Shown here: one piece after another, positions 1 through 64,000 of the stretch | Numbering within the stretch: the first letter of the stretch is position 1 | Layout: each line of letters begins with the position of its first letter | Assembly (NCBI RefSeq): GCF_001314325.1 | Contig: NZ_CP009429.1 | Span: 1,178,501 to 1,242,500 of the forward strand | Source of the DNA: Sphingopyxis macrogoltabida | Lineage (GTDB): Bacteria; Pseudomonadota; Alphaproteobacteria; Sphingomonadales; Sphingomonadaceae | Direction of reading: 5' to 3' | Length of the DNA: 64,000 bases | Translations under genes and position numbers: made by a program | Notes under the pieces: generated by a model | Told to the model about the DNA's origin: nothing | The model's input: the letters and a program-made list of their open reading frames with translations, nothing else | Database searches by the model: none

Positions 1-2
1 TC

Positions 3-1847
3 ATAGCCGGTCCGGGCACCGGCAAATCCTTTGCCATGAAGCGACGCGTCGCGAAGCTGCTCGAATCCGGCATTGCGCCGAAAGAAGTTCTCGCGGTCAC
101 ATTCACGCGTGTAGCTGCCGAAGACCTGCATCGCGAACTTCAAAAGCTAGGCACGCCGGGATGCGAGGAGCTGGAAGGCCAGACCCTGCATAGCTTGGCG
201 ATGCGCATCCTGTCTCGTAAGCACGTTTTGGAAGCAGTCGGTCGCTTCCCTCGTCCACTGAATACCTTTGAGACCAAGGCAATGATCTGCGACCTCGCTG
301 GCGACAACGGCGGTAAACGCAAGGTCAAGAAGCTGATTCAGGGCTACACCGCCGCTTGGGCGCAAAGTCAGGGCGACGAGCCGGGCTTCGCAAAGGACGG
401 TGCCGAGAAAAAGTTGCAAGCCGATCTGCTCGACTGGCTCGACTTCCATCAGGGCATGTTGATCGGCGAGCTTATCCCGTACTTGGTGCGCTACCTTAAG
501 GATAATCCGGCGGCGGCAGAGCACAACGAGTTCAAGCATCTTCTCGTCGACGAGTTTCAGGATCTGAACAAGGCGGAACAGACGGCGATTGCCTACCTCG
601 GCGCTGCCGCCGAAGTCTGCATCGTCGGCGACGATGACCAGTCGATCTACAGCTTCAAGAACGCACACCCAGACGGCATTCGGGAGTGGAAGGGTATCCA
701 TCCGGGCTGCGCCGATTTGAAGATGGTCGACTGCCATCGCTGCCCGACGACGGTCGTCGAGATGGCGAATGCGTTGATTGCCGTGAATAAGAACCGAACT
801 CCTCGGGCGCTGAACGCGCTTGCCGTGAAGGGGCCGGGCGAGGTCGCGATTGTGCAAGTCCCCTACCTCCACAACGAGGCGGAGTGGATCAAAAGTAAGA
901 TCGAGGGCTTGCTCAGCGCTGGCGTCCACCCGAGCGAGATAATCATTCTCGTGCAGCGCGCCGTCGCAGGCAAGCCGATCCTTCAGGCGCTACGCGTTGC
1001 CGAAATACCGGCGAAGTCATACTACGAGGAAAGTCAGCTCGACTCGGAGACCGCGCAGATGCGGTTCGCATTGTTCAAGTTGTTCCTGAACAACGAGGAC
1101 CGCGTCGCGCTCCGCTATCTGCTGGGCTCCGACGTCGACGACTTCCGTTGCAAGTCATACGCACGCGTTCGCAAGCACTGCGAGAACTCGGGCGACAGTC
1201 CTTGGCAAGCAATGAACAAGTTAGTCGACGATGCGCTGACCCTTGCCCACACGAAGCCGTTGGTGGCCCGCTTCCAGCTCCTCACCGAGGCGCTGGGAGA
1301 GTTGGAAGCGGTCAAGGGCGACGTTCAGTCGTTCATCGACCAGTTGTTGCCGGACGGGGATGACGAACTCGCTGAACTTCGGGCGCTCGCCCTAGTCCAG
1401 ATGGAGGGGGCCGAGACGCCCGCCGATCTGCTCACCGGCATGATGCAGGAGATCACCCAGCCCGACATTCCGCCCACGGTGGAGGAGGTCCGGCTGATGA
1501 GCCTCCACAAGAGCAAGGGACTGAGCTCGCCCTATGTGTTCGTCGCCGGATGCGTCGAGGGCATCCTGCCCCCGGCCTTCGATCCCGAGTGGTCGAAGGA
1601 CGAGAAGGACGCCGCGCTCGAAGAGGCGCGGCGGCTGTTCTATGTGGGCATCACGCGCGTGAAGGCGGACCCGGAGAACGGGCGGCCGGGGAGCCTCTTC
1701 ATCAGCTACCCACAGCAAATGACCATCAAGGATGCTTACGGAGCGAATGTGGCCTTCAAGACGCAGTCGGGGCCGATGGCGAACCTCTTGCCGAGCCGGT
1801 TCTTGAACGAGCTCGGCCCGACCGCGCCCAAAGCCGTCGCCGGATAG
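3..1847 (+). CDS. UvrD/Rep-like superfamily 1 helicase, 5' end outside the window
   Basis: ATP-dependent DNA helicase of superfamily 1. The frame is open from the first bases of the window and already encodes the Walker A motif GPGTGKS before the first ATG at 36, so the true start lies upstream. Other SF1 motifs follow in order: TFTRVAAEDL (motif Ia), LLVDEFQDL (Walker B), GDDDQSIY (motif III), then near the C-terminus LMSLHKSKGL and RRLFYVGITRVK (motifs V and VI). The visible 614 residues are close to a complete helicase of this class. The stop is 4 nt before a small gene with a HEPN-like motif, so the two are probably co-transcribed. UvrD-like helicases act in repair and also in defence systems such as Gabija (GajB). 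The upstream partner that would decide between these roles is not in the window. The family is certain, the role is not. Confidence 0.93.
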   Translation: MAGPGTGKSFAMKRRVAKLLESGIAPKEVLAVTFTRVAAEDLHRELQKLGTPGCEELEGQTLHSLAMRILSRKHVLEAVGRFPRPLNTFETKAMICDLAGDNGGKRKVKKLIQGYTAAWAQSQGDEPGFAKDGAEKKLQADLLDWLDFHQGMLIGELIPYLVRYLKDNPAAAEHNEFKHLLVDEFQDLNKAEQTAIAYLGAAAEVCIVGDDDQSIYSFKNAHPDGIREWKGIHPGCADLKMVDCHRCPTTVVEMANALIAVNKNRTPRALNALAVKGPGEVAIVQVPYLHNEAEWIKSKIEGLLSAGVHPSEIIILVQRAVAGKPILQALRVAEIPAKSYYEESQLDSETAQMRFALFKLFLNNEDRVALRYLLGSDVDDFRCKSYARVRKHCENSGDSPWQAMNKLVDDALTLAHTKPLVARFQLLTEALGELEAVKGDVQSFIDQLLPDGDDELAELRALALVQMEGAETPADLLTGMMQEITQPDIPPTVEEVRLMSLHKSKGLSSPYVFVAGCVEGILPPAFDPEWSKDEKDAALEEARRLFYVGITRVKADPENGRPGSLFISYPQQMTIKDAYGANVAFKTQSGPMANLLPSRFLNELGPTAPKAVAG

Positions 1848-1851
1848 GCCG

Positions 1852-2301
1852 GTGGCGACCCGAGACGAGCTGTATGCCAAGTTCGGAATCACCGCCGAGG
1901 CGGCGCAGTTGTTCGAAACCGAACTCGGCACTCTTCTGCTGTGCGCGCGGGGTCTGGAGAGCGGCTGGCACGTCGTCCCCGATCGCGAGAGGGGGTGGGA
2001 CTTGTTGCGCGACATCGACAGGAGCACGTTGGGCGGGCTGCTGTCGAAGCTCAAGCGGCACGTCGAGCTTGACGATGACCTATCGGCCCGGTTCGCCTCG
2101 GCCTTGAGCGCGCGTAACCGGCTGAATCACGGCTTTTACGAGCGCCACGACTTCAAGATTCAGACCGACGAGGGACGCGACAAGATGATGGCCGAACTCG
2201 AAGCGCTCCATGATGAGCTGTTCGGGGCTTGGCGGTTAGCGAGCGCGATGACGTCGCTCGCCACGGAGGTTATCAAGCGCGAGGGGGCCATAACCAAGTG
2301 A
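1852..2301 (+). CDS. Small helical protein with HEPN-like RNxxxH motif, downstream of the helicase
   Basis: This is a 149-residue protein of no family I can name with certainty. It starts at a GTG 4 nt after the helicase stop, which implies translational coupling. The sequence looks all-helical, and around residues 86-91 it reads RNRLNH, matching the R-N-x3-H signature of HEPN ribonucleases, followed by GFYERHD. HEPN proteins are common as toxins and RNases in defence and toxin-antitoxin loci. What is seen is the motif and the coupling; the RNase role is inference. It could also be a non-catalytic helical partner of the helicase. Confidence 0.72.
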   Translation: MATRDELYAKFGITAEAAQLFETELGTLLLCARGLESGWHVVPDRERGWDLLRDIDRSTLGGLLSKLKRHVELDDDLSARFASALSARNRLNHGFYERHDFKIQTDEGRDKMMAELEALHDELFGAWRLASAMTSLATEVIKREGAITK

Positions 2302-2369
2302 GGTTCCACCTGGGTTTCGCATCCGTCGCTGTCTAGTGCCAGCCTCGCATTGCCTTAGTGAACGACGGC

Positions 2370-5300
2370 TCATCGAAAATTCCGGGCCTTCACAATCGGC
2401 CGCTCTGCCAAGTAGTCGATGTGCAGATCGGGAATGAAGATGTCCCGCGCCCGCACCGCACGGGGCGCTTGATCGCGCGGGTCGGAACGCGGAGCGCCGT
2501 GGTGGAACTCGTCGCCGCGCCCGTGCGGCAGCGGAAAGGCCGCGTCACGCTCGCCCAAGCTGGCGAGCTGGGGCGAGAGATCGACCAGCTTGGCGGCGAC
2601 GATGTGGACCACCTCACCTTCGCGCTGGACGCGGCCGTGAACGCCCAGCATCGTCCCGCCCAGCACGATGGCGCGCTGCGCCTCGAATACCGATGTCCAG
2701 ATCACGAGATTGGCGACCGCCGTCTCATCCTCGATCGTGATGAACATGACGCCCTTGGCGCTGCCGGGCCGCTGGCGCACCAGCACCAGCCCCGCCGTCC
2801 GCACCGGCCGACCGTCGCGCAGGGCGGCAGCGTCGGCGCAGGTCACAAATGACTGCCGCGCCAGATCGTCTCGCAGGAACGACACGGGATGCTGGCGCAG
2901 CGTCAGACCTACATGCCCGTAATCCTCGACCACTTCGCGGCCGCCGGTCATCGTCTTGAGCCGGATCGCTTCTTCGCTCACTTCGGGCACCGGCCGCCCG
3001 TCGTCGCCGGCGCTGGCCGCGAACAGCGGCAGCGGTTCGTCGTGCAACGCCTTGATCGCCCATAGCGCCTCTCGACGGCTGAGGCCGAGCGACGGCAGGA
3101 AGGCGTCGGCTTTGGCGAGCCGTTCCAACGCCGCGACCGAGACGCCCGACCGGCGCCAAAGATCGTCCACGTCGGCAAACTCGCGCTCGCCACGCGCGGT
3201 CACGATCGACGCGGCGTCGGCGTTGGCGAGCTGACGCACCATTCGCAGGCCGAGCCGCACGGCGAACCGGCCGTCCGTGCTCGACGGTTCAAGCGCGCAG
3301 TCCCAACGCGAGGCGTTCACATCGACGGGAAGGACATTGATTCCATGCTCGCGCGCGTCGCGGACGATTTGCGCGGGCGCGTAGAAGCCCATCGGCTGCG
3401 CGTTGAGCAGCGCACAGCAGAAGACATCGGGATGCCAGCATTTCAGCCACGAACTGGCATAGGCGATCAGCGCGAACGACGCCGCGTGGCTTTCGGGAAA
3501 CCCGTAGCTGCCGAAGCCTTCGAGCTGGCTGAACGTGCGGGCGGCGAACTCCTCGGTATAGCCCCGCGCCACCATGCCGCTCACCAGCTTCTCGCCGAAC
3601 TTCGAGATGCCGCCCGTAAACTTGAACGTCGCCATCGCGCGGCGAAGCTGATCGGCTTCGCTGGCGGTGAAGCCGGCGCACACCATCGCCACCTTCATCG
3701 CCTGTTCCTGAAACAGCGGCACGCCAAGCGTCTTCGACAGGACACGCTCCAACTCGGGCGTCGGATACTCGACCCGTTCCAGCCCTTCGCGACGCCGCAG
3801 ATAGGGATGAACCATGTCGCCCTGGATTGGGCCGGGCCGGACGATCGCCACCTCGATGACGAGATCGTAGAAGGTGCGCGGCTTGATCCGCGGCAGCATG
3901 TTCATCTGCGCGCGGCTTTCGATTTGAAAAACGCCGAGCGTGTCGGCGCGCCGGATCATCGCATAGGTGCGCGGGTCTTCGGGCAGGATGGTGGCGAGAT
4001 CGAGATCGACGCCCTTATGCTCGCGCAAAAGGTCGAACCCGCGCCTCATGCACGACAACATGCCGAGCGCCAGCACATCGACCTTCATCATCTTCAAGGC
4101 GTCGATATCGTCCTTGTCCCATTCGACAATCTGGCGATCGTCCATCGCGGCGGGCTCGATCGGGACCAATTCGTCCAGCCGGTCCTCGGTCAGCACAAAC
4201 CCGCCGGGATGCTGCGACAGGTGACGCGGCGCACCCATAAGTTGCCGCGCCAGGTCGAGCGTTCGGCGCAAGCGCCAGTCGCCGAGATTGAGATTGAGCG
4301 CCTCGGCGTGCTTGTCCTCCACGCCGTCCTCGGACCAGCCCCAGACTTGGCTCGACAGCAGCTTTATCATGTCCTCGGGCAAGCCGAGCGCCTTACCAAC
4401 ATCGCGGATCGCGCCCTTGGTGCGGTAGCGGATGACGGTCGAGCAGAGCGCGGCCCGGTGCCGGCCATAGGTCTCATAGACCCACTGGATCACCTCCTCG
4501 CGCCGTTCGTGCTCGAAATCCACGTCGATGTCGGGCGGCTCGCGCCGCTCCTGGCTGACGAACCGCTCGAACAACAGGTCATTGCGGCCGGGGTCGATCG
4601 ACGTGATGCCGAGCACATAGCAGACCGCCGAATTGGCGGCCGACCCGCGCCCTTGGCAGAGAATGCCCCTCGACCGCGCGAACCGGACGATCGCGTTCAC
4701 GGTGAGGAAATAGGGCGCATAGTCGAGCGACTCGATCAGCCCCAGCTCGTGCCGCAACGTCGCCTGCACGTCGTCGGGAACGCCCTCGGGATAGCGTTCG
4801 GCCGCGCCCTCCGCCGTTAGCTTCGCCAAAGTCGCCTGCGCGGTCAGGCCCGCTTCGACCACTTCATGCGGATATTGATAGGCCAGCTCGCCCAGGTCGA
4901 ACCGGCAGCGGGCGGCGAGATCGACGCTGCGCGCGACCGCCTCCGGCCAGAGCCACAGCAGCCGCGCCATCTCGTCGGGCGGCTTAAGGTAGCGGTCGGC
5001 ATGGCGTTCCAGCCGATCGCCGGCCTCGTCGATCACGCACCGCTCGCGAATGCACGTCACGACATCCTGCAACACGCGCCGATCGGGAGCGTGGAACAGC
5101 ACGTCGTTGGTGGCGACGGGCGCAACACCGAAGCGCACCGCCATATTGGCGAGATCATGCAGCCGCAGATGATCGCGCGGCCTACGGTGGAGCGTCAACG
5201 CGCAATAGGCGCGGTCGCCGAACGCGGCGGCGAGGCGCTGGAGCCGGCGCGCGGTGTTCGGGGTCGCCCTGTCGGCGACCAGCACCGCGATCATGCCTTC

Positions 5301-5648
5301 GCCCCAGGCTTCGACATCCTCCCAATGCAGCTTGCACGCCGCCTTGCCGGCCCGCGACTTGCCGAGGCTCAGCAGTCGGCAAAGCCGGGCATAAGCGACG
5401 CGGTCGGTTGGATAGACGAGCAGATGCGTCGTGTCGGCGAGCACCAGCCGACAGCCGACGACCAGCCTAACGCCGGTCGTCTTGGACGCTTCGTGCGCCC
5501 TGACTATGCCGGCGAGCGAGTTGCGGTCGGTGATCGCCAGCGCCTCCATGCCGAGCATAGCGGCCTGGGCGAACAGCTCCTCCGCAGATGACGCGCCGCG
5601 CAGGAACGAGAAGTGCGACGCGCATTGGAGTTCGACATAGCCGGCCAT
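2370..5648 (-). CDS. dnaE2: Error-prone DNA polymerase DnaE2 (ImuC)
   Basis: Alternative C-family polymerase alpha subunit that carries out mutagenic translesion synthesis with ImuA and ImuB after DNA damage. The 1092-residue protein opens with a PHP domain (start [20 protein letters not shown]). It carries the polymerase active-site segment [15 protein letters not shown] and ends with an OB-fold-like stretch ([18 protein letters not shown]). The start chosen is the ATG at 5648, which overlaps the imuB stop by one base (TGATG) and fits the family N-terminus; the frame also stays open nine codons further upstream. It is the third gene of an imuA-imuB-dnaE2 operon under an apparent LexA box. 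Length and motifs look complete. Confidence 0.96.
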
Positions 5649-7168
5649 CAGCCGAAGATCCCGTGCAGGAACCATGCAAGGCTGCCGGTGCCGGAGTCTT
5701 CGCCGTCGCCCGACCGGAACAGCCAGAACCGTTCGCCGGCTTCATCCTCGACCATGAAATAGTCGCGCACCGCCGACAGCTCGCCTTCGCGCGTCCACCA
5801 CTCGCCAAAGATGCGCTCCGGCCCATCGGCGCAGATCACGCGCCGCCGCTGGCCGCGCCAAGTGAACGCGACAGGCGGTCGGTCGGGCAGCAGCGCCATC
5901 GCCTCGACCCGTTCCGGCGGGCTGAACAGCCGCGACGGACGCGGCCACGCCGCCGGCCAGGTCGTGCCGCCCGGCGGCGCCAGCGGTGCCAACCGTCGAA
6001 GGCCACGCTCCGGCACGGCGCTCGCGATCGGCGTGACGCGGTAGAGCACCCCGTCGCCGACGCGATTGGCGAGCGTGTCGATCAGCTCGGAAATGTCAGC
6101 AACCGGCGCGTCGACGAGGCTGGACGCGCCGCAGCGATAGTCGAGTGGCTCCGCCACCGGCGCGGCGAGGCTCATCGCCTCGATCCCGAAGCCCGGAGCG
6201 ACCGTCTCGATCCGATCGCAGAGCAGCCGGGTCAGCCGCTTCACGTCGCGCACCGGCTTGGCGGTGCCGACCCGCACCGCCTCGATTCGATTATCGACCC
6301 GATGGAACAGCAGATCGAGCTTGCGCGCGCCTAGCGCCTTGGCTTCGAGAGCCTCGCACAGCGCCTCGACCAGCTTGCCGGTATAGCGCGCGAGCGTCTC
6401 GGGCGCGCCGATCGGCTCGGCGAACTTGCGCTCGACGCGGATCAGTTCGGGCGCGACGAGCAGCTCGAACGGTTCTTCGACCCGGCCGAACGCCTGGTCG
6501 AGACGCCGGCCCGGCTCGGGGCCGAAGCGCAACGCGAGCGAGGCCCGCGGCGCGGCGGCCAATTCGCCGATGGTGTCGAAACCCAGCCGCCGCAGCCCGT
6601 CCACCGTCTCCGCGCTCAGCCGAAGCGTGGCGACAGGCAGCGGTGCGAGCAGCCCCGGCAGCCCGTCCTTCGCTTCCGCGGTCGGATCGGCGATCGTGCG
6701 CGCCATCGCGTGCGCCGCGCCGTAGGTGGGTGCGACGGCCGCTCGCGCCGCGACGCCGATCGCAGCCAGCCGCTCGATCATGCCGATTAGCATCGGCCGT
6801 TCGCCGCCGCACAGATGCGCCGCGCCGGCGATGTCGATCATCAGCCCGTCGGGAGGATCGGCGGCAACGATGGGCGCATAGCGGCGCAGCGCCCACAGCG
6901 CGAGCTGGTCGAGCGCCGCCGTGTCCGCGACCGGATCGGCGTCGAGCATGGTCAGGCCGACCACCAGCGCCTGCGCCTGCGTCGCGGCCATGCCAGCGCG
7001 CAGCCCGCACGCACGCGCCGCCGCGTCGAGCGCGAGCACGACGCGCTTGCGGCCGTCGCGGCCGATCAGCACCAGCGGCGCGTCAACCGAAGGCGCGGAG
7101 GCTCCCAGGCCACGCCTCAGACGATCGGTCGGCCAGCTCGGCAGGTAGAGCGAGACGACCCGCCTCAT
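5648..7168 (-). CDS. imuB: ImuB, Y-family polymerase-like protein without a normal active site
   Basis: Y-family polymerase homologue that in the ImuABC system acts as a scaffold linking DnaE2 to the beta clamp rather than as a polymerase. The 506 residues begin [17 protein letters not shown]. Where active Y-family enzymes carry the SxDE catalytic motif, this protein reads [14 protein letters not shown], so the usual catalytic acidic residues are missing, as expected for ImuB. The helix-hairpin-helix region ([20 protein letters not shown]) and little-finger part follow. Its start lies 86 bases inside imuA in another frame and its stop overlaps the dnaE2 start, so the three genes are tightly coupled. 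Confidence 0.93.
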
Positions 7169-7838
7169 CGCAGGCTTCCAACTCGAAATCCGCGCAGTCG
7201 CCGGCTCGCGCGCGGATCAGCTCGACCAGCCAGCGCGGCCGGCCGACCCCCGGCACCGGCAGCGGCGACGATGGCAGCGCCGTCACCCGCCAGCGCGTCA
7301 CGCTGGCGGTCGGCTGGCCGAAGTCGGCCGCCTCGGTGGCCCGGCGCCAGCGCCGGATCGCGATGGCGAGCGCGCCCGAGCCTTCGGCGGCGAGCTGGAG
7401 CCGGCGCGAGTGCGTCATCGACAATTTGGCGACCTCGCCGACCACACCGGCGAGCCCGCCATGCCGCAATCCCTCCTCGAAGCAGGCCAATACCGTCTTC
7501 TCGTCGCCGACTTCGGCGAAGATTACCCGGTCCGGGTGCAATCCCGCTTGCGCGAGCGCGGGCGCGAACAGGTCGCGCCGGGTCAGGCACCACAGGACCG
7601 GCCCGTTGAGTCGCGCCATGATGCCGGCCGCGAACAGGGCAGCCGCCGCGCCATGCACCGCGCCGTTGCTGCCGCCCGCGACTTCATGCAGCGCGCCGAG
7701 CGCCAAGCCGCCGCCCGGCAACCGGCGATCGACGGCTTCGACCGCGAACGGCAACGCGCCGCGCGATCGGCGATCGGCCGATTCGATTTCGCGGATGCGC
7801 GTGCGCACGGCGTCCAAGGCGGGGTTTGGGACGGACAT
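7083..7838 (-). CDS. imuA: ImuA, RecA-like accessory protein of the mutagenesis cassette
   Basis: ImuA belongs to the RecA/SulA-like group and is the first gene of the SOS mutasome operon imuA-imuB-dnaE2. I chose the ATG at 7838 (MSVPNPALDAVRTRI), giving 251 residues; a TTG six codons upstream is a weaker alternative. Residues near 45-60 (RRLPGGGLALGALHEVAGG) match the conserved ImuA segment that replaces the normal Walker region. The C-terminus overlaps imuB by 86 bases. A perfect GTTC-N7-GTTC box lies 30-44 bases upstream of the ATG, so damage induction through LexA is expected. Confidence 0.9.
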   Translation of the reverse strand: MSVPNPALDAVRTRIREIESADRRSRGALPFAVEAVDRRLPGGGLALGALHEVAGGSNGAVHGAAAALFAAGIMARLNGPVLWCLTRRDLFAPALAQAGLHPDRVIFAEVGDEKTVLACFEEGLRHGGLAGVVGEVAKLSMTHSRRLQLAAEGSGALAIAIRRWRRATEAADFGQPTASVTRWRVTALPSSPLPVPGVGRPRWLVELIRARAGDCADFELEACDEAGRLALPAELADRSSEAWPGSLRAFG

Positions 7839-7867
7839 CGACTCCAGAAGCGGCAAAACGGGACCAT

Positions 7868-7882
7868 GTTCCCATTCTGTTC
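7868..7882. promoter_or_regulatory. LexA (SOS) box, GTTC-N7-GTTC
   Basis: The sequence GTTCCCATTCTGTTC is an exact match to the direct-repeat LexA operator of alphaproteobacteria (GTTC, seven bases, GTTC). It sits 30-44 bases upstream of the imuA ATG, where binding would block transcription, and about 126 bases upstream of the divergent SRAP gene. It therefore probably controls imuA-imuB-dnaE2 and may also affect the SRAP gene. Confidence 0.8.
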
Positions 7883-8007
7883 TTCCTCACTTGCCAAAGA
7901 GTCAAGCGGCAGGCGGCCGTCTCAAGGCGGTTTCGTTACGCGGGTGGCGCCTGCCAGATCCGGTCCGCTTGGCTGGCGACCGGTGGCAATCATGCTAATG
8001 GCACTCG

Positions 8008-8667
8008 ATGTGTAACCTCTACACCGTCCGCAAAAGCGCCGCGGAAGTCGCGGCGCATTTCAGCGCCGCTGTGCCGACGAGCTTCAACACGCCCGAGGAA
8101 ACCTTGCCGGGCTATCCGGGCATGGTCGTGCGCGAAGCCGAAGGGCAACGCCTTCTTCAGTCGATGGTCTGGGGCTTTCCCCGGCCGACGAAGAGCAAGG
8201 TTACGGGGCTTCCGATCAAGCCCAAGCCGGTGAACAACATCGCCGACCTCGACAATTTCATGTGGCGTCATATCGCGCCCAAGCCGCAGCACCGCTGTCT
8301 GATCCCCCTTACAGGCTTCGCCGAGGCGGAAGGCGAGAAAGGTTCGATGACGCGGACCTGGTTCTCGGTAAAAGGTCAGCCGATCTTCGCCTGGGCGGGC
8401 ATGTGGCGGCAGAGCGACGAGTGGGGCGCGGTCTATTCCGGCATGATGACCGAATGCAATGAAGCGATCCGGCCGGTGCATAACCGGATGCCGGTGCTGT
8501 TGCAGCGCGACGAATATGAGGCCTGGTTACAGGGCGACTTGAACACCGTCGTTTCTTTCCGGGATCGGTGCTTTCCCAACGAGTTGATCGAAATGAATCG
8601 AACGGATGAGCTTTGGAGCAAGCGACGGTCGGTTTCCGCCAATGTAGGTGACGCGACACTCCATTGA
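8008..8667 (+). CDS. SRAP-family abasic-site protein (YedK/HMCES-like)
   Basis: SOS response-associated peptidase family protein, 219 residues. The family forms a covalent link to abasic sites in single-stranded DNA through the second-position cysteine, shielding them from mutagenic processing. Here the protein begins MCNLYTVRKS, so Cys2 is exposed after Met removal. The conserved PLTGFAEAEG (catalytic Glu region) and VHNRMPVLL (His region) segments are present. It diverges from the imuA operon across a spacer holding a LexA box, which fits a DNA-damage role. Complete by family length. Confidence 0.93.
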   Translation: MCNLYTVRKSAAEVAAHFSAAVPTSFNTPEETLPGYPGMVVREAEGQRLLQSMVWGFPRPTKSKVTGLPIKPKPVNNIADLDNFMWRHIAPKPQHRCLIPLTGFAEAEGEKGSMTRTWFSVKGQPIFAWAGMWRQSDEWGAVYSGMMTECNEAIRPVHNRMPVLLQRDEYEAWLQGDLNTVVSFRDRCFPNELIEMNRTDELWSKRRSVSANVGDATLH

Positions 8668-9330
8668 GTTAAGTTCAGGTTGGCGCCTCCCTTCGGGACC
8701 GCCGCTCTATCTCCGCTGCGCTCCGACCGAGCCCCACAGGTCTCGGCCCATCCGGGTGACGATCGGCTGGCGGAAGGCGAAGGCAGGTCGCAAATGAGCG
8801 GGAGGTTTTAAGGACGCGCTCGGTCCCGCGCTGCGCACTCCTACGGGCGCGGCGTTCTCGTGCTGACCCGCTGACGCTCTCGCCTCTCTCCTTGCCGGAC
8901 GGGCGGCGGTCTCGCGCTCGCTCTGACCGGCGGGGCTGCGCCTACGGCGCAACGACCTCGGTTTCCGCTCGGGCTCGCCGCCACGCCGCCCGCTGCGTCG
9001 CGCCGTTGCGAGGGCGCCGTTCTTCGTTGAGGCGCCTCTGGCGCGTTGATCGGTGAACCCGGCGAGCCGGGTTCGCTGTCCTTCCACGCTGCGGAGATCG
9101 GACCAGGGCTGCGCCGGCCCGATCGCGTTGATGGTCGTTGCACTCCCCGTGATGGGGTGGGCGATCGCTTCCATTAGGCCCGCCGCGCCGGGCCGCAACG
9201 CGCCCTTAGCGCGTCCTCCACTTCGTTTCGGCCCTGCGGGTGCTGCCCGGCTCCGTCGGCGGGCCTGCCGGTCGCTTCTTCGCCGCCCACCCCATTCCGG
9301 GGTGTGTGTGGTTTTAGAAGGAGTAGTGCG
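8668..9330. other. 663-bp non-coding stretch upstream of the ParB-like gene
   Basis: I see no convincing gene here; the long minus-strand frame crossing it is a shadow of the next gene. The region is very GC-rich and full of short inverted repeats (for example ACCCGGCGAGCCGGGT near 9058-9073) and phrases such as CTCCGCTGCGCTCC that recur in other intergenic regions of this element (11.9-12.3 kb, 17.9-18.1 kb). It ends with a good Shine-Dalgarno GAAGGAG at 9317-9323 for the next gene. It may hold a structured leader or partition site, but that is inference. Confidence 0.5.
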
Positions 9331-11403
9331 ATGAACGCTGTTACCCAAACCGCCGCTGCCGAGCCTGTGTCGGGCGTCGAGATTTTCGTGCCTCTGAACA
9401 AGCTCAGGAAGTCGCCCAAGAACGCCCGCAAGGTGCCGCATAGTGAAGCGGTGATCGAGGCGCTGGCCGCGAGTATCCAGCACAAGGGGATGATCCAGAA
9501 CCTTGTGATCGAGCCGGAGGTCAAGGAGGACGGGACGCCGACCGGCTTCTACCTCGTTACCGCAGGTGAAGGCCGCAGGTTGGCGCAGTTGCTTCGCGCC
9601 AAGCGCAAGCAGATCAAGAAGACGCAAGCCATCCGCTGCTATCTCGACACCGAGAACGACCCCGCCGAGATCAGCCTGGACGAGAACGTCACCCGCGAGG
9701 CCATGCACCCCGCCGACCAGTTCGAGCGGTTCCGTGAGTTGTCCGACAACAAGGGCTGGGGCGCGGAGGAGATCGGCGCGCGGTTCGGCGTATCGGCGGG
9801 TGTCGTGAAGCAGCGGCTTCGCCTTGGCGCGGTTTCCCCCAAGCTGTTGGACGTCTATCGTGAGAACGGCCTGACGCTCGACCAGCTTATGGCCTTCGCC
9901 ATCGCCGAGGACCACGCCCGGCAGGAGCAGGTTTTCGAGAACCTGCATTACAATCGCGAGCCGTGGATCATCCGCCGCGACATGACGGCGGGCAATGTCC
10001 CCGCCAGTGATCGCCGCGCGGTGTTCGTCGGAACCGATGCCTATGTCGAGGCGGGCGGCACCATCATCCGCGACTTGTTCAGCGAGGACGGCGGCGGGTT
10101 CTTCGAGGATGTAGGCTTGCTCGACATGCTCGCCATCGAGAGGCTGCGCGAGATCGCCGGGACGGTGCAGGAGGAAGGTTGGAAATGGGCCGAGGCGCAT
10201 ATCGACTATCCCCACGCGCACGGGATGGGGCGGTTCTACCCCGAGCCGGTTGCCCTGTCCGACGAGGATGAGGCGCGGTTGGAGGTGCTGTCCGCCGAGC
10301 ATGACGCGCTGGCCGAAGGCTATTCGTCCTACGACGAAATGCCGGAGGACTTGGCGGAGAAGCTGCAAGCCACGTCCGATGAGATCGACACCATCAGCGC
10401 CAAGCGTTCCGCCTACGACCCCAAGGTGATCGCCAATGGCGGCGTGTTCGTGATCCTCAATCACGACGGCGCGGCCCGGATCGAGCGCGGGTTCGTTCGG
10501 CCCGAGGATGAGGCGCTGGCGGACCCGCAGCCCGAGCCGGAAGCCGAAGGCGATGCGATTGCCCCGGAGGACGAGCAGCCCGAGGACGGCAACGACGACG
10601 TGCAGGAGATCGAGGAGGAGGACGAGGAGCCGGGCAAGCCCATTTCCGACAGCCTCACCCGCGACCTGTCCGCCCATCGAACGCTGGCCTTGCGCGTGGC
10701 CCTTGGCGAACGGCCCGACTTGGCGCTGATCGCCTTGACCCACACGCTCACGGCGCAGTTGTTCTACAGCTACACCGAGGCCGGTTGCCTTGAGGTTCGT
10801 CCGACCGTGACGCCGCTTGGCAGCCACGCGGACGGGATCGAGGACACGCCCTTGGCGGCGCGGGCGAGCGAGGCCCGCGAGGCTTGGGCCGAGCGGTTGC
10901 CGCGTGACGTGGCGGACCTGTGGACCTTCATCGTCGGGCTGGACGATGAGAAGCGGGAGGCGTTGCTGGCGCATTGCGCGTCTCGCACCGTCAACGCTTT
11001 GCGGTTGCCGTGGGATCGCAAGCCCCGTTCGTTGCAGACGGCGGACAGGCTGGCGACCGCGCTAGCGTTGGACGTGGCGAAGGACTGGACGCCGACCGTG
11101 GACACCTATCTTGGCCGTGTCACCAAGGCGAACATCCTTGAGGCCGTGACCGAAGGCGTGTCCGAGGACGCCGCCCGGCGTATCGCCGACATGAAGAAGC
11201 CGGATATGGCGCAAGCCGCCGAGCAGCTTCTAGCCGGGACGGGATGGTTGCCCGCCTGTCTGCGGACCGAAGCGGTGGAGGCGGAGAACCCGTCGCCCGT
11301 CGAGGTTGAGGATGAGGAAGCCGTGGAGCAGCCGCCCGTAACGGATGCCCCCGACGCCGAGGCGGAGGACGCCGAAGTGTCTTACGCGGTCGCCGCCGAG
11401 TAG
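9331..11403 (+). CDS. ParB/RepB/Spo0J-family protein with acidic linker
   Basis: This is a 690-residue ParB-like DNA-binding protein. Residues about 20-115 form the ParB N-terminal domain (IFVPLNKLRKSPKNARKVPH, then EALAASIQHKGMIQNL and the basic GEGRRLAQLLRA). A helix-turn-helix follows (WGAEEIGARFGVSAGVVKQR). A strongly acidic linker lies near residues 390-430 and the C-terminus is also acidic. It is much longer than chromosomal ParB (about 300 residues) and resembles the large ParB-like proteins carried by conjugative elements of this group. No ParA is beside it, so a role in partition is less likely than a regulatory or nuclease-like role. The ATG at 9331 is preceded by GAAGGAG. Confidence 0.88.
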   Translation: MNAVTQTAAAEPVSGVEIFVPLNKLRKSPKNARKVPHSEAVIEALAASIQHKGMIQNLVIEPEVKEDGTPTGFYLVTAGEGRRLAQLLRAKRKQIKKTQAIRCYLDTENDPAEISLDENVTREAMHPADQFERFRELSDNKGWGAEEIGARFGVSAGVVKQRLRLGAVSPKLLDVYRENGLTLDQLMAFAIAEDHARQEQVFENLHYNREPWIIRRDMTAGNVPASDRRAVFVGTDAYVEAGGTIIRDLFSEDGGGFFEDVGLLDMLAIERLREIAGTVQEEGWKWAEAHIDYPHAHGMGRFYPEPVALSDEDEARLEVLSAEHDALAEGYSSYDEMPEDLAEKLQATSDEIDTISAKRSAYDPKVIANGGVFVILNHDGAARIERGFVRPEDEALADPQPEPEAEGDAIAPEDEQPEDGNDDVQEIEEEDEEPGKPISDSLTRDLSAHRTLALRVALGERPDLALIALTHTLTAQLFYSYTEAGCLEVRPTVTPLGSHADGIEDTPLAARASEAREAWAERLPRDVADLWTFIVGLDDEKREALLAHCASRTVNALRLPWDRKPRSLQTADRLATALALDVAKDWTPTVDTYLGRVTKANILEAVTEGVSEDAARRIADMKKPDMAQAAEQLLAGTGWLPACLRTEAVEAENPSPVEVEDEEAVEQPPVTDAPDAEAEDAEVSYAVAAE

Positions 11404-11514
11404 CGGCGTTGAACCGGGACTGCGCGAGCGGCCCCGGTTCAACTCACTTGACATGAATCGGTCGCGCGCCTGAACGGCGCGCGGCCGATCGTCGTTGCTA
11501 CAAACGGCGCGCTC

Positions 11515-11532
11515 GCCGGGCCACGGCCCGGC
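11515..11532. repeat. GC-rich hairpin, copy 1 of a repeated element
   Basis: GCCGGGC and GCCCGGC are separated by four bases, inside a longer shared phrase beginning GCTCGCCGGGC and ending GCCCGGCTCGCG. The same phrase occurs at 19114-19138, again just beyond the 3' end of a minus-strand gene. It may be a terminator or a small dispersed palindrome. Confidence 0.55.
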
Positions 11533-11543
11533 TCGCGCGAAGA

Positions 11544-11870
11544 TCAGGCGGTTCGCGGCCCGAACAGGATCACGCTCGCTCCCAACAGGCAGATCGCCGC
11601 GCCGATCGCATCCCAGCGGTCCGGCCGCAGCCCCTCGATCGACCACAGCCAGATCAGTGACGCCGCGATATAGACGCCGCCATAGGCAGCGTAGGCGCGG
11701 CCCGCCGCCGCGCTGTCCACCAGCGTCAGCAACCAGGCGAACAGCGCCAGCGAGAGCAGCCCCGGCACGATCCATAGGATCGACTTGCCGAGGCGCAGCC
11801 ACGCCCAGAATGCGAAACAGCCTGCGATCTCCGCGAACGCAGCGGCGACATAGATAAGCGGCGTCGGCAT
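11544..11870 (-). CDS. YnfA-family (UPF0060) small membrane protein
   Basis: This 108-residue inner-membrane protein has four predicted transmembrane helices: residues about 5-22, 28-48, 58-76 and 86-104. The characteristic stretch is [21 protein letters not shown]. The length matches the family (about 108 residues). YnfA proteins resemble small multidrug resistance transporters and have been linked to efflux of cationic compounds, but the substrate is not established here. The gene stands alone between the ParB-like gene and the arsenic region. Confidence 0.9.
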
Positions 11871-12335
11871 CCAGCAAAACTCACTTTATATCGGGCAACC
11901 TCGCGAGCATCGCCACCTTCCGCCGCAACGGCAAGCCACGCCGTTCGAACTGCGCGTCCCCGTTGCGCGCTCTTCGTCGAGGTGCGGGTGCAGTGCGTCT
12001 CCGCCTTGCCAGTAATGCGCTTGTGCTTAAATATGCCGACGCCTTCGCTTACGCCGAGGGTCCGCCGCATCACCAACTCCCTTCGAGCCACAACCACACG
12101 GCCTCTCCAATGGCTTGATCTAAGCGGGGCCGGCTTCGCCTCGCCCGGCCTGGCGCAACGGCGGCGCGCGGCTTTTTTCCGCCGCCTTCGGCTTTGCATC
12201 GCGAAGCAAAAAAGCCGTGCGCCGCCATCCTCCGCTGCGCTGCGGCCGCAAGCGGTGCGCGTCCGATCGTCCCCGCTTCACCGATCGCCATCGAGGCCGC
12301 GGTGGTCGTGGCCCGAAAGCGAAAGGAACTTCGAC
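11871..12335. other. 465-bp intergenic region before the DUF736 gene
   Basis: No gene is supported here. The stretch contains GC-rich phrases of the same style as the leaders at 8.7-9.3 kb and 17.9-18.1 kb, and a long palindromic run around 12170-12230 (TTTTTTCCGCC... to GCAAAAAAGCC) that could fold into a hairpin. A ribosome-binding site GAAAGGAA at 12321-12328 serves the next gene. Confidence 0.4.
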
Positions 12336-12635
12336 ATGGCAACCATCGGCACCTTCACCAAGGCGGACAACGGCAACTTCACGGGCACCATCACAACCCT
12401 TACCCTCAAGGCGAAGACGACGATCCGTCCGGTCGAGAAGGAGAGCGACAAGGCTCCCGACTATCGCTGCTCGGTCGGAACGGTCGAGTGCGGCGCCGGA
12501 TGGAAGAAGACCAGCCGCGAGAACCGCGACTACATCGTGGTCAAGCTGGACGATCCGACCTTTCCGGCTCCGATCTATCCCACCTTGGTCGAGACCGACA
12601 CCGCTGGCGAATACGCCCTCATCTGGTCGCGCTGA
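12336..12635 (+). CDS. DUF736-family protein, copy 1
   Basis: This 99-residue soluble protein begins MATIGTFTKADNGNFTGTI and contains KAPDYRC and KLDDPTFPAPIYPTL, which are hallmarks of DUF736. The family is found almost only on conjugative elements and plasmids of proteobacteria, and its function is unknown. The ATG at 12336 follows GAAAGGAA at 8 nt spacing; the frame is open far upstream but without a good start. A second, divergent member lies at 22231-22566 in the transfer region. Confidence 0.9.
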   Translation: MATIGTFTKADNGNFTGTITTLTLKAKTTIRPVEKESDKAPDYRCSVGTVECGAGWKKTSRENRDYIVVKLDDPTFPAPIYPTLVETDTAGEYALIWSR

Positions 12636-12707
12636 CCGGCAACGACGCCCCGCTCACCCGAGCGGGGCGTTCGTGCGGCAACAGATTCGGCGAGAATTTA
12701 GAGAGCG

Positions 12708-13466
12708 TCAGGCACGATCAGTCACTTGCGGAGCCGTTGCGATGCTCGACAGATCGGTTGCAGTATCAATCATCACCCCGGCATCCTTCCGCTCGGAGTA
12801 GCGATCCACGAGTTGGACCGCGTGCGGCCGCAGCAACACCGTGAACCGCACCAGTTCCTCCATCACGTCAACGATCCGATCATAGTAGCTGGACGGTTTC
12901 ATGCGCCCGGTTTCATCGAACTCGTTGAACACCTTTGCGACGCTCGACTGGTTGGGGATCGTCACCATCCGCATCCATCGGCCGAGCAGGCGCAGCGTGT
13001 TGACGCTGTTGAACGACTGCGATCCGGCCGACACCTGCATGACGGCGAGCGTGCGGCCCTGGGTGGGGCGCATTCCACCCATGTTCAGCGGCAGATGGTC
13101 GATCTGCGTTTTCATAATGCCGGTGACTTGCCCGTGACGTTCGGGCGAGCACCAAACGTGCCCTTCCGACCACATCGACAACTCGCGCAGCTCGTGGACT
13201 GCGGGATGATCGTCGCCGGCGACCTGATCGGGCAGCGGCAGCGCCAAGGGATCATAGATGCGCGTCTCGCACCCGAAGAATTGCAGCAGGCGCGCCGCTT
13301 CCTCGACGCCCAGCCGCGAGAACGACCGCTCGCGCAAGGAGCCGTAGAGCAGCAGGATACGGGGCGGCGGATCACCCGCGCCGAGGCCGAGGGCAGGCCG
13401 CTTGGTCACATAGCGCCGATCGAGCGCAGGCAGATGATGGGGGTCGGAGAGCTGGCGGAGCGGCAT
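12708..13466 (-). CDS. arsH: ArsH, NADPH-dependent FMN reductase for organoarsenicals
   Basis: ArsH is a flavoprotein that oxidises trivalent organoarsenicals to less toxic pentavalent forms. The 252 residues contain the flavodoxin-like binding loop [11 protein letters not shown] and the ArsH-typical segments [20 protein letters not shown] and [20 protein letters not shown]. It is the last gene of arsR-arsC-acr3-arsH; its ATG overlaps the acr3 stop by one base. Confidence 0.96.
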
Positions 13467-14533
13467 CAGGCAACCGCGCCGCGCTCATACCAGCCCCGTG
13501 ACCGCTTCACGATCGCCACGACCGAGAGCATCACCGGCACCTCGACCAGCACGCCCACCACCGTCGCCAGCGCCGCGCCCGAGTTCAGCCCGAACAGCGA
13601 GATCGCGGCCGCCACCGCCAGCTCGAAGAAGTTGGACGCTCCGATCAACGCGGCCGGGGCGGCGACGCACCAGGCGACACCGAACCGGCGCGAAAGCCAA
13701 TAGGCAAGGCCAGCGTTGAAGTAGACCTGGATGAGAATGGGAACGGCCAAGAGCGCGATCACCAGCGGGCGGGCGAGTATCTGTTCGCCCTGGAAACCAA
13801 ACAGAAGCACCAGCGTCGCCAGCAGCGCGACCAGCGATACCGGCCCGAGCCGGGCGAGCAGCCGATCGAGCGCAGGCTTGCCCCCGCTCGCCAGCACGCC
13901 GCGACGGATCACCTGCGCGACGATAACGGGCACGACGATGTAGAGGACGACCGACAGCATCAGCGTGTCCCAGGGCACCGTGACAGCCGCGACGCCGAGC
14001 AGCAGGGCCACCAGCGGCGCGAACAGGAAGATCATCAGCACGTCGTTCAGAGCGACTTGGGAAAGGGTGTAGTTCGGCTCGCCGTCGCAGAGATTCGACC
14101 AGACGAACACCATCGCCGTGCAGGGCGCGGCGGCGAGCAGGATCAGCCCGGCAATGTAGGACGGACCTTCTCCGGCCGGGAGCAACGGCGCGAACAGCCA
14201 ACCGATGAAGAACGTGCCCAGCGCCGCCATCGAGAACGGCTTGACCGCCCAGTTGATGAACAGCGTGACGCCCACACCCTTCCAATGCTGGCGAACCGAC
14301 CCGAGCGCGCCGAAGTCGATCTTGAGCAGCATGGGGATGATCATCAGCCAGACGAGCACGGCGACGACCAAGTTGACGCGCGCGACCTCCGCTGCCGCGA
14401 TGGAAGCGAACAGTCCCGGCACGAGCCAACCCAGGCCAATGCCGACGGCGATGCACAGCGCGACCCAGAGCGTCAGGTAGCGCTCGAAGGTGGACATGCC
14501 GGGACGAGCCTGCTCGGAGGCGAGCGTCGCCAT
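13466..14533 (-). CDS. acr3: ACR3-family arsenite efflux transporter
   Basis: Inner-membrane arsenite exporter of the ACR3 type (bile/arsenite/riboflavin transporter superfamily), 355 residues with about ten membrane segments. The diagnostic segment [19 protein letters not shown] contains the conserved cysteine essential for arsenite transport, and a second family motif, [14 protein letters not shown], follows. The ATG at 14533 overlaps the arsC stop (TGATG). The frame continues upstream inside arsC but only as a shadow. It is the pump for arsenite produced by ArsC. Confidence 0.96.
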
Positions 14534-14961
14534 CAGCGCACCCGCTCGCCCAAAGCGTCGATCACCAGCTCGCCATCCTCCTTCGCAAATGCGCTCCGCT
14601 GGGGCATGGGCAGCAGATCGAGCACCGCTTCGGATGGTCGACAGAGCTTCACGCCCAAGGGTGACACGACGAGCGGCCGGTTGATGAGGACGGGATGCGC
14701 CATCATGGCATCGACCAACGCGTCGTCGGAGAATGACGTGTCGCCAAGCCCCAGCTCGGCGTAGGGCGTCCCCTTCTCGCGCAGCAGCTCGCGCGGCGTG
14801 ATCCCGGCCCGGTCGATGAGCTGGACCAGCAGCGCGCGAGCAGGAGGGGTTTTCAGATACTCGACCACATGCGGCTCGACTCCGGCATTGCGGACCAGGC
14901 CCAGCACGTTGCGCGACGTGCCGCACTCCGGGTTGTGATAGATGACGATATCGATTGCCAC
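14533..14961 (-). CDS. arsC: Glutaredoxin-linked arsenate reductase ArsC
   Basis: Cytoplasmic arsenate reductase that converts arsenate to arsenite. The 142-residue protein has the catalytic segment HNPECGTSRNVL (nucleophilic Cys near residue 12) and the NRPLVVSPLGVKLCRP segment of the glutaredoxin-dependent (R773) class. I chose the GTG at 14961 because it places the catalytic Cys at the usual position and follows the ribosome-binding site GAAAGGA. The gene sits 11 nt behind arsR. Confidence 0.95.
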   Translation of the reverse strand: MAIDIVIYHNPECGTSRNVLGLVRNAGVEPHVVEYLKTPPARALLVQLIDRAGITPRELLREKGTPYAELGLGDTSFSDDALVDAMMAHPVLINRPLVVSPLGVKLCRPSEAVLDLLPMPQRSAFAKEDGELVIDALGERVR

Positions 14962-14972
14962 GGAGCGTCCTT

Positions 14973-15305
14973 TCAGCAGCAGGGGGCGAGTTCGGCGACG
15001 AGCGGCGCGCACAGTTCGGCTGAGCCGGCGCAACAATCATGAACCAGAAACAGCATCAGACCGCGCAGGGCATCAAGATCCGCGCGGTAGATGATCGAGC
15101 GGCTATGCCGCTCCGAGCGGACCAGCCCGGCGCGCGCAAGGATCGCGAGGTGCGCCGACATGGTGTTTTGCGGCACTTCGAGTTGGCGGGCGACTTCGCC
15201 GGCAGCCAAGCCATCCGGTTCATGGCGCACCAGCAACCGAAACACGCCGAGGCGCGTTCCTTGCGCCAGCGCTCCCAGAGCGGAGATAGCCGACTCGCTT
15301 TCCAT
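14973..15305 (-). CDS. arsR: ArsR-family arsenic-responsive repressor
   Basis: Winged-helix metalloregulator, 110 residues. The DNA-reading helix region is EVARQLEVPQNTMSAHLAIL. Instead of the classical ELCVCD pair in the recognition helix, cysteines lie at the C-terminal end (HDCCAGSAELC and a terminal CC), as in the type of ArsR with C-terminal arsenite sites. It leads the operon arsR-arsC-acr3-arsH and probably represses its own promoter through the inverted repeat immediately upstream. Confidence 0.94.
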   Translation of the reverse strand: MESESAISALGALAQGTRLGVFRLLVRHEPDGLAAGEVARQLEVPQNTMSAHLAILARAGLVRSERHSRSIIYRADLDALRGLMLFLVHDCCAGSAELCAPLVAELAPCC

Positions 15306-15325
15306 ATATCTAGATTAGTGGATAT
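15306..15325. promoter_or_regulatory. Candidate ArsR operator
   Basis: ATATC at 15306-15310 and GATAT at 15321-15325 form an inverted repeat with a 10-base spacer, directly touching the arsR start codon in an AT-rich patch of otherwise GC-rich DNA. The position suits autorepression. The assignment rests on location and symmetry only. Confidence 0.45.
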
Positions 15326-15364
15326 GACGGGCGAAAGCTACCGTGTAACATCCTTTACCCGTCT

Positions 15365-16213
15365 CTATCGCACCAGCAGCACCGGCGCGTGGACGGTGCG
15401 GATCATCGTCGTGGTCGTGCTGCCGACGATCAGCGTTCGCAGCGGCGAGTGTCCATAGGCTCCCATCACCAGCATCGCGCCAGCGTTGCCCAGCACGAAT
15501 TCGCCGATGACCTTTTCGGCACAACCGTCCGACAGGTGCGTGGAGGGCTTCGCCGCTCCCGTGAACGAGCTGGCGGCTTGTTCGAGCCGATCGCGGTGGC
15601 TGGCGTCGTCCGGCCCCGCCATGACCAGGTGCACGCTCAGTCCGGCGAACAGCGGCGAGCCGGCGACGAACTGGACGGCGCGCGTTGCCGCGGCGCTGCC
15701 ATCAAATGCGATCACGACGGCCCTGGGGTCCGTCACTTCGCGCGAGGCGATCAGCACCGGTTTTTCGCTCGCGCGCACCACGCGCTCGACCTTGGATCCG
15801 ATATGATCGCTCGCGAACTCGCCAGATGCACCGCGCTTGCCGATCACGACCAGATCGGCGTGCGCTTCGCGCTCGACGATCGTCTCGACGATGCCACCAT
15901 GCCGGTGCAGCGTTTCGACGGCGACGCCTTCGGCCCGCAGCCGTTCACAGGCCCCGGCGAGCAGCACGCGGCCATGTTCGATCGCGAGCTTGCCTTCCGC
16001 CTCGTCGATCCCGGTCAACTCTTCCAGCAGCTCGCTTTTGACGCCCAGCCCGATCGCGCCGCTCAGATCGCGGCGCGCGGCCACGGCGTCCTTGCGCTGG
16101 ACGACGTGCAGCAGTTCGACCGTGCCGGAGAGCTGTCGGGCGCTCCAGGCGGTGAGGGTGAGGACGCTACCGGCGTAACCGGAGGCGTCGATACACGCCA
16201 GAATGCGGTTCAT
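15365..16213 (-). CDS. Tandem-domain universal stress protein
   Basis: The 282 residues comprise two UspA folds: the first (MNRILACIDASGYAGSV...) ends with LVVIGKRGASG near residue 130, and the second starts at about residue 160 (RAVVIAFDGSAAATRAV) and ends with VMGAYGHSPLRTLIVGSTT. The GxxG...GSxT stretch of the second half matches the ATP-binding type. It lies 12 nt downstream of a SulP transporter gene and is probably co-transcribed with it. Usp proteins paired with SulP transporters are common in proteobacteria. Confidence 0.92.
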   Translation of the reverse strand: MNRILACIDASGYAGSVLTLTAWSARQLSGTVELLHVVQRKDAVAARRDLSGAIGLGVKSELLEELTGIDEAEGKLAIEHGRVLLAGACERLRAEGVAVETLHRHGGIVETIVEREAHADLVVIGKRGASGEFASDHIGSKVERVVRASEKPVLIASREVTDPRAVVIAFDGSAAATRAVQFVAGSPLFAGLSVHLVMAGPDDASHRDRLEQAASSFTGAAKPSTHLSDGCAEKVIGEFVLGNAGAMLVMGAYGHSPLRTLIVGSTTTTMIRTVHAPVLLVR

Positions 16214-16225
16214 GTCGTCTCTCCT

Positions 16226-17728
16226 TTAGTGAGCCGCGAGCTGCGCTTCCGCGCCCGGCTTGTCATGGACGCCAAAGCGACCGACCATCGTGGCGCTCGC
16301 TTCGTTCAGGCCGACCACCTCGACCGCGGTGCCTTCGCGCCGGAACTTGAGGATCGCCTTGTCGAGCACACCCACGGCCGAGATGTCCCAGAAGTGCGCG
16401 GCCGACACGTCGATCACCACACGATCGACTACCTCCTTGAAGTCAAAAGCGTCGGCGAACCGCTCGGTGGAGGCGAAGAACACCTGTCCTGCCATCCTGT
16501 AGGTGCGCGTGCCGCCATCGGTCGAGAGAGTGGAGTCGACGGTGAACAGCCGCTTGACCTTGCTCGCGAAGAACAGGCCCGACAGGATCACGCCCGCCAG
16601 CACGCCTTGCGCCAGATCGTGCGTCCAGACGACGACCACGACCGTCACCAGCATGACGACCGACGATTGCCACGGGTGGCTTCGCAGATTCTTGATCGAA
16701 CCCCAAGAGAAGGTGCCGATCGACACCATTATCATCACCGCAACGAGCGACGGCATTGGGATACGACTGACCAAAGGCCCAAGCACGACAATCAGGAACA
16801 GCAGGAAGCACCCCGCGACCATCGCGGAGAGCCGGGTCGATCCGCCCGACTTCACGTTGATGACCGATTGTCCGATCATGGCGCACCCGCCCATGCCGCC
16901 GAGGAACCCGGTGGCGAAGTTGGCGATGCCCTGTCCCTTGCATTCCTGCTGCTTGTTCGAGGGGGTGTCGGTCAGATCATCGACGATTTGCGCGGTCATC
17001 ATGGATTCGAGCAGGCCCACCATCGCCATCGTCAGCGAGAACGGCAGGATGATCCGCAGCGTCTCCAGGGTGAGCGGCACGTCGGGGATGAAGAAGAACG
17101 GCACCGACGAGGGGAGCTGGCCCATGTCGCCGACCGTGTTGACCTTCAGCCCGCCATAGATCGAGACGATGGTGAGGATCACGATCGCGACCAGCGGCGA
17201 CGGCACCGCCCTGGTGAGGCGTGGGAACAGGTAGATGATGGCAAGCCCGCCCGCGACCATTGCGTAAGTGACCCAGGTGACGTTGGTGAGCTGGGGGAGC
17301 TGCGCGATGAAGATGAGGATCGCCAGCGCGTTGACGAACCCGGTGACGACCGATCGCGACACATATTGCATCAGCAGATCGAGCCGCAGGAATCCGGCGG
17401 CGATTTGAATCACGCCCATCAGGATCGTGGCGGCGAACAGATATTCGACACCGTGATCGCGTATCAGCGGTAGCACGAGGACGGCGATCGCGGCGGTCGC
17501 GGCCGAGATCATGCCGGGGCGACCGCCCACCAGCGCGGTGATGACCGCGATCGAGAACGAGGCGTAAAGACCGACCTTGGGATCGACGCCGGCGATGACC
17601 GAGAAGCCGATCGCTTCGGGGATCAGCGCCAGCGCGACAACAATGCCGGCGAGTACGTCACGCCGGGCGGTGCCGGCATCGCGAAACCATTCGGTGCGAT
17701 ACCGGGCGAGAGCGGAGGCATTGATCAA
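16226..17728 (-). CDS. SulP-family inorganic anion transporter with STAS domain
   Basis: This 500-residue membrane transporter begins with an [20 protein letters not shown] segment before the first helix. It carries the SulP signature region ([20 protein letters not shown]), about ten to twelve membrane spans, and a C-terminal STAS domain from about residue 400 ([20 protein letters not shown]). The family exchanges sulfate, bicarbonate or related oxyanions; the substrate cannot be read from sequence. It heads the two-gene unit with the universal stress protein and directs transcription toward the arsenic operon. Confidence 0.93.
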
Positions 17729-18139
17729 GAGTGAAATCCACGACCACGCGCACGAGAACTGCCGCTTGACGCGGCGTCACAAAGATCAACGTGCGAGGTT
17801 CAGCCCGGCGGATTGGCGGCCGGAATAGCCACCCGGATTTACACCGGGTCCATGCGAATGCGGCGCGCTTTATTCTACAGCCTCGCATTTTGCAACTTAG
17901 TTGCTGCCGCGCGACTGCCGCGCCAACCGCGCAATCTGGCGGGCGCCGCGCGCGGCGCGGTGCTTGGGGCTCTGCCCCTAGCGCCCTTCGGAGCGGCTTC
18001 CGCCCAGCTTCCCTCGCTGCGCTCAGTGCAGCCGGTTCCCCGCGAAGCCGCCCACTCCGGTTGCACCCCCGGTCTCGCCGACGGGCAGGGTTTCAGCGCG
18101 GCGCTTCGCTGCGCGAAACCCAAGCCCAAGGAGGCCAGA
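17729..18139. other. 411-bp intergenic leader before the DUF932 gene
   Basis: No gene is supported. The right half is dense in GC-rich inverted repeats, such as GCCGCGCGCGGCGC near 17946-17959, and in the recurrent phrase CCCTCGCTGCGCTCAG seen in other leaders of this element. It ends with an excellent ribosome-binding site AAGGAGG at 18128-18134. Confidence 0.4.
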
Positions 18140-18982
18140 ATGCACTACCAGCTTGCAACCCGGTTCGGCCGCAACGCCCACCAGATCAGCGGGCGCGAGG
18201 CGCTCGACAACGAGGCGCTTTATCGCCACGTCCCGTCCATCTTCGCCCGCGAGGCGCACGACAGCCGTTCGGAGCGGTATGTCTATGTTCCGACCATCGA
18301 CATCGTGGAGGGGCTGCGCCGGGAAGGATGGTTGCCGTTCTTCGCCGTCCAGTCGGTGCCGCGCGACGGCAGCCGCCACGGCCACGCCAAGCACATGCTC
18401 CGCTTGCGCCGGGATGACGGCATCGGCAAACCCGAGGCCGCTGAGGTCATCATCGTGAACAGCCATGACGGGACCAGCGCCTATCAGATGTTTGCCGGGA
18501 TGCTGCGGTTTGTCTGCACCAACAGCATGATCGCGGGCGAGCGGTTCGAGGAGGTGCGCGTCCAGCACAAGGGCAATATCGAGCATGAGATCATCGAAGG
18601 CGTTTACACGGTCGCCGAGGACTTTCCGCGCCTGATCGACGCCAGCGACGCGATGAAGGAGGTTCGGCTGTCCGACGACGAGCGGCGGTTGCTTGGCGAG
18701 GTTAGTTTGGTCGCTCGCTATGGGGAGGACGAAAGCCCGCTCCGCGCCGAGCAGATCATCGAGCCGCGCCGCCGCGAGGACGTGAACGACAGCCTGTGGA
18801 CCACGTTCAACGTCATTCAGGAGAACGTCGTTCGCGGCGGATTGCAGGGCCGCAAGCGCAACGCGGAGGGCCGCATCCGCCGAAGCCAGACCCGCGCGAT
18901 CAACGGCATCGACCAGAACGTGACGCTCAACCGCGCACTGTGGACATTGGCCGAGGGGATGCAACGCTTGAAGGCGGCGTGA
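18140..18982 (+). CDS. DUF932-family protein
   Basis: The 280-residue protein begins MHYQLATRFGRNAHQISG and contains YVYVPTIDIVEGLRREGWLP, MLRFVCTNSMI and IQENVVRGGLQG, all typical of DUF932 proteins found on plasmids, ICEs and phages (phage/plasmid-like family). Their role is unknown; a role in element maintenance is assumed from distribution. The ATG at 18140 follows AAGGAGG at 5 nt. Confidence 0.9.
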   Translation: MHYQLATRFGRNAHQISGREALDNEALYRHVPSIFAREAHDSRSERYVYVPTIDIVEGLRREGWLPFFAVQSVPRDGSRHGHAKHMLRLRRDDGIGKPEAAEVIIVNSHDGTSAYQMFAGMLRFVCTNSMIAGERFEEVRVQHKGNIEHEIIEGVYTVAEDFPRLIDASDAMKEVRLSDDERRLLGEVSLVARYGEDESPLRAEQIIEPRRREDVNDSLWTTFNVIQENVVRGGLQGRKRNAEGRIRRSQTRAINGIDQNVTLNRALWTLAEGMQRLKAA

Positions 18983-19116
18983 GCCGCCGCCGCATGGCCG
19001 GACATTCCGGCCCTGCGGTTTGGCCGGATCACTCCCGGACCCGGCCGAACCGCTACGGCTCGGCGGCGGCGGCCGCGCGTCCCAAGGTCCGCGCGGCCGC
19101 CAATAGATTTGTGCTC

Positions 19117-19134
19117 GCCGGGCTGACGCCCGGC
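19117..19134. repeat. GC-rich hairpin, copy 2 of the repeated element
   Basis: The same GCCGGGC-N4-GCCCGGC hairpin and flanks occur at 11515-11532. It lies 3' of the minus-strand XRE regulator gene and 3' of the plus-strand DUF932 gene, so it could act as a bidirectional terminator. Confidence 0.55.
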
Positions 19135-19156
19135 TCGCGATCAGGAACGATGAAGG

Positions 19157-19384
19157 TCAGTCCGGCTCGGATTCTCCAGCATTGGCGACAAGATCAACCG
19201 GCGTGACCCCGAGTGCCGACGCCAAATGGAACAGAGTAACGACGGTCGGATTGCGGCGGCCTCTCTCCAGGTCGCTGACATATTGCTGCGTGAACCCGGA
19301 AGTCTCGGCGAAACGCTCTTGGGTGAAGCCCTTCTCCTTTCTAAGTCGGGCAAAGTTCATCCCTACGAGGCGGCGCATATCCAT
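19157..19384 (-). CDS. XRE-family helix-turn-helix regulator
   Basis: This 75-residue protein is essentially one Cro/C1-type HTH domain: NFARLRKEKGFTQERFAETSG, then QYVSDLERGRRNPTV and a capping helix LASALGVTPVDLV. The ATG at 19384 is preferred; a GTG two codons upstream is possible. It diverges from the 19553 gene across a 168-bp spacer and probably regulates one or both directions. Such small XRE proteins often control transfer or excision in conjugative elements. Confidence 0.9.
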   Translation of the reverse strand: MDMRRLVGMNFARLRKEKGFTQERFAETSGFTQQYVSDLERGRRNPTVVTLFHLASALGVTPVDLVANAGESEPD

Positions 19385-19552
19385 GCGCACAAGGCTGGAC
19401 GATACACCCGATGCGGTTTATCCCATATAAGGTGTAACGTGCGTAGGCTGTCATCCATCGCTGCCGAAGGTGCATCGAACGATGCAGGTCTTGCGCATGT
19501 TCGGCCCACGGATTTGAGCTAGTCTGGTTAACGACGAACAGGACGCGCGCCC

Positions 19553-19825
19553 ATGAGTACCAGCCGATTCGAGGACTGCGCGCCGGACGTTTCGCAGCTC
19601 ACGCCTTACGATGAAAGCCATCTCGCCGACTATTTACGCCTGCTCGACGCGGAGGACGAAGGCGCTGACTGGCGGGAGGTCGCTACCTTGATCCTCGGCA
19701 TCGACGCTTCCGCCGAGCCGCGCAGGGCGCGGGCAATGCACGCCAGTCATCTCGCTCGCGCGCGCTGGATGACGGAGGTCGGCTACGCTCATCTGCTGGG
19801 GTGCAACGCGCCGCTAAATCGTTAA
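19553..19825 (+). CDS. Conserved small protein of the conjugative-element core
   Basis: The 90-residue protein has the central motif DYLRLLDAEDEGADWREVATLI, followed by AMHASHLARARWMTEVGYAHLL. I recall closely similar short proteins next to DUF2285 genes in conjugative elements of alphaproteobacteria, but I cannot name a function. It looks helical and soluble. It lies upstream of the frameshifted DUF2285 gene, in the same direction. Confidence 0.75.
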   Translation: MSTSRFEDCAPDVSQLTPYDESHLADYLRLLDAEDEGADWREVATLILGIDASAEPRRARAMHASHLARARWMTEVGYAHLLGCNAPLNR

Positions 19826-19971
19826 TTTCCAGTCCGTTCTGGAGCAACCGGACCGTCAACGCCGCCCCGTGGTCGGCATGGTTGTGCGCAACCTTCGCGC
19901 TATCGCGCAAACGCGGCTGTTACATTGTCGCATCCTCTCTAACTCGCGCCAAGCGCGGCCTGGAGGATGCA

Positions 19972-20755
19972 ATGTCAACGCCGCATGGTCGGCGTCCACG
20001 ACGCGGGGGCAGTCGTCCTGACGCGATCGGGCGCGCTGACATCGCCGCCGAGTTCTTACGCCGAAACCGCACCTATCGCGCCGAACATACACAGATGCAG
20101 CAGCGCATCGCGGACGGCGCCGTCGCAAAGAACGCCGCCGAGGCGGCGTTCGCGCGGCGCTGGGGGTTATCCTTTCGCCTATCCGCCGGATAGCCTTTCC
20201 CCGGCGGTCGTCTGGCGTCCCGAGCTGACGGCCGTCACCGTAGTTCTGGACGCAGCGCCGGAGGGGTTCGGTGGCGCTATGCCGGTCGATCCGCACGCGC
20301 TCGGCGCGCTGCTCGCCGACCAGGCCGGGGTCGAAGGTCGCCACGTCATCGTCGCCGACGTGGACGGCGAGCACCGGCTCTGGCTGCGCGATCCCGAGCC
20401 CGGACGGCCGCTCGCCGCGATCATTCCTCTCGACAAGGATTTTGTCACGCGCATGGCGAGCCTGATGCGCTTCCACCGCGCGCTGTTCGGAAAACCGCCA
20501 GGGCCGCCGCCGCGCGGTTGGCGGCTGACCGATTACCGGCTCGCGCGCCTGCGAGCGATGCTGCGCGCGCTGGACTTGCGCCAGTCGGGCGCGACCTACC
20601 GCCAGATCGCCGCTGCGCTCGGTCGCGGAGAGGCGGCGAGCCTCTCCGCGACCGAGTGGAAGATCTCCGCCGCGCGTTCTTTCGTCGTCCGGTTGGTCCG
20701 TGACGGCACCGCGATAATGAACGGCGACTACCGCAAGCTGCTCCGCATCCGCTGA
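19972..20755 (+). pseudogene. DUF2285-type regulator gene split by a +1 frameshift
   Basis: Two overlapping frames together give one typical protein. Frame 1 starts at the ATG 19972 (ribosome-binding site GGAGG at 19962-19966), includes ADIAAEFLRRNRTYRAEH, runs to FARRWGLSF and stops at 20191-20193. The homologous continuation VVWRPELTAVTVVLDAAP ... HRLWLRDPEPGRPLAAIIPLD ... ATYRQIAAALGRG is in frame 2 and stops at 20755. The shift falls at about 20161-20167 in a run of five G; removing one G gives an unbroken reading FARRWGYPFAYPPDSLSP. This may be a real inactivation, a sequencing error in the G run, or slippage that still makes some full protein. Confidence 0.75.
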
Positions 20756-20882
20756 CCACCCCAGCCGCAGTGCCCGCTTGGGGGTGGTCGCATCCGTGCA
20801 GCCGCACATCTTCATACTCCACCCCGACGCGCCTGCTTCGTCATTTTCGTCTCCTGCCGCCAACGCCCGCAGGAGCCGTCAT

Positions 20883-21149
20883 TTGTCCGATACGCCCACT
20901 AACCTGCCGCCCCGCTTCCTGCGCACACCGGAAGCTGCCCGTTTCCTCGGCCTCTCGGGACGCACCCTTGAGAAGCACCGGTATTTCGGGACCGGCCCGG
21001 CCTACCGCCGGATCGGCGGCCGCGTCGTCTATTCGGTCGATGACCTGCGCGCCTGGGCCGACATCGGCATCAAGCATTCGACCTCCGATCCGGGGCAGGA
21101 CGACCTCATGCCGCGCGCGGATTCGGCCATCGCCCGGAGCCGGCGATGA
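20883..21149 (+). CDS. Helix-turn-helix (HTH_17/excisionase-like) protein
   Basis: This is a small DNA-binding protein with a MerR/excisionase-type winged helix: FLRTPEAARFLGLSGRTLEK, then the wing YRRIGGRVVYSVDDLRAWAD. I chose the TTG at 20883 (88 residues) because AGGAG lies 7 nt upstream; the frame also has an ATG at 20778 that adds 35 poorly conserved residues. The stop overlaps the next start (ATGA). It occupies the usual position at the head of the traF-relaxase operon, where it is probably a transfer regulator. Confidence 0.85.
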   Translation: MSDTPTNLPPRFLRTPEAARFLGLSGRTLEKHRYFGTGPAYRRIGGRVVYSVDDLRAWADIGIKHSTSDPGQDDLMPRADSAIARSRR

Positions 21150-21652
21150 GCGTCCCGCCGTCGTCCATGCGCCACCGCCAGCCGTCCGACGACGGCATGA
21201 CCCGCGTCGAGCTGACGTGGATCGAGAAGCGGATTGAGCACTGGATCAGGTTCGGCCGCGTCGCCGCCGATGAGATCGTCGATCGCCGCCGCCGCATCGT
21301 CCGCTTCCGCCCCGGCGCCATCTTCGCGTTCGTTCGCTGGGCGGCGAACGACTACGGCACGGTCAGCTCGCGGATCGACATCGTGCGCGCGGTTGGCGCG
21401 GGCGAGCCCTTCACGACGCTGCCGTTCGTGCGGCCGGGCGGCGACATCCTGCTCAAGATCGAGGGCTGGCCGAAGGTCTCCCAGATGCTCGCCGCGATCG
21501 ACGCGACCGAAGCGGCCGGCGTCGATCCGTGCGACGCCGCGCCCGATCATTGGCGCCACGTTCACAACCGCATCGCCGCCGGGCATCAGCCGCGCCCCTA
21601 CACGCTGGAGCGTCATCGCGCTTGGCTCAAGCGCCGGGAGATCGAAGGATGA
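21146..21652 (+). CDS. DUF2840-family protein
   Basis: The 168-residue protein is of DUF2840 type, with conserved segments VELTWIEKRIEHWIRFGRVA, FRPGAIFAFVRWAANDYGT and LPFVRPGGDILLKIEGWPKV. The family is confined to conjugative elements, always near traF, and has no known activity. It is coupled to neighbours on both sides by ATGA overlaps. Confidence 0.9.
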   Translation: MSVPPSSMRHRQPSDDGMTRVELTWIEKRIEHWIRFGRVAADEIVDRRRRIVRFRPGAIFAFVRWAANDYGTVSSRIDIVRAVGAGEPFTTLPFVRPGGDILLKIEGWPKVSQMLAAIDATEAAGVDPCDAAPDHWRHVHNRIAAGHQPRPYTLERHRAWLKRREIEG

Positions 21653-22194
21653 CGCGCCGTCGATGGGTCTTTGCGACGGTCTCTGTCGCGTCGCTGTTCA
21701 GCGCGTCGCTCGCAGGCGTGGCGGTGTTCGACCCGCTGCCGCGCGTCGTCTGGAACGCCAGCGCGAGCGCGCCGATCGGGCTTTACCGGATCGAGCCGTT
21801 GTCCGATCCGCCGCATGGCGCGCTGGTCGCCGTGTCGCCGCCCGCGCCACTGGCGCACTGGCTGGCGGAGCGCGGCTATCTCGGCGAGCGCGTGCCGCTG
21901 TTGAAGCATGTCGCGGCGCGGCCTGGGCAGATCGCGTGCCGCATCAACGCAGTGGTGAGCGTGGATGGGCGGCCCGTCGTCGTCGCCCGGCAGCGTGACG
22001 GCCGGGGCCGCCCACTGCCGGTCTGGCAAGGCTGCCGCACGCTGCGCGCCGGCGAGCTGCTGATGCTCAACCCTGACCACGCCGACAGCATGGACGGCCG
22101 CTATTTCGGGCCGTTGCCGGCCTCGACCGTGCTCGGCCGCGCGATCCCGATCCTTACCCGCGACACTCCCAACGCGCCGCTCACCTGGCGCTGA
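21649..22194 (+). CDS. traF: TraF-like S26 signal peptidase
   Basis: Conjugative S26-family serine peptidase, 181 residues, probably needed to mature the pilin TrbC. It has one N-terminal membrane segment (FATVSVASLFSASLAGVAVF), then the catalytic serine region WNASASAPIGLYRI and the catalytic lysine region VPLLKHVAARPGQ, and ends with the FGPLPASTVLGRA motif. The start overlaps the DUF2840 stop by four bases. Confidence 0.93.
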   Translation: MTRRRWVFATVSVASLFSASLAGVAVFDPLPRVVWNASASAPIGLYRIEPLSDPPHGALVAVSPPAPLAHWLAERGYLGERVPLLKHVAARPGQIACRINAVVSVDGRPVVVARQRDGRGRPLPVWQGCRTLRAGELLMLNPDHADSMDGRYFGPLPASTVLGRAIPILTRDTPNAPLTWR

Positions 22195-22230
22195 CCCGCT
22201 TTTCCACCTGCCAAACCAAAGGAGATCATC

Positions 22231-22566
22231 ATGCAGATCGGCAGCTTCTTCCGCACCGCCAACGGCTACGAAGGCATCATCGAGACGGCGACACTCGACA
22301 TACGCATCTCGATCGTTCCGGCCGAGCCCAGCGACGCCGACAAGGCGCCGGACTGGCGCATCCATCGCGGCGACGACGGCGAAGGCCCGGAGATCGGCGC
22401 GGGCTGGGATGAGATCGGCGAGCGTGCCGGCGATTACGTCTCGGTGCGCATCGACGATCCCGCCTTCCCGCAGCCGATCCGCGCCGCGCTGTTCCAGAAC
22501 ACTGCCGACAAGTCGGCCTGGTCGCTGCGCTGGAATCGCCAGCCGAAGTCGCGCGAGCAGGACTGA
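22231..22566 (+). CDS. DUF736-family protein, copy 2
   Basis: This is a 111-residue paralogue of the protein at 12336-12635, with the family segments MQIGSFFRTANGYEGIIET, DKAPDWRIHRG and VRIDDPAFPQPIRAALF. AAAGGAG precedes the ATG. Its place between traF and the lytic transglycosylase is standard in this element family. The function is unknown. Confidence 0.9.
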   Translation: MQIGSFFRTANGYEGIIETATLDIRISIVPAEPSDADKAPDWRIHRGDDGEGPEIGAGWDEIGERAGDYVSVRIDDPAFPQPIRAALFQNTADKSAWSLRWNRQPKSREQD

Positions 22567-22570
22567 TCCG

Positions 22571-23482
22571 GTGCGCGTTTTCATCATCCCTTTGTTCGCG
22601 GAAAGACCGTCTCATCCCTCCGTCCCGCTCGGTCGCAGGCCGGCCGGGGCGCGCAACGAAGGTCAAGGGCGGCCAAAGGCCGGCGCACAGCGCGCACCCT
22701 TGACCGCAGCGAGCACGCTGGCAGGCTGGCGGCGGAGCGGAGTCGGATCGGCGGTGGCGTTGGCCGTCGTGCTGCTTTCGGGTAGCGCTGCGCCGGTCGC
22801 GGCGCTGGCACAGGATATGCCGGCCGCGCGATCGGCGACGGCTCATGCCTACGCCGGTCATGTCGCCGACGCTGCACGGCGGTTCGGCATCCCGGAAGCG
22901 TGGATATGGTCGGTGATGCGCGTCGAGAGCGGCGGTAACGCCCGCGCAATCTCGCGCGCTGGGGCGATGGGCCTGATGCAGATCATGCCCGCGACCTGGA
23001 CTGACCTTCGCGCGCGGCACGGCCTTGGCGCTGACCCATTCGACGTGCGCGACAACATCATGGCGGGCGCGGCCTATCTGCGCCAAATGCACGACCGCTA
23101 CGGCAACGCGACGGCGATGCTGGCGGCCTACAATGCCGGGCCGGGCCGTTACGACGATTATCTGTCGCGCGGCCGTCCGCTGCCGCCGGAGACGGTCGGC
23201 TACCTCGCCCGGCTCACGGCTGTCGCGGGCACGGCGGGGGCGGCGGAGGTGGCGGTGAGCGCGCCTCGCGACCCGTCTGCCTGGCGACGAGCGGGGCTGT
23301 TCGTCCGCACCGCGAGCGTCGCGCCCGAAGCCGGTTCCGTGCAGTCGGACGGCGAAGAGCCCGCATCCGAACTGCCGGCCGATGAGCCGACATCCGACGA
23401 CGTTCGCTCCGCCGTTCCGTCTGTCAAAGAGCCGGGGGACACGCTGTTCGTCCCCCGCGCCCGCGCGGGCCGACCGCAATGA
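22571..23482 (+). CDS. Lytic transglycosylase (VirB1/TrbN-like)
   Basis: Periplasmic muramidase that opens the peptidoglycan for the transfer channel. It is 303 residues from the GTG at 22571. A hydrophobic stretch (SAVALAVVLLSGSAAPVAAL) around residues 57-76 would export it. The SLT domain shows the catalytic glutamate in WSVMRVESGGN, then AGAMGLMQIMPATW and AMLAAYNAGPGRYDDY. The start is uncertain because the N-terminal 55 residues are low in conservation; a later start is possible. Confidence 0.9.
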   Translation: MRVFIIPLFAERPSHPSVPLGRRPAGARNEGQGRPKAGAQRAPLTAASTLAGWRRSGVGSAVALAVVLLSGSAAPVAALAQDMPAARSATAHAYAGHVADAARRFGIPEAWIWSVMRVESGGNARAISRAGAMGLMQIMPATWTDLRARHGLGADPFDVRDNIMAGAAYLRQMHDRYGNATAMLAAYNAGPGRYDDYLSRGRPLPPETVGYLARLTAVAGTAGAAEVAVSAPRDPSAWRRAGLFVRTASVAPEAGSVQSDGEEPASELPADEPTSDDVRSAVPSVKEPGDTLFVPRARAGRPQ

Positions 23483-23558
23483 TCCGCGCCGCATCCCCAT
23501 CATCCGTCCCGAGCAAGATTGTGGCTAGGGAGAAAGAGAATGGGAGGGACAGACGAGG

Positions 23559-23604
23559 GCAAGATATAAGCCGCACCCCGTTTCGCCGAAAAGCCAAGGC
23601 TTTT
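23559..23604. other. oriT: Candidate origin of transfer (oriT)
   Basis: Read on the minus strand, 23566-23559 is TATCTTGC, which fits the MOB-P nick consensus YATCYTG|Y. An inverted repeat AAAAGCC-AA-GGCTTTT lies at 23589-23604, about 22 bases on the expected side. A second similar TCTTGC site occurs near 23513-23520. The non-coding gap of about 240 bp immediately before the relaxase gene is where oriT is normally found. Confidence 0.45.
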
Positions 23605-23720
23605 CCGTGGCTTCATGCGGGGGCGTCGGTCGGCGCGCGTGCCGCGCGGAAGGGAAAAGCAAGCAAAATCAACGTCTCGAATGGCACCACGGGCCATTTA
23701 CGGCCGAAAGCGGCCCGGCC

Positions 23721-25478
23721 GTGAGCGAGGACAGTGAGTTCCGCGTTCGGCCGGGCAAGGCCAAGCGCAGCAAGGCGCAGGGCCGCAATGCGCGCGGCCT
23801 GGTGGCCGAGGTGCTGCGCGTGGCCGCGATCCACAGCGGAGGCCGGCGCACCGGGGGCGGCTCGCGCCGAGGTCGCCAATCCAGTTTCGGGCGGGGACGA
23901 ACAGCATTTGCCCGCAGCCGGTTATTCGGATCGGGCCGTCGAGTGATGGTGAAGGCGCTACCCGTGAACCATCGCAGTCGCGGGGGCCGACGCATGGCGC
24001 CGCTGTCCGCGCACGTCGCCTATTTGAAGCGCGAAGGCGTCACCCGTGACCGTTCCCCGACGCGCATGTTCGACGCGGCCGGAGACAATGCCGACGATCG
24101 CGCATTCACCGAGCGGTGCAAGGATGACCGGCATCATTTCCGCATCATCGTCTCGCCGGAGGATGCGGCCGAGCTGACCGACCTACGCGAATACACCCGC
24201 GATCTCGTGCGGCAGATGGAAACGGATTTGGGGACGCGGCTCGATTGGGTCGCGGTCGATCATTGGAACACCGACAACCCGCACGTTCATATGCTCGTGC
24301 GCGGTGTCACCGACACCGGCACCGATCTCGTCATGGCGCGGGACTATATCAGCCACAACCTGCGCTCCCACGCCGAGGAGCTGGCGCAGGCCGAACTTGG
24401 GCCGAAGCCTGAGCATGAAGTGCAGCGCGCGCTCGACCGAGAAGTGACGGCCGAGCGCTGGACGCGGCTCGATACCGAGATCGGCCGCGCGGCCGACGAA
24501 CTGGGGGTCATCGACCTGCGCCCCGAGCGGCCCGGTCCGGCCGATCCGCGCCTCCGCCGGTTAATGGTCGGCCGCTTGCAGCATCTGGAGACGATGGGGC
24601 TCGCCGCTGAGGGTGAGCCCGGACAGTGGGCGGTTGCCGAAGGCGCGCAAGGCAAGCTGCGCGAGCTGGCCGCGCGCGGCGACATTATCCGCACCATCGG
24701 ACAGGCTCTGAAAGATCACGGGCAGGACCGGCCGCTGGAAAGCTACGCGGTTGTGAGCGGCGCGCCGGAAAAGCCAATCGTCGGCCGGCTGATCGACAAG
24801 GGGTTGCACGACGAGCTGTATGGCGCGGCCTATGCCGTGATCGACGGCACGGACGGCCGCACCCATCATGTGCGGCTGCCCGGAATTGAAGCGCTGGAGC
24901 AAAGCCCGACGCTCGGCGGGATCGTCGAGCTGCGCGCTATAGGCAAGCCGGGCGAGCCGAAGCCCACCCTGATCCTCGCCACGCGATCGGACCTCGACCT
25001 CGCCGCGCAGGTGAAGGCGCCCGGCGCGACCTGGCTTGACCATCGGCTGATCGAGCGCGGCACGGGTGTCGCGGATGGCGGGTTCGGTGCGGAGGTGTGC
25101 CGTGCGATGGACGCGCGCACCGATCATCTTGTCCGCGAGGGGCTGGCGCGCCGCTATGGCCAACGCGCGGTGTTCGAGCGCGGCTTGCTCGACACGCTGC
25201 GCAAGCGCGAGCTGGACGCCGTTGGCGCGAAGATCGCGGGCGAAACGGGCCTTGCGTATCGCCCGACCACCTCCGGCGAGAAGATTGCCGGCGTAGTCCG
25301 CCAGCGCCTCGCACTCGCCTCCGGTCGCTTCGCCATGATCGACGACGGGCTCGGCTTCCGTCTCGTGCCCTGGGCCAGCGCGCTCGAACAGCAGCTCGGT
25401 CGCCAAGTGTCCGGTGTCGTTCGCGCTGGTGGCGGCATCGACCTAGCGCTCGGCCGCAAGCGCGGCCTCGGCCTCTGA
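23721..25478 (+). CDS. VirD2-like relaxase/mobilisation nuclease with DUF3363 C-terminus
   Basis: Conjugative relaxase that nicks oriT and pilots the strand. It is 585 residues from the GTG at 23721. The N-terminal 70 residues are basic; the three-His metal site reads VDHWNTDNPHVHMLVRG around residues 180-196, with HHFRIIVSPED before it. The C-terminal part (from about residue 290) matches the DUF3363 extension typical of this element family. The frame is open upstream to 23607 but without a better start. Confidence 0.93.
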   Translation: MSEDSEFRVRPGKAKRSKAQGRNARGLVAEVLRVAAIHSGGRRTGGGSRRGRQSSFGRGRTAFARSRLFGSGRRVMVKALPVNHRSRGGRRMAPLSAHVAYLKREGVTRDRSPTRMFDAAGDNADDRAFTERCKDDRHHFRIIVSPEDAAELTDLREYTRDLVRQMETDLGTRLDWVAVDHWNTDNPHVHMLVRGVTDTGTDLVMARDYISHNLRSHAEELAQAELGPKPEHEVQRALDREVTAERWTRLDTEIGRAADELGVIDLRPERPGPADPRLRRLMVGRLQHLETMGLAAEGEPGQWAVAEGAQGKLRELAARGDIIRTIGQALKDHGQDRPLESYAVVSGAPEKPIVGRLIDKGLHDELYGAAYAVIDGTDGRTHHVRLPGIEALEQSPTLGGIVELRAIGKPGEPKPTLILATRSDLDLAAQVKAPGATWLDHRLIERGTGVADGGFGAEVCRAMDARTDHLVREGLARRYGQRAVFERGLLDTLRKRELDAVGAKIAGETGLAYRPTTSGEKIAGVVRQRLALASGRFAMIDDGLGFRLVPWASALEQQLGRQVSGVVRAGGGIDLALGRKRGLGL

Positions 25479-25491
25479 CAAGGAAACAGCC

Positions 25492-27465
25492 ATGTCCGCG
25501 ACGAAAATCCTGTGGGGCCAGATCATCGCTGTCTTTCTGATCGTGCTCGCAGGTGTGTGGGGCGCGACGCAATGGACCGCCGCGGCCTTGGCCTATCAAC
25601 CCGAGCTGGGGCCGCCCTGGTTCATCGTCGGCGGCTGGCGTGTCTATCCGCCGCCGGCCTTCTTTTGGTGGTGGTTCTCGTTCGACGCATACGCGCCAGC
25701 CATCTTCAAGACCGGCGCATTCATCGCCGCGTCGGGCGGGTTCGTGTCAATCGCCGTCGCCATTGGAATGTCTGTGTGGCGTGCGCGCGAGTTGAAGAAC
25801 GCCGAGACCTACGGCTCGGCACGCTGGGCGACAACGCGCGAGGTTCGGGCGGCCGGGCTGCTGGGCGCGAACGGCGTCGTGCTCGGCAGACTCGACCGGG
25901 ACTATCTGCGCCACGATGGCCCCGAGCATGTGCTGTGCTTCGCTCCGACGCGGAGCGGCAAGGGCGTCGGGTTGGTTGTGCCGTCGCTACTCACCTGGCC
26001 GGCCTCCGCGATCGTCCACGACATAAAAGGCGAGAACTGGTCGCTGACCTCGGGCTTCCGCGCGCGACACGGCCGCGTGCTGCTGTTCGATCCGACCAAT
26101 GCCGCATCGGCTGCCTACAACCCGTTGCTGGAAGTGCGGCGCGGCCAATGGGAGGTGCGCGATGTGCAGAATGTGGCGGACGTGCTGGTCGATCCCGAAG
26201 GCAGCCTGGAGCGCCGGAACCATTGGGAAAAAACGTCGCACTCGCTGCTGGTCGGCGCGATCCTTCACGTCCTCTATGCCGAGCCGGACAAGACGTTGGC
26301 CGGCGTCGCGTCGTACCTCTCCGATCCATCTCGCACGATCGAGCAGACGCTGGCCGCGATGATGGCGACGCCGCACCTTGGCGAAGCCGGCGTTCATCCC
26401 GTCGTCGCCAGCGCGGCGCGAGAGCTGCTGAACAAGTCGGATAACGAGCGGTCGGGCGTGCTCAGCACGGCCATGTCGTTCCTCGGTCTCTACCGCGATC
26501 CTGTTGTGGCGCAGGTCACGCGGGCCTGCCAGTGGCGCATATCGGATCTGGTGGGGGGCGAACGGCCGGCGACGCTCTATCTGGTCGTGCCGCCCAGCGA
26601 CATATCGCGCACCAAGCCACTCATCCGCCTCATCCTCAACCAGATCGGGCGCCGTTTGACCGAGGAGCTGACCCCGAAGGGCAACCGCCACCGCGTGCTC
26701 CTGATGCTCGACGAGTTTCCCGCCTTAGGCCGGCTCGACTTCTTCGAGTCTGCCTTGGCGTTCATGGCCGGCTACGGGCTCAAGGCGTTCCTGATCGCGC
26801 AGAGCCTCAATCAGATCGAGAAGGCTTACGGCCCGAACAACGCGATCCTCGACAACTGCCACGTCCGCGTGAGCTTCGCCACCAACGATGAGCGGACCGC
26901 CAAGCGCGTCTCGGACGCGCTCGGCACCGCGACCGAGATGCGGGCGATGAAGAACTATGCGGGTCACAGGCTTTCGCCCTGGCTCGGGCATCTGATGGTG
27001 TCGCGGTCAGAGACCGCTCGCCAGCTCCTCACGCCGGGCGAGGTGATGCAGCTGCCGCCCGATGACGAGATCGTCATGGTGGCGGGCGTCCATCCGATCC
27101 GGGCGAAGAAGGCCCGCTACTACCGCGACGCACGGTTCGCCGAACGTATCATGTCCGCGCCCACCCCTGACGCCGCCCAGGTCCGGCGCGATGACTGGAC
27201 GGGCCGCGCCGTCATCGCCGATCCCGCCGCCGTGGCGCAGATCGTCCGTTCGGCGGAGGACGCGGCGAACGGCGGATTGCGCCGCGAACCCGAACTGCCG
27301 GAGCATGTCGCCATCGCGCCCGAGACCTCGCCACCGCCCGCGCAGGAGTTTGCGATCATGGACGACGAACCCGACGACGCCGCGCGGCAGGCGGCGGTGC
27401 GGCGCCGGATGCAGGGGCTCGCGCGGCAAGCGTCGCTCGACCCCGGCGATGGTATCGAGCTGTAG
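25492..27465 (+). CDS. traG: TraG/VirD4 coupling protein ATPase
   Basis: Type IV coupling protein that brings the relaxase-DNA complex to the secretion channel. The 657 residues have two N-terminal membrane segments (residues about 10-28 and 70-92), Walker A APTRSGKGVGLVVPS near residue 151 and Walker B LLMLDEFPALGR near residue 403, with the conserved FLIAQSLNQIEKAYG after it. It lies 13 nt after the relaxase gene. Confidence 0.96.
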   Translation: MSATKILWGQIIAVFLIVLAGVWGATQWTAAALAYQPELGPPWFIVGGWRVYPPPAFFWWWFSFDAYAPAIFKTGAFIAASGGFVSIAVAIGMSVWRARELKNAETYGSARWATTREVRAAGLLGANGVVLGRLDRDYLRHDGPEHVLCFAPTRSGKGVGLVVPSLLTWPASAIVHDIKGENWSLTSGFRARHGRVLLFDPTNAASAAYNPLLEVRRGQWEVRDVQNVADVLVDPEGSLERRNHWEKTSHSLLVGAILHVLYAEPDKTLAGVASYLSDPSRTIEQTLAAMMATPHLGEAGVHPVVASAARELLNKSDNERSGVLSTAMSFLGLYRDPVVAQVTRACQWRISDLVGGERPATLYLVVPPSDISRTKPLIRLILNQIGRRLTEELTPKGNRHRVLLMLDEFPALGRLDFFESALAFMAGYGLKAFLIAQSLNQIEKAYGPNNAILDNCHVRVSFATNDERTAKRVSDALGTATEMRAMKNYAGHRLSPWLGHLMVSRSETARQLLTPGEVMQLPPDDEIVMVAGVHPIRAKKARYYRDARFAERIMSAPTPDAAQVRRDDWTGRAVIADPAAVAQIVRSAEDAANGGLRREPELPEHVAIAPETSPPPAQEFAIMDDEPDDAARQAAVRRRMQGLARQASLDPGDGIEL

Positions 27466-27474
27466 GCGGCGATC

Positions 27475-27903
27475 ATGCGCGTCCGGCTCAATGTCTATTT
27501 TCCGCCAGCGCTCGCCAAGCAGGTTGACGAGCTGGCGATCCGCCGCCGCATCTCTCGCTCGGCAATCGTGGAGGCGGCGGTCGCCTCCTACCTCTCGCCG
27601 GACGGCGCCGACCGGATGGAGGCGGCGTTCGCTCGACGGCTCGATCGCTTGTCGCGTCAGGTCCAGCGGCTTGAGCGCGACACCGGACTCACGATTGAGG
27701 CACTGACGTTGTTTGTGCGGTTCTGGCTGACGGTGACGCCGCCATTGCCCGACGAGGATCAAGCGGCCGCGCAGGTGAAGGGACGCAAGCGCTACGAGGG
27801 TTTCGTCGAGACGCTCGGCCGGCGCTTCGCCAGCGGCAAGAGCTTGAGGGACGAGATACCGGAAGATGTCTGGCCGCGCTCCACTTCGACTGAGTCGGAC
27901 TGA
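27475..27903 (+). CDS. CopG/ribbon-helix-helix transfer protein
   Basis: The 142-residue protein has an N-terminal ribbon-helix-helix DNA-binding fold (RVRLNVYFPPALAKQVDEL, RRRISRSAIVEAAVASYL). The remainder includes TLFVRFWLTVTPPLPDEDQ, a segment common to the RHH proteins between traG and trbB in these elements. It probably binds at oriT or autoregulates. It is spaced 9 nt from traG. Confidence 0.88.
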   Translation: MRVRLNVYFPPALAKQVDELAIRRRISRSAIVEAAVASYLSPDGADRMEAAFARRLDRLSRQVQRLERDTGLTIEALTLFVRFWLTVTPPLPDEDQAAAQVKGRKRYEGFVETLGRRFASGKSLRDEIPEDVWPRSTSTESD

Positions 27904-28009
27904 ATAGACACGCCAACCACCGCGTAGTCGAAAAGCAATTCCGCCGCCGACCACGTATCTGCCGCCCCCTCTACTACGCCAGCAAGTAGCTGTTGCGGCA
28001 GAAGTATTT

Positions 28010-29062
28010 ATGCGTCTCTTGCTGTGCCCCGACAGCCGGGCGGCGGTTCGCCCGGCCCTTCGCAGGGCCAGTTCCTTGACCGTTCATCCGATCCGATCCG
28101 AGGCCAAGACGCGCGGCGCGCGGATGCTGCGCACCGCGCTCGGGCCGTCGATCTCGGCATGGCTGGACGACCCGACCGTGATCGAGGTGATGCTAAACCC
28201 GGACGGGAGGTTGTGGCTCGATCGGCTCGGCGAAGGCGTTAGCGATACCGGCGAGACGCTGACCGCCGCCGATGGCGAACGCATCGTGCGCCTGGTCGCT
28301 CATCATGTCGGCGTCGAGGTTCATGCGCGCAGTCCCCGCGTGTCGGCAGAACTGCCCGAGGGCGGCGAACGATTCGAGGGCTTGCTGCCGCCTGTCGTAG
28401 CGGCTCCCGCCTTCGCTATCCGCAAGCCCGCCGTCGCGGTGTTCACGCTTGACGACTACGCCACCGCCGGGATCATGTCGGCCGACGCGGCGACGGCGCT
28501 GCGCGAAGGCGTATCGGCTCGCGCCAACATTCTCGTCGCCGGCGGCACCGGCAGCGGCAAGACCACGCTGGTCAACGCGCTCTTGGCCGAAGTCGCCAAG
28601 ACGACCGACCGCATCGTTCTGATCGAAGACACGCGCGAGCTGCAATGCGCTGCGCCCAACCTCGTCGCCATGCGGACGAAGGACGGCGTGGTGTCGCTGT
28701 CCGAGCTGGTCCGTTCGTCGTTACGGCTTAGGCCGGATCGCATCCCGATCGGAGAGGTGCGCGGCGCCGAGGCGCTCGACCTCATCAAAGCCTGGGGCAC
28801 CGGCCATCCGGGCGGCATCGGAACCATTCACGCCGGCACCGCACTTGGCGCGCTCCGCCGCATGGAGCAACTCGTTCAAGAGGCGGTCGTGACAGTCCCT
28901 CGCGCGCTGATCGCCGAGACCATCGACCTGATCGCCGTGCTGGTCCGTGACGCGCACGGCCGGCGTCTCGCCGAGCTGGCCCGCGTCGAAGGACTCGACG
29001 CCGCGACCGGCGACTACCGCCTTACCCTGCTTCCCAAACCCCAGCCCGGAGACCTGCCATGA
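28010..29062 (+). CDS. trbB: TrbB, VirB11-type secretion ATPase
   Basis: Hexameric cytoplasmic ATPase powering pilus assembly and DNA transfer. The frame has 350 residues from the ATG at 28010, Walker [16 protein letters not shown] near residue 177, and the following ATPase motifs [11 protein letters not shown] and [12 protein letters not shown]. The first 22 codons are weakly conserved; a TTG at 28076 is a plausible alternative start. It is the first gene of the trb operon and its stop overlaps trbC. Confidence 0.95.
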
Positions 29063-29391
29063 TCCATGCCATTCGGCATGGCGCGCGTCGCGCCATGCTC
29101 GCCACCACCGCCAGCGTCGTCGCGCTGACCTTTGCCGTTCCGGCCCACGCGGGCGGATCGTCGATGCCGTGGGAAGCGCCGCTGCAAAGCATCCTCGAAA
29201 GCATCGAGGGGCCGGTGGCGAAAATCGTCGCGGTCATCATCATCATCGTGACCGGCCTGACGCTGGCTTTCGGCGATACTTCCGGCGGCTTCCGCCGGCT
29301 GATCCAGATCGTGTTCGGTCTCAGCATCGCCTTTGCCGCGTCGAGCTTCTTCCTGTCGTTCTTCTCGTTCGGCGGCGGGGCGCTCGTCTGA
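29059..29391 (+). CDS. trbC: TrbC, conjugative pilin precursor (VirB2-like)
   Basis: This 110-residue pilin precursor has a signal sequence ending AVPAHAGG, then two hydrophobic helices (KIVAVIIIIVTGLTLAF; LIQIVFGLSIAFAASSFFLSF). It is the likely substrate of the TraF peptidase encoded upstream. It is ATGA-coupled to trbB. Confidence 0.93.
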   Translation: MIHAIRHGARRAMLATTASVVALTFAVPAHAGGSSMPWEAPLQSILESIEGPVAKIVAVIIIIVTGLTLAFGDTSGGFRRLIQIVFGLSIAFAASSFFLSFFSFGGGALV

Positions 29392-29663
29392 TGCAGGACG
29401 CAGCCGAACCGATCGCGGGCTTCTATGCCCCCGTCCACCGGGCGCTGACCGAGCCGATTTTGCTCGGCGGCGCGCCGCGGTCGCTCGCCATCGTCAACGG
29501 GACGCTGGCCGGCGCGATCGGGCTCGGCCTGCGTCTCTGGATCGCCGGCCTGGTCATCTGGGCGATCGGCCACGCGCTTTCCGTATGGGTTGCACGACGC
29601 GATCCGCAGTTCGTGGACGTGGCCCGGCGCCATCTCCGCTTCCCGACATGGATGCAGCCATGA
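29391..29663 (+). CDS. trbD: TrbD, VirB3-like inner-membrane protein
   Basis: The 90-residue VirB3-type protein has the motif IAGFYAPVHRALTEPILLGGAPR followed by two membrane segments. The start ATG overlaps the trbC stop (TGATG) and the stop overlaps the trbE start. Confidence 0.92.
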   Translation: MQDAAEPIAGFYAPVHRALTEPILLGGAPRSLAIVNGTLAGAIGLGLRLWIAGLVIWAIGHALSVWVARRDPQFVDVARRHLRFPTWMQP

Positions 29664-32095
29664 TGAGCTTGCGCGAATATCGCAGCAAGGCCGCGTACCT
29701 TGCGGACTTCCTGCCTTGGGCCGCGTTGGTCGGCGAAGGTGTCGTGCTCAACAAGGACGGTTCGTTCCAGCGCACCGCACGCTTCCGCGGCCCTGATCTC
29801 GACAGTGCGACGCCGGCCGAGCTGGTCGCCACCACGGCACGCTTGAACAGTTCACTCCGGCGCCTGGGCTCCGGTTGGGCGATCTTCGTGGAGGCGCAGC
29901 GCAGTCCCGCGCTCGATTACCCCGAGTCCGAGTTTCCCGATCCCGTTTCTGCGCTGGTCGATATGGAGCGCCGCGAACAGTTCCGTGAGGAAGGCGCGCA
30001 TTTCGAGAGCGCCTATTTCCTGACGTTGCTGTGGATGCCGCCGGCCGAGGACGCCGCGCGGGCCGAAGGCTGGCTTTACGAGGGCCGGTCCACCACCGGC
30101 GTCGATCCGTGGGAGCTGCTCAAAGGCTTCACCGATCGTAGCGACCGCGTGCTCAATTTGGTCGAGGGTTTCGTGCCCGAGGTCCGCTGGCTCGATGACG
30201 GCGAGACGCTGACCTACCTCCACTCGACGATCTCGACGCGGCGACAGCGTGTGCGCGTGCCGGAAACCCCGATGCACCTCGACGCGCTGCTCGCCGATGA
30301 GCCGTTGACCGGCGGGCTGGAACCTTGCCTGGGCGACCATCATCTCCGCATCCTCACCATTACCGGCTTTCCCAGCTCGACGTTTCCGGGGCTGCTCGAC
30401 GAGCTGAACCGACTGGCGTTCGGCTATCGCTGGTCCACCCGCGCGATCATGCTCGACAAGACCGACGCGACGAAGCTGCTTACCCGCATCCGTCGCCAGT
30501 GGTTCGCCAAGCGCAAATCCGTCGCCGCCATCTTGAAGGAGGTGATGACCAACGAGGCGAGCACGCTGCTCGACAGCGACGCCTCGAACAAGGCCGCCGA
30601 CGCCGACACCGCCTTGCAGGAGCTGGGCGCCGACTATGCCGGCATGGCCTATGTCACCGCCACGGTGACGGTGTGGGACCGCGATCCCGCCATCGCGGCC
30701 GAGAAGCTGAGGCTCGTCGAGAAGGTTATTCAGGGCCGCGATTTCACCGTCATTCCCGAGGGCATGAACGCGATCGAGGCGTGGCTGGGCAGCCTTCCCG
30801 GCCACACCTACGCCAATGTTCGCCAGCCCCCGATTTCCACCATCAATCTCGCCCACCTGATCCCCCTGTCAGCAGTATGGGCGGGGCCGGAACGGGACGA
30901 GCATTTCGGTGCAGCCCCCTTGCTCTACGCAAGAACCGAAGGCTCGACCCCGTTCCGGTTTTCCCTTCACGTCGGCGATGTCGGCCACACGCTGATTGTC
31001 GGCCCGACCGGCGCCGGCAAATCGGTCCTGCTCGCGCTGATGGCGATGCAGTTCCGCCGTTACGAGAACAGCCAGGTCTTTGCCTTCGACTTCGGCGGCA
31101 GCATCCGCGCCGCCTCGATCGGCATGGGCGGCGACTGGCAGGATCTCGGCGGAATGCTTGCCGACGAAACCGGCGACGGGGTGCAGCTCCAACCGCTCGC
31201 CCGCATCGACGATCCGGCCGAGCGAGCGTGGGCGGCGGAATGGCTGGCGGCGATCCTCGCGTCCGAAGGCGTCGCGGTCGATCCGCAGGCTAAGGAGCAT
31301 ATCTGGTCGGCGCTCAACTCCCTGGCGTCGGCGCCGGTTAGCGAACGCACGCTGACCGGCCTTGCCGTGCTGTTGCAGAACCAGCAGCTCAAACAGGCGC
31401 TCGCCTCGTATTGCATCGGCGGGCCGTGGGGCCGGCTTCTCGACGCCGAGGACGAGCGCTTGGGCGAAGCCGCCGTGCAGGCGTTCGAGACCGAAGGACT
31501 GGTCGGCGCCGGCTCCGCCGCCGCCGTTTTGTCCTACCTGTTCCACCGGATCGGCGGGCGGCTGGACGGCTCGCCCACACTCATCATCATCGACGAGGGC
31601 TGGCTGGTTCTCGACAGCCCGGACTTCGCAGCGCAGCTCCGCGAGTGGCTGAAGACCCTTCGCAAGAAGAACGCCAGCGTCGTCTTTGCCACGCAGAGCC
31701 TTGCGGACATCGAAACGTCGAGCATCGCCCCGGCCATCATCGAAAGCTGCCCGACGCGCATCTTCCTGCCGAACGAGCGCGCCGCCGAGCCGCAGATCGC
31801 CGCCATCTACGAGCGGTTCGGGCTTAACGCCCGCCAGATCGAAATCCTCAGCCGGGCGATACCCAAGCGCGACTATTATTGCCAGTCGCGGCGCGGCAAC
31901 CGGCTGTTCGAGCTGGGGCTGGGCGAGGTCGCGCTGGCCTTCGCCGCCGCGTCGGCCAAGGCCGATCAGCTCCGCATCGCCGACATCATCGAGACTCACG
32001 GCCAAACCGCATTCGCGGCCGAATGGCTGCGCCATCGCGGCTGCGCCTGGGCGATCGAGCTTCTTCCCCCCCGCCAGCAGGAGTTACCGCTATGA
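29660..32095 (+). CDS. trbE: TrbE, VirB4-type ATPase
   Basis: Large ATPase of the type IV secretion system, 811 residues starting MMSLREYRSKAAYLADFLPW. Walker A GPTGAGKSVLLALMAMQFRR lies near residue 448 and Walker B TLIIIDEGWLVL near residue 640; ATQSLADI follows. The ATG at 29660 overlaps the trbD stop; the long open frame upstream is a shadow. Confidence 0.96.
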   Translation: MMSLREYRSKAAYLADFLPWAALVGEGVVLNKDGSFQRTARFRGPDLDSATPAELVATTARLNSSLRRLGSGWAIFVEAQRSPALDYPESEFPDPVSALVDMERREQFREEGAHFESAYFLTLLWMPPAEDAARAEGWLYEGRSTTGVDPWELLKGFTDRSDRVLNLVEGFVPEVRWLDDGETLTYLHSTISTRRQRVRVPETPMHLDALLADEPLTGGLEPCLGDHHLRILTITGFPSSTFPGLLDELNRLAFGYRWSTRAIMLDKTDATKLLTRIRRQWFAKRKSVAAILKEVMTNEASTLLDSDASNKAADADTALQELGADYAGMAYVTATVTVWDRDPAIAAEKLRLVEKVIQGRDFTVIPEGMNAIEAWLGSLPGHTYANVRQPPISTINLAHLIPLSAVWAGPERDEHFGAAPLLYARTEGSTPFRFSLHVGDVGHTLIVGPTGAGKSVLLALMAMQFRRYENSQVFAFDFGGSIRAASIGMGGDWQDLGGMLADETGDGVQLQPLARIDDPAERAWAAEWLAAILASEGVAVDPQAKEHIWSALNSLASAPVSERTLTGLAVLLQNQQLKQALASYCIGGPWGRLLDAEDERLGEAAVQAFETEGLVGAGSAAAVLSYLFHRIGGRLDGSPTLIIIDEGWLVLDSPDFAAQLREWLKTLRKKNASVVFATQSLADIETSSIAPAIIESCPTRIFLPNERAAEPQIAAIYERFGLNARQIEILSRAIPKRDYYCQSRRGNRLFELGLGEVALAFAAASAKADQLRIADIIETHGQTAFAAEWLRHRGCAWAIELLPPRQQELPL

Positions 32096-32808
32096 CCCGA
32101 CTTCCCCTGCGCCGCGCCATTCTGGCCGGCGTCCTCGCCACCGCGACCATCGCGCCGATCGCGGCGCCCGTGCCGGCCTACGCGCAGTTCGGCGGGATCG
32201 TCTATGACCCGACCAACTATGCGCAGAACGTGCTGACCGCCGCGCGCACGCTGGAGCAGATCAACAATCAGATTCGCCAGATACAGAATCAGGCGACTTC
32301 GTTGCTCAACGAGGCCCGCAATCTGGCGAGCCTCCCGCAATCCTCGCTCGCCGAGTTGCAGGGCCAGGTGCGCCAGACCCAGCAGTTGCTCGGCCAGGCG
32401 CAGCGCATCGCCTATGACTTGGGCCAGATCGACCAGGCTTTCACCAGCCGATACACAGCCGGCGCCATGTCGGTCCCGCAACGGCAGCTCGTCGCAAATG
32501 CGCGCGAGCGGTGGGAGACCAGCGTAGGCGCGTTTCAGGACGCGCTCCGCGTTCAGGCCGGCGTCGTTGGAAATATCGACGGCTCGCGCGCGACGATGAA
32601 CCGCCTCGTGTCGGCGAGCCAATCATCTCAAGGCGCGCTCCAAGCGGCTCAGGCCGGCAACCAGCTTCTCGCGCTGCAATCGCAGCAGCTCGCCGACATC
32701 GCGGCGTTGCTGGCCGCTCAAGGCCGAGCGCAATCGCTGGAGGCGGCGCGAAATGCAGCCGCCGAAGCCGAGGGGCGCGAGCGCCTCCGCCGCTTCCTCG
32801 GCAACTGA
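32092..32808 (+). CDS. trbJ: TrbJ, VirB5-like minor pilus protein
   Basis: The 238-residue exported protein has a signal peptide ending APVPAYAQF, then YDPTNYAQNVLTAARTLEQI and long glutamine-rich coiled-coil helices typical of TrbJ/VirB5. The start overlaps the trbE stop by four bases. Confidence 0.94.
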   Translation: MTRLPLRRAILAGVLATATIAPIAAPVPAYAQFGGIVYDPTNYAQNVLTAARTLEQINNQIRQIQNQATSLLNEARNLASLPQSSLAELQGQVRQTQQLLGQAQRIAYDLGQIDQAFTSRYTAGAMSVPQRQLVANARERWETSVGAFQDALRVQAGVVGNIDGSRATMNRLVSASQSSQGALQAAQAGNQLLALQSQQLADIAALLAAQGRAQSLEAARNAAAEAEGRERLRRFLGN

Positions 32809-32812
32809 GCCG

Positions 32813-33064
32813 ATGTCGGCAGCCGTCAAGATCGCCGGCGTCGCCACGCTGGCAGGGCTCATGATGACGGTGGCGGTGATCGCCGCCGTCACCGAGCCGC
32901 GCGTGCCGGAGGCGGCCAACGCCGTGGCGGCACGCGCCGAGCGCGATCCCTTAGCGGCGGAACTCGCGCGTTGCCGCGCGCTCACCATGCCGGATTCCGG
33001 CTGCGAGGCGGCATGGGCGGCGCATCAACGCCGGTTCTTCGGCAGGGAAGGCAATCAGCGGTGA
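32813..33064 (+). CDS. TrbK-alt, putative entry-exclusion protein
   Basis: This 83-residue protein has one N-terminal membrane segment (AGVATLAGLMMTVAVIAAV) and the TrbK-alt signature LARCRALTMPDSGCEAAWAAH followed by RRFFG. Proteins of this group are thought to stop redundant transfer into cells already carrying the element. It is placed between trbJ and trbL as usual and coupled to trbL by a GTGA overlap. Confidence 0.88.
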   Translation: MSAAVKIAGVATLAGLMMTVAVIAAVTEPRVPEAANAVAARAERDPLAAELARCRALTMPDSGCEAAWAAHQRRFFGREGNQR

Positions 33065-34365
33065 ACGACACCGGCATCATCGACAACTTCCTACAGGTTT
33101 TCACGACCTACATCGACAGCGGGTTCGGACTGCTCGGCGGCGAGATCGCGTTCCTTTCGACCACGCTGATCGCCATCGACCTGACGATTGCCGGTCTGTT
33201 CTGGGCATGGGGCGCCGACGAGGACGTGCTTCAGCGCCTCATCAAAAAGACGCTCTACATCGGCGTCTTTGCCTTCATCATCGGCAATTTCTCGACACTG
33301 GCGACGATCGTGTTCCAGTCTTTCGCCGGGCTGGGCTTGAAGGCGACGGGCGATGCCATGAGCATCGCCGACTTCATGCGCCCCGGCTTCATCGCCGCGA
33401 CCGGCTTGGATGCGGGTGAGCCGCTGGTCGTTGCTGCGGGCGAGCTGGTCGGTCCAATCTCATTCTTCACCAACTTCGTTCAGATCGTCGTGTTGCTGCT
33501 CGCTTGGGCGCTTGTCGTCATCGCCTTCTTCATCCTGGCGATCCAGATTTTCGTGACGCTGATCGAGTTCAAGCTGGTGACGCTCGCCGGCTTCGTGATG
33601 TTGCCGTTCGCCTTCTTCAGCAAGACCGCCTTCATGGCCGAGAAGGTGTTGGGCCATGTCGTCTCCACCGGCATCAAAGTTCTCGTGCTCGCCGTCATCA
33701 CCGGCATCGGCACGACGTTGTTCAGTCAATTCACCGCCGCCGCTGGCCCAGAGCCCACGCTGGAGCAAGCGATGTCGATCGCGCTCGGCGCGCTGTCGCT
33801 GCTTGGCTTGGCGATCTTCGGCCCCGGCGTAGCGAACGGCATCGTCTCAGGCGGGCCGGCCCTCGGCGCGGGCGCAGCCGCCGGGACCGCGCTGGCCGCA
33901 AGCGGCGCGCTGGTTGGCGGTGCAGCCGCCGCACGCCTCGGCGCCGGCGCGGCTGCAAGCGCGATCGGCGGCGCGGCACGAGGGAGCGCCTTTGCTTCCG
34001 GCGCCGCCAGCAGCGCCTATGCGCTCGGCTCGGCAGGCAAGACCGGCGCAGCCGCCGTCGCGGGTGGCGCGGCCGGTGTCGGCCAAGCGGCGGCGGGTGC
34101 GGCGATTTCCCCGCTACGGAAAGCCGCCGCGTCCCTGAAAGACAGCTATCGCGCCGGCGGTCGCGCAGCAGTCACCGCGACGCGAGGCACGATTTCAGGA
34201 GGTGCTTCGCCATCGGCACCAGCCTCCGACGACAGGCCCGCTTGGGCATCGGCCATGAAGCGCCGCCAGACCATGACCCACGGCGCGACGATCGCCGCCC
34301 ACACCCTACGTTCCGGCGACGGCGGGGGAAGCGGCTCGTCCGTCGATCTCCATCAGAAGGACTAG
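33061..34365 (+). CDS. trbL: TrbL, VirB6-type polytopic channel protein
   Basis: This is a 434-residue inner-membrane protein starting at a GTG inside the trbK-alt stop. Six or so hydrophobic segments lie in residues 25-260, including LAWALVVIAFFILAIQIFVT. A long Ala/Gly-rich low-complexity stretch (about 255-370) and a polar tail follow. It forms part of the inner-membrane channel. Confidence 0.94.
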   Translation: MNDTGIIDNFLQVFTTYIDSGFGLLGGEIAFLSTTLIAIDLTIAGLFWAWGADEDVLQRLIKKTLYIGVFAFIIGNFSTLATIVFQSFAGLGLKATGDAMSIADFMRPGFIAATGLDAGEPLVVAAGELVGPISFFTNFVQIVVLLLAWALVVIAFFILAIQIFVTLIEFKLVTLAGFVMLPFAFFSKTAFMAEKVLGHVVSTGIKVLVLAVITGIGTTLFSQFTAAAGPEPTLEQAMSIALGALSLLGLAIFGPGVANGIVSGGPALGAGAAAGTALAASGALVGGAAAARLGAGAAASAIGGAARGSAFASGAASSAYALGSAGKTGAAAVAGGAAGVGQAAAGAAISPLRKAAASLKDSYRAGGRAAVTATRGTISGGASPSAPASDDRPAWASAMKRRQTMTHGATIAAHTLRSGDGGGSGSSVDLHQKD

Positions 34366-34370
34366 CTGCC

Positions 34371-35054
34371 ATGTTCCGACGACCGACCATCCGCTACGGC
34401 CAGACCCCCGAACCGACCACGCCCTATCAGCGCGCCGCCCAAGCCTGGGACGACAGGATCGGTTCGGCGCGCGTGCAGGCGAAGAACTGGCGTCTCGCAT
34501 TTTTCGGCACGCTCGCCCTTTCGGGCGGCCTGGCTGGCGGCCTCGTCTGGCAATCGGCCCGTGGCCATATCGTCCCTTGGGTGGTGCAGGTCGATCGGCT
34601 CGGCGAGGCGCAGGCGGTCGCGCCGGCCGAGGCCGGCTATCGCCCGACCGATCCGCAGATCGCGTTCCATCTCGCCCGCTTCATCGAGCAAGTCAGGAGC
34701 GTGCCGGCCGATCCGGTCATCGTTCGTCAGAACTGGCTTCGCGCCTATGACTTCACCACCGATCGGGGCGCGGTCGCGCTCAACGATTACGCTCGCGCCA
34801 ACGACCCGTTCGCCAACGTCGGGCGGGTGCAGGTGGCGGTGGACGTATCAAGCGTCATCCGCGCGTCACCGGACAGCTTCCGCGTCGCCTGGACGGAGCG
34901 ACGCTATCAGGACGGCAGCCTCGCCGCCACCGAACGCTGGTCGGCGATCCTCACCATCGTCGTGCAGCCGCCTCGCACGCCGGACGCACTCCGCAAGAAT
35001 CCGCTCGGTGTGTTCGTCAATGCCCTCAACTGGTCAAAGGAGCTGTCGCAATGA
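34371..35054 (+). CDS. trbF: TrbF, VirB8-like protein
   Basis: The 227-residue bitopic protein has a cytoplasmic N-terminus (TPYQRAAQAWDDRIGSARVQ), one membrane segment (LAFFGTLALSGGLAGGLVW), then a periplasmic NTF2-like domain with HIVPWVVQVDRLGEA and FRVAWTERRY. It acts as an assembly factor of the core complex. Confidence 0.94.
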   Translation: MFRRPTIRYGQTPEPTTPYQRAAQAWDDRIGSARVQAKNWRLAFFGTLALSGGLAGGLVWQSARGHIVPWVVQVDRLGEAQAVAPAEAGYRPTDPQIAFHLARFIEQVRSVPADPVIVRQNWLRAYDFTTDRGAVALNDYARANDPFANVGRVQVAVDVSSVIRASPDSFRVAWTERRYQDGSLAATERWSAILTIVVQPPRTPDALRKNPLGVFVNALNWSKELSQ

Positions 35055-36067
35055 TCGGCATTCCCTTCCGGCGCGCCGTCACCGCCGCGCTGCTCGTTTC
35101 CGCCTCCGCGCTCGCCGGCTGTGCCACTACTTCCGCTCGGCCGCCCGCTATCGCATATGACGATCCACCGCGCGAAGTCGCCGCGACGCCGGCCGCCGAG
35201 CCGCCGCGCCCGGTGGAGATCGTTACGATTCCTGAACCGTTGCCGCTTCCCGGTCAGCTCAAGCCATTGCCGGATGCCCCTCGCGTGTCAGAGCCTGCCG
35301 ATCCCCGTAGGCGCGTCGGCGATGCAAACGCCGCCGCGCGGGTGCAGCCGGCCCGTGACGGCTTCCTCAACGCCATCCAGCAATATCCCTGGACGGACGG
35401 CGCGCTCTATCAGATCTATACCGCGCCCGGCCAAGTGACGGACATCGCCTTACAGGAGGGCGAGCAGCTCGTTGGGCCGGGGCCGGTAGCAGCCGGCGAC
35501 ACCGTGCGCTGGATCATCGGCGATACTATCAGCGGCGGCGGGCCGGCAGCGCGAGTGCATATCCTCGTCAAACCGACGAGGCCGGACCTCGCCACCAACC
35601 TCGTCATCAACACCGATCGGCGCACCTATCATCTGGAGCTGCGCGCGACACCTGCGACCTACATGGCCTCAGTGTCGTGGACCTACCCGCAAGATCAGCT
35701 CATCGCGCTACGCGGCGGCAACATCGCCGCTGCGACGGTCGCGCCGGCCGCGACCGGCGTGGATGTGACTTCGCTCAATTTCCGTTATCGCATCGAGGGC
35801 GACCGCGCCCCGTGGCGTCCCATTCGTGCGTTCGACGACTCCCGGCAGGTGTTCATCGAGTTTCCGGCGGGGATCTCGCAGGGCGAGATGCCGCCGCTGT
35901 TCGTTACCGGCGCGGCCGGGGACGCCGAGCTAGTCAATTATCGCGTGCAGGGCCGCTACATGGTGGTGGACCGGCTGTTCGCCGCCGCCGAACTGCGCCT
36001 GGGCGATCGGCGCAATGAACAGCGCGTCCGCATCGTGCGCGACGACGGACGGGAGCGGCGGCCGTGA
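35051..36067 (+). CDS. trbG: TrbG, VirB9-like lipoprotein
   Basis: Outer-membrane-associated core-complex component, 338 residues. The signal sequence ends with a lipobox LAGCATTS, a proline-rich spacer follows, then the VirB9 domain with GALYQIYTAPGQVTDIALQ and the C-terminal FIEFPAGISQGEMPPLFV and VQGRYMVVDRLF. It is coupled to trbF and trbI by ATGA/GTGA overlaps. Confidence 0.94.
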   Translation: MIGIPFRRAVTAALLVSASALAGCATTSARPPAIAYDDPPREVAATPAAEPPRPVEIVTIPEPLPLPGQLKPLPDAPRVSEPADPRRRVGDANAAARVQPARDGFLNAIQQYPWTDGALYQIYTAPGQVTDIALQEGEQLVGPGPVAAGDTVRWIIGDTISGGGPAARVHILVKPTRPDLATNLVINTDRRTYHLELRATPATYMASVSWTYPQDQLIALRGGNIAAATVAPAATGVDVTSLNFRYRIEGDRAPWRPIRAFDDSRQVFIEFPAGISQGEMPPLFVTGAAGDAELVNYRVQGRYMVVDRLFAAAELRLGDRRNEQRVRIVRDDGRERRP

Positions 36068-37287
36068 ACGATCGCACCGACATTCCCTCCGCCGAGCCGG
36101 CCGCGCCGCAGCCCCTTCCCGCCGATCCAAAGCCATTCCAGCTTCGACGCGATCCGCCCCGCGTCATGCGTCTGTCCCGCAAGGCGCTGACAGTCATAGG
36201 CGTGGCCGCCGGCCTCGGTATCGGCGGCTCGCTGATCTACGCGCTCAAACCGGCTGGTGAACGGCAGGCGGAAGAACTCTACAACACCGAGAGCCGCGCC
36301 ACGGCCGAGACCATCACCTCGGGACCGAGGGACTATGCTCAAGCGCCGCGCCTTGGGCCACCACTTCCCGGCGACCTCGGCGGCCCGATCGTGTCCGCCC
36401 AGCAGCGCGGCGAGAACGTGCCCGTGCCGCCGATCGGCACGCAGCCGGCCCAACCCAATCCGCGCGCGCAGGCCGAGGAGGCTGCGCGCCAGCGCGCCCA
36501 GCAGGAACGTGACGCTGCCCGAATGAGTGGCGTATTCCTCGGCGGCAACGCGGGCAACGCCGGAACGGCGCCGGCCCCGTCGCTGATCTTGCCCGACCAA
36601 GCCGCGCAGCTAACGCAGCAGGCGAGCGCAGCGCAGGGCGATCAAGCTGGCCGGCGCGCTTTCATGGCGCAAGCCTCGAACCAGCGAACGGTGAGCGCGG
36701 CGCGGCTGATCGCACCCCCGTCGCCCAACATCGTGCAGGCCGGAAGCATCATCCCGGCCGCGCTCATCACCGGGATCAGGTCCGATCTTCCCGGCCAGAT
36801 AACGGCGCAGGTTACGCAGAACGTCTATGACAGCCCGACAGGCCGCATCTTGCTCATCCCGCAAGGTGCCCGGCTGATCGGCGAATACGACAGCGAGATC
36901 ACCGCCGGGCAGACCCGTGTTCTCCTCGCCTGGGACCGGCTCATCATGCCGGACGGGCGCTCGATCGTTCTCGAGCGCCAGCCAGGCGCGGACGGCGCTG
37001 GGTTCGCCGGCCTACAGGATCGCGTGAATCAGCATTGGGGCAATCTGCTCAGGGCGGCGGCCGTCTCGACTCTGCTCGGCGTCGGCGCCGAGTTGGGCGC
37101 GGACAGCGAGGATGACTTGACCCGCGCGTTACGGCGCGGCTCGCAGGACACGATCAATCAGACCGGCCAGCAGATCGTTCGGCGGCAGCTCAACGTGCAG
37201 CCGACCCTTACCATCCGGCCGGGCCATCCGCTGCGCGTGGTCATCACCCGCGACCTAGTGCTCGAACCTTTGGGAGCGTCACGATGA
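36064..37287 (+). CDS. trbI: TrbI, VirB10-like protein
   Basis: The 407-residue protein spans the envelope: a short cytoplasmic N-terminus, one membrane segment (ALTVIGVAAGLGIGGSLIYAL), a proline-rich periplasmic linker, then the VirB10 domain with ITGIRSDLPGQITAQVTQNV, LLIPQGARLIGEYDS and VLLAWDRLIMPDGRSI. The start is a GTG. Confidence 0.95.
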   Translation: MNDRTDIPSAEPAAPQPLPADPKPFQLRRDPPRVMRLSRKALTVIGVAAGLGIGGSLIYALKPAGERQAEELYNTESRATAETITSGPRDYAQAPRLGPPLPGDLGGPIVSAQQRGENVPVPPIGTQPAQPNPRAQAEEAARQRAQQERDAARMSGVFLGGNAGNAGTAPAPSLILPDQAAQLTQQASAAQGDQAGRRAFMAQASNQRTVSAARLIAPPSPNIVQAGSIIPAALITGIRSDLPGQITAQVTQNVYDSPTGRILLIPQGARLIGEYDSEITAGQTRVLLAWDRLIMPDGRSIVLERQPGADGAGFAGLQDRVNQHWGNLLRAAAVSTLLGVGAELGADSEDDLTRALRRGSQDTINQTGQQIVRRQLNVQPTLTIRPGHPLRVVITRDLVLEPLGASR

Positions 37288-37505
37288 CGAAATTGAAGCT
37301 GGGGCCATTGGTGGACGATCGGCCTGTCAAACTGACGGTGGAGCTACCCGCCGGGGTCCACCGCGATCTTGTAGCCTACGCCGCCGCGCTCGCGGCGGAG
37401 ACCGGCCAGCAACCTATGCCGCCTGAAAAGCTGGTGGCGCCTATGCTTGCGCGCTTCATGGACACCGACCGCGGCTTTCGTCGCCACCGCGCGCAAGGCA
37501 GTTAA
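37284..37505 (+). CDS. DUF2274-family protein
   Basis: The 73-residue protein has the typical DUF2274 opening KLKLGPLVDDRPVKLTVELP and an HRDLVAYAAALA helix suggestive of a ribbon-helix-helix fold. It is always found as the last gene of the trb operon in this element family; its role is unknown. It overlaps trbI by four bases. Confidence 0.9.
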   Translation: MTKLKLGPLVDDRPVKLTVELPAGVHRDLVAYAAALAAETGQQPMPPEKLVAPMLARFMDTDRGFRRHRAQGS

Positions 37506-37520
37506 GGGGTTCCCGGCTTC

Positions 37521-37832
37521 TCAGTTGCCGGTGAAACGCTTGAAGCGATCGCGGCTATCGGCCTCGATAACTGCCTGCTCGGCGTTGGCGCATTCATCAC
37601 CGCGCACCGAACCGTCTCGACACGCTGCTACGATCTGCCGAGCCTCGTCGATATTGGCCGCAAAATACTGCGTCCCGCGCGCTGCGGTCGGCTGCGGCGC
37701 GGCCGGGGCCGGACTGACGGCGACGGCTGTTTGGCTAAGGGGGGCGATGACCGGCCGCAAGACAAAGCCGCCTGCGAAGCCGATGACCAAAGTGACAAGC
37801 ACGATGATGATGGTCCTGCCTTGCGACATCAA
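37521..37832 (-). CDS. Small membrane-anchored protein resembling entry-exclusion proteins
   Basis: This 103-residue protein has one N-terminal membrane segment (TIIIVLVTLVIGFAGGFVL), an Ala/Pro-rich spacer, then a short C-terminal domain with two cysteines: IVAACRDGSVRGDECANAEQ followed by RDRFKRF. The layout resembles TrbK/EexN exclusion proteins and the TrbK-alt protein at 32813. It is encoded opposite to the trb operon and tail-to-tail with it, so it may be expressed separately in resident cells. The assignment is tentative. Confidence 0.65.
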   Translation of the reverse strand: MMSQGRTIIIVLVTLVIGFAGGFVLRPVIAPLSQTAVAVSPAPAAPQPTAARGTQYFAANIDEARQIVAACRDGSVRGDECANAEQAVIEADSRDRFKRFTGN

Positions 37833-37861
37833 AAATTTACTCCACCGACTGGCCGCCTAAT

Positions 37862-38785
37862 TTACTGGAATCTTGGCGAGAAATCAAAAGAGAGCGCATA
37901 GCGGGCCTTGATAAATCCAAGAAAGCGCCGCAACGCTGGATTGCGATTGTCGTCTCGCCAGCAACCCGAGTATCCGGTCAGTGCCGGTCCTTGTTCGCCA
38001 TGAATCGGCCGATAGACGACACTAGGATAGGTCGCTCCGGTCGATCCCTCGCAGACAATGGTAACACCCGAGTTGACGCCGAGGATGCTCAGCACGGTCT
38101 CACGGCTCGCCCGCGACATTCGGATGTCAGGCTTACCGCCCGAGATTGGAAGTCTGCCAAGCAACATGTCGCGGATTTCAGGGCCGGGATCGGCCGCGGG
38201 CAGAAGGAAGTGCTCGCCCCGAAGATCCGTCCAGTGAATTATGTCCCGTCTAGCCAACGGATGCGAGGCGGGCAACGCGGCTAGCATCCGCTCGCTCCAT
38301 AGCGGCTCGCAGCGAAATCCGTTGTGGCTGGGCGTCCCCATCAGGATCGCTACGTCGATTTCGCCCGTGTCGAGCCCAGCGAGCAGAACGCTGCGATCAG
38401 CCTCGACGCATTCCAGTTCGACGTCAGGATGCGCCTCGCGCCAGCTAATGAGGGTCGCCCGGAGATTGCCGGCGGAGACCGAGCTATTGTACCCGAGCAA
38501 TAGACCGCCAGCGCGGCCCTGGCCGGCTGCGAGCATCATGGTGACTAGCTTATCTGCCGTTGCCACCATTGGTCGCGCGCCACGAATGAACGCGGCTCCG
38601 GCCAGCGTCGTTTTGACCCCAGCCCGCGACCGCTCGAAGATAGACATTCCGATCGAGCGCTCCAACTTCGAGATGGAGCGACTGAGGGTCGATTGTTCAA
38701 TATCAAGTGCCCGGGCGGCTCTGTAAAAACTACCATGGTCCGCCGCGGCGATAGCATAACAAAGCTGGCGGATTTCAAATGGCAA
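37862..38785 (-). CDS. LysR-family transcriptional regulator
   Basis: This is a 307-residue LysR regulator. The N-terminal HTH is FYRAARALDIEQSTLSRSISKLE; the effector domain starts near residue 95 and includes EIDVAILMGTPSHNG. I chose the TTG at 38785 because AAGGAG lies 6 nt upstream and the HTH then starts at the usual distance; the frame is open a further 41 codons. LysR-type genes at the end of the trb cluster are common in Tn4371-like elements, where they are candidates for transfer control. Confidence 0.9.
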   Translation of the reverse strand: MPFEIRQLCYAIAAADHGSFYRAARALDIEQSTLSRSISKLERSIGMSIFERSRAGVKTTLAGAAFIRGARPMVATADKLVTMMLAAGQGRAGGLLLGYNSSVSAGNLRATLISWREAHPDVELECVEADRSVLLAGLDTGEIDVAILMGTPSHNGFRCEPLWSERMLAALPASHPLARRDIIHWTDLRGEHFLLPAADPGPEIRDMLLGRLPISGGKPDIRMSRASRETVLSILGVNSGVTIVCEGSTGATYPSVVYRPIHGEQGPALTGYSGCWRDDNRNPALRRFLGFIKARYALSFDFSPRFQ

Positions 38786-38883
38786 GCAGAACTCCTTACT
38801 CCGTTCGGTGATACCAGCTACCTGCCAGAAACAATTCCTATCTGAGCGCCGCTGTGGAGCGATTGGGATGATGCAACTTCTTC

Positions 38884-39225
38884 CTATCGTCGCGGCGCGC
38901 AAGGCCAAGCTTCAGCCAATGCTTGTTCGGCGCCAGCAACCATGTGAACGTCCATGAAGTAGCTGTTGTCTTCTGCCCAGCGCAGATAGGCTGAACGCAA
39001 TCTATTCCGATCGTAACGCGGCGCCCCACACTCGCTACCCCGCGCCACTATCATCATGTCCAGCACGCCTTGAAGGTATGCGCCGCACGCTGGGTTGTTG
39101 GCGCGACAGCTTGCAACGAGTTCAGAGCCGTTTGTGTGAATCGGTTGTTCTTGCGCATAACTCGAAGCAGCGAGCACGACGGATGATACACACGCTCCGA
39201 TGCAATAACCGACAGTCCTAAACAT
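38884..39225 (-). CDS. Exported Rap1a/Tai-like protein
   Basis: The 113-residue protein has a signal peptide (VVLAASSYAQ) and the Rap1a/Tai pattern NGSELVASCRANNPACGAYLQG, ending in ALAEAWPC. The spaced cysteines would form disulfides in the periplasm. Rap1a-type proteins were first known as immunity proteins for secreted amidase effectors, but many family members are orphans and no effector is encoded nearby. The function here is open. Confidence 0.75.
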   Translation of the reverse strand: MFRTVGYCIGACVSSVVLAASSYAQEQPIHTNGSELVASCRANNPACGAYLQGVLDMMIVARGSECGAPRYDRNRLRSAYLRWAEDNSYFMDVHMVAGAEQALAEAWPCAPRR

Positions 39226-39297
39226 ATTTGATCCTCGGATGGTGTTTTCAAAGAATGGGCCTTACCCCCATTCAGGCCCATTCAGACGACTGAGAGT

Positions 39298-39645
39298 TCA
39301 GTCGCCATCCTCATCGCTGTCGTTTTCATTCCCGAGGATTTGGCCTGTCGGCGTAACGAACAGCTCCACGTTCTTGCCAGCCTGATCCTTGCCTTCGATC
39401 TCGTAGAGCGTGCTGCCGTCCGCCTTTCTGGTTACCAGCTCGGCTTCGCGGACAGACGCGAGTCGTGTGCGCGCGGCGTTCATCGCGGCCACCGGCACCT
39501 GGTCGAGTGCGACTTCCTTCTCGCTATGCTCGCCGATAATGCGGTTCTCGTTCGCCTCATGGTTCTGCTGCGCCGCGAGCGCCACGCCTGCCACCGTCAA
39601 CACAGCAGCGCTGGCTCCGATGACGAGAGTTCGTTTGCTAGCCAT
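39298..39645 (-). CDS. Periplasmic PepSY-like protein
   Basis: This is a 115-residue exported protein (signal LVIGASAAVLTVAGVALAAQ) with one PepSY-type domain: VPVAAMNAARTRLASVREAEL, DGSTLYEIEGKDQAGKNVEL and TPTGQILG. The acidic tail is DSDEDGD. The ATG at 39645 is preferred over a GTG four codons upstream. It is part of a run of minus-strand genes for exported proteins next to a two-component system. Confidence 0.8.
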   Translation of the reverse strand: MASKRTLVIGASAAVLTVAGVALAAQQNHEANENRIIGEHSEKEVALDQVPVAAMNAARTRLASVREAELVTRKADGSTLYEIEGKDQAGKNVELFVTPTGQILGNENDSDEDGD

Positions 39646-39719
39646 GTTCCGTTCCACTTCCTTCGGGGCCGGGGGATGAACGGGCGGCGGTCGCGGCCCG
39701 ACTGGCCGTCGTCCGATTC

Positions 39720-40601
39720 TTAGTTTTTTCGATTGTTCATTGTGTCGAGTGCCGAGCGGAGACCGCGCGCCAGCTTTGCCGCGTCGTCATTGGCCCAGAA
39801 GTGCAGGAAGAACAGGCGCGGCTCGTCGTTCAACATATGGTTGTGAAGCGCTGTGACTTCGATGTCGTTCGCTCGAAGCGCTCGAAGGACGCGGTCTACT
39901 TCGCTCGCGATGAGGACGAAATCGCCCGTGATCGCCGCCTTGCCGCCGCCGGTGGGCTGAAAATTGATTGCGGTCGCAGTTCCCATTGATTGAGGCGTCA
40001 CCATGCCGCCATCCATGAGCCGCTCCGCACGGGGAATACTGTATTGCAGAACGCCACCATTGACCCTGCCTTCGGCTCCCATCAGCTCGTCCAGAGCATC
40101 GGAGTTTAGATTGAGGCGAGACGGTGCTCCCGCTCCAAGAGACGGTGGAGAGATCGGTGTGCGGCTTGCGGAAATGGCTTGGCGCAGCGCCGCCGCCAGC
40201 CTTACCGGATCGCCATGCGCAGCTATGTGCATGTACATGGTGCCGGGCGCGGACCGCAGCAGGTGATTGTGGAGCGCGGTGATGGTGTATCCACCTTGCA
40301 AAAGGCGCGTCATCACAGGGTTCACTTCCTCGTGCGTGAGCACAAGATCGCCCATTACCATCACTTCGTCCCCCATAGGCTGAAACGCGGCCCAGGAGCC
40401 GAGCGCCAGCGAAGGCTCTATCGATACGCCATCCAGAACAACGCGCAGGTCGGAGCGAGGAAATCCGTAGCGACGAACTCCGTCCGGCTGCTCGACGCCG
40501 GGGCGTCCCAGCGCGGCGTCAACCTTCGCCCAGTCCGGTGCCGCCCAAGCAGGTGCGGCTAGTAGCAGCGTGGCCAACCCCGATAACAGCACCGTCCGCA
40601 T
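39720..40601 (-). CDS. Exported DUF1259 (LppY/LpqO-like) protein
   Basis: The 293 residues start with a signal peptide (LATLLLAAPAWAAP) and carry two similar DUF1259 halves: SWAAFQPMGDEVMVMGDLVL with ITALHNHLL, and INFQPTGGGKAAITGDFVL with VTALHNHML. The repeated ALHNHxL histidines suggest a metal site. The biochemical role is unknown. It diverges from the response-regulator gene across 259 bp. Confidence 0.88.
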   Translation of the reverse strand: MRTVLLSGLATLLLAAPAWAAPDWAKVDAALGRPGVEQPDGVRRYGFPRSDLRVVLDGVSIEPSLALGSWAAFQPMGDEVMVMGDLVLTHEEVNPVMTRLLQGGYTITALHNHLLRSAPGTMYMHIAAHGDPVRLAAALRQAISASRTPISPPSLGAGAPSRLNLNSDALDELMGAEGRVNGGVLQYSIPRAERLMDGGMVTPQSMGTATAINFQPTGGGKAAITGDFVLIASEVDRVLRALRANDIEVTALHNHMLNDEPRLFFLHFWANDDAAKLARGLRSALDTMNNRKN

Positions 40602-40860
40602 AGTTTTGCTTCAACTCCTGATGCATAATGAGATCATGGTCGATGCCTCCTCGGGCACGCCAAAGCTGCGACACTCATGCATCGGCGCCGACCGCAAGGC
40701 ACCTTGTAGATTCACAAGGTCCGCTGGCGGCATTCTGCACTAGAAGGCGATCGAACTCTTGTGCGAACGCAGCCGTCGGCAAACGACATTGGCGCACTGT
40801 CGGCACTGCTCGCACGCGGCTATGGTCGGCGCAAACAACAGAGGAGATGCCTCGGGCATT

Positions 40861-41529
40861 ATGCGCCTACTACTGATCGAGGACGACGAGGACACGGGGA
40901 GCGCCGTTGTTGAAGCGCTGCGTGCTCGCGGTCACGCCGTCGATTGGGAGGACGACGGAAAAAGCGGACTTGATCGCGCCGTGAGCGGTGCTCACGCGTT
41001 GCTGATCGTTGACCGAATGCTGCCAGAGATGGATGGGCTATCGGTTGTCACCGAGCTGCGCCGTCGCCAAGTCGTAGCACCCGTGCTGATGCTCACGGCG
41101 CTAGGCTCCGTGGGCCAACGAGTCGAAGGTCTTGAAGGTGGAGCCGACGACTATCTTGTCAAACCGTTCGCGATCGCCGAACTGGTCGCGCGCGTTGAAG
41201 CGCTGCAGCGCCGGGCGGCCGGCCCGCCCAGCATCCTCTCGCTGGGCGATCTGACACTCGACCGTCTCGCTCGGACGGTGCGGAGAGGCAACACGCCCAT
41301 CGAACTAATCCCACGCGAGTTCCAGCTTCTCGAACTACTGATGCTGAACTCGCCGGCCGTGCTTACGCGGTTGATGCTGCTGGAGACCGTGTGGAAGTTC
41401 CGTTTCGATCCTGGCAGGAACCTCGTCGAAAGCCACATCAGTCGGCTGCGGGCAAAGATCGATCGCGGTGACGATCCCCCCCTGATCCATACCGTGCGTG
41501 GGGAAGGCTATGCCGCTTGGAGTGATTAG
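40861..41529 (+). CDS. OmpR-family response regulator
   Basis: The 222-residue regulator has a receiver domain with acidic pocket E7-D8-D9, phospho-acceptor Asp51 (LLIVDRMLPEMDG) and Lys101 (YLVKPF), followed by a winged helix (LIPREFQLLELLMLNSPAVL; HISRLRAKIDRG). The chosen ATG at 40861 starts the classic RLLLIEDDED sequence; an in-frame ATG 34 codons upstream adds nothing conserved. It overlaps the sensor kinase gene. Likely targets are the divergent exported-protein genes. Confidence 0.93.
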   Translation: MRLLLIEDDEDTGSAVVEALRARGHAVDWEDDGKSGLDRAVSGAHALLIVDRMLPEMDGLSVVTELRRRQVVAPVLMLTALGSVGQRVEGLEGGADDYLVKPFAIAELVARVEALQRRAAGPPSILSLGDLTLDRLARTVRRGNTPIELIPREFQLLELLMLNSPAVLTRLMLLETVWKFRFDPGRNLVESHISRLRAKIDRGDDPPLIHTVRGEGYAAWSD

Positions 41530-42910
41530 CCGGCTGTTGCGCTCGACGGTGTCCCGTCTTGTTGCGCTCAACGCGCTGCTGCTCGTCATCAGCATGGTCG
41601 CCGGCGCGCTCGGCGGCTGGATCGCAACGCGCGGGGTGGTTGAGCGCGAGGCTCGAAATCGCATCGAGCTGGAGTCGCACGTGATCGCCCTCGAAGCGCA
41701 ACGGGGAGGCCTTGATCGCGCACTGGAAATAATTCGAGCGAAGGCCGAGCGGCCGGGGTCGCCCGAGTATTATTTAGTTGGGCCAGATGGACGCACGCTG
41801 ATCGGCGACATCCAAATTGTACCGCGAAAGGTCGGTTGGCACTTTATCGACCAGCCTCCGCCGCAACCCGGCGTCGAGGGCGTCCATCTGCTGGCGATGA
41901 CGCGACGCCTTCCCGATGGATCCCTTCTCATCGTTGGAGAGGATATGGAGCGAAGCGAAGCAATCCGCGACGCTGTTTTCGGGGCCATTCTGACCGCTGG
42001 CGGAATCGCGTTGGTGTTCGGCATCATCGCAGGCCTCTTCGCCACGCGGCAGACGCTGCGCCAGATGAAGCGGATCAACGTTACCGTCCGAGCAGTCGAG
42101 CGTGGCGATCTCTCGGCGCGGACCGGCGCTCCGGTCGATGCGCGCACCGATCTTGATCAACTCGCGTTGGCCATCGACCGTATGCTCGATCGGATTGACA
42201 CGCTGGTAGCCACGATCCGTCGCGTGTCGGCGGAGGTCGCCCACGACCTGCGCACGCCGCTCACGCGGGTGAGGCACTCTGTTGAATTGGCGTTGGCACA
42301 GCACGATGAAGAGCTCAGGTCTGCGGCGCTGGGTGAGGCGTTGGCCGGGCTGGACGAGGCGCTTCGGCTGTTCAGTGCGGTGCTGGATCTAGCGGAGATT
42401 GATGCCGGTAACGCGCGCGCGCGATTTCAGCCTATCGACCTGGCAGAGATCGTTGACCGGGTGGTGGATGCCTATCGTGCAGAGATCGAGGCTTCCGGCC
42501 GCAACATCTCTGTGAGCTTAGCGCGAGAAGCGCTGGTCGCCGGTGACGCCGACCTGCTGGCGCGTGCGCTCGCCAACCTGATTGAGAACGCGCTCAAATA
42601 CTCCGGTGAGCACGCTCGTATCGATGTTTCGGTCACCGAGCAGGCCGACACGTTGACGATGGCGGTCGCCGACGACGGTCCCGGCGTATCCGATTGCGAG
42701 GTCTCCGAGATGCTGCGCCCGTTCGGGCGCTTGGACCGAGCGCGGCGTGCATCCGGCAACGGCCTTGGCCTCGCCATCGCCGACGCCGTTGCCCGACTGC
42801 ACCGTGGAGCGCTGGCCTTTGCGCGGCTCCAGCCAGGGCTGGCGGTCGAAATCAGATTGCCGCGGGCACCGGCGGTGACGGCGGCTCGAATACTGGATCA
42901 AGTTGACTGA
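41510..42910 (+). CDS. Sensor histidine kinase
   Basis: The 466-residue membrane kinase has a first membrane segment at residues about 17-40, a periplasmic loop, a second segment near 150-170 (AVFGAILTAGGIALVFGIIAG), HAMP, then the H-box EVAHDLRTPLTRVRHSVELA near residue 245, N-box NLIENALKYSGEH and G-boxes ADDGPGV and GNGLGLAIA. It is cognate to the overlapping regulator. The ATG at 41510 follows GGGGAAGG. Confidence 0.93.
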   Translation: MPLGVISRLLRSTVSRLVALNALLLVISMVAGALGGWIATRGVVEREARNRIELESHVIALEAQRGGLDRALEIIRAKAERPGSPEYYLVGPDGRTLIGDIQIVPRKVGWHFIDQPPPQPGVEGVHLLAMTRRLPDGSLLIVGEDMERSEAIRDAVFGAILTAGGIALVFGIIAGLFATRQTLRQMKRINVTVRAVERGDLSARTGAPVDARTDLDQLALAIDRMLDRIDTLVATIRRVSAEVAHDLRTPLTRVRHSVELALAQHDEELRSAALGEALAGLDEALRLFSAVLDLAEIDAGNARARFQPIDLAEIVDRVVDAYRAEIEASGRNISVSLAREALVAGDADLLARALANLIENALKYSGEHARIDVSVTEQADTLTMAVADDGPGVSDCEVSEMLRPFGRLDRARRASGNGLGLAIADAVARLHRGALAFARLQPGLAVEIRLPRAPAVTAARILDQVD

Positions 42911-42973
42911 GCGTGACGAAAGGCGCTTCGCTGGTCCAGCGACCGACTAACGTATCCCGGAACGTGCGAACGT

Positions 42974-44089
42974 TTATGCCGGCGAAGCCGTAGTTCCTCG
43001 GCCGGCGACACGGCGTTCGTGCGCCGCGACCGCGCGACGGTATGCGGCATCCGCCACCTGTCGCACGGCGCTGGGCGGAAACGGCGCGACCGAACTGACG
43101 TTGATCTCGCACAAGACATAGCTGTCCGAGCCGCGATCGTCTTTCGGCCCGTAGAGGAAGTCCGCGTCCCACAGGAGCGGCAGCTCGTCATGCTCGATGG
43201 CGAGGATGTGCTGCAACCCGGGAATCCACGACTGTTCCATATCGTCTCTGAGCGACTGGAAAGCGCCGGCGTCGGCAGGCTGCATGACCCGCGGCCCCGG
43301 CTGCGCCTTCGGAGAATCGACCCCTTCCGCGGGTAGCGGCAATAGCGCGCGGATCAGTTGGTGGCCGAAACCGACGACCGTGCCCTCGCTCACATAGCAG
43401 CGGATCATGCCGTCCCCGAGCCGCGGTTGGAACGGTTGGTCGATGAGGCATTCGCCGCGCTCAAAATAGGGTGCGAACCGAGCGATCAGGGCATCGAGGG
43501 GGATCTTGAACGGAACGCTGTCCCGCGCGGCGTGAAGGACCGAAACGATCGGTTGGGCGCCACCCCCCCGGTCAGCAACTTCGACCCGCCACACGCCCCG
43601 GCCGCCATTGCTCCGATTTTCCTTGAGCACACGCGGCCCGGAAGCCAGGCGTTCAAGAAGCAGCGCGCGCAGTTCCTCCAGATCGGCGTAGCGGTGTGTG
43701 TCGGTGCCCCAACCCAGCGCCCGCGTGGCGTGAAGCACGCTTTTCACGCCCATTTTCGCGATGATATCGGGATGCGCGCTGATCGAGACGCCCGCCGCCG
43801 CGGCCTCGCGCAAAATCGGATCGAGCCTTGAGCGGTCACCGGCGTCGCTGATCGGGTCGGCCCAGACCATCACGCCATCGCACGTCAGCAGACGGTCGCG
43901 CGTTGTACCAGCCGTCTCGTCGGCATATCCAATCGCCTCGACCTCACCGCCCAACTCACGCAGCGCTGCCATGATCGGCCACTGGCGCGCGCTTTGCACG
44001 TCCAGAGGGCTGGTGGGGAGGTCGGTTCGCCACAACAGGCCGATCTTGGGGCAAGTGGTCAAGGCCGACTTCACTCGCCTCCCGTTCAT
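42974..44089 (-). CDS. Cj0069-type ATP-grasp-like protein in the chromate operon
   Basis: The 371-residue cytoplasmic protein resembles the Cj0069 family, with ATP-grasp-like features: SAHPDIIAKMGVKSVLHATR, PRVLKENRSNGGRGVWRVEV and VLCEINVSSVAPFPPSA. These suggest a ligase acting on a small molecule or peptide, but the substrate is unknown. It is the last gene of chrB-chrA-SOD, 14 nt from the SOD gene. The ATG at 44089 is preferred to the longer frame. Confidence 0.8.
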   Translation of the reverse strand: MNGRRVKSALTTCPKIGLLWRTDLPTSPLDVQSARQWPIMAALRELGGEVEAIGYADETAGTTRDRLLTCDGVMVWADPISDAGDRSRLDPILREAAAAGVSISAHPDIIAKMGVKSVLHATRALGWGTDTHRYADLEELRALLLERLASGPRVLKENRSNGGRGVWRVEVADRGGGAQPIVSVLHAARDSVPFKIPLDALIARFAPYFERGECLIDQPFQPRLGDGMIRCYVSEGTVVGFGHQLIRALLPLPAEGVDSPKAQPGPRVMQPADAGAFQSLRDDMEQSWIPGLQHILAIEHDELPLLWDADFLYGPKDDRGSDSYVLCEINVSSVAPFPPSAVRQVADAAYRRAVAAHERRVAGRGTTASPA

Positions 44090-44103
44090 CGCCGCTCTCC
44101 AAC

Positions 44104-44838
44104 TCAGGCGCTGGCGGTGGCGATCGCCTGCGCATAACGGCGGTCGGTCGCTTCCCAGTCGAGGTTCTTGAACCACGCGTCGATATACCTGGCGGCTTGG
44201 GTGCCGTAGTCCATGTGAAAGCTGTGTTCATACATATCGAGCGCGAGCAGCGGTATGCCGGCCGCAGCGCCGTGCATGTGATCCCAAGCCCAATGATTGT
44301 TGAGCGAGCGCGTGTGGACGTTGTAAGCGAGGATTGTCCAGCCAGAGCCGCCCGCAAGGCTCATGCCGGTGCGGCGGAATTCCGCCTCCCATGTCGCGAA
44401 CGAGCCGAAGGCGGCGTCAATGGCGTCGCGGACCGAACCGGCCGCCCGGCCGTCGCCGCCCAACCCGTCGAAGTAGATTTCATGCAGCACCACCGAGCCG
44501 GTACGGTGCAGTTCCTCGCGTTTGAGGCCGCCGTAGATGGCAGGCGGCGCTTCGGTATCGGCGAGCGCGGCGGCCAGCCGTGGCCGCAATGCGTTCAGCG
44601 TCTTGACCGAGCCGGCATAGTTGTTCTCGTGGTGCGACGTGATCAATCGCTCGGACAAGCCCTCAAGCCTGGCCGGATCGAACTTGAGCGGCTTGATTTG
44701 ATGGTTGCCGGCAAAGGCGGGGACGGTCGACGGCGTGGCGACCGGCGTCCGGGCGGAGGCTTCGTTGATCGTCATGGCGGCGGCTCCTATGCCTAGGGTT
44801 GCGATTGCACTGCGTCGGGAGAGATTGTCGATCGTCAC
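44104..44838 (-). CDS. chrC: Exported Fe/Mn-type superoxide dismutase of the chromate operon (ChrC)
   Basis: The 244-residue SOD-family protein has an N-terminal export signal containing twin arginines (SRRSAIATLGIGAAAM). SOD segments visible are ITSHHENNYAGSVKTLN, AGGSGWTILAYNVHT and LLALDMYEHSFHMDYG, the last holding the metal-ligand Asp and His. It differs from the common DVWEHAYYLDY form. The name chrC follows chrBAC clusters in other bacteria, where a SOD copes with superoxide made during chromate reduction. Confidence 0.88.
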   Translation of the reverse strand: MTIDNLSRRSAIATLGIGAAAMTINEASARTPVATPSTVPAFAGNHQIKPLKFDPARLEGLSERLITSHHENNYAGSVKTLNALRPRLAAALADTEAPPAIYGGLKREELHRTGSVVLHEIYFDGLGGDGRAAGSVRDAIDAAFGSFATWEAEFRRTGMSLAGGSGWTILAYNVHTRSLNNHWAWDHMHGAAAGIPLLALDMYEHSFHMDYGTQAARYIDAWFKNLDWEATDRRYAQAIATASA

Positions 44839-44895
44839 ATTCGGTCCTTTCCAATATGATTGATTAGGCTGCGTAAGAGTGACGGTGCGTCGCGA

Positions 44896-46143
44896 TCATC
44901 CGAACAGGACGAGGCCCGCCCCCGCCGCGGCGAGAACAACCCACAGGATCGTCGTTTTGGCCTTGAACACGTAAAGGAGCGCGAGGGCGACGGCGAAGAT
45001 CGCGAGCGGGATCACCACGCCGGGCACGTTCACGAGAGTCTTTTGCCCTAGTTCCAGCGTCGTGGCGGCGATCAGCCCGACGACCGCTGCTGATATTCCC
45101 TCTAGGAAGGTCTTGATCTTTTCGTTGTCCACCAGCCGTTCAAGCTGGTCATGAAAGAACAGAGAAAAGCTGAATGCCGGCAGGAAGATGCCGATCGTCA
45201 TCACGATCGCTCCGAGTGGGCCGCCGCCGAAATATCCGATGAACGTCGAGAAGATGATCAGGGGTGCCGGCAGAATCCCCGATAGGGCGAGCCCGTCGAG
45301 GAACTGCGCATCCGTCATCCATCCATTGCCAACCGCATCGGCACGCAGGAACGGGATGACTGTGTAGGCCCCGCCAAAGGTGAGGAGCCCGGCCTTGAGG
45401 CCCGAGATGAAAAGATCCAGCAGCGACGGTTCTTGGTTTGCGACGGGTTGCGCCGAGACCGCATCTCCACCAACCGGACCGGCGAAAGTGACCCAGGCGA
45501 AGTAGAGCCCGAGCCCGACGAGCACGGCCATGAGCAGGCCGGCCGTCACCCGCTGACGGCGCGTCGCGAACATATAGACGAGGCCCGCGATCGGCAGGGT
45601 GAGCCAGAACGGCGTGCCGACGAGGGCCGCTAGGCCGGCGACGCCCGCGATACCCCAAAGCCAGCGGTCGAGCAGGATGTGACCGCCAATCCGGTGCACG
45701 GCGCGCACGATCAGGGCGATGACGGCCGGTTGCACTCCGAGAAATGCCGCGGTTGCGGCGGCAGTCTGCATGATCCCGGTGGAGAGATACAGCCAGGACA
45801 GCGCGAACATTAGGACAAAGCCCGGCATCATGAATCCCAGGCCTGCAAGAAGACCGCCGAGCTTTCCTTTAGGAAGCGTGCCGAAGAAGACGCATAGCTC
45901 GTGAGCCTCCGGACCGGGGAGCACCTGATACACGGCTAGGATGCGGTTGAACCTGGCACTTGAGACCCAGTGTTCCTCGTCGACCAACTCGCGGCGGATC
46001 ATGGCGATTTGGGCGATCGGGCCACCCCATGCCAGGAAACCGAACCGCAAGAACTTGGCGAAGATCTGTGCATACGAAAGCTGCGGCAAAATGCCTTGAC
46101 CTTCCGCAGAACCTACAGCCTCGCTCGGTACATTTGTCTGCAT
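44896..46143 (-). CDS. chrA: ChrA chromate efflux transporter
   Basis: Inner-membrane CHR-family antiporter, 415 residues built of two homologous halves. Half one begins FLRFGFLAWGGPIAQIAMIRRE and half two FISGLKAGLLTFGGAYTVIPFLR; both carry the G-GG-P/Y pattern conserved in the family. About ten to twelve membrane spans are present. It lies downstream of chrB. Confidence 0.95.
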   Translation of the reverse strand: MQTNVPSEAVGSAEGQGILPQLSYAQIFAKFLRFGFLAWGGPIAQIAMIRRELVDEEHWVSSARFNRILAVYQVLPGPEAHELCVFFGTLPKGKLGGLLAGLGFMMPGFVLMFALSWLYLSTGIMQTAAATAAFLGVQPAVIALIVRAVHRIGGHILLDRWLWGIAGVAGLAALVGTPFWLTLPIAGLVYMFATRRQRVTAGLLMAVLVGLGLYFAWVTFAGPVGGDAVSAQPVANQEPSLLDLFISGLKAGLLTFGGAYTVIPFLRADAVGNGWMTDAQFLDGLALSGILPAPLIIFSTFIGYFGGGPLGAIVMTIGIFLPAFSFSLFFHDQLERLVDNEKIKTFLEGISAAVVGLIAATTLELGQKTLVNVPGVVIPLAIFAVALALLYVFKAKTTILWVVLAAAGAGLVLFG

Positions 46144-46214
46144 TCACCACGTTCCTCAAGCTATAACAGTCATCTCTCGGCCGAGGGCCGAGTGCCTTGC
46201 GCTGACTCCCGACT

Positions 46215-47168
46215 TCACGGGTTTTGCCGGGTGAAGTAGGCGTAGAAGCCATCGAGCGCGTCGCCGGCACCGGCGATGCGCTGGAGATCGTCATCGAACG
46301 TCGCGCACACGCCTGACAGCATCGCGCTGAGTCCCGGCGTTTCCGGCCGCTCAAACTTGTCGTCGCCGATGTCGAGGTCGTGGATGATCTCCCCGATCGC
46401 GGCTAATCCCGGATCGCCGTCCAGCTCGGCGCGTAGCAGCAGGGTCTCGAAGCTGCACCGATCGCCCTCATGGGTGAACTCGGCATCGGTCATATCGAAG
46501 CGCAGCTCGCCGGCATCGGACGTGTAGCTCCTGCCATCGACGAACTTGAAGCTCGCGTGGGGGTCGATGAATCGTCGGATCAGCCAAGCGCAGGCGATGC
46601 GATCGACGTGGACGCCGCGCCGCGTCACCCAGACGCGATGCTTGAGGTCAGCGGGCGACACCGCAGCCGCTTCGCCTGTGCGGCCGACGTCGGGATGGGC
46701 GTAACGCTTCTCGTCCAAATCCCGCAGCGCCGCCTCGGCACCTTGACGACCGTGCGCGCCAAAGAAGTCGAGCCGGACAATCTCAGAAAGCCGTCGCTGG
46801 AGTTTTGAGATCTCGGTCCCCGACGCCGGCCCAGTGTCGAGCAACTGCCGTGCGGCTTGGGCCAGCTCGTCATAATCGGCATCCCGCGCAGCGTCGAAAA
46901 GCTGGCGGAGCTCAACGTCGCTCTGGCCTTCGATCATCTGCGCGTCGATCAGCACCGCCTCGCCGCCGCTGGTCGTGATCTCTGCCAGCAGGTCGCGAAA
47001 TGCGGTTTCGTTCTCCTCGCGACGGGGGAGCACATGAACAGCGTTCTTGAGCGGCACTGCGCCAATCGCCTGCAAGCGGCGCCAGATTTTCACACGCAGA
47101 TAGGGCGGCTTCGCAGGGATTTGGTGCAGCAATGCTAGCCAATGCTCGGAGTCTTGCGAAGCGTCCAT
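46215..47168 (-). CDS. chrB: ChrB chromate resistance/regulatory protein
   Basis: This 317-residue ChrB protein has an N-terminal helical region (PYLRVKIWRRLQAIGAVPLK) and a C-terminal domain with VTRRGVHVDRIACAWLIRRF and FTHEGDRCSFETLL. ChrB has been described as a chromate-sensing regulator of chrA. The ATG at 47168 lies 12 bases downstream of a perfect inverted repeat, which may be its operator. Confidence 0.94.
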   Translation of the reverse strand: MDASQDSEHWLALLHQIPAKPPYLRVKIWRRLQAIGAVPLKNAVHVLPRREENETAFRDLLAEITTSGGEAVLIDAQMIEGQSDVELRQLFDAARDADYDELAQAARQLLDTGPASGTEISKLQRRLSEIVRLDFFGAHGRQGAEAALRDLDEKRYAHPDVGRTGEAAAVSPADLKHRVWVTRRGVHVDRIACAWLIRRFIDPHASFKFVDGRSYTSDAGELRFDMTDAEFTHEGDRCSFETLLLRAELDGDPGLAAIGEIIHDLDIGDDKFERPETPGLSAMLSGVCATFDDDLQRIAGAGDALDGFYAYFTRQNP

Positions 47169-47180
47169 AACGCATATGTA

Positions 47181-47201
47181 TCATTTCCGATGTTGAAATG
47201 A
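47181..47201. promoter_or_regulatory. Inverted repeat upstream of chrB, candidate operator
   Basis: TCATTTC-N7-GAAATGA is perfectly symmetrical and lies 13-33 bases upstream of the chrB start in a locally AT-rich patch. By position it is a likely regulator site for the chrB-chrA-chrC operon. The binding protein is not known; ChrB itself is the obvious candidate. Confidence 0.55.
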
Positions 47202-47336
47202 AACACGTATATCTCCATCCTGCAACGGTTCAGGAAGGGTGCGGATTGCGGGCGAAGCGCAAGCGACGTTCGACGGCGACGATCGCTGGCTCGTTTCGGT
47301 GTTTGGCGGCGCTACGGTAGTAGGAACAACGGGATG

Positions 47337-47391
47337 TATTCGTTATGTTTATCCTGCACGGGGCACCAAATTCCGCCGCCGGCCGCCGTTT
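47337..47391 (+). repeat. Module-edge repeat, copy A
   Basis: The core TATTCGTTATGTTTATCC is followed by a GC-rich tail GGGGCACCAAATTCCGCCG. It matches copies B (53993) and C (59131) in the same orientation, and weaker similarity extends about 80-100 bp further right (ATCGTAGGCACGGCGG). It lies between chrB and the Argonaute gene. The surrounding 337-bp gap has no supported gene. Confidence 0.7.
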
Positions 47392-47505
47392 GTGCGCGTC
47401 AGCCGCACAGGCTACGATCAGCGAAAACTCAGTGTTAACACGATCGTAGGCACGGCGGCCATCGACGGCAAAAAGTTCGAATCCTGTGGGTGCAACGAAC
47501 TTTCA

Positions 47506-48921
47506 CTACATGAAGAATCGGAATTGGTAGGGTGTGCTGCCTAGATTCGTCATGCGCTTGAGGACGCGCGCCAGCACCTTCGCATAACTCATCGTTACGG
47601 GTAGCGGATCATACAGCCCGTCATTGTTCCAGTTCATCTTCGACAAGGCGAGCGCCGCGCGGGCGCTGTCGTCCCACGTGCCGTGCCCGGCATGGCGGAC
47701 AAGTCGGATCGGACGCGGCGTGCCGCGCTGACCCTGAAAATAGGTTTTCGGTCCCAAAGTCTCCACGGCACCGTGCATCCACAGGAGTGCCTCGCGCTCG
47801 CCAAGCCCGATCAGTGAGCCACGCTTAATTGGAAACGCCGCCGCCTTACCTCCCGAATTGGCTTGGTCGCGTTCCCAACGCGCGCCGCGCCAGCCCACAT
47901 CCTCGACCACCTGAATCAAATCGACCGCCTCGCACAGCGGTAGTGCCTCGAAGCAGCCGAGCACTTCTGCGTCTTTGAACTCGGTCGATTTGTGGACCAT
48001 GACCCGGCGCGGCGAGCGTCCGCCATGCCGGTGACGATACAGCGTCATCGACCGCGTGATGACACGGAACATCTCAGCCTGCGATAAAAAGGGATTATCG
48101 CGTTGCACCTGCACGTCGGCGGTATCGTAGGCGATAAACTCCAAGCCGGCGCCCTCCGCGTCGAACACCTGGCTGCAACAAGTCACAAATCGCGGTTTGT
48201 CGGCACCGTTCGACCGCACCGCATAGGAAATGCCGACATAGGCTGTTTCTGGGTCCGCGTCGGCTAGCTTCCAGGGAACGCCGCCGGCCTTGGCATACAG
48301 CGCCAGCCCGACTCGCCACATCACGCTCGCACGGCAGCGATAAGCGAGCGCCTTGTCTTCGCGCACGATCTGGATCGGCATCCCGCGCGCGGCCGTATAG
48401 GCTTTGAGATGATCGTGGAGATCGAAATCGTCCCCCGCGCCGTAGAAGCCACGCTCCCACCGCTGCGGTAGGTAGATGAACAAGACATCGAAGTCGCTGC
48501 GGAACGCCTCAAGGGGCTGGATCGCACGAACGAGCTGTTCGGCGAGCAACACGTGCGGCATCGCCGATTGTGCCATCTCGCTCTCAAACGATCCGTCCAG
48601 CTCGACACGGCATTTCTTGGTTGCCGCCGTCACGCGCATGTCGAACACGGTATTGAAGCCCGGCCAATCCGGCAGATAGTCGGTTCGCTCGACCGGGCGC
48701 ACGCTCTGGCTCAGCTCACGCATGAATGCGAACAGTCGCTCGGACTCGCCCTTCGGGGCCAGCGTCGCTACCCGGATCGGCGATTGCACCAATCCGCGCG
48801 AATGGGGGCCGAACCGCTTGAGCCCGCGCAGCGGATGAATGTCCCGCTCGCTCGTTCGCTCGGGATGGAACACCAGCTCGGGTTCGGGATACCATATGGT
48901 CGGGGCGATCTCGCTCGTCAT
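47506..48921 (-). CDS. Short prokaryotic Argonaute (MID-PIWI) of a SPARSA-type system
   Basis: The 471-residue protein is of the short pAgo class, which has MID and PIWI domains only. It opens with WYPEPELVFHPERTSERDIHPLRGLKRFGP, broken here as PELVFHPERT and HPLRGLKRFGP, typical of short pAgos. PIWI-like segments include VTCCSQVFDA, RRVMVHKSTEFKDAEVLGCF and the very C-terminal PYQFRFFM. Short pAgos are generally catalytically inactive guide-RNA sensors of invading DNA. The ATG at 48921 overlaps the SIR2-APAZ stop (ATGA), and the length matches Geobacter-type short Ago (about 470). The partner encoded upstream is the effector. Confidence 0.92.
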   Translation of the reverse strand: MTSEIAPTIWYPEPELVFHPERTSERDIHPLRGLKRFGPHSRGLVQSPIRVATLAPKGESERLFAFMRELSQSVRPVERTDYLPDWPGFNTVFDMRVTAATKKCRVELDGSFESEMAQSAMPHVLLAEQLVRAIQPLEAFRSDFDVLFIYLPQRWERGFYGAGDDFDLHDHLKAYTAARGMPIQIVREDKALAYRCRASVMWRVGLALYAKAGGVPWKLADADPETAYVGISYAVRSNGADKPRFVTCCSQVFDAEGAGLEFIAYDTADVQVQRDNPFLSQAEMFRVITRSMTLYRHRHGGRSPRRVMVHKSTEFKDAEVLGCFEALPLCEAVDLIQVVEDVGWRGARWERDQANSGGKAAAFPIKRGSLIGLGEREALLWMHGAVETLGPKTYFQGQRGTPRPIRLVRHAGHGTWDDSARAALALSKMNWNNDGLYDPLPVTMSYAKVLARVLKRMTNLGSTPYQFRFFM

Positions 48922-50651
48922 GGCTGCACCAGCTTGGAGAAGGCCGTGTTCTTCCCGACTGCGAAGCGAGCATCGATCCCGTCGCCAATCGACAGCGCCA
49001 GAAGCGCTTCGCCGGCAAGGCGCTTTGCCCAAAAATCGATAAGCCGATCGAGATCACGATTATAGCGCTTCACCGTCCGTTCGCGCGCGAAGTCGGCGGT
49101 GATCGCTTTGGTCGCGTCCGTGACACCCTCAAACACGATCTTTGGATCAAGCAGCAGCCAAAGACCGTCGTCTGCCCAGTCAAGCCGGACCCCGACCCCC
49201 TCGTGCCATTTCAGGTCAGGGTGTTTGGGCACGGTGCCAGTCGTCTGATGAGTTATCGCGCGAAGCCCATCCCATGCGCTGTCGGCGGGATCTACTGGCA
49301 CGAGCAAATCAGCGCTGCGGCGGCGGATCGCACGAACATTCTTGGCGGCACACAGCGCCTCTACCAAGGCATCGCGTAGCAGGCCGCGTTCGCCGGACTC
49401 ATAGCGCAGGCGCCGCTTCTCGAAGGTGGCCAGATCGAACGCAGTGATTCCGAACGGGTCGAACACTCGACGGAACTCGGCATCGCTGCCGAAACCGAGC
49501 ACGCCCGCTTGCGTGCGCGTCACGATCAGGCGCGCGTTCGCCTCGGCGACCGCCGAACGCGCCGCTGCGACACCCTCGATCGTGCATACCAGCTTGCGGC
49601 AATTGGCCGGGATGGTGACGGCAAGCCCGTTGAGCCGAATGAGGGGCCAGCCCCGCTGGCCCGAGGGCTCGGGAGCGCCCGACACGCGCGACCGTCCTGT
49701 TGCCAGCGCGTTGAGAGCGGATGTGTCGAGCGCGGGCAGCAGCCGCACGAGATCACGTAATATCTCATCGAAGCTCTCAATCCGCACCAGCCCGCACTCA
49801 ACGCCCGCGTCGCTGGCGCGCTGGAGAAGTCGGATGACCCGCCCGAGCGGTGGATCGCTACCGCGATGCAGCCAGAACAGTCCGCCAGGATAACCGCCCG
49901 GCTGATTGAGCGCCGTTTCAAGCGCGTCCATCACTGAATCGTCGCGTCCGCTGTAGCCGGCGACTACGAGGCCGGATCGTCGGCAGGCATCCACGAGCTG
50001 CTGACGAAGCGCCGCATCCTGCTGGCGCAGCTCATCGGTCGTGTTCTTAAGCCGACGCGAGCGGAAATCGCCGTGCAGCTTCACTGCGATGGGCCATTTT
50101 TGCGCGCCGATCAATTGCCCCGCCAGTTCCGGAGCGTCGAGTGCAACGACGCTCAACGTGCCCGTTGTGCCATACGTTCTCGCGCAGGCATCTTCGATCA
50201 AGTGGTCGAAATTGGTCGTCCAGACGAGCTGAGTGTGGCCCGCTTTTAGAAGCGAGGCGAGGGCAAGATGGCCATAGGCCAGCTTCGCGCCGCTAATCAT
50301 GCCTTGAATAAAAGTCGTGCGATCGCGCTCCACCGGGTAGGTTGCTTCGAAGAGCGCCGCGTATTCATCCGGTGAACCCGGCGACGGTAGTCGCTCGGAA
50401 CTCGCAATGTGCGAGTCTAACAGCGCGCGGATCGCAGGATTACCGAGATCGGCGACACTCTGCGGCGACGCCTTGCGTTGGGCAACGAACAACGTTTGCT
50501 TGAATTGCCAGATCATATCCCAAGCGCTGGGGATGCCGGCTGAAACCGACGCACCCGCGCCAAGGAGCCACATTAATTGGCCGGGGCGCAGCGCGAAGCG
50601 CCGCACAAAGTCATCGCTCGATAGCTCGCTCGGGCTCGTTATGCTCTCCAT
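48918..50651 (-). CDS. SIR2-APAZ effector of the short-Argonaute system
   Basis: The 577-residue protein fuses an N-terminal SIR2 NADase (residues about 25-280) to an APAZ domain. The SIR2 motifs are LLGAGASVSAGIP (NAD loop), VWTTNFDHLIEDA (catalytic Asn), AVKLHGDFR (catalytic His) and VVAGYSGRDDSVMDAL. The APAZ part (about 330-577) mimics Argonaute N/PAZ-like regions and binds the short Ago. In characterised SPARSA systems, activation by guide-directed recognition of plasmid or phage DNA depletes NAD+ and kills or stalls the cell. All key residues look intact. Confidence 0.92.
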   Translation of the reverse strand: MESITSPSELSSDDFVRRFALRPGQLMWLLGAGASVSAGIPSAWDMIWQFKQTLFVAQRKASPQSVADLGNPAIRALLDSHIASSERLPSPGSPDEYAALFEATYPVERDRTTFIQGMISGAKLAYGHLALASLLKAGHTQLVWTTNFDHLIEDACARTYGTTGTLSVVALDAPELAGQLIGAQKWPIAVKLHGDFRSRRLKNTTDELRQQDAALRQQLVDACRRSGLVVAGYSGRDDSVMDALETALNQPGGYPGGLFWLHRGSDPPLGRVIRLLQRASDAGVECGLVRIESFDEILRDLVRLLPALDTSALNALATGRSRVSGAPEPSGQRGWPLIRLNGLAVTIPANCRKLVCTIEGVAAARSAVAEANARLIVTRTQAGVLGFGSDAEFRRVFDPFGITAFDLATFEKRRLRYESGERGLLRDALVEALCAAKNVRAIRRRSADLLVPVDPADSAWDGLRAITHQTTGTVPKHPDLKWHEGVGVRLDWADDGLWLLLDPKIVFEGVTDATKAITADFARERTVKRYNRDLDRLIDFWAKRLAGEALLALSIGDGIDARFAVGKNTAFSKLVQP

Positions 50652-50795
50652 CCGCCCATGCCTAACCGATCCACAAGCCTTCGCCAGCAGATTTTGTTCT
50701 CTAATGGTTCTCTAGGCTCAACCTTGTGATCGGCAGGTGCGGGAAGCGACGCCACCGTTGTAAGCGCCTGGGCTTCCGAGCAGCCGTAGCGCAGG

Positions 50796-51410
50796 TCATT
50801 CGGGGGGTGGTGGCAGCAGAGGAGGCGCCTCGTAGGCTTCTAGCTGCCACGGCCCCTGGTAGTTCTCAATGATGCCTTCGGTCGGCACGGGCATGCCGGC
50901 AATGAGCGCGATCTGCCCGAGACACCGGCTCAGGTGTCCGCGTAAGATTTCGAGGCCGTCGAAATAGGCTTGGCGCACGTCCGGCGGTCGATGAAACTCG
51001 CCGAAACGTGGATGCGGGGGCGCATCCTTGTCGCGCCGCAACAGCTCCTCGTAAGTCATAAACTGTCGAATACCAGTCGCCATCGCATCGAGCAGAAGGA
51101 ACAGCGGTCCGTCCTGCAACTCGGCGAGTTCCACCTCTTTGTCGACGATCAACTGGCGGATTTCCTTGAGCGAAGTGAGAGCTCTCTCGATGCAATCGTC
51201 GCAACATTCCCACGCAGATAGGACGCGCCGATCGCGCAAACGGAGGACGATCTCGCGCGCCACACGGCGCTCGCGATCTTTAGGGCTGACCGCAATGCTG
51301 ATGAAAGGCAAGTTCAAGGTGACGTCACCTATCCGGCCAGCGACTTGGCGGCGAGCGCGGGCGAGGAGATCGGTCAGATCGAACTTGAAGGGGATATCGC
51401 CACTTCGCAC
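50796..51410 (-). CDS. Unrecognised 204-residue protein of the defence module
   Basis: I do not recognise the family. The protein starts at a GTG 3 nt after the stop of the interrupted gene upstream, so the two form a coupled pair. It appears helical, with a cysteine cluster (SAWECCDDCIERAL), a charged helix (KEIRQLIVDKEVELAELQDG) and a proline-rich tail (EAPPLLPPPPE). It has no signal peptide or membrane span. The gene lies 144 bp upstream of the SIR2-APAZ gene in the same direction. It could be the antitoxin, methylation-like or sensor partner of the putative nuclease; this is inference. Confidence 0.7.
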   Translation of the reverse strand: MRSGDIPFKFDLTDLLARARRQVAGRIGDVTLNLPFISIAVSPKDRERRVAREIVLRLRDRRVLSAWECCDDCIERALTSLKEIRQLIVDKEVELAELQDGPLFLLLDAMATGIRQFMTYEELLRRDKDAPPHPRFGEFHRPPDVRQAYFDGLEILRGHLSRCLGQIALIAGMPVPTEGIIENYQGPWQLEAYEAPPLLPPPPE

Positions 51411-51413
51411 GGC

Positions 51414-52302
51414 TCAGGCCTCGCCCGGCAGGGTAATTGATGCAGCGAGAGCCGCCCCAATGGGCCCCGATCGGCGTTCGAGGAAATAGCGGACGCGATC
51501 GTCATTGCTGTCATCGAACTGCTGTCCAACCTGACAGGTCAGCAGCAGATCGGCAGCCCAGGTTTCGAGCGGCCAATCCCGCCCGACGCAGGCGGATTTC
51601 AGCAGGCTGAAGGTGGGAGATTGGCCGTCATTGAGTTCGACAAGAGCGCGGTGGAGGTTGTCGGCATCGACCACCCGATTTCCGACCGGCATGTCGCCAA
51701 CGCGGATTCGTTTTCGCAGGGGGTAGGTAACTGCGTAGGGAAGCTCAGGCGGTGCGTAGAGCAGGTAGAAGACGGCCTTGCCGAAATCCCGATTGAGCGT
51801 GTCGATCAGTTCGACCTGTCGGTGTCCAGCCTGAATTGCGGCGAAGGTGCAGGTTTCGTCGAAGCTGTAGGTTCGGTGGAGTGCGGCGGCTGCTTGCTGC
51901 CCATCGCGGCGGATGAACGCATTCATGCCATGAAGGAAACCAATTTCATCTTCGTCTTCGACATCATGGTTAGTCGGAAAGAGACGTTTGGATTGGAGCA
52001 GGCCAATCTTCTTCGCCACCAGCTTGTCTTGTCGATAGACGAAGACGAGGATCGCAATATCCGCCGTTTCCCAACGCCGGCGTTGCGGAAAATCCCAATC
52101 CCAATGGGGAGCGCCTAGGCGCCGCAAACCACCGATGTTGTGAGTATCCATGCGGATGATCGCGCCCGAAGGCAGGAGCGTCGGCGCACTGTTGGGGATC
52201 AGCGCTTCAATCAATCCGTCATCGAGCGATGTCTCGCGGATATTGGGGAGATTGGCCAGGCGCTCACATACGTGGCGGTTTGCGTCCGCGAAGACGCCAC
52301 GG
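51414..52302 (-). pseudogene. Putative D...QxK nuclease gene, 3' part, interrupted by the IS
   Basis: This is the main part of a gene whose first 22 or so codons are now on the far side of an IS (53725-53791). Joining the two parts with one copy of the 8-bp target duplication gives an unbroken 948-bp frame (315 residues) starting MRGTRLNPWPVIPADVVAWF. The central region reads WETADIAILVFVYRQDKL then KKIGLLQSKRLFP, which resembles the D-x(n)-QxK core of Mrr-like PD-(D/E)xK nucleases. I do not recognise the family otherwise. It heads a likely operon with the 204-residue protein and perhaps SIR2-APAZ and Argonaute. An in-frame TGA lies just inside the IS, so any residual product must start internally (a TTG at 52214). 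Confidence 0.75.
52295..52302. repeat. Target-site duplication CGCCACGG, left side of IS copy 1
   Basis: These eight bases are repeated exactly at 53725-53732 on the other side of the element. An 8-bp duplication is normal for IS256-family insertion. Confidence 0.9.
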
Positions 52303-52352
52303 GGTCGCGTCCGTCAAGGTGGTGTAATTTCGGCTGTGGCCGTGGGCCATCG

Positions 52353-53567
52353 TCAGGCGGCTTTGGCGGTGATGTGTAGGGGCTGATTTTCCTCCTCGAT
52401 CATGGGTTGGTTGAGTTCGGCCATGCCTTCGATCTGCATGTATCGGTGCTGGAGCTGCCACTCGTCGTTCTGCTCCATCAGCACAGCCCCGACGAGGCGG
52501 ATGATGCTGTCTTCGTTCGGGAAGATTCCGACGACGTCGGCGCGGCGCTTGACCTCCTTGTTGAGCCGCTCGAGCGGATTGGTTGAGTGTAACTTCGTGC
52601 GGTGCTGGGTGGGAAAGCCGGTGTAGGCGAGCACGTCGGTTTCGGCCTCGTCCATGCAGGCGCCGAGCTTGGGCCAACGGGTGCGCAACTGGTCGGCGAC
52701 CTGTCGCCAGACCTGCGTTGCGCTTTTCTGATCGGGCTGCAGGAAGACCTGGCGGATCGCGGCGGCGACGACAGTGTTCTGGCCCTTGGGCACATAGGAC
52801 AGGGCATTGCGCATGAAGTGCACCCGGCAGCGCTGCCAGGTGGCGCCCATGACGCGGGTGATCGCGCCCTTGAGGCCCTCGTGAGCATCGGAGATGACCA
52901 GCTTCACGCCGGTAAGACCGCGCCGAACAAGGTCCTTCAGGAAGTCGGACCAGAAGACCTCCGCTTCCGAGGGGCCGATATGCAGGCCGACGATCTCGCG
53001 CCGGCCCTCGGTGTTGACGGCCATGGCGATTATTGCGGCAACGCTGATGATCCGCCCGCCTTCGCGTACCTTGAGATAGGTGGCATCGAGCCAGAGATAC
53101 GGCCATTCGCCGGTGAGCGGGCGTTTCAGAAAGGCATGGACGCGCTCGTCAATGTCCTTGCAAAGCTTGGAGACGGTGGACTTGGAGATGCCGGTCATGC
53201 CCATGGCCTGGACGAGTTCATCGACCCGCCGGGTGCTGACCCCGCCGATCCACGCTTCCTGGATCACCGCAACCAGCGCTTTCTCGACCATCTTGCGGGG
53301 CTCAAGGAAGCCCGGAAAGTAGGACCCAGCACGCAGCTTGGGGATTTTCAGGTTCAGCGTGCCTACCCGGGTATCCAGCGAACGGTCGCGATAGCCGTTG
53401 CGCCAGGTCGCGCGCTCGCTGCTGCGTTCGTGGCGACCCGCGCCGATCAGGCCATCAACGTCGGCCTCCATGATCAGCTGCAGCACGTTCTCGGCGATGG
53501 TGCGCAAAAAATCCGGTTGGCCGCCCTTCGCAGCAAGCTCTTCGATCAGTAATCTGTCCTCGGTCAT
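52353..53567 (-). CDS. IS256-family transposase, copy 1
   Basis: This is a 404-residue DDE transposase of the mutator/IS256 family. Catalytic residues appear in WLDATYLKV (first Asp), LVISDAHEGL (second Asp) and TNPLERLNKEVKRR (Glu). I use the ATG giving MTEDRLLIEE, which follows AGAGGAG; an upstream in-frame GTG lies within a palindrome and is unlikely. Identical to copy 2. Confidence 0.94.
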   Translation of the reverse strand: MTEDRLLIEELAAKGGQPDFLRTIAENVLQLIMEADVDGLIGAGRHERSSERATWRNGYRDRSLDTRVGTLNLKIPKLRAGSYFPGFLEPRKMVEKALVAVIQEAWIGGVSTRRVDELVQAMGMTGISKSTVSKLCKDIDERVHAFLKRPLTGEWPYLWLDATYLKVREGGRIISVAAIIAMAVNTEGRREIVGLHIGPSEAEVFWSDFLKDLVRRGLTGVKLVISDAHEGLKGAITRVMGATWQRCRVHFMRNALSYVPKGQNTVVAAAIRQVFLQPDQKSATQVWRQVADQLRTRWPKLGACMDEAETDVLAYTGFPTQHRTKLHSTNPLERLNKEVKRRADVVGIFPNEDSIIRLVGAVLMEQNDEWQLQHRYMQIEGMAELNQPMIEEENQPLHITAKAA

Positions 53568-53645
53568 CGGGAACTCCTCTTCGTCACGGTTGAAGTGTGC
53601 AAACTCCACCATAACGATGAACCCGGTGGCCACCAGCGACGCCGC

Positions 53646-53677
53646 ATTCCGGGGTGGGGCATGCCCCACCCCGGAAT
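53646..53677. repeat. Perfect 32-bp palindrome inside IS copy 1
   Basis: ATTCCGGGGTGGGGCA and its complement form a perfect palindrome between the IS end and the transposase ribosome-binding site. In RNA entering from outside it would fold and could shield the transposase from read-through translation. The same palindrome is at 59217-59248 in copy 2. Confidence 0.7.
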
Positions 53678-53724
53678 ACACCATCGCCTACACCGGAAAT
53701 TACACCACGAGCGCGGACGCTAAC

Positions 53725-53732
53725 CGCCACGG
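53725..53732. repeat. Target-site duplication CGCCACGG, right side of IS copy 1
   Basis: Exact partner of 52295-52302. Confidence 0.9.
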
Positions 53733-53791
53733 AACCAGGCAACAACGTCGGCGGGTATCACTGGCCAAGGATTCAATCGCGTTCCCCTCAT
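53725..53791 (-). pseudogene. Displaced 5' end of the interrupted nuclease gene
   Basis: On the minus strand an ATG at 53791 opens MRGTRLNPWPVIPADVVAWF and runs into the target duplication at the IS edge. Precise excision of the IS would join it in frame to 52294 and onward, completing 315 residues. The original promoter of the defence operon should lie just beyond, around 53800-53900, and is now separated from its genes by 1.4 kb. Confidence 0.72.
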
Positions 53792-54286
53792 CTGCCGAGG
53801 TAATTGCACTACGCAATCCGACCAAGCGGTATCTACGGCGGCGGCAGAGGCAACTTGCCATCGGGAGGCTCGAAAGTGTGGGCCGTTGATCCTACCCCCG
53901 ATGCTTCTCGAATAATCAGCGGCGTCGCACTACGCCATAGGGCGGCTACAGGCGCGCGGCGGCGGTTCTATAGGAGTGCAAACGGCGATGTGTATTCGTT
54001 ATGTTTATCCAGGGCGGGGCGCCAAATACCGCCGTGTGCCGCCGTATTCCACTAAAGGTCCGCTGCAAGCACGCCAGCGTAGTAGGCCAGGCGGTCATCG
54101 GCGGTACGGGAGTTCGCATCACCTACACGGAGGCAGCTGTGCGGCCATTCCGGACCTCGGCGAGTGCTGCCGAGCTTCCCAGAATGCGAATTCGCTTGTA
54201 AGCGTCTGAGATAGATGGATAGCGCGCGTTTGCGGCGACCCTTGGCAATGCGGCAACCGTCGTGGCCCAATCATCGTAATCGACTG
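53792..54286. other. 495-bp intergenic region between the defence and mercury modules
   Basis: No gene is supported. It should contain the promoter of the interrupted defence gene at its left end. It also contains repeat copy B at 53993-54047. The short plus-strand frames here have no ribosome-binding site or recognisable product. Confidence 0.45.
53993..54047 (+). repeat. Module-edge repeat, copy B
   Basis: TATTCGTTATGTTTATCC is followed by GGGCGGGGCGCCAAATACCG; an upstream AGTGCAAACGGCGA is shared with copy C. It lies between the Argonaute module and the mercury operon, in the same orientation as copies A and C. Confidence 0.75.
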
Positions 54287-55735
54287 TTAGCCGGCGCAGC
54301 AGGATAGCTTGGACACGTCCTTGCCGAATCCTTGTGCCGCAAGCTTCAGCCCCTCGACGGTCGTCAAATAGGGAAAGATTGTCTCGCCCAATTCCTTGGT
54401 GGTCATCCCGAACTTCAGCGCTAGCACCATCGTCTGGATGCTGTCAGCTCCCTCGGGCGCGAGGATCTGCGCGCCCAGCAGACGATCGGATTGCTTATCG
54501 GCGATAAGCTTGATCAATCCCCGCGTGTCGCGGGCCGCGAGCGACCGCGGTACCTGGTCGAGCGGCACTACTGATGCTTTCGTCGCAAAGCCTCGCGCCT
54601 TGGCCTGGGCCTCGGTCAGGCCGACGCCAGCAACCTGCGGATCCGTGAAGACGACCCATGGCATCGTTGCATTGTCATAGGCGAGGCTGTCGCCGTTGAG
54701 AGCGTTAAGCGCGGCGAGCTTCGCACCATAGGCCGCCATGTAGACGAACTGGTCACGCCCGGTCACGTCACCAGCGGCGTAAATGCCGGATTTCGATGTA
54801 CGCATGCGCTCGTCGACGACGACTCCACCATTCGTCGCCACCTTGACGCCCGCTGCACCGAGGCCAAGGCCGGCCGTGTTGGGCGTGCGGCCTGTCGTCG
54901 CCAGTACCTGTTCGGCGATCAGCGTTTCCGCTTTGCCGTCCACCTCGATGGTGAGCGCGACCTGGCCCTCGCGGCGTTCGATCCGGGAATAGGCCAGGCC
55001 CGTGCGAACCGTGACGCCTTCATCGGCCAGATAGCGGGTCAGCGCTTCGGCGATTTCCGGCTCCGCCTCCGGAAGCAGCCGGGAGCGGGTGACGAGAGTT
55101 ACGTTGGTCCCGGTGCGTGCAAACATCTGGGCGAGCTCGCAGCCGATATAGCCGCCGCCGATGACCAGAAGCGAGCGTGGGTGCTCGGTGAGCTCCAGTG
55201 CAGTCGTGCTCGTCAGCCAAGGCACGTCGGCCAGCCCTGGAATATCCGGCACGGCGGGCGCGGAGCCGGTCGCGATGATGATCTTTCGGGCGGCAATGAC
55301 CCGGTCATCCACGGCGACGCCATTCCGATCCAGACGGGCCGCGCCTTCTAGATAGGTGACGCCGTCATACTCGGGCAGAAGGTCGATATATTTCTTCTGC
55401 CGAAGCGTGGCGACGAGATTATCCTTGGCCGCGATCAGCTGGCGCCAGTCAGTGACGCGAGCCTCTCCGGCGAGACCCGGAAAACGGCTTGCGGCGCCGG
55501 CGCCGTGAAGGGCTTCGGCTGCACGGATCATCGTCTTCGACGGAACGCAGCCGACGTTCACGCAGGTGCCGCCGATGGTGCCGTGGCCAATCAGTGCGAC
55601 GCTGGCACCCTGCTCGGCGGCGGTGATCGCGGCGGAAAAGCCGGCCGATCCGGCGCCGATCACGGCGATGTCGAAAGCTCGGCCTTCGAACCCGCCGGTA
55701 GTGCAGCAGTCACGGGCGTCCACTTGATTGTCCAC
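54287..55735 (-). CDS. merA: MerA mercuric reductase, without N-terminal HMA domain
   Basis: Flavoprotein that reduces Hg(II) to volatile Hg(0) with NADPH. It is 482 residues from the GTG at 55735 (AGAAGGAA upstream). The FAD-binding AVIGAGSAGFSAAI, redox pair GGTCVNVGCVPSK near residue 55, NAD(P)-binding VIGGGYIGCELAQMF and the C-terminal vicinal cysteines KLSCCAG that collect Hg(II) are all present. The N-terminal metal-binding NmerA domain is absent, as in many core-type MerA. It is the last gene of the mer operon. Confidence 0.96.
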   Translation of the reverse strand: MDNQVDARDCCTTGGFEGRAFDIAVIGAGSAGFSAAITAAEQGASVALIGHGTIGGTCVNVGCVPSKTMIRAAEALHGAGAASRFPGLAGEARVTDWRQLIAAKDNLVATLRQKKYIDLLPEYDGVTYLEGAARLDRNGVAVDDRVIAARKIIIATGSAPAVPDIPGLADVPWLTSTTALELTEHPRSLLVIGGGYIGCELAQMFARTGTNVTLVTRSRLLPEAEPEIAEALTRYLADEGVTVRTGLAYSRIERREGQVALTIEVDGKAETLIAEQVLATTGRTPNTAGLGLGAAGVKVATNGGVVVDERMRTSKSGIYAAGDVTGRDQFVYMAAYGAKLAALNALNGDSLAYDNATMPWVVFTDPQVAGVGLTEAQAKARGFATKASVVPLDQVPRSLAARDTRGLIKLIADKQSDRLLGAQILAPEGADSIQTMVLALKFGMTTKELGETIFPYLTTVEGLKLAAQGFGKDVSKLSCCAG

Positions 55736-55796
55736 TGTCGCATTCCTTCTATATTCATGGGGGCCGCGACTGTGGCGATGCCCCAAAAGGCATGTG

Positions 55797-57149
55797 TCAC
55801 ACCATTGAGCCGATGTCTGAGGCGTAGCTCGGATACGCGAAGATCACTGCCTTGATCTGGTTGGCGGTCAGGCCTGCCCCCATCGCCATGGCAAACAGGT
55901 TGATCTGTTCCTCGGCCCCCGGCCCCATCAGATGCGCGCCAAGGATTCGGCCGGTCTCCCGTTCGACAAGAATCTTGTAGCCCGTCCATTTCGCCCCGAC
56001 CCGCAGCGAAGAATACCAGCCCTGTGTCTTCTCGAAGTGGGTGTCGAACTTTAGTCCCTTCTCCCGCGCAGCCGTCTCCGACAGTCCGACCGTCGCAACC
56101 ATGGGAAGGGTGAAGACGACGCTCGGGATCGGCGGGTAGGACACGCTGCGCTCGTCGTGGCCGGCCAGCAGGTTCTTGGCGGCGATCCGGCCTTCGTAGG
56201 CTGAAACCGGGGTCAGGTTGGGGCCGCTGTCGGCGCAGTCTCCGGCGGCGAATATGTTTGGATTGGTGGTGCGCATCGAGGCGTTGACCTTGATGCCACG
56301 CGGTCCATGCTCCACCCCGGCGGCGGCGAGGTTCAGTCCGTCGATATTGGGCACACGCCCGGTGGCGTGGACCACGGTATCGCAGGTAACCACCTTGATG
56401 CCGCCCGGCGTCTCGACCGAGACGGCGAGTTCGCCGCCCTGTTTCTCGACCTTCAACACTTTCGCTTCGGTCCGCAGAGCGACTCCGAGTTCGGCGGTGG
56501 CCTCGACCAGCATTGTGACAAGATCGGGATCGAAATTGCCGAGCGGCCGCTCCATCATCTCCAAGACCGTGACCTCGCTCGCACCGGCCCGTTTCGCGAT
56601 ATGGGCGAATTCCATGGCGATGAATCCGCCGCCGACAAAGACGACCCGGTCCGGCCGCTCCGGCAGGTCGAGGAAGTCGGTGCTGGTGATCAACAGCTCT
56701 TCGCCGGGGATGTTCAGCGTCATCGGCCGCGCGCCGGTGGCGATGTGGAAATGCCGCGCGCGCAGGCTTTCCCCGTTCAGCTCAATCGTGTCGGGGCCGG
56801 TGAACCGAGCGTCGCCGTGCAGCGTCGCGACGCCCGCTTTTTCAAGCCCGGTCTCGATGCGCCGCGGCATGGCGTCGGTGAAGCTGCGCTTGAAGGCCAT
56901 CATGTCCGGCCAATCGACAGAGATCTGAGCCTCGAGACCCTTGCCCTTCAGGTTCTGCGCCCAGTCAACGCCCTCGGTCACCGCCACCAGCATTTTCTTG
57001 GGGTCGCAGCCGCGCAGAGCGCACGTTCCGCCGTAGGGCAGGCTGTCGATGCTGGCGACCTTCCAGCCCGCCGCAGCAGTCATCCGGGCAACCCCATTGC
57101 CGCCGGTTCCGGCCCCGATCACTATCAGGTCGAAGTCATATGCGCTCAT
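55797..57149 (-). CDS. Class I FAD/NAD(P) disulfide oxidoreductase of the mer operon
   Basis: This 450-residue glutathione-reductase-like flavoprotein has FAD motif LIVIGAGTGGNGVARM, redox-active pair GGTCALRGCDPKKML near residues 40-50 and the NAD(P) motif VFVGGGFIAMEFAHI. Unlike dihydrolipoyl dehydrogenase it lacks the C-terminal HPTxxE signature, and unlike MerA it lacks the C-terminal cysteine pair; it ends YPSYASDIGSMV. It may supply reduced thiols or reduce another ligand during mercury stress. The ATG at 57149 follows GAGGAGG. It sits between merF and merA. Confidence 0.88.
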   Translation of the reverse strand: MSAYDFDLIVIGAGTGGNGVARMTAAAGWKVASIDSLPYGGTCALRGCDPKKMLVAVTEGVDWAQNLKGKGLEAQISVDWPDMMAFKRSFTDAMPRRIETGLEKAGVATLHGDARFTGPDTIELNGESLRARHFHIATGARPMTLNIPGEELLITSTDFLDLPERPDRVVFVGGGFIAMEFAHIAKRAGASEVTVLEMMERPLGNFDPDLVTMLVEATAELGVALRTEAKVLKVEKQGGELAVSVETPGGIKVVTCDTVVHATGRVPNIDGLNLAAAGVEHGPRGIKVNASMRTTNPNIFAAGDCADSGPNLTPVSAYEGRIAAKNLLAGHDERSVSYPPIPSVVFTLPMVATVGLSETAAREKGLKFDTHFEKTQGWYSSLRVGAKWTGYKILVERETGRILGAHLMGPGAEEQINLFAMAMGAGLTANQIKAVIFAYPSYASDIGSMV

Positions 57150-57225
57150 GCGTGTCCTCCTCATCGGATCGGGTCGGCTAATCTTGTCGGCGCGGCAGTT
57201 CCGGGCTCGACAATCATGATCTCGT

Positions 57226-57429
57226 CTAGCGCCGTTGCCGGCGCCACATGGCGTAGGCGGTCAGACCGACGAAGAATAAGAGCGCGGGCAGCAGGACATA
57301 GTCGAGGTAGCCGACGATCGCCGCCAGGCCGACCACGCCCGCCAGCACCACAAGCACCGGCGTGAAGCAGCAAAGCGCTACTATCGCCGTCCCGATAAGC
57401 CCGGCGCCGAGCAGCGTCCGGTCTTTCAC
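57226..57429 (-). CDS. merF: MerF mercury transporter
   Basis: The 67-residue membrane protein has two helices and the vicinal cysteine pair in IVALCCFTPVLVVLAGVVG, followed by GYLDYVLLPALLFF, a close match to MerF. The start chosen is the GTG at 57429 (VKDRTLLGAG), 5 nt after the merP stop. It moves Hg(II) across the inner membrane. Confidence 0.92.
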   Translation of the reverse strand: MKDRTLLGAGLIGTAIVALCCFTPVLVVLAGVVGLAAIVGYLDYVLLPALLFFVGLTAYAMWRRQRR

Positions 57430-57434
57430 CCGCG

Positions 57435-57770
57435 TCAGATCTTCGTCGCGCGCGCCGGATAGCCCGCGTTGGTTGAGGCCCTGGCGATGGCGGCAATCGT
57501 CGTCTTGGACGCGTCGAACCTGACCGTCGCGGTCTTCGCATCGAAATCGACATTGACGGCCTGGACGCCTGTGACGCCTGCAATCGCCTTCTTCACGGTG
57601 ATTGGGCATGTGGCGCAGGTCATGTTCTCGATCGCGAAGGTCGCGGTCTGAGCGCGGGCAGGCGCCGCTTTGGCCGGTTGCGCGGCAAACGGCGCGAAAG
57701 CCGCCGTGGAGATGATTCCCGCACTGGTCAGCGCAACTGCGCCGGCGGCAATGATGAAGGGTCGTTTCAT
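57435..57770 (-). CDS. merP: MerP periplasmic mercury-binding protein
   Basis: The 111-residue protein has a signal peptide and an HMA fold with the metal-binding motif ENMTCATCPITVKKA. It passes Hg(II) from the periplasm to MerT/MerF. The ATG at 57770 is preferred; the open frame continues upstream only as a shadow of merT. Confidence 0.95.
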   Translation of the reverse strand: MKRPFIIAAGAVALTSAGIISTAAFAPFAAQPAKAAPARAQTATFAIENMTCATCPITVKKAIAGVTGVQAVNVDFDAKTATVRFDASKTTIAAIARASTNAGYPARATKI

Positions 57771-57802
57771 GAGTATATCCTCTCTAGGTAGAACGGGGCG
57801 GC

Positions 57803-58201
57803 TCAGTAGAAGTACGGAGCCCACCAATCGATCGTCAGCGCCAGGGCGATCAGGACGGTTGCGATCCAGAGCGCCGACTTGGTGATGATCGAAGAGCGCG
57901 GCCGAGCGCAGTAGGAGCCGTCGACGCATTCCGGCGCGGTCCGGAAATAGACGTGCCAGAAGCCGAGCGCGATGAAGACCAGCGTCACCGCCGCGAAATA
58001 GGGCTTGAAGGGTTCGAGGGCGGTGAGATTGCCGATCCAGGCTCCAGACACACCAAGGCTTAGAAGCACGAGCGGGGCGAGGCAGCAGGATGACGCCAGC
58101 ACCGCGCCCATTACTCCACCCGCTGCAAACCATCCCTTCCGGGCGGCTGGCCGGGAAGGCGCCGGATCCAAGCCTGCTTCATACACTTTGACATCGTCCA
58201 T
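57803..58201 (-). CDS. merT: MerT mercury transporter
   Basis: The 132-residue inner-membrane protein has three helices. The first carries the cysteine pair VLASSCCLAPLVLLSLGVSG; a second cytoplasmic pair lies in APECVDGSYCARPR. It is the first gene of the mer operon, about 30 nt from the -10 box, with AAGGTG as ribosome-binding site. Confidence 0.95.
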   Translation of the reverse strand: MDDVKVYEAGLDPAPSRPAARKGWFAAGGVMGAVLASSCCLAPLVLLSLGVSGAWIGNLTALEPFKPYFAAVTLVFIALGFWHVYFRTAPECVDGSYCARPRSSIITKSALWIATVLIALALTIDWWAPYFY

Positions 58202-58231
58202 CGCGAATCACCTTGGCTGTCGTTCAAGAAC

Positions 58232-58262
58232 CATATAAGGTCTGTATGGACTACAGGCTCAA
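58232..58262 (-). promoter_or_regulatory. MerR-controlled mer promoter with 19-bp spacer
   Basis: On the minus strand, TTGAGC (-35, 58262-58257) and TATATG (-10, 58237-58232) are separated by exactly 19 bases, the overlong spacer characteristic of MerR-activated promoters. Within the spacer the perfect dyad CTGTA-N5-TACAG (58242-58256) is the expected MerR operator. Confidence 0.82.
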
Positions 58263-58275
58263 GAGGTATTTTAAC

Positions 58276-58689
58276 GTGACCGCCGGGAATCCTGAGGAAG
58301 GGCTGCACCGCGCCAAGCTGGCAAAGCATACGGGCTGCAATCTCGAGACCGTCCGCTATTACGAGAAGATCGGCATGATGCCCGATCCCCCGCGCACTGC
58401 CGCCGGCTATCGCGTCTATAACGAAGGACACGTATCGCGGCTCCGCTTCATCCTACGCGCGCGAGAGCTCGGCTTCTCCATCGAAGATATCCGGGGCTTG
58501 CTGCGTCTCGTCGACAGGGGCACCCAGACCTGCGCCGAAGTCCAGCAGCTTACCGAGGCTCATCTTGCCGACGTACGCAATAAAATCCGGGACTTGAAGC
58601 GCATCGAAGCTGTCCTGGCCGCGACCGCCGCACAATGTTCGGGGGAAGTCGTTCCTGATTGCCCAGTTCTCGATGCGCTTGCCTCATAG
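58276..58689 (+). CDS. merR: MerR mercury-responsive regulator
   Basis: The 137-residue regulator starts at the GTG 58276, which follows AAGAGG and lies beyond the promoter region. The winged HTH is LAKHTGCNLETVRYYEKIGMM; a dimerisation helix follows. The three Hg-binding cysteines appear in QTCAEVQ and QCSGEVVPDCPVL. It diverges from the mer operon it controls. The longer frame from 58213 would overlap the merT promoter and is less likely. Confidence 0.93.
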   Translation: MTAGNPEEGLHRAKLAKHTGCNLETVRYYEKIGMMPDPPRTAAGYRVYNEGHVSRLRFILRARELGFSIEDIRGLLRLVDRGTQTCAEVQQLTEAHLADVRNKIRDLKRIEAVLAATAAQCSGEVVPDCPVLDALAS

Positions 58690-59130
58690 TGCCTCCCAAA
58701 GGAGCCACGACCACCTGGCGGGCTAGCGGCTAACCGCGGTTGGCCGATCGGCGCGCATGTGCGGCCAAGAACCGCTTGCTATTCGCTAATTGCGGCGGCC
58801 GCAGGCTCGCCACACTATCCGCCCCATTCGGCGCCGCCGTGCTGGCGCTCTGCCTCTTAGATAAAGAGAGGCGACAAGTATCGGCCAAAAGACATGGGTC
58901 GATTCTGCAGGGGGCGCCGAATTGTCTCCTGCAGGTAGCCGGTCGTTAGGTGTCGGCGACGGCCAATCGCCTTTTTGAACGCCCGGTACTTGCGCGCGGC
59001 AAACTCAACCCGGCCTGTCGGTATACGGCCACCTCTCGCCGTTAGCAGTAGCGTCTACGCACAGATGCGGCGGTCATTTGCGGAGAGCGGCGGCCTCAGG
59101 CGTTGCTAGGGTAGTGCAAACGGCGACACA
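58690..59130. other. 441-bp region without a supported gene
   Basis: This is GC-rich sequence between merR and repeat C. A 69-codon frame at 58740-58949 has no recognisable product or ribosome-binding site. Nothing further is identified. Confidence 0.4.
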
Positions 59131-59169
59131 TATTCGTTATGTTTATCCGGCGGGGCGCGCCAAATACCG
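59131..59169 (+). repeat. Module-edge repeat, copy C, interrupted by IS copy 2
   Basis: TATTCGTTATGTTTATCC followed by GGCGGGGCGCGCCAAATACCG, then the IS; the repeat resumes after the IS at 60592 with AAATACCGCCG. It is preceded by AGTGCAAACGGCGA as in copy B. Orientation is the same as copies A and B. Confidence 0.75.
59162..59169. repeat. Target-site duplication AAATACCG, left of IS copy 2
   Basis: Repeated exactly at 60592-60599. Confidence 0.9.
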
Positions 59170-59216
59170 GTTAGCGTCCGCGCTCGTGGTGTAATTTCCG
59201 GTGTAGGCGATGGTGT

Positions 59217-59248
59217 ATTCCGGGGTGGGGCATGCCCCACCCCGGAAT
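59217..59248. repeat. Perfect 32-bp palindrome inside IS copy 2
   Basis: Same palindrome as at 53646-53677, centred at 59232/59233, between the IS end and the transposase start. Confidence 0.7.
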
Positions 59249-59326
59249 GCGGCGTCGCTGGTGGCCACCGGGTTCATCGTTATGGTGGAGTTTGCACACT
59301 TCAACCGTGACGAAGAGGAGTTCCCG

Positions 59327-60541
59327 ATGACCGAGGACAGATTACTGATCGAAGAGCTTGCTGCGAAGGGCGGCCAACCGGATTTTTTGCGCACCATCGC
59401 CGAGAACGTGCTGCAGCTGATCATGGAGGCCGACGTTGATGGCCTGATCGGCGCGGGTCGCCACGAACGCAGCAGCGAGCGCGCGACCTGGCGCAACGGC
59501 TATCGCGACCGTTCGCTGGATACCCGGGTAGGCACGCTGAACCTGAAAATCCCCAAGCTGCGTGCTGGGTCCTACTTTCCGGGCTTCCTTGAGCCCCGCA
59601 AGATGGTCGAGAAAGCGCTGGTTGCGGTGATCCAGGAAGCGTGGATCGGCGGGGTCAGCACCCGGCGGGTCGATGAACTCGTCCAGGCCATGGGCATGAC
59701 CGGCATCTCCAAGTCCACCGTCTCCAAGCTTTGCAAGGACATTGACGAGCGCGTCCATGCCTTTCTGAAACGCCCGCTCACCGGCGAATGGCCGTATCTC
59801 TGGCTCGATGCCACCTATCTCAAGGTACGCGAAGGCGGGCGGATCATCAGCGTTGCCGCAATAATCGCCATGGCCGTCAACACCGAGGGCCGGCGCGAGA
59901 TCGTCGGCCTGCATATCGGCCCCTCGGAAGCGGAGGTCTTCTGGTCCGACTTCCTGAAGGACCTTGTTCGGCGCGGTCTTACCGGCGTGAAGCTGGTCAT
60001 CTCCGATGCTCACGAGGGCCTCAAGGGCGCGATCACCCGCGTCATGGGCGCCACCTGGCAGCGCTGCCGGGTGCACTTCATGCGCAATGCCCTGTCCTAT
60101 GTGCCCAAGGGCCAGAACACTGTCGTCGCCGCCGCGATCCGCCAGGTCTTCCTGCAGCCCGATCAGAAAAGCGCAACGCAGGTCTGGCGACAGGTCGCCG
60201 ACCAGTTGCGCACCCGTTGGCCCAAGCTCGGCGCCTGCATGGACGAGGCCGAAACCGACGTGCTCGCCTACACCGGCTTTCCCACCCAGCACCGCACGAA
60301 GTTACACTCAACCAATCCGCTCGAGCGGCTCAACAAGGAGGTCAAGCGCCGCGCCGACGTCGTCGGAATCTTCCCGAACGAAGACAGCATCATCCGCCTC
60401 GTCGGGGCTGTGCTGATGGAGCAGAACGACGAGTGGCAGCTCCAGCACCGATACATGCAGATCGAAGGCATGGCCGAACTCAACCAACCCATGATCGAGG
60501 AGGAAAATCAGCCCCTACACATCACCGCCAAAGCCGCCTGA
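59327..60541 (+). CDS. IS256-family transposase, copy 2
   Basis: 404 residues, identical to copy 1. The ATG at 59327 follows AGAGGAG at 59314-59320. The DDE residues (WLDATYLKV, LVISDAHEGL, NPLERLNKEV) are intact, so the element is probably active. Confidence 0.94.
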   Translation: MTEDRLLIEELAAKGGQPDFLRTIAENVLQLIMEADVDGLIGAGRHERSSERATWRNGYRDRSLDTRVGTLNLKIPKLRAGSYFPGFLEPRKMVEKALVAVIQEAWIGGVSTRRVDELVQAMGMTGISKSTVSKLCKDIDERVHAFLKRPLTGEWPYLWLDATYLKVREGGRIISVAAIIAMAVNTEGRREIVGLHIGPSEAEVFWSDFLKDLVRRGLTGVKLVISDAHEGLKGAITRVMGATWQRCRVHFMRNALSYVPKGQNTVVAAAIRQVFLQPDQKSATQVWRQVADQLRTRWPKLGACMDEAETDVLAYTGFPTQHRTKLHSTNPLERLNKEVKRRADVVGIFPNEDSIIRLVGAVLMEQNDEWQLQHRYMQIEGMAELNQPMIEEENQPLHITAKAA

Positions 60542-60591
60542 CGATGGCCCACGGCCACAGCCGAAATTACACCACCTTGACGGACGCGACC

Positions 60592-60599
60592 AAATACCG
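60592..60599. repeat. Target-site duplication AAATACCG, right of IS copy 2
   Basis: Exact partner of 59162-59169. Confidence 0.9.
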
Positions 60600-60703
60600 C
60601 CGCTTGCCGCCATTTCATCTCAGCCACCGCCCAGAGTACCCTGACGTAGTGCAGGCGGCGGCACATTGCGGGCATCTGAGCGGCGTTGATAAACTAGCCA
60701 ACC

Positions 60704-61039
60704 TCACCTCCGCCCGTCGCCGTGGAACACGAGCCGCCCGCCGGGGCTGGTGGTGTCGATCGCCCGGGTGAGCCCCCGAAGACCGCTCTCGCGCTTGGCG
60801 AAATCTTCGTCCGTCTCAACGAACTGTCGGACGGAGCGCGCCAGCCGGTCGAGCTTCCACAACGCCAGCTTCTCGCCGGCACGGAGATAGTCAAGGGCGC
60901 CTTTCAACTCCGGGCTGTCGCGTTGCGCTCCCGACGGCGTCTCCATGAACACCCACCCGCACCCGGCTTCCCGGAGCGCGTCTCGTTGGGGGGGCAGGGA
61001 CTGATCCCTGGTGGACACGCGCACATAGCCGACGAGCAA
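60704..61039 (-). pseudogene. Serine recombinase (resolvase/invertase), C-terminally truncated
   Basis: This 111-residue frame contains only the catalytic domain of a small serine recombinase: YVRVSTRDQ with the nucleophilic serine near residue 9, KLALWKLDRLARS, and TSPGGRLVFH. After LVFH the family normally continues with a FGALAEFERDLI-like helix and a DNA-binding HTH; here the match ends in GDGRR and a stop. The gene was therefore cut by a rearrangement at about 60725, close to the remnant of repeat C. Probably non-functional. Confidence 0.85.
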
Positions 61040-61153
61040 AGGCCTTCTCCTGAACCTTGCCAGAACCTAGCCGGATTTCGGAGACTGAACCGAGGGACTG
61101 TTTTCGGAGGCTGAAGGGCCATTTCCAGAGCCTTCCGCCGCCATCGGTGCGGC

Positions 61154-61181
61154 TCTCCCGCGAACGAGCGTTCGCGGGAGA
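61154..61181. repeat. Perfect 28-bp palindrome
   Basis: TCTCCCGCGAACG, two bases AG, then the exact complement CGTTCGCGGGAGA. There is no following T run, so it is unlikely to be a simple terminator. It lies in the 200-bp gap upstream of the truncated resolvase and could be a recombination site or a strong protein-binding site. Confidence 0.7.
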
Positions 61182-61241
61182 CGGGAGATAGGACATTATC
61201 ACATGCTAGACAGGGGGGAAATCGTGGCTGGACCCTTCATG

Positions 61242-61730
61242 TCATCTTGCGGAGGTACACGTTGCCATTGAAGGCTGGCTGGCGCCATTCATCCGCTCTG
61301 GAAACGATGGATTGAGAAGCCGGCGTGCGCTCGCAACAGCCCAGACAAGCGCACCTGGCAAACCCTGCGGTATATCTGAGCTGCCCAAAGCCGGCTCAGC
61401 GTACGTTCGCGTAAGAAGCAGCAACAGCGCGCGCTCGTCCGCGCTGAGCATTGGATTACAACAGCATTCGGCAACCAATGCCCGGCCAAGGCATCCTTCA
61501 GTGAGTTGAAAAACGCTGGCCAGGGCGACCACCGCAGGAGCCGGAATCCCGAACTCGCCCCCTAGTCTGGTGAGCGGCGGCAGGGGTTGCTCACCGAGTT
61601 GCCGGCACGCCGCGTAGCGGCGCAGCAGCCGCACCACGATCCGCTCGGCGTCCCCTGCATTGGGGTCCATGCGCACCATCACCGTCATCGCCCATATTTC
61701 ATCAGAGTCGCTATTGCGATGCATTCGCAT
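61242..61730 (-). CDS. Hypothetical 162-residue protein divergent from the TonB receptor
   Basis: I do not recognise it. It is a soluble, leucine/alanine-rich helical protein with AERIVVRLLRRYAACRQLGEQ near the N-terminus and a cysteine cluster in LVAECCCNPMLSADERALL. The start at 61730 is not supported by a good ribosome-binding site; internal starts (for example MTVMVRMDPNAG) are possible. It shares a Fur-like palindrome with the divergent TonB receptor gene, suggesting iron-linked expression. Confidence 0.6.
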   Translation of the reverse strand: MRMHRNSDSDEIWAMTVMVRMDPNAGDAERIVVRLLRRYAACRQLGEQPLPPLTRLGGEFGIPAPAVVALASVFQLTEGCLGRALVAECCCNPMLSADERALLLLLTRTYAEPALGSSDIPQGLPGALVWAVASARRLLNPSFPERMNGASQPSMATCTSAR

Positions 61731-61753
61731 CTAGCATAGGGCGCGTCAATGAT

Positions 61754-61768
61754 TGAGAACGATTCGCA
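61754..61768. promoter_or_regulatory. Fur-box-like palindrome
   Basis: TGAGAACGATTCGCA has the symmetry TGnGAA-N3-TTCnCA, close to the TGCGAAT-type Fur sites found upstream of siderophore receptors. It sits 11-25 bases upstream of the TonB receptor ATG and 24-38 bases upstream of the divergent gene. Confidence 0.6.
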
Positions 61769-61779
61769 AAGGGGGTGAA

Positions 61780-63924
61780 ATGAGGAAAAGTAGATTATGC
61801 GGTGCGCTAGGCCTTGGAATGATGGCCGTGCCCGCAGCGGCTCAGGATCAGCCAGCCATCCCGGCTACGGACGCCCGCCAAACAATCATCGTCACCGGCG
61901 TCCGGGACGGCTACCAAGTCGACGCGACCAGCACCGCCACCCGCACACCGACCAGTCTCAAGGACGTTCCGCAGGCGGCGTCGATCATCACCGAGGCGCA
62001 GATTGACGACCAGGCGATGCGCTCGATCGCCGACGTGCTTCGCTATGTCCCCGGCGCGGTGATCTCTCAGGGCGAGGGCCACCGCGATCAGATCATCCTG
62101 CGCGGCAATAACAGCACCGCGGACTTCTTCGTCGACGGCCTGCGTGACGATGTGCAATATTACCGCGGCCTCTACAATGCAGAGCGGATCGAGGTCCTGA
62201 AAGGCCCCAACGCGATGATCTTCGGGCGCGGCGGTGGGGGTGGGATCGTCAACCGCGTCACCAAGCGCCCCGTTGCCAACGCCTTCATCAGCGGCAGCGG
62301 CTCGGCGGACACATATGGCGCATGGTATGTCGACACCGACATCAACCAGCCGATCGGCGAATCCGCCTCCGCTCGGCTGAACGCCGTTTACGAGGAGTTC
62401 AACAGCAACCGCGATTTCTACGACGGACGCCGGATTGCGATCAATCCGACCTTTGCCCTATCCCTCGGTGGCACCACCCGGATCGACCTGGGGTTCGAAT
62501 ATAACAATGACAAGCGCACGATCGATCGAGGCGTCCCCTCGGCTGCGCAGGGCTCTCTGACGAGCCCGTCACGCCCCCTCACCGGCTTCCGCGACACCTT
62601 CTTCGGTGTTCCGGGTTTCAACGTCAGCGATTTCGAGGCCAAGGTCCTGAGCGGGCGCATCGAGCATCGGTTCAGCGACAACCTGACCCTGACCAGTCGG
62701 GTCCTGTACGGCGACTATGACAAGCTCTATCGGAACGCCTTTGCGGTGACCCCGGTCACGCCGCGCGTCGGCATCCAAAGCGTCGGCATCGAAGCCTATA
62801 GCGATCCCACGACGCGCAAGAACTTCTTCAACCAGAACGACCTTGTCTGGACCGTCACCACCGGCCCCGTCCGCCACGTGCTGCTCGCCGGCTTTGAAGT
62901 TGGTGATCAGCGCACGCGCAACCAGCGGATCAACGGCTTTTTCGGAAGCGGCGATATCGTCAATGGAGGGCGGCGTGTCTTTGTGGGGTTGGCCGACCGG
63001 ATCACGGTGCCGCCGGTGACGCTGCGCACCACCGCCAATACCGGCTACCGGTCGATCCGGACAAATGCCGACGCCACTGCCTTCTATGTGCAGGACCAGA
63101 TTTCGATCGGCGAACATGTCGATGTCATCGGCGGCGTTCGCCGCGACCGCTTCAAGCTCAGCGTCGACGACCTGGTCGCCGGGCAGAGCTATAGCCGGAC
63201 GGACACTCTCTGGTCTCCCCGTCTGGGGGTGGTGCTGAAGCCGGTGCAACCCGTCTCGATCTACGCCAGCTATAGCCGGTCCTTCCTGCCCCAGTCGGGC
63301 GATCAGTTTTCATCGCTCGACATTACAAGCGCCGCGCTGGAGCCGGAGAAGTTCGACAATTACGAACTTGGCCTCAAATGGGATATCTTTCCAACGCTGA
63401 ACCTGACCGCTGCTGTCTACCGCCTCGACCGTACCAACACCCGCGCGACCGACCCCAACGACGCCACGCGGACGGTGCTTACGGGCGCGCAGCGCAGCAA
63501 AGGGCTTGAGCTCGGCCTGAGCGGCGCGATCACACCCCAATGGCAGGTCAGTGCGGGCTATGCACTGCAGGACGCGAAGATTCGCAAGACGACGAGCGCG
63601 GCCCCGGCCGGGCGCGAGGTACCGCTGGTTCCCAAACAGCAGGCTTCGCTCTGGACCCGCTACGACTTCACCCCTCGCTTCGGGGCCGGCGTCGGCGTCT
63701 ACCACCAGTCGAAGAGCTTCACTTCCATCAGCAACACCGCCGTCCTGCCCGCCTTCACCCGTGTGGATGCTGCCGCATTCTTCAAGCTCACCCCCCAGAT
63801 CGAGGCGCAAATCAACGTCGAGAACCTCCTCAACAGCAACTATTTCTCGTCCGCCTACAACGACAACAACATCATGCCTGGTGCGCCGACGACGGCGCGA
63901 GCTACGGTTAGAATGAGCTTTTAG
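61780..63924 (+). CDS. TonB-dependent siderophore receptor
   Basis: Outer-membrane receptor, 714 residues. Signal peptide is RLCGALGLGMMAVPAAAQ; a TonB-box-like QTIIVTG lies near residue 38. The plug domain (about 55-170) includes TSLKDVPQAASIITEAQI, DVLRYVPGAVISQGEGH and RIEVLKGPNAMIFGRGGGGG. The 22-strand barrel ends with the terminal aromatic in TARATVRMSF. Similarity is to ferric-siderophore (FhuE/FiuA-like) receptors. The ATG at 61780 is preferred over the earlier in-frame start at 61753, which would overlap the Fur-like site. Confidence 0.94.
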   Translation: MRKSRLCGALGLGMMAVPAAAQDQPAIPATDARQTIIVTGVRDGYQVDATSTATRTPTSLKDVPQAASIITEAQIDDQAMRSIADVLRYVPGAVISQGEGHRDQIILRGNNSTADFFVDGLRDDVQYYRGLYNAERIEVLKGPNAMIFGRGGGGGIVNRVTKRPVANAFISGSGSADTYGAWYVDTDINQPIGESASARLNAVYEEFNSNRDFYDGRRIAINPTFALSLGGTTRIDLGFEYNNDKRTIDRGVPSAAQGSLTSPSRPLTGFRDTFFGVPGFNVSDFEAKVLSGRIEHRFSDNLTLTSRVLYGDYDKLYRNAFAVTPVTPRVGIQSVGIEAYSDPTTRKNFFNQNDLVWTVTTGPVRHVLLAGFEVGDQRTRNQRINGFFGSGDIVNGGRRVFVGLADRITVPPVTLRTTANTGYRSIRTNADATAFYVQDQISIGEHVDVIGGVRRDRFKLSVDDLVAGQSYSRTDTLWSPRLGVVLKPVQPVSIYASYSRSFLPQSGDQFSSLDITSAALEPEKFDNYELGLKWDIFPTLNLTAAVYRLDRTNTRATDPNDATRTVLTGAQRSKGLELGLSGAITPQWQVSAGYALQDAKIRKTTSAAPAGREVPLVPKQQASLWTRYDFTPRFGAGVGVYHQSKSFTSISNTAVLPAFTRVDAAAFFKLTPQIEAQINVENLLNSNYFSSAYNDNNIMPGAPTTARATVRMSF

Positions 63925-63941
63925 ACAAAGGCGTGGGAGAG

Positions 63942-64000
63942 ATGGATGTGGGCACAAAGCGCGTAATCGAAGGCGCTGTGGCGGGCGCGGCTGCAGGGTT
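63942..64000 (+). CDS. Start of a gene cut by the window end
   Basis: An ATG at 63942 behind GGGAGAG opens a frame (MDVGTKRVIEGAVAGAAAG) that continues beyond the window, 17 nt after the receptor stop. Too short to identify; probably co-transcribed with the receptor. Confidence 0.4.
   Translation, partial: MDVGTKRVIEGAVAGAAAG

Follow-up and report, generated by a model that had tools for sequence, protein, structure and literature searches.

An IS256-family insertion in a predicted PD-(D/E)xK-like nuclease gene beside SPARSA genes on a mobile element of Sphingopyxis macrogoltabida

The interrupted gene and its insertion sequence

The window analyzed here is a stretch of 64,000 nucleotides from the Sphingopyxis macrogoltabida genome (contig NZ_CP009429.1). 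A gene on its minus strand is split near the 5′ end by an insertion sequence (IS), an observation of the first-pass annotation that is confirmed. The 5′ piece (53733–53791, minus strand) comprises 19 full codons from an ATG and is covered by homologues; the 3′ piece (51414–52294, minus strand) is described as PD-(D/E)xK-like on the basis of homologues, predicted fold and aligned residues. The sequence CGCCACGG occurs twice, at 53725–53732 and at 52295–52302, with 1,422 bp in between. The flanks and one CGCCACGG amount to 59 + 8 + 881 = 948 nt, a length divisible by three that encodes 315 residues, and the joined minus-strand frame contains a single stop, its final codon. The insertion falls in codons 20–23 of this 948-nt gene. 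Candidate gene starts span approximately 11 codons, and are an upstream GTG, the ATG at 53791 or a TTG, the last of which coincides with the usual M-x-P-W-P start of the family.

Past the IS, the first in-frame ATG, GTG or TTG is a TTG at 52214, which opens a reading frame of 266 aa (51414–52214). Restart at this codon would remove 49 residues, E40 and D44 among them (numbering of the intact homologue P0001). The interrupted copy is most likely inactive, because the 266-residue remainder lacks E40 and D44, and a working product from it in the host is unlikely. The earlier figure of 51 lost residues is near the value for this restart, but does not correspond to the 5′ piece, with its 19 codons. 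The host genome contains a single copy of the gene, namely the interrupted one.

The inserted element (52303–53724, minus strand, 1,422 bp) was assigned to the IS256 family from its transposase, its ends and the duplication. Members of this family generate target duplications of 8–9 bp and carry terminal inverted repeats. The transposase (443 aa; 52353–53684, minus strand), encoded on the same strand as the interrupted gene, is of the Mutator type and matches Transposase_mut (PF00872; E = 2.9e-127, residues 46–410). The termini form imperfect inverted repeats, matching at 23 of 32 positions with an identical run of 13 bp, and the duplication of CGCCACGG is 8 bp long; no difference from the family was seen in these features or in the length of 1.4 kb. 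In the host genome (5.75 Mb, 3 contigs), at least 37 full-length matches to the IS were observed, each at 100% (rounded) identity, the count being a floor from the scoring of 40 of 165 candidates. These copies make up close to 1% of the host genome, and point to a recent burst. The IS has a match of any kind in 20 of the 99 genomes that were searched as relatives, the host being counted among them; apart from the host, four of these genomes (G002, G013, G019 and G057) contain a full-length 100% copy. A second copy lies in the window at approximately 59168–60591 in the opposite orientation, so placed that the pair brackets a mobile-element border. The stretch between the two copies (53725–59168) holds oxidoreductase genes, which we take to be a mercury-resistance cluster; one of them (54287–55786) is a Pyr_redox_2 gene.

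Partner and SPARSA genes

The next gene, located 3 nt past the stop of the interrupted gene, encodes a 204-aa protein (50796–51410, minus strand) modeled as a helical bundle. Homologues of this partner carry the precomputed label PF20355, which was reproduced by neither hmmscan nor the genome search. A SIR2-APAZ gene (48918–50651, minus strand, 577 aa; PDLC02401, E = 1.8e-176) starts 144 nt after the partner gene, and is followed by a short pAgo gene (47506–49032, minus strand; PDLC02377, E = 1e-194). The listed pAgo reading frame overlaps the end of the SIR2-APAZ gene, and the true pAgo start is probably downstream. The two proteins have 8in8_B and 8in8_C, respectively, as structural relatives, 8in8 being the Geobacter sulfurreducens SPARSA complex. 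SPARSA is an NAD-depleting Argonaute system. Both genes are adjacent and full length, and thus constitute a SPARSA pair, which bears out the defense setting proposed earlier. SPARSA may still work in the host while the nuclease-like copy is most likely inactive. SPARDA (9qbp) combines a nuclease-APAZ protein with a short pAgo; in the window, by contrast, it is the SIR2 protein that bears the APAZ region, and a separate upstream gene encodes the nuclease-like protein.

Uninterrupted copies in other genomes

When the 3′ piece was searched against the species-genome collection, 14 loci were obtained. Seven records (L011–L016 and L023) contain the exact empty site, a single CGCCACGG with 40 bp of flank to either side. 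The first six of these, referred to here as the long loci, encode all 295 residues of the 3′ piece at 100% identity and carry the complete gene without a single difference. They come from six named genera: Sphingomonas trueperi, an Erythrobacter MAG, Sphingobium cyanobacteriorum, Prosthecomicrobium pneumaticum, Pacificimonas aurantium and Enterovirga aerilata. The seventh record is cut by a contig end and encodes residues 1–145. In a related lineage (L017, L018 and L024), the site is uninterrupted and slightly different. Since the same DNA is found exactly and free of the IS in seven records, the interruption of a gene is far beyond chance, and the uninterrupted sequence is recoverable as the first-pass annotation had claimed, here from other genomes. 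In the host's own genus, a 66% homologue (L010/L077) is likewise broken, through one internal stop.

Over 8,886 bp, five differences separate the window from every one of the six long loci, and they are the same in each. The 204-aa gene and the SIR2-APAZ gene have one apiece, the pAgo gene has two, and one lies further on; the interrupted gene has none. On the other side of the insertion, 300 bp show no difference in five of the long loci and one difference in L013. The insertion is young and the gene undecayed, as indicated by these near-identical uninterrupted loci with the gene itself unchanged; the 100% (rounded) identity of the at least 37 host IS copies also argues for a young insertion, in agreement with the recent event proposed before. 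The insertion event in itself is ordinary.

The mobile element carrying the genes

The DNA common to these genomes ends near 54024 at TGGCGCCCC (TGGTGCCCC in L013), and the seven loci shown diverge beyond this point. The stretch 53725–54024 (minus strand) is accordingly the final part of a mobile element before its border, the flanks of other carriers differing beyond it. At the far end of the common stretch lies a tRNA-Arg gene in all three genomes followed (G535, G536 and G537), with a different anticodon in each. In L086, a large serine recombinase gene stands beside the far end at tRNA-Arg, and the two features together are those of site-specific integration. The element measures approximately 44 kb in G536 (514975 to approximately 559200) and occupies approximately 17960–54024 in the window, where a T4SS coupling protein (25492–27465) and a VirB4-like protein (29333–32095) are encoded. 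It also carries chromate genes (ChrB and a chromate transporter), besides SPARSA. Judged by its tRNA-Arg end, serine recombinase, and T4SS coupling and VirB4-like proteins, the carrier is an integrative and putatively conjugative-type element. Window positions 34200–52302 are common at approximately 100% to the genomes with the long loci, and such near-identical copies in several genera point to a recent spread of the element between genera.

Protein family and predicted fold

The interrupted gene belongs to a family of 494 homologues that bears no family name. A second list contains 269 homologues, some of which may also be among the 494. No matching model was found in the three libraries searched: Pfam gave 0 families for P0001 at E up to 5, NCBIfam gave 0 matches, and PADLOC gave 0 matches for the 3′ piece. 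The family is sparse, being present in 2 of 385 class genomes with the host counted. Homologues beginning inside the 3′ piece, which would speak against a split gene, were not found: F21, A24, E40 and D44 are invariant in all 50 homologues aligned (of 120 listed), so none of the aligned homologues lacks the N-terminal region.

The predicted model of the nuclease-like protein has a pLDDT of 86.7 and a pTM of 0.87. Thirteen of the 16 best rows in the structural comparison are Hjc, RecU or I-Ssp6803I, with middling Z-scores. The best single match of the model, ranked above Hjc and RecU, is human Rep15. Hjc and RecU are resolvases, and Mrr-like enzymes possess a D...QxK site. The D...QxK pattern remarked on in the first-pass annotation is invariant, with D44, D98, Q120 and K122 conserved in 70 of 70 aligned sequences. 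From the model, with its helix and strands resembling those of PD-(D/E)xK nucleases (Hjc, RecU and Mrr-like), the fold is probably PD-(D/E)xK-like; from the model together with the invariant residues, we infer a catalytic site of D44, D98 and Q120-x-K122. The protein is set apart from these nucleases by its size, approximately 310 aa including a long additional region, and by matching neither Mrr nor any further Pfam family in sequence. Membership in the Mrr family, as suggested earlier, is unsupported given the lack of a Pfam match for the intact homologue at E up to 5. The first-pass annotation was thus right on the insertion event and probably right on the fold class.

Gene neighborhoods of the family

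The gene has the 204-aa partner next to it in L011–L019, L021 and L022; no partner was found in L010, L020 or L025–L029. In L017/L018, as in the window's element, SPARSA directly follows gene and partner in the same direction; it is absent beside the pair in L019, L021 and L022. A different Argonaute protein is found on a Rubrobacter radiotolerans plasmid (L027:2515–7056), where a 34% homologue directly precedes, on the same strand, the gene for a 1,142-aa SLFN_AlbA_2/RecG-C/pAgo protein. This is the second Argonaute adjacency of the family, in a distant phylum. In L020, a gene for pP_pnuc, a predicted pPIWI-associating nuclease (PF18165/PF18166), lies beside the family member on the opposite strand; unlike pP_pnuc, the interrupted gene matches neither PF18165 nor PF18166. 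A type IIG-like methylase and PDC-S31 are encoded near the family member in L021, a DNA methylase in L022, and GajB approximately 6 kb away in L028.

Counting near-identical loci once, there are 15 contexts, and a defense-type neighbor was observed in seven of them: the window's group, L017/L018, L020, L021, L022, L027 and L028. Among the ORFs tested, none was found in L019, L025 (annotation read only), L026 (a weak mads_3 match being the only one among its neighbors), L029/L076, L010/L077, L078 (one ORF, Pfam alone), L079 or L080. Some family members are solitary, standing among metabolic genes, as in L025, or in viral contigs. From the Argonaute side, pAgo_I matches were obtained in 16 of 385 class genomes, host counted. 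Nineteen further Ago loci were read, 15 from genomes (one of them a 4.3-kb contig) and four from plasmids, and neither the family nor the partner occurs in any; the four plasmid loci, which are SPARSA loci, differ from the window's locus in this respect. The interrupted gene is not constantly present with SPARSA, and because pair and SPARSA each occur in the absence of the other, gene and partner are neighboring cargo of SPARSA, not a proven subunit.

What does the interrupted gene encode, and why is it interrupted?

The reading that we prefer, with a probability of about 0.72, is a recent insertion of an IS256-family element into a cargo gene coding for a predicted PD-(D/E)xK-like defense nuclease that acts with a helical partner. 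An IS256-family element has transposed recently into a cargo gene of the integrative, conjugative-type element. The product of this gene, which has a PD-(D/E)xK-like predicted fold and comes from a family without a name, is most likely a metal-dependent DNA endonuclease, and it would serve in defense against phages or plasmids, coupled with the small helical partner. The defense role is inferred from the neighbors. The support weighed comprises the duplication, the open joined frame, the empty sites, the IS copies, the model, the invariant residues and the defense-type neighbors.

A nuclease in another service, such as repair, Holliday-junction resolution or mobile-element maintenance, would suit the resolvases Hjc and RecU as best nuclease-fold matches and the members that stand alone among metabolic genes and in viral contigs; a housekeeping role is a poor fit to the sparse distribution and the defense-type neighbors in 7 of 15 contexts, and we regard this alternative as unlikely. 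Somewhat less probable still is that an Argonaute system uses the nuclease-like protein and its partner as accessory subunits, which would cut DNA after recognition of an invader by the pAgo module. The co-directional arrangement with SPARSA in the window's element and L017/L018, and the homologue preceding the Schlafen/RecG-C/pAgo fusion on the Rubrobacter plasmid, are consistent with this proposal, but the pair without SPARSA at three loci, the 0 of 19 other Ago loci and the solitary members speak against it. Equally doubtful is the broader form of this proposal, in which a hitherto undescribed family of PD-(D/E)xK defense nucleases has become associated with Argonaute modules on at least two occasions, with SPARSA in Alphaproteobacteria and with a Schlafen-type pAgo fusion in Rubrobacter, and functions together with these modules. 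If true, a NAD-depleting Argonaute system would gain a DNA-cutting arm, with the helical partner closely coupled to it in one branch of the family.

The perfect target duplication and the undamaged gene halves could also suggest a reversible switch, in which precise loss of the IS reactivates a costly nuclease in a fraction of the population as an adaptive on/off control. Precise excision of IS256 occurs in staphylococci. However, the 5.75-Mb genome contains at least 37 copies of the IS, so that insertion into a dispensable cargo gene requires no selection, and the host's sole gene copy is the interrupted one; adaptive switching seems very improbable. Under the preferred reading of a recent insertion into a defense-type cargo gene, precise IS loss would be possible in principle and is not required.

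Significance

The intact and interrupted versions of this near-identical element form a natural pair for testing a new defense-type gene, which is intact in several genera and interrupted in the host, with the SPARSA genes full length in both versions. The family is large, and the libraries searched (Pfam, NCBIfam and PADLOC) contain no model for it; its predicted activity would be easy to assay.
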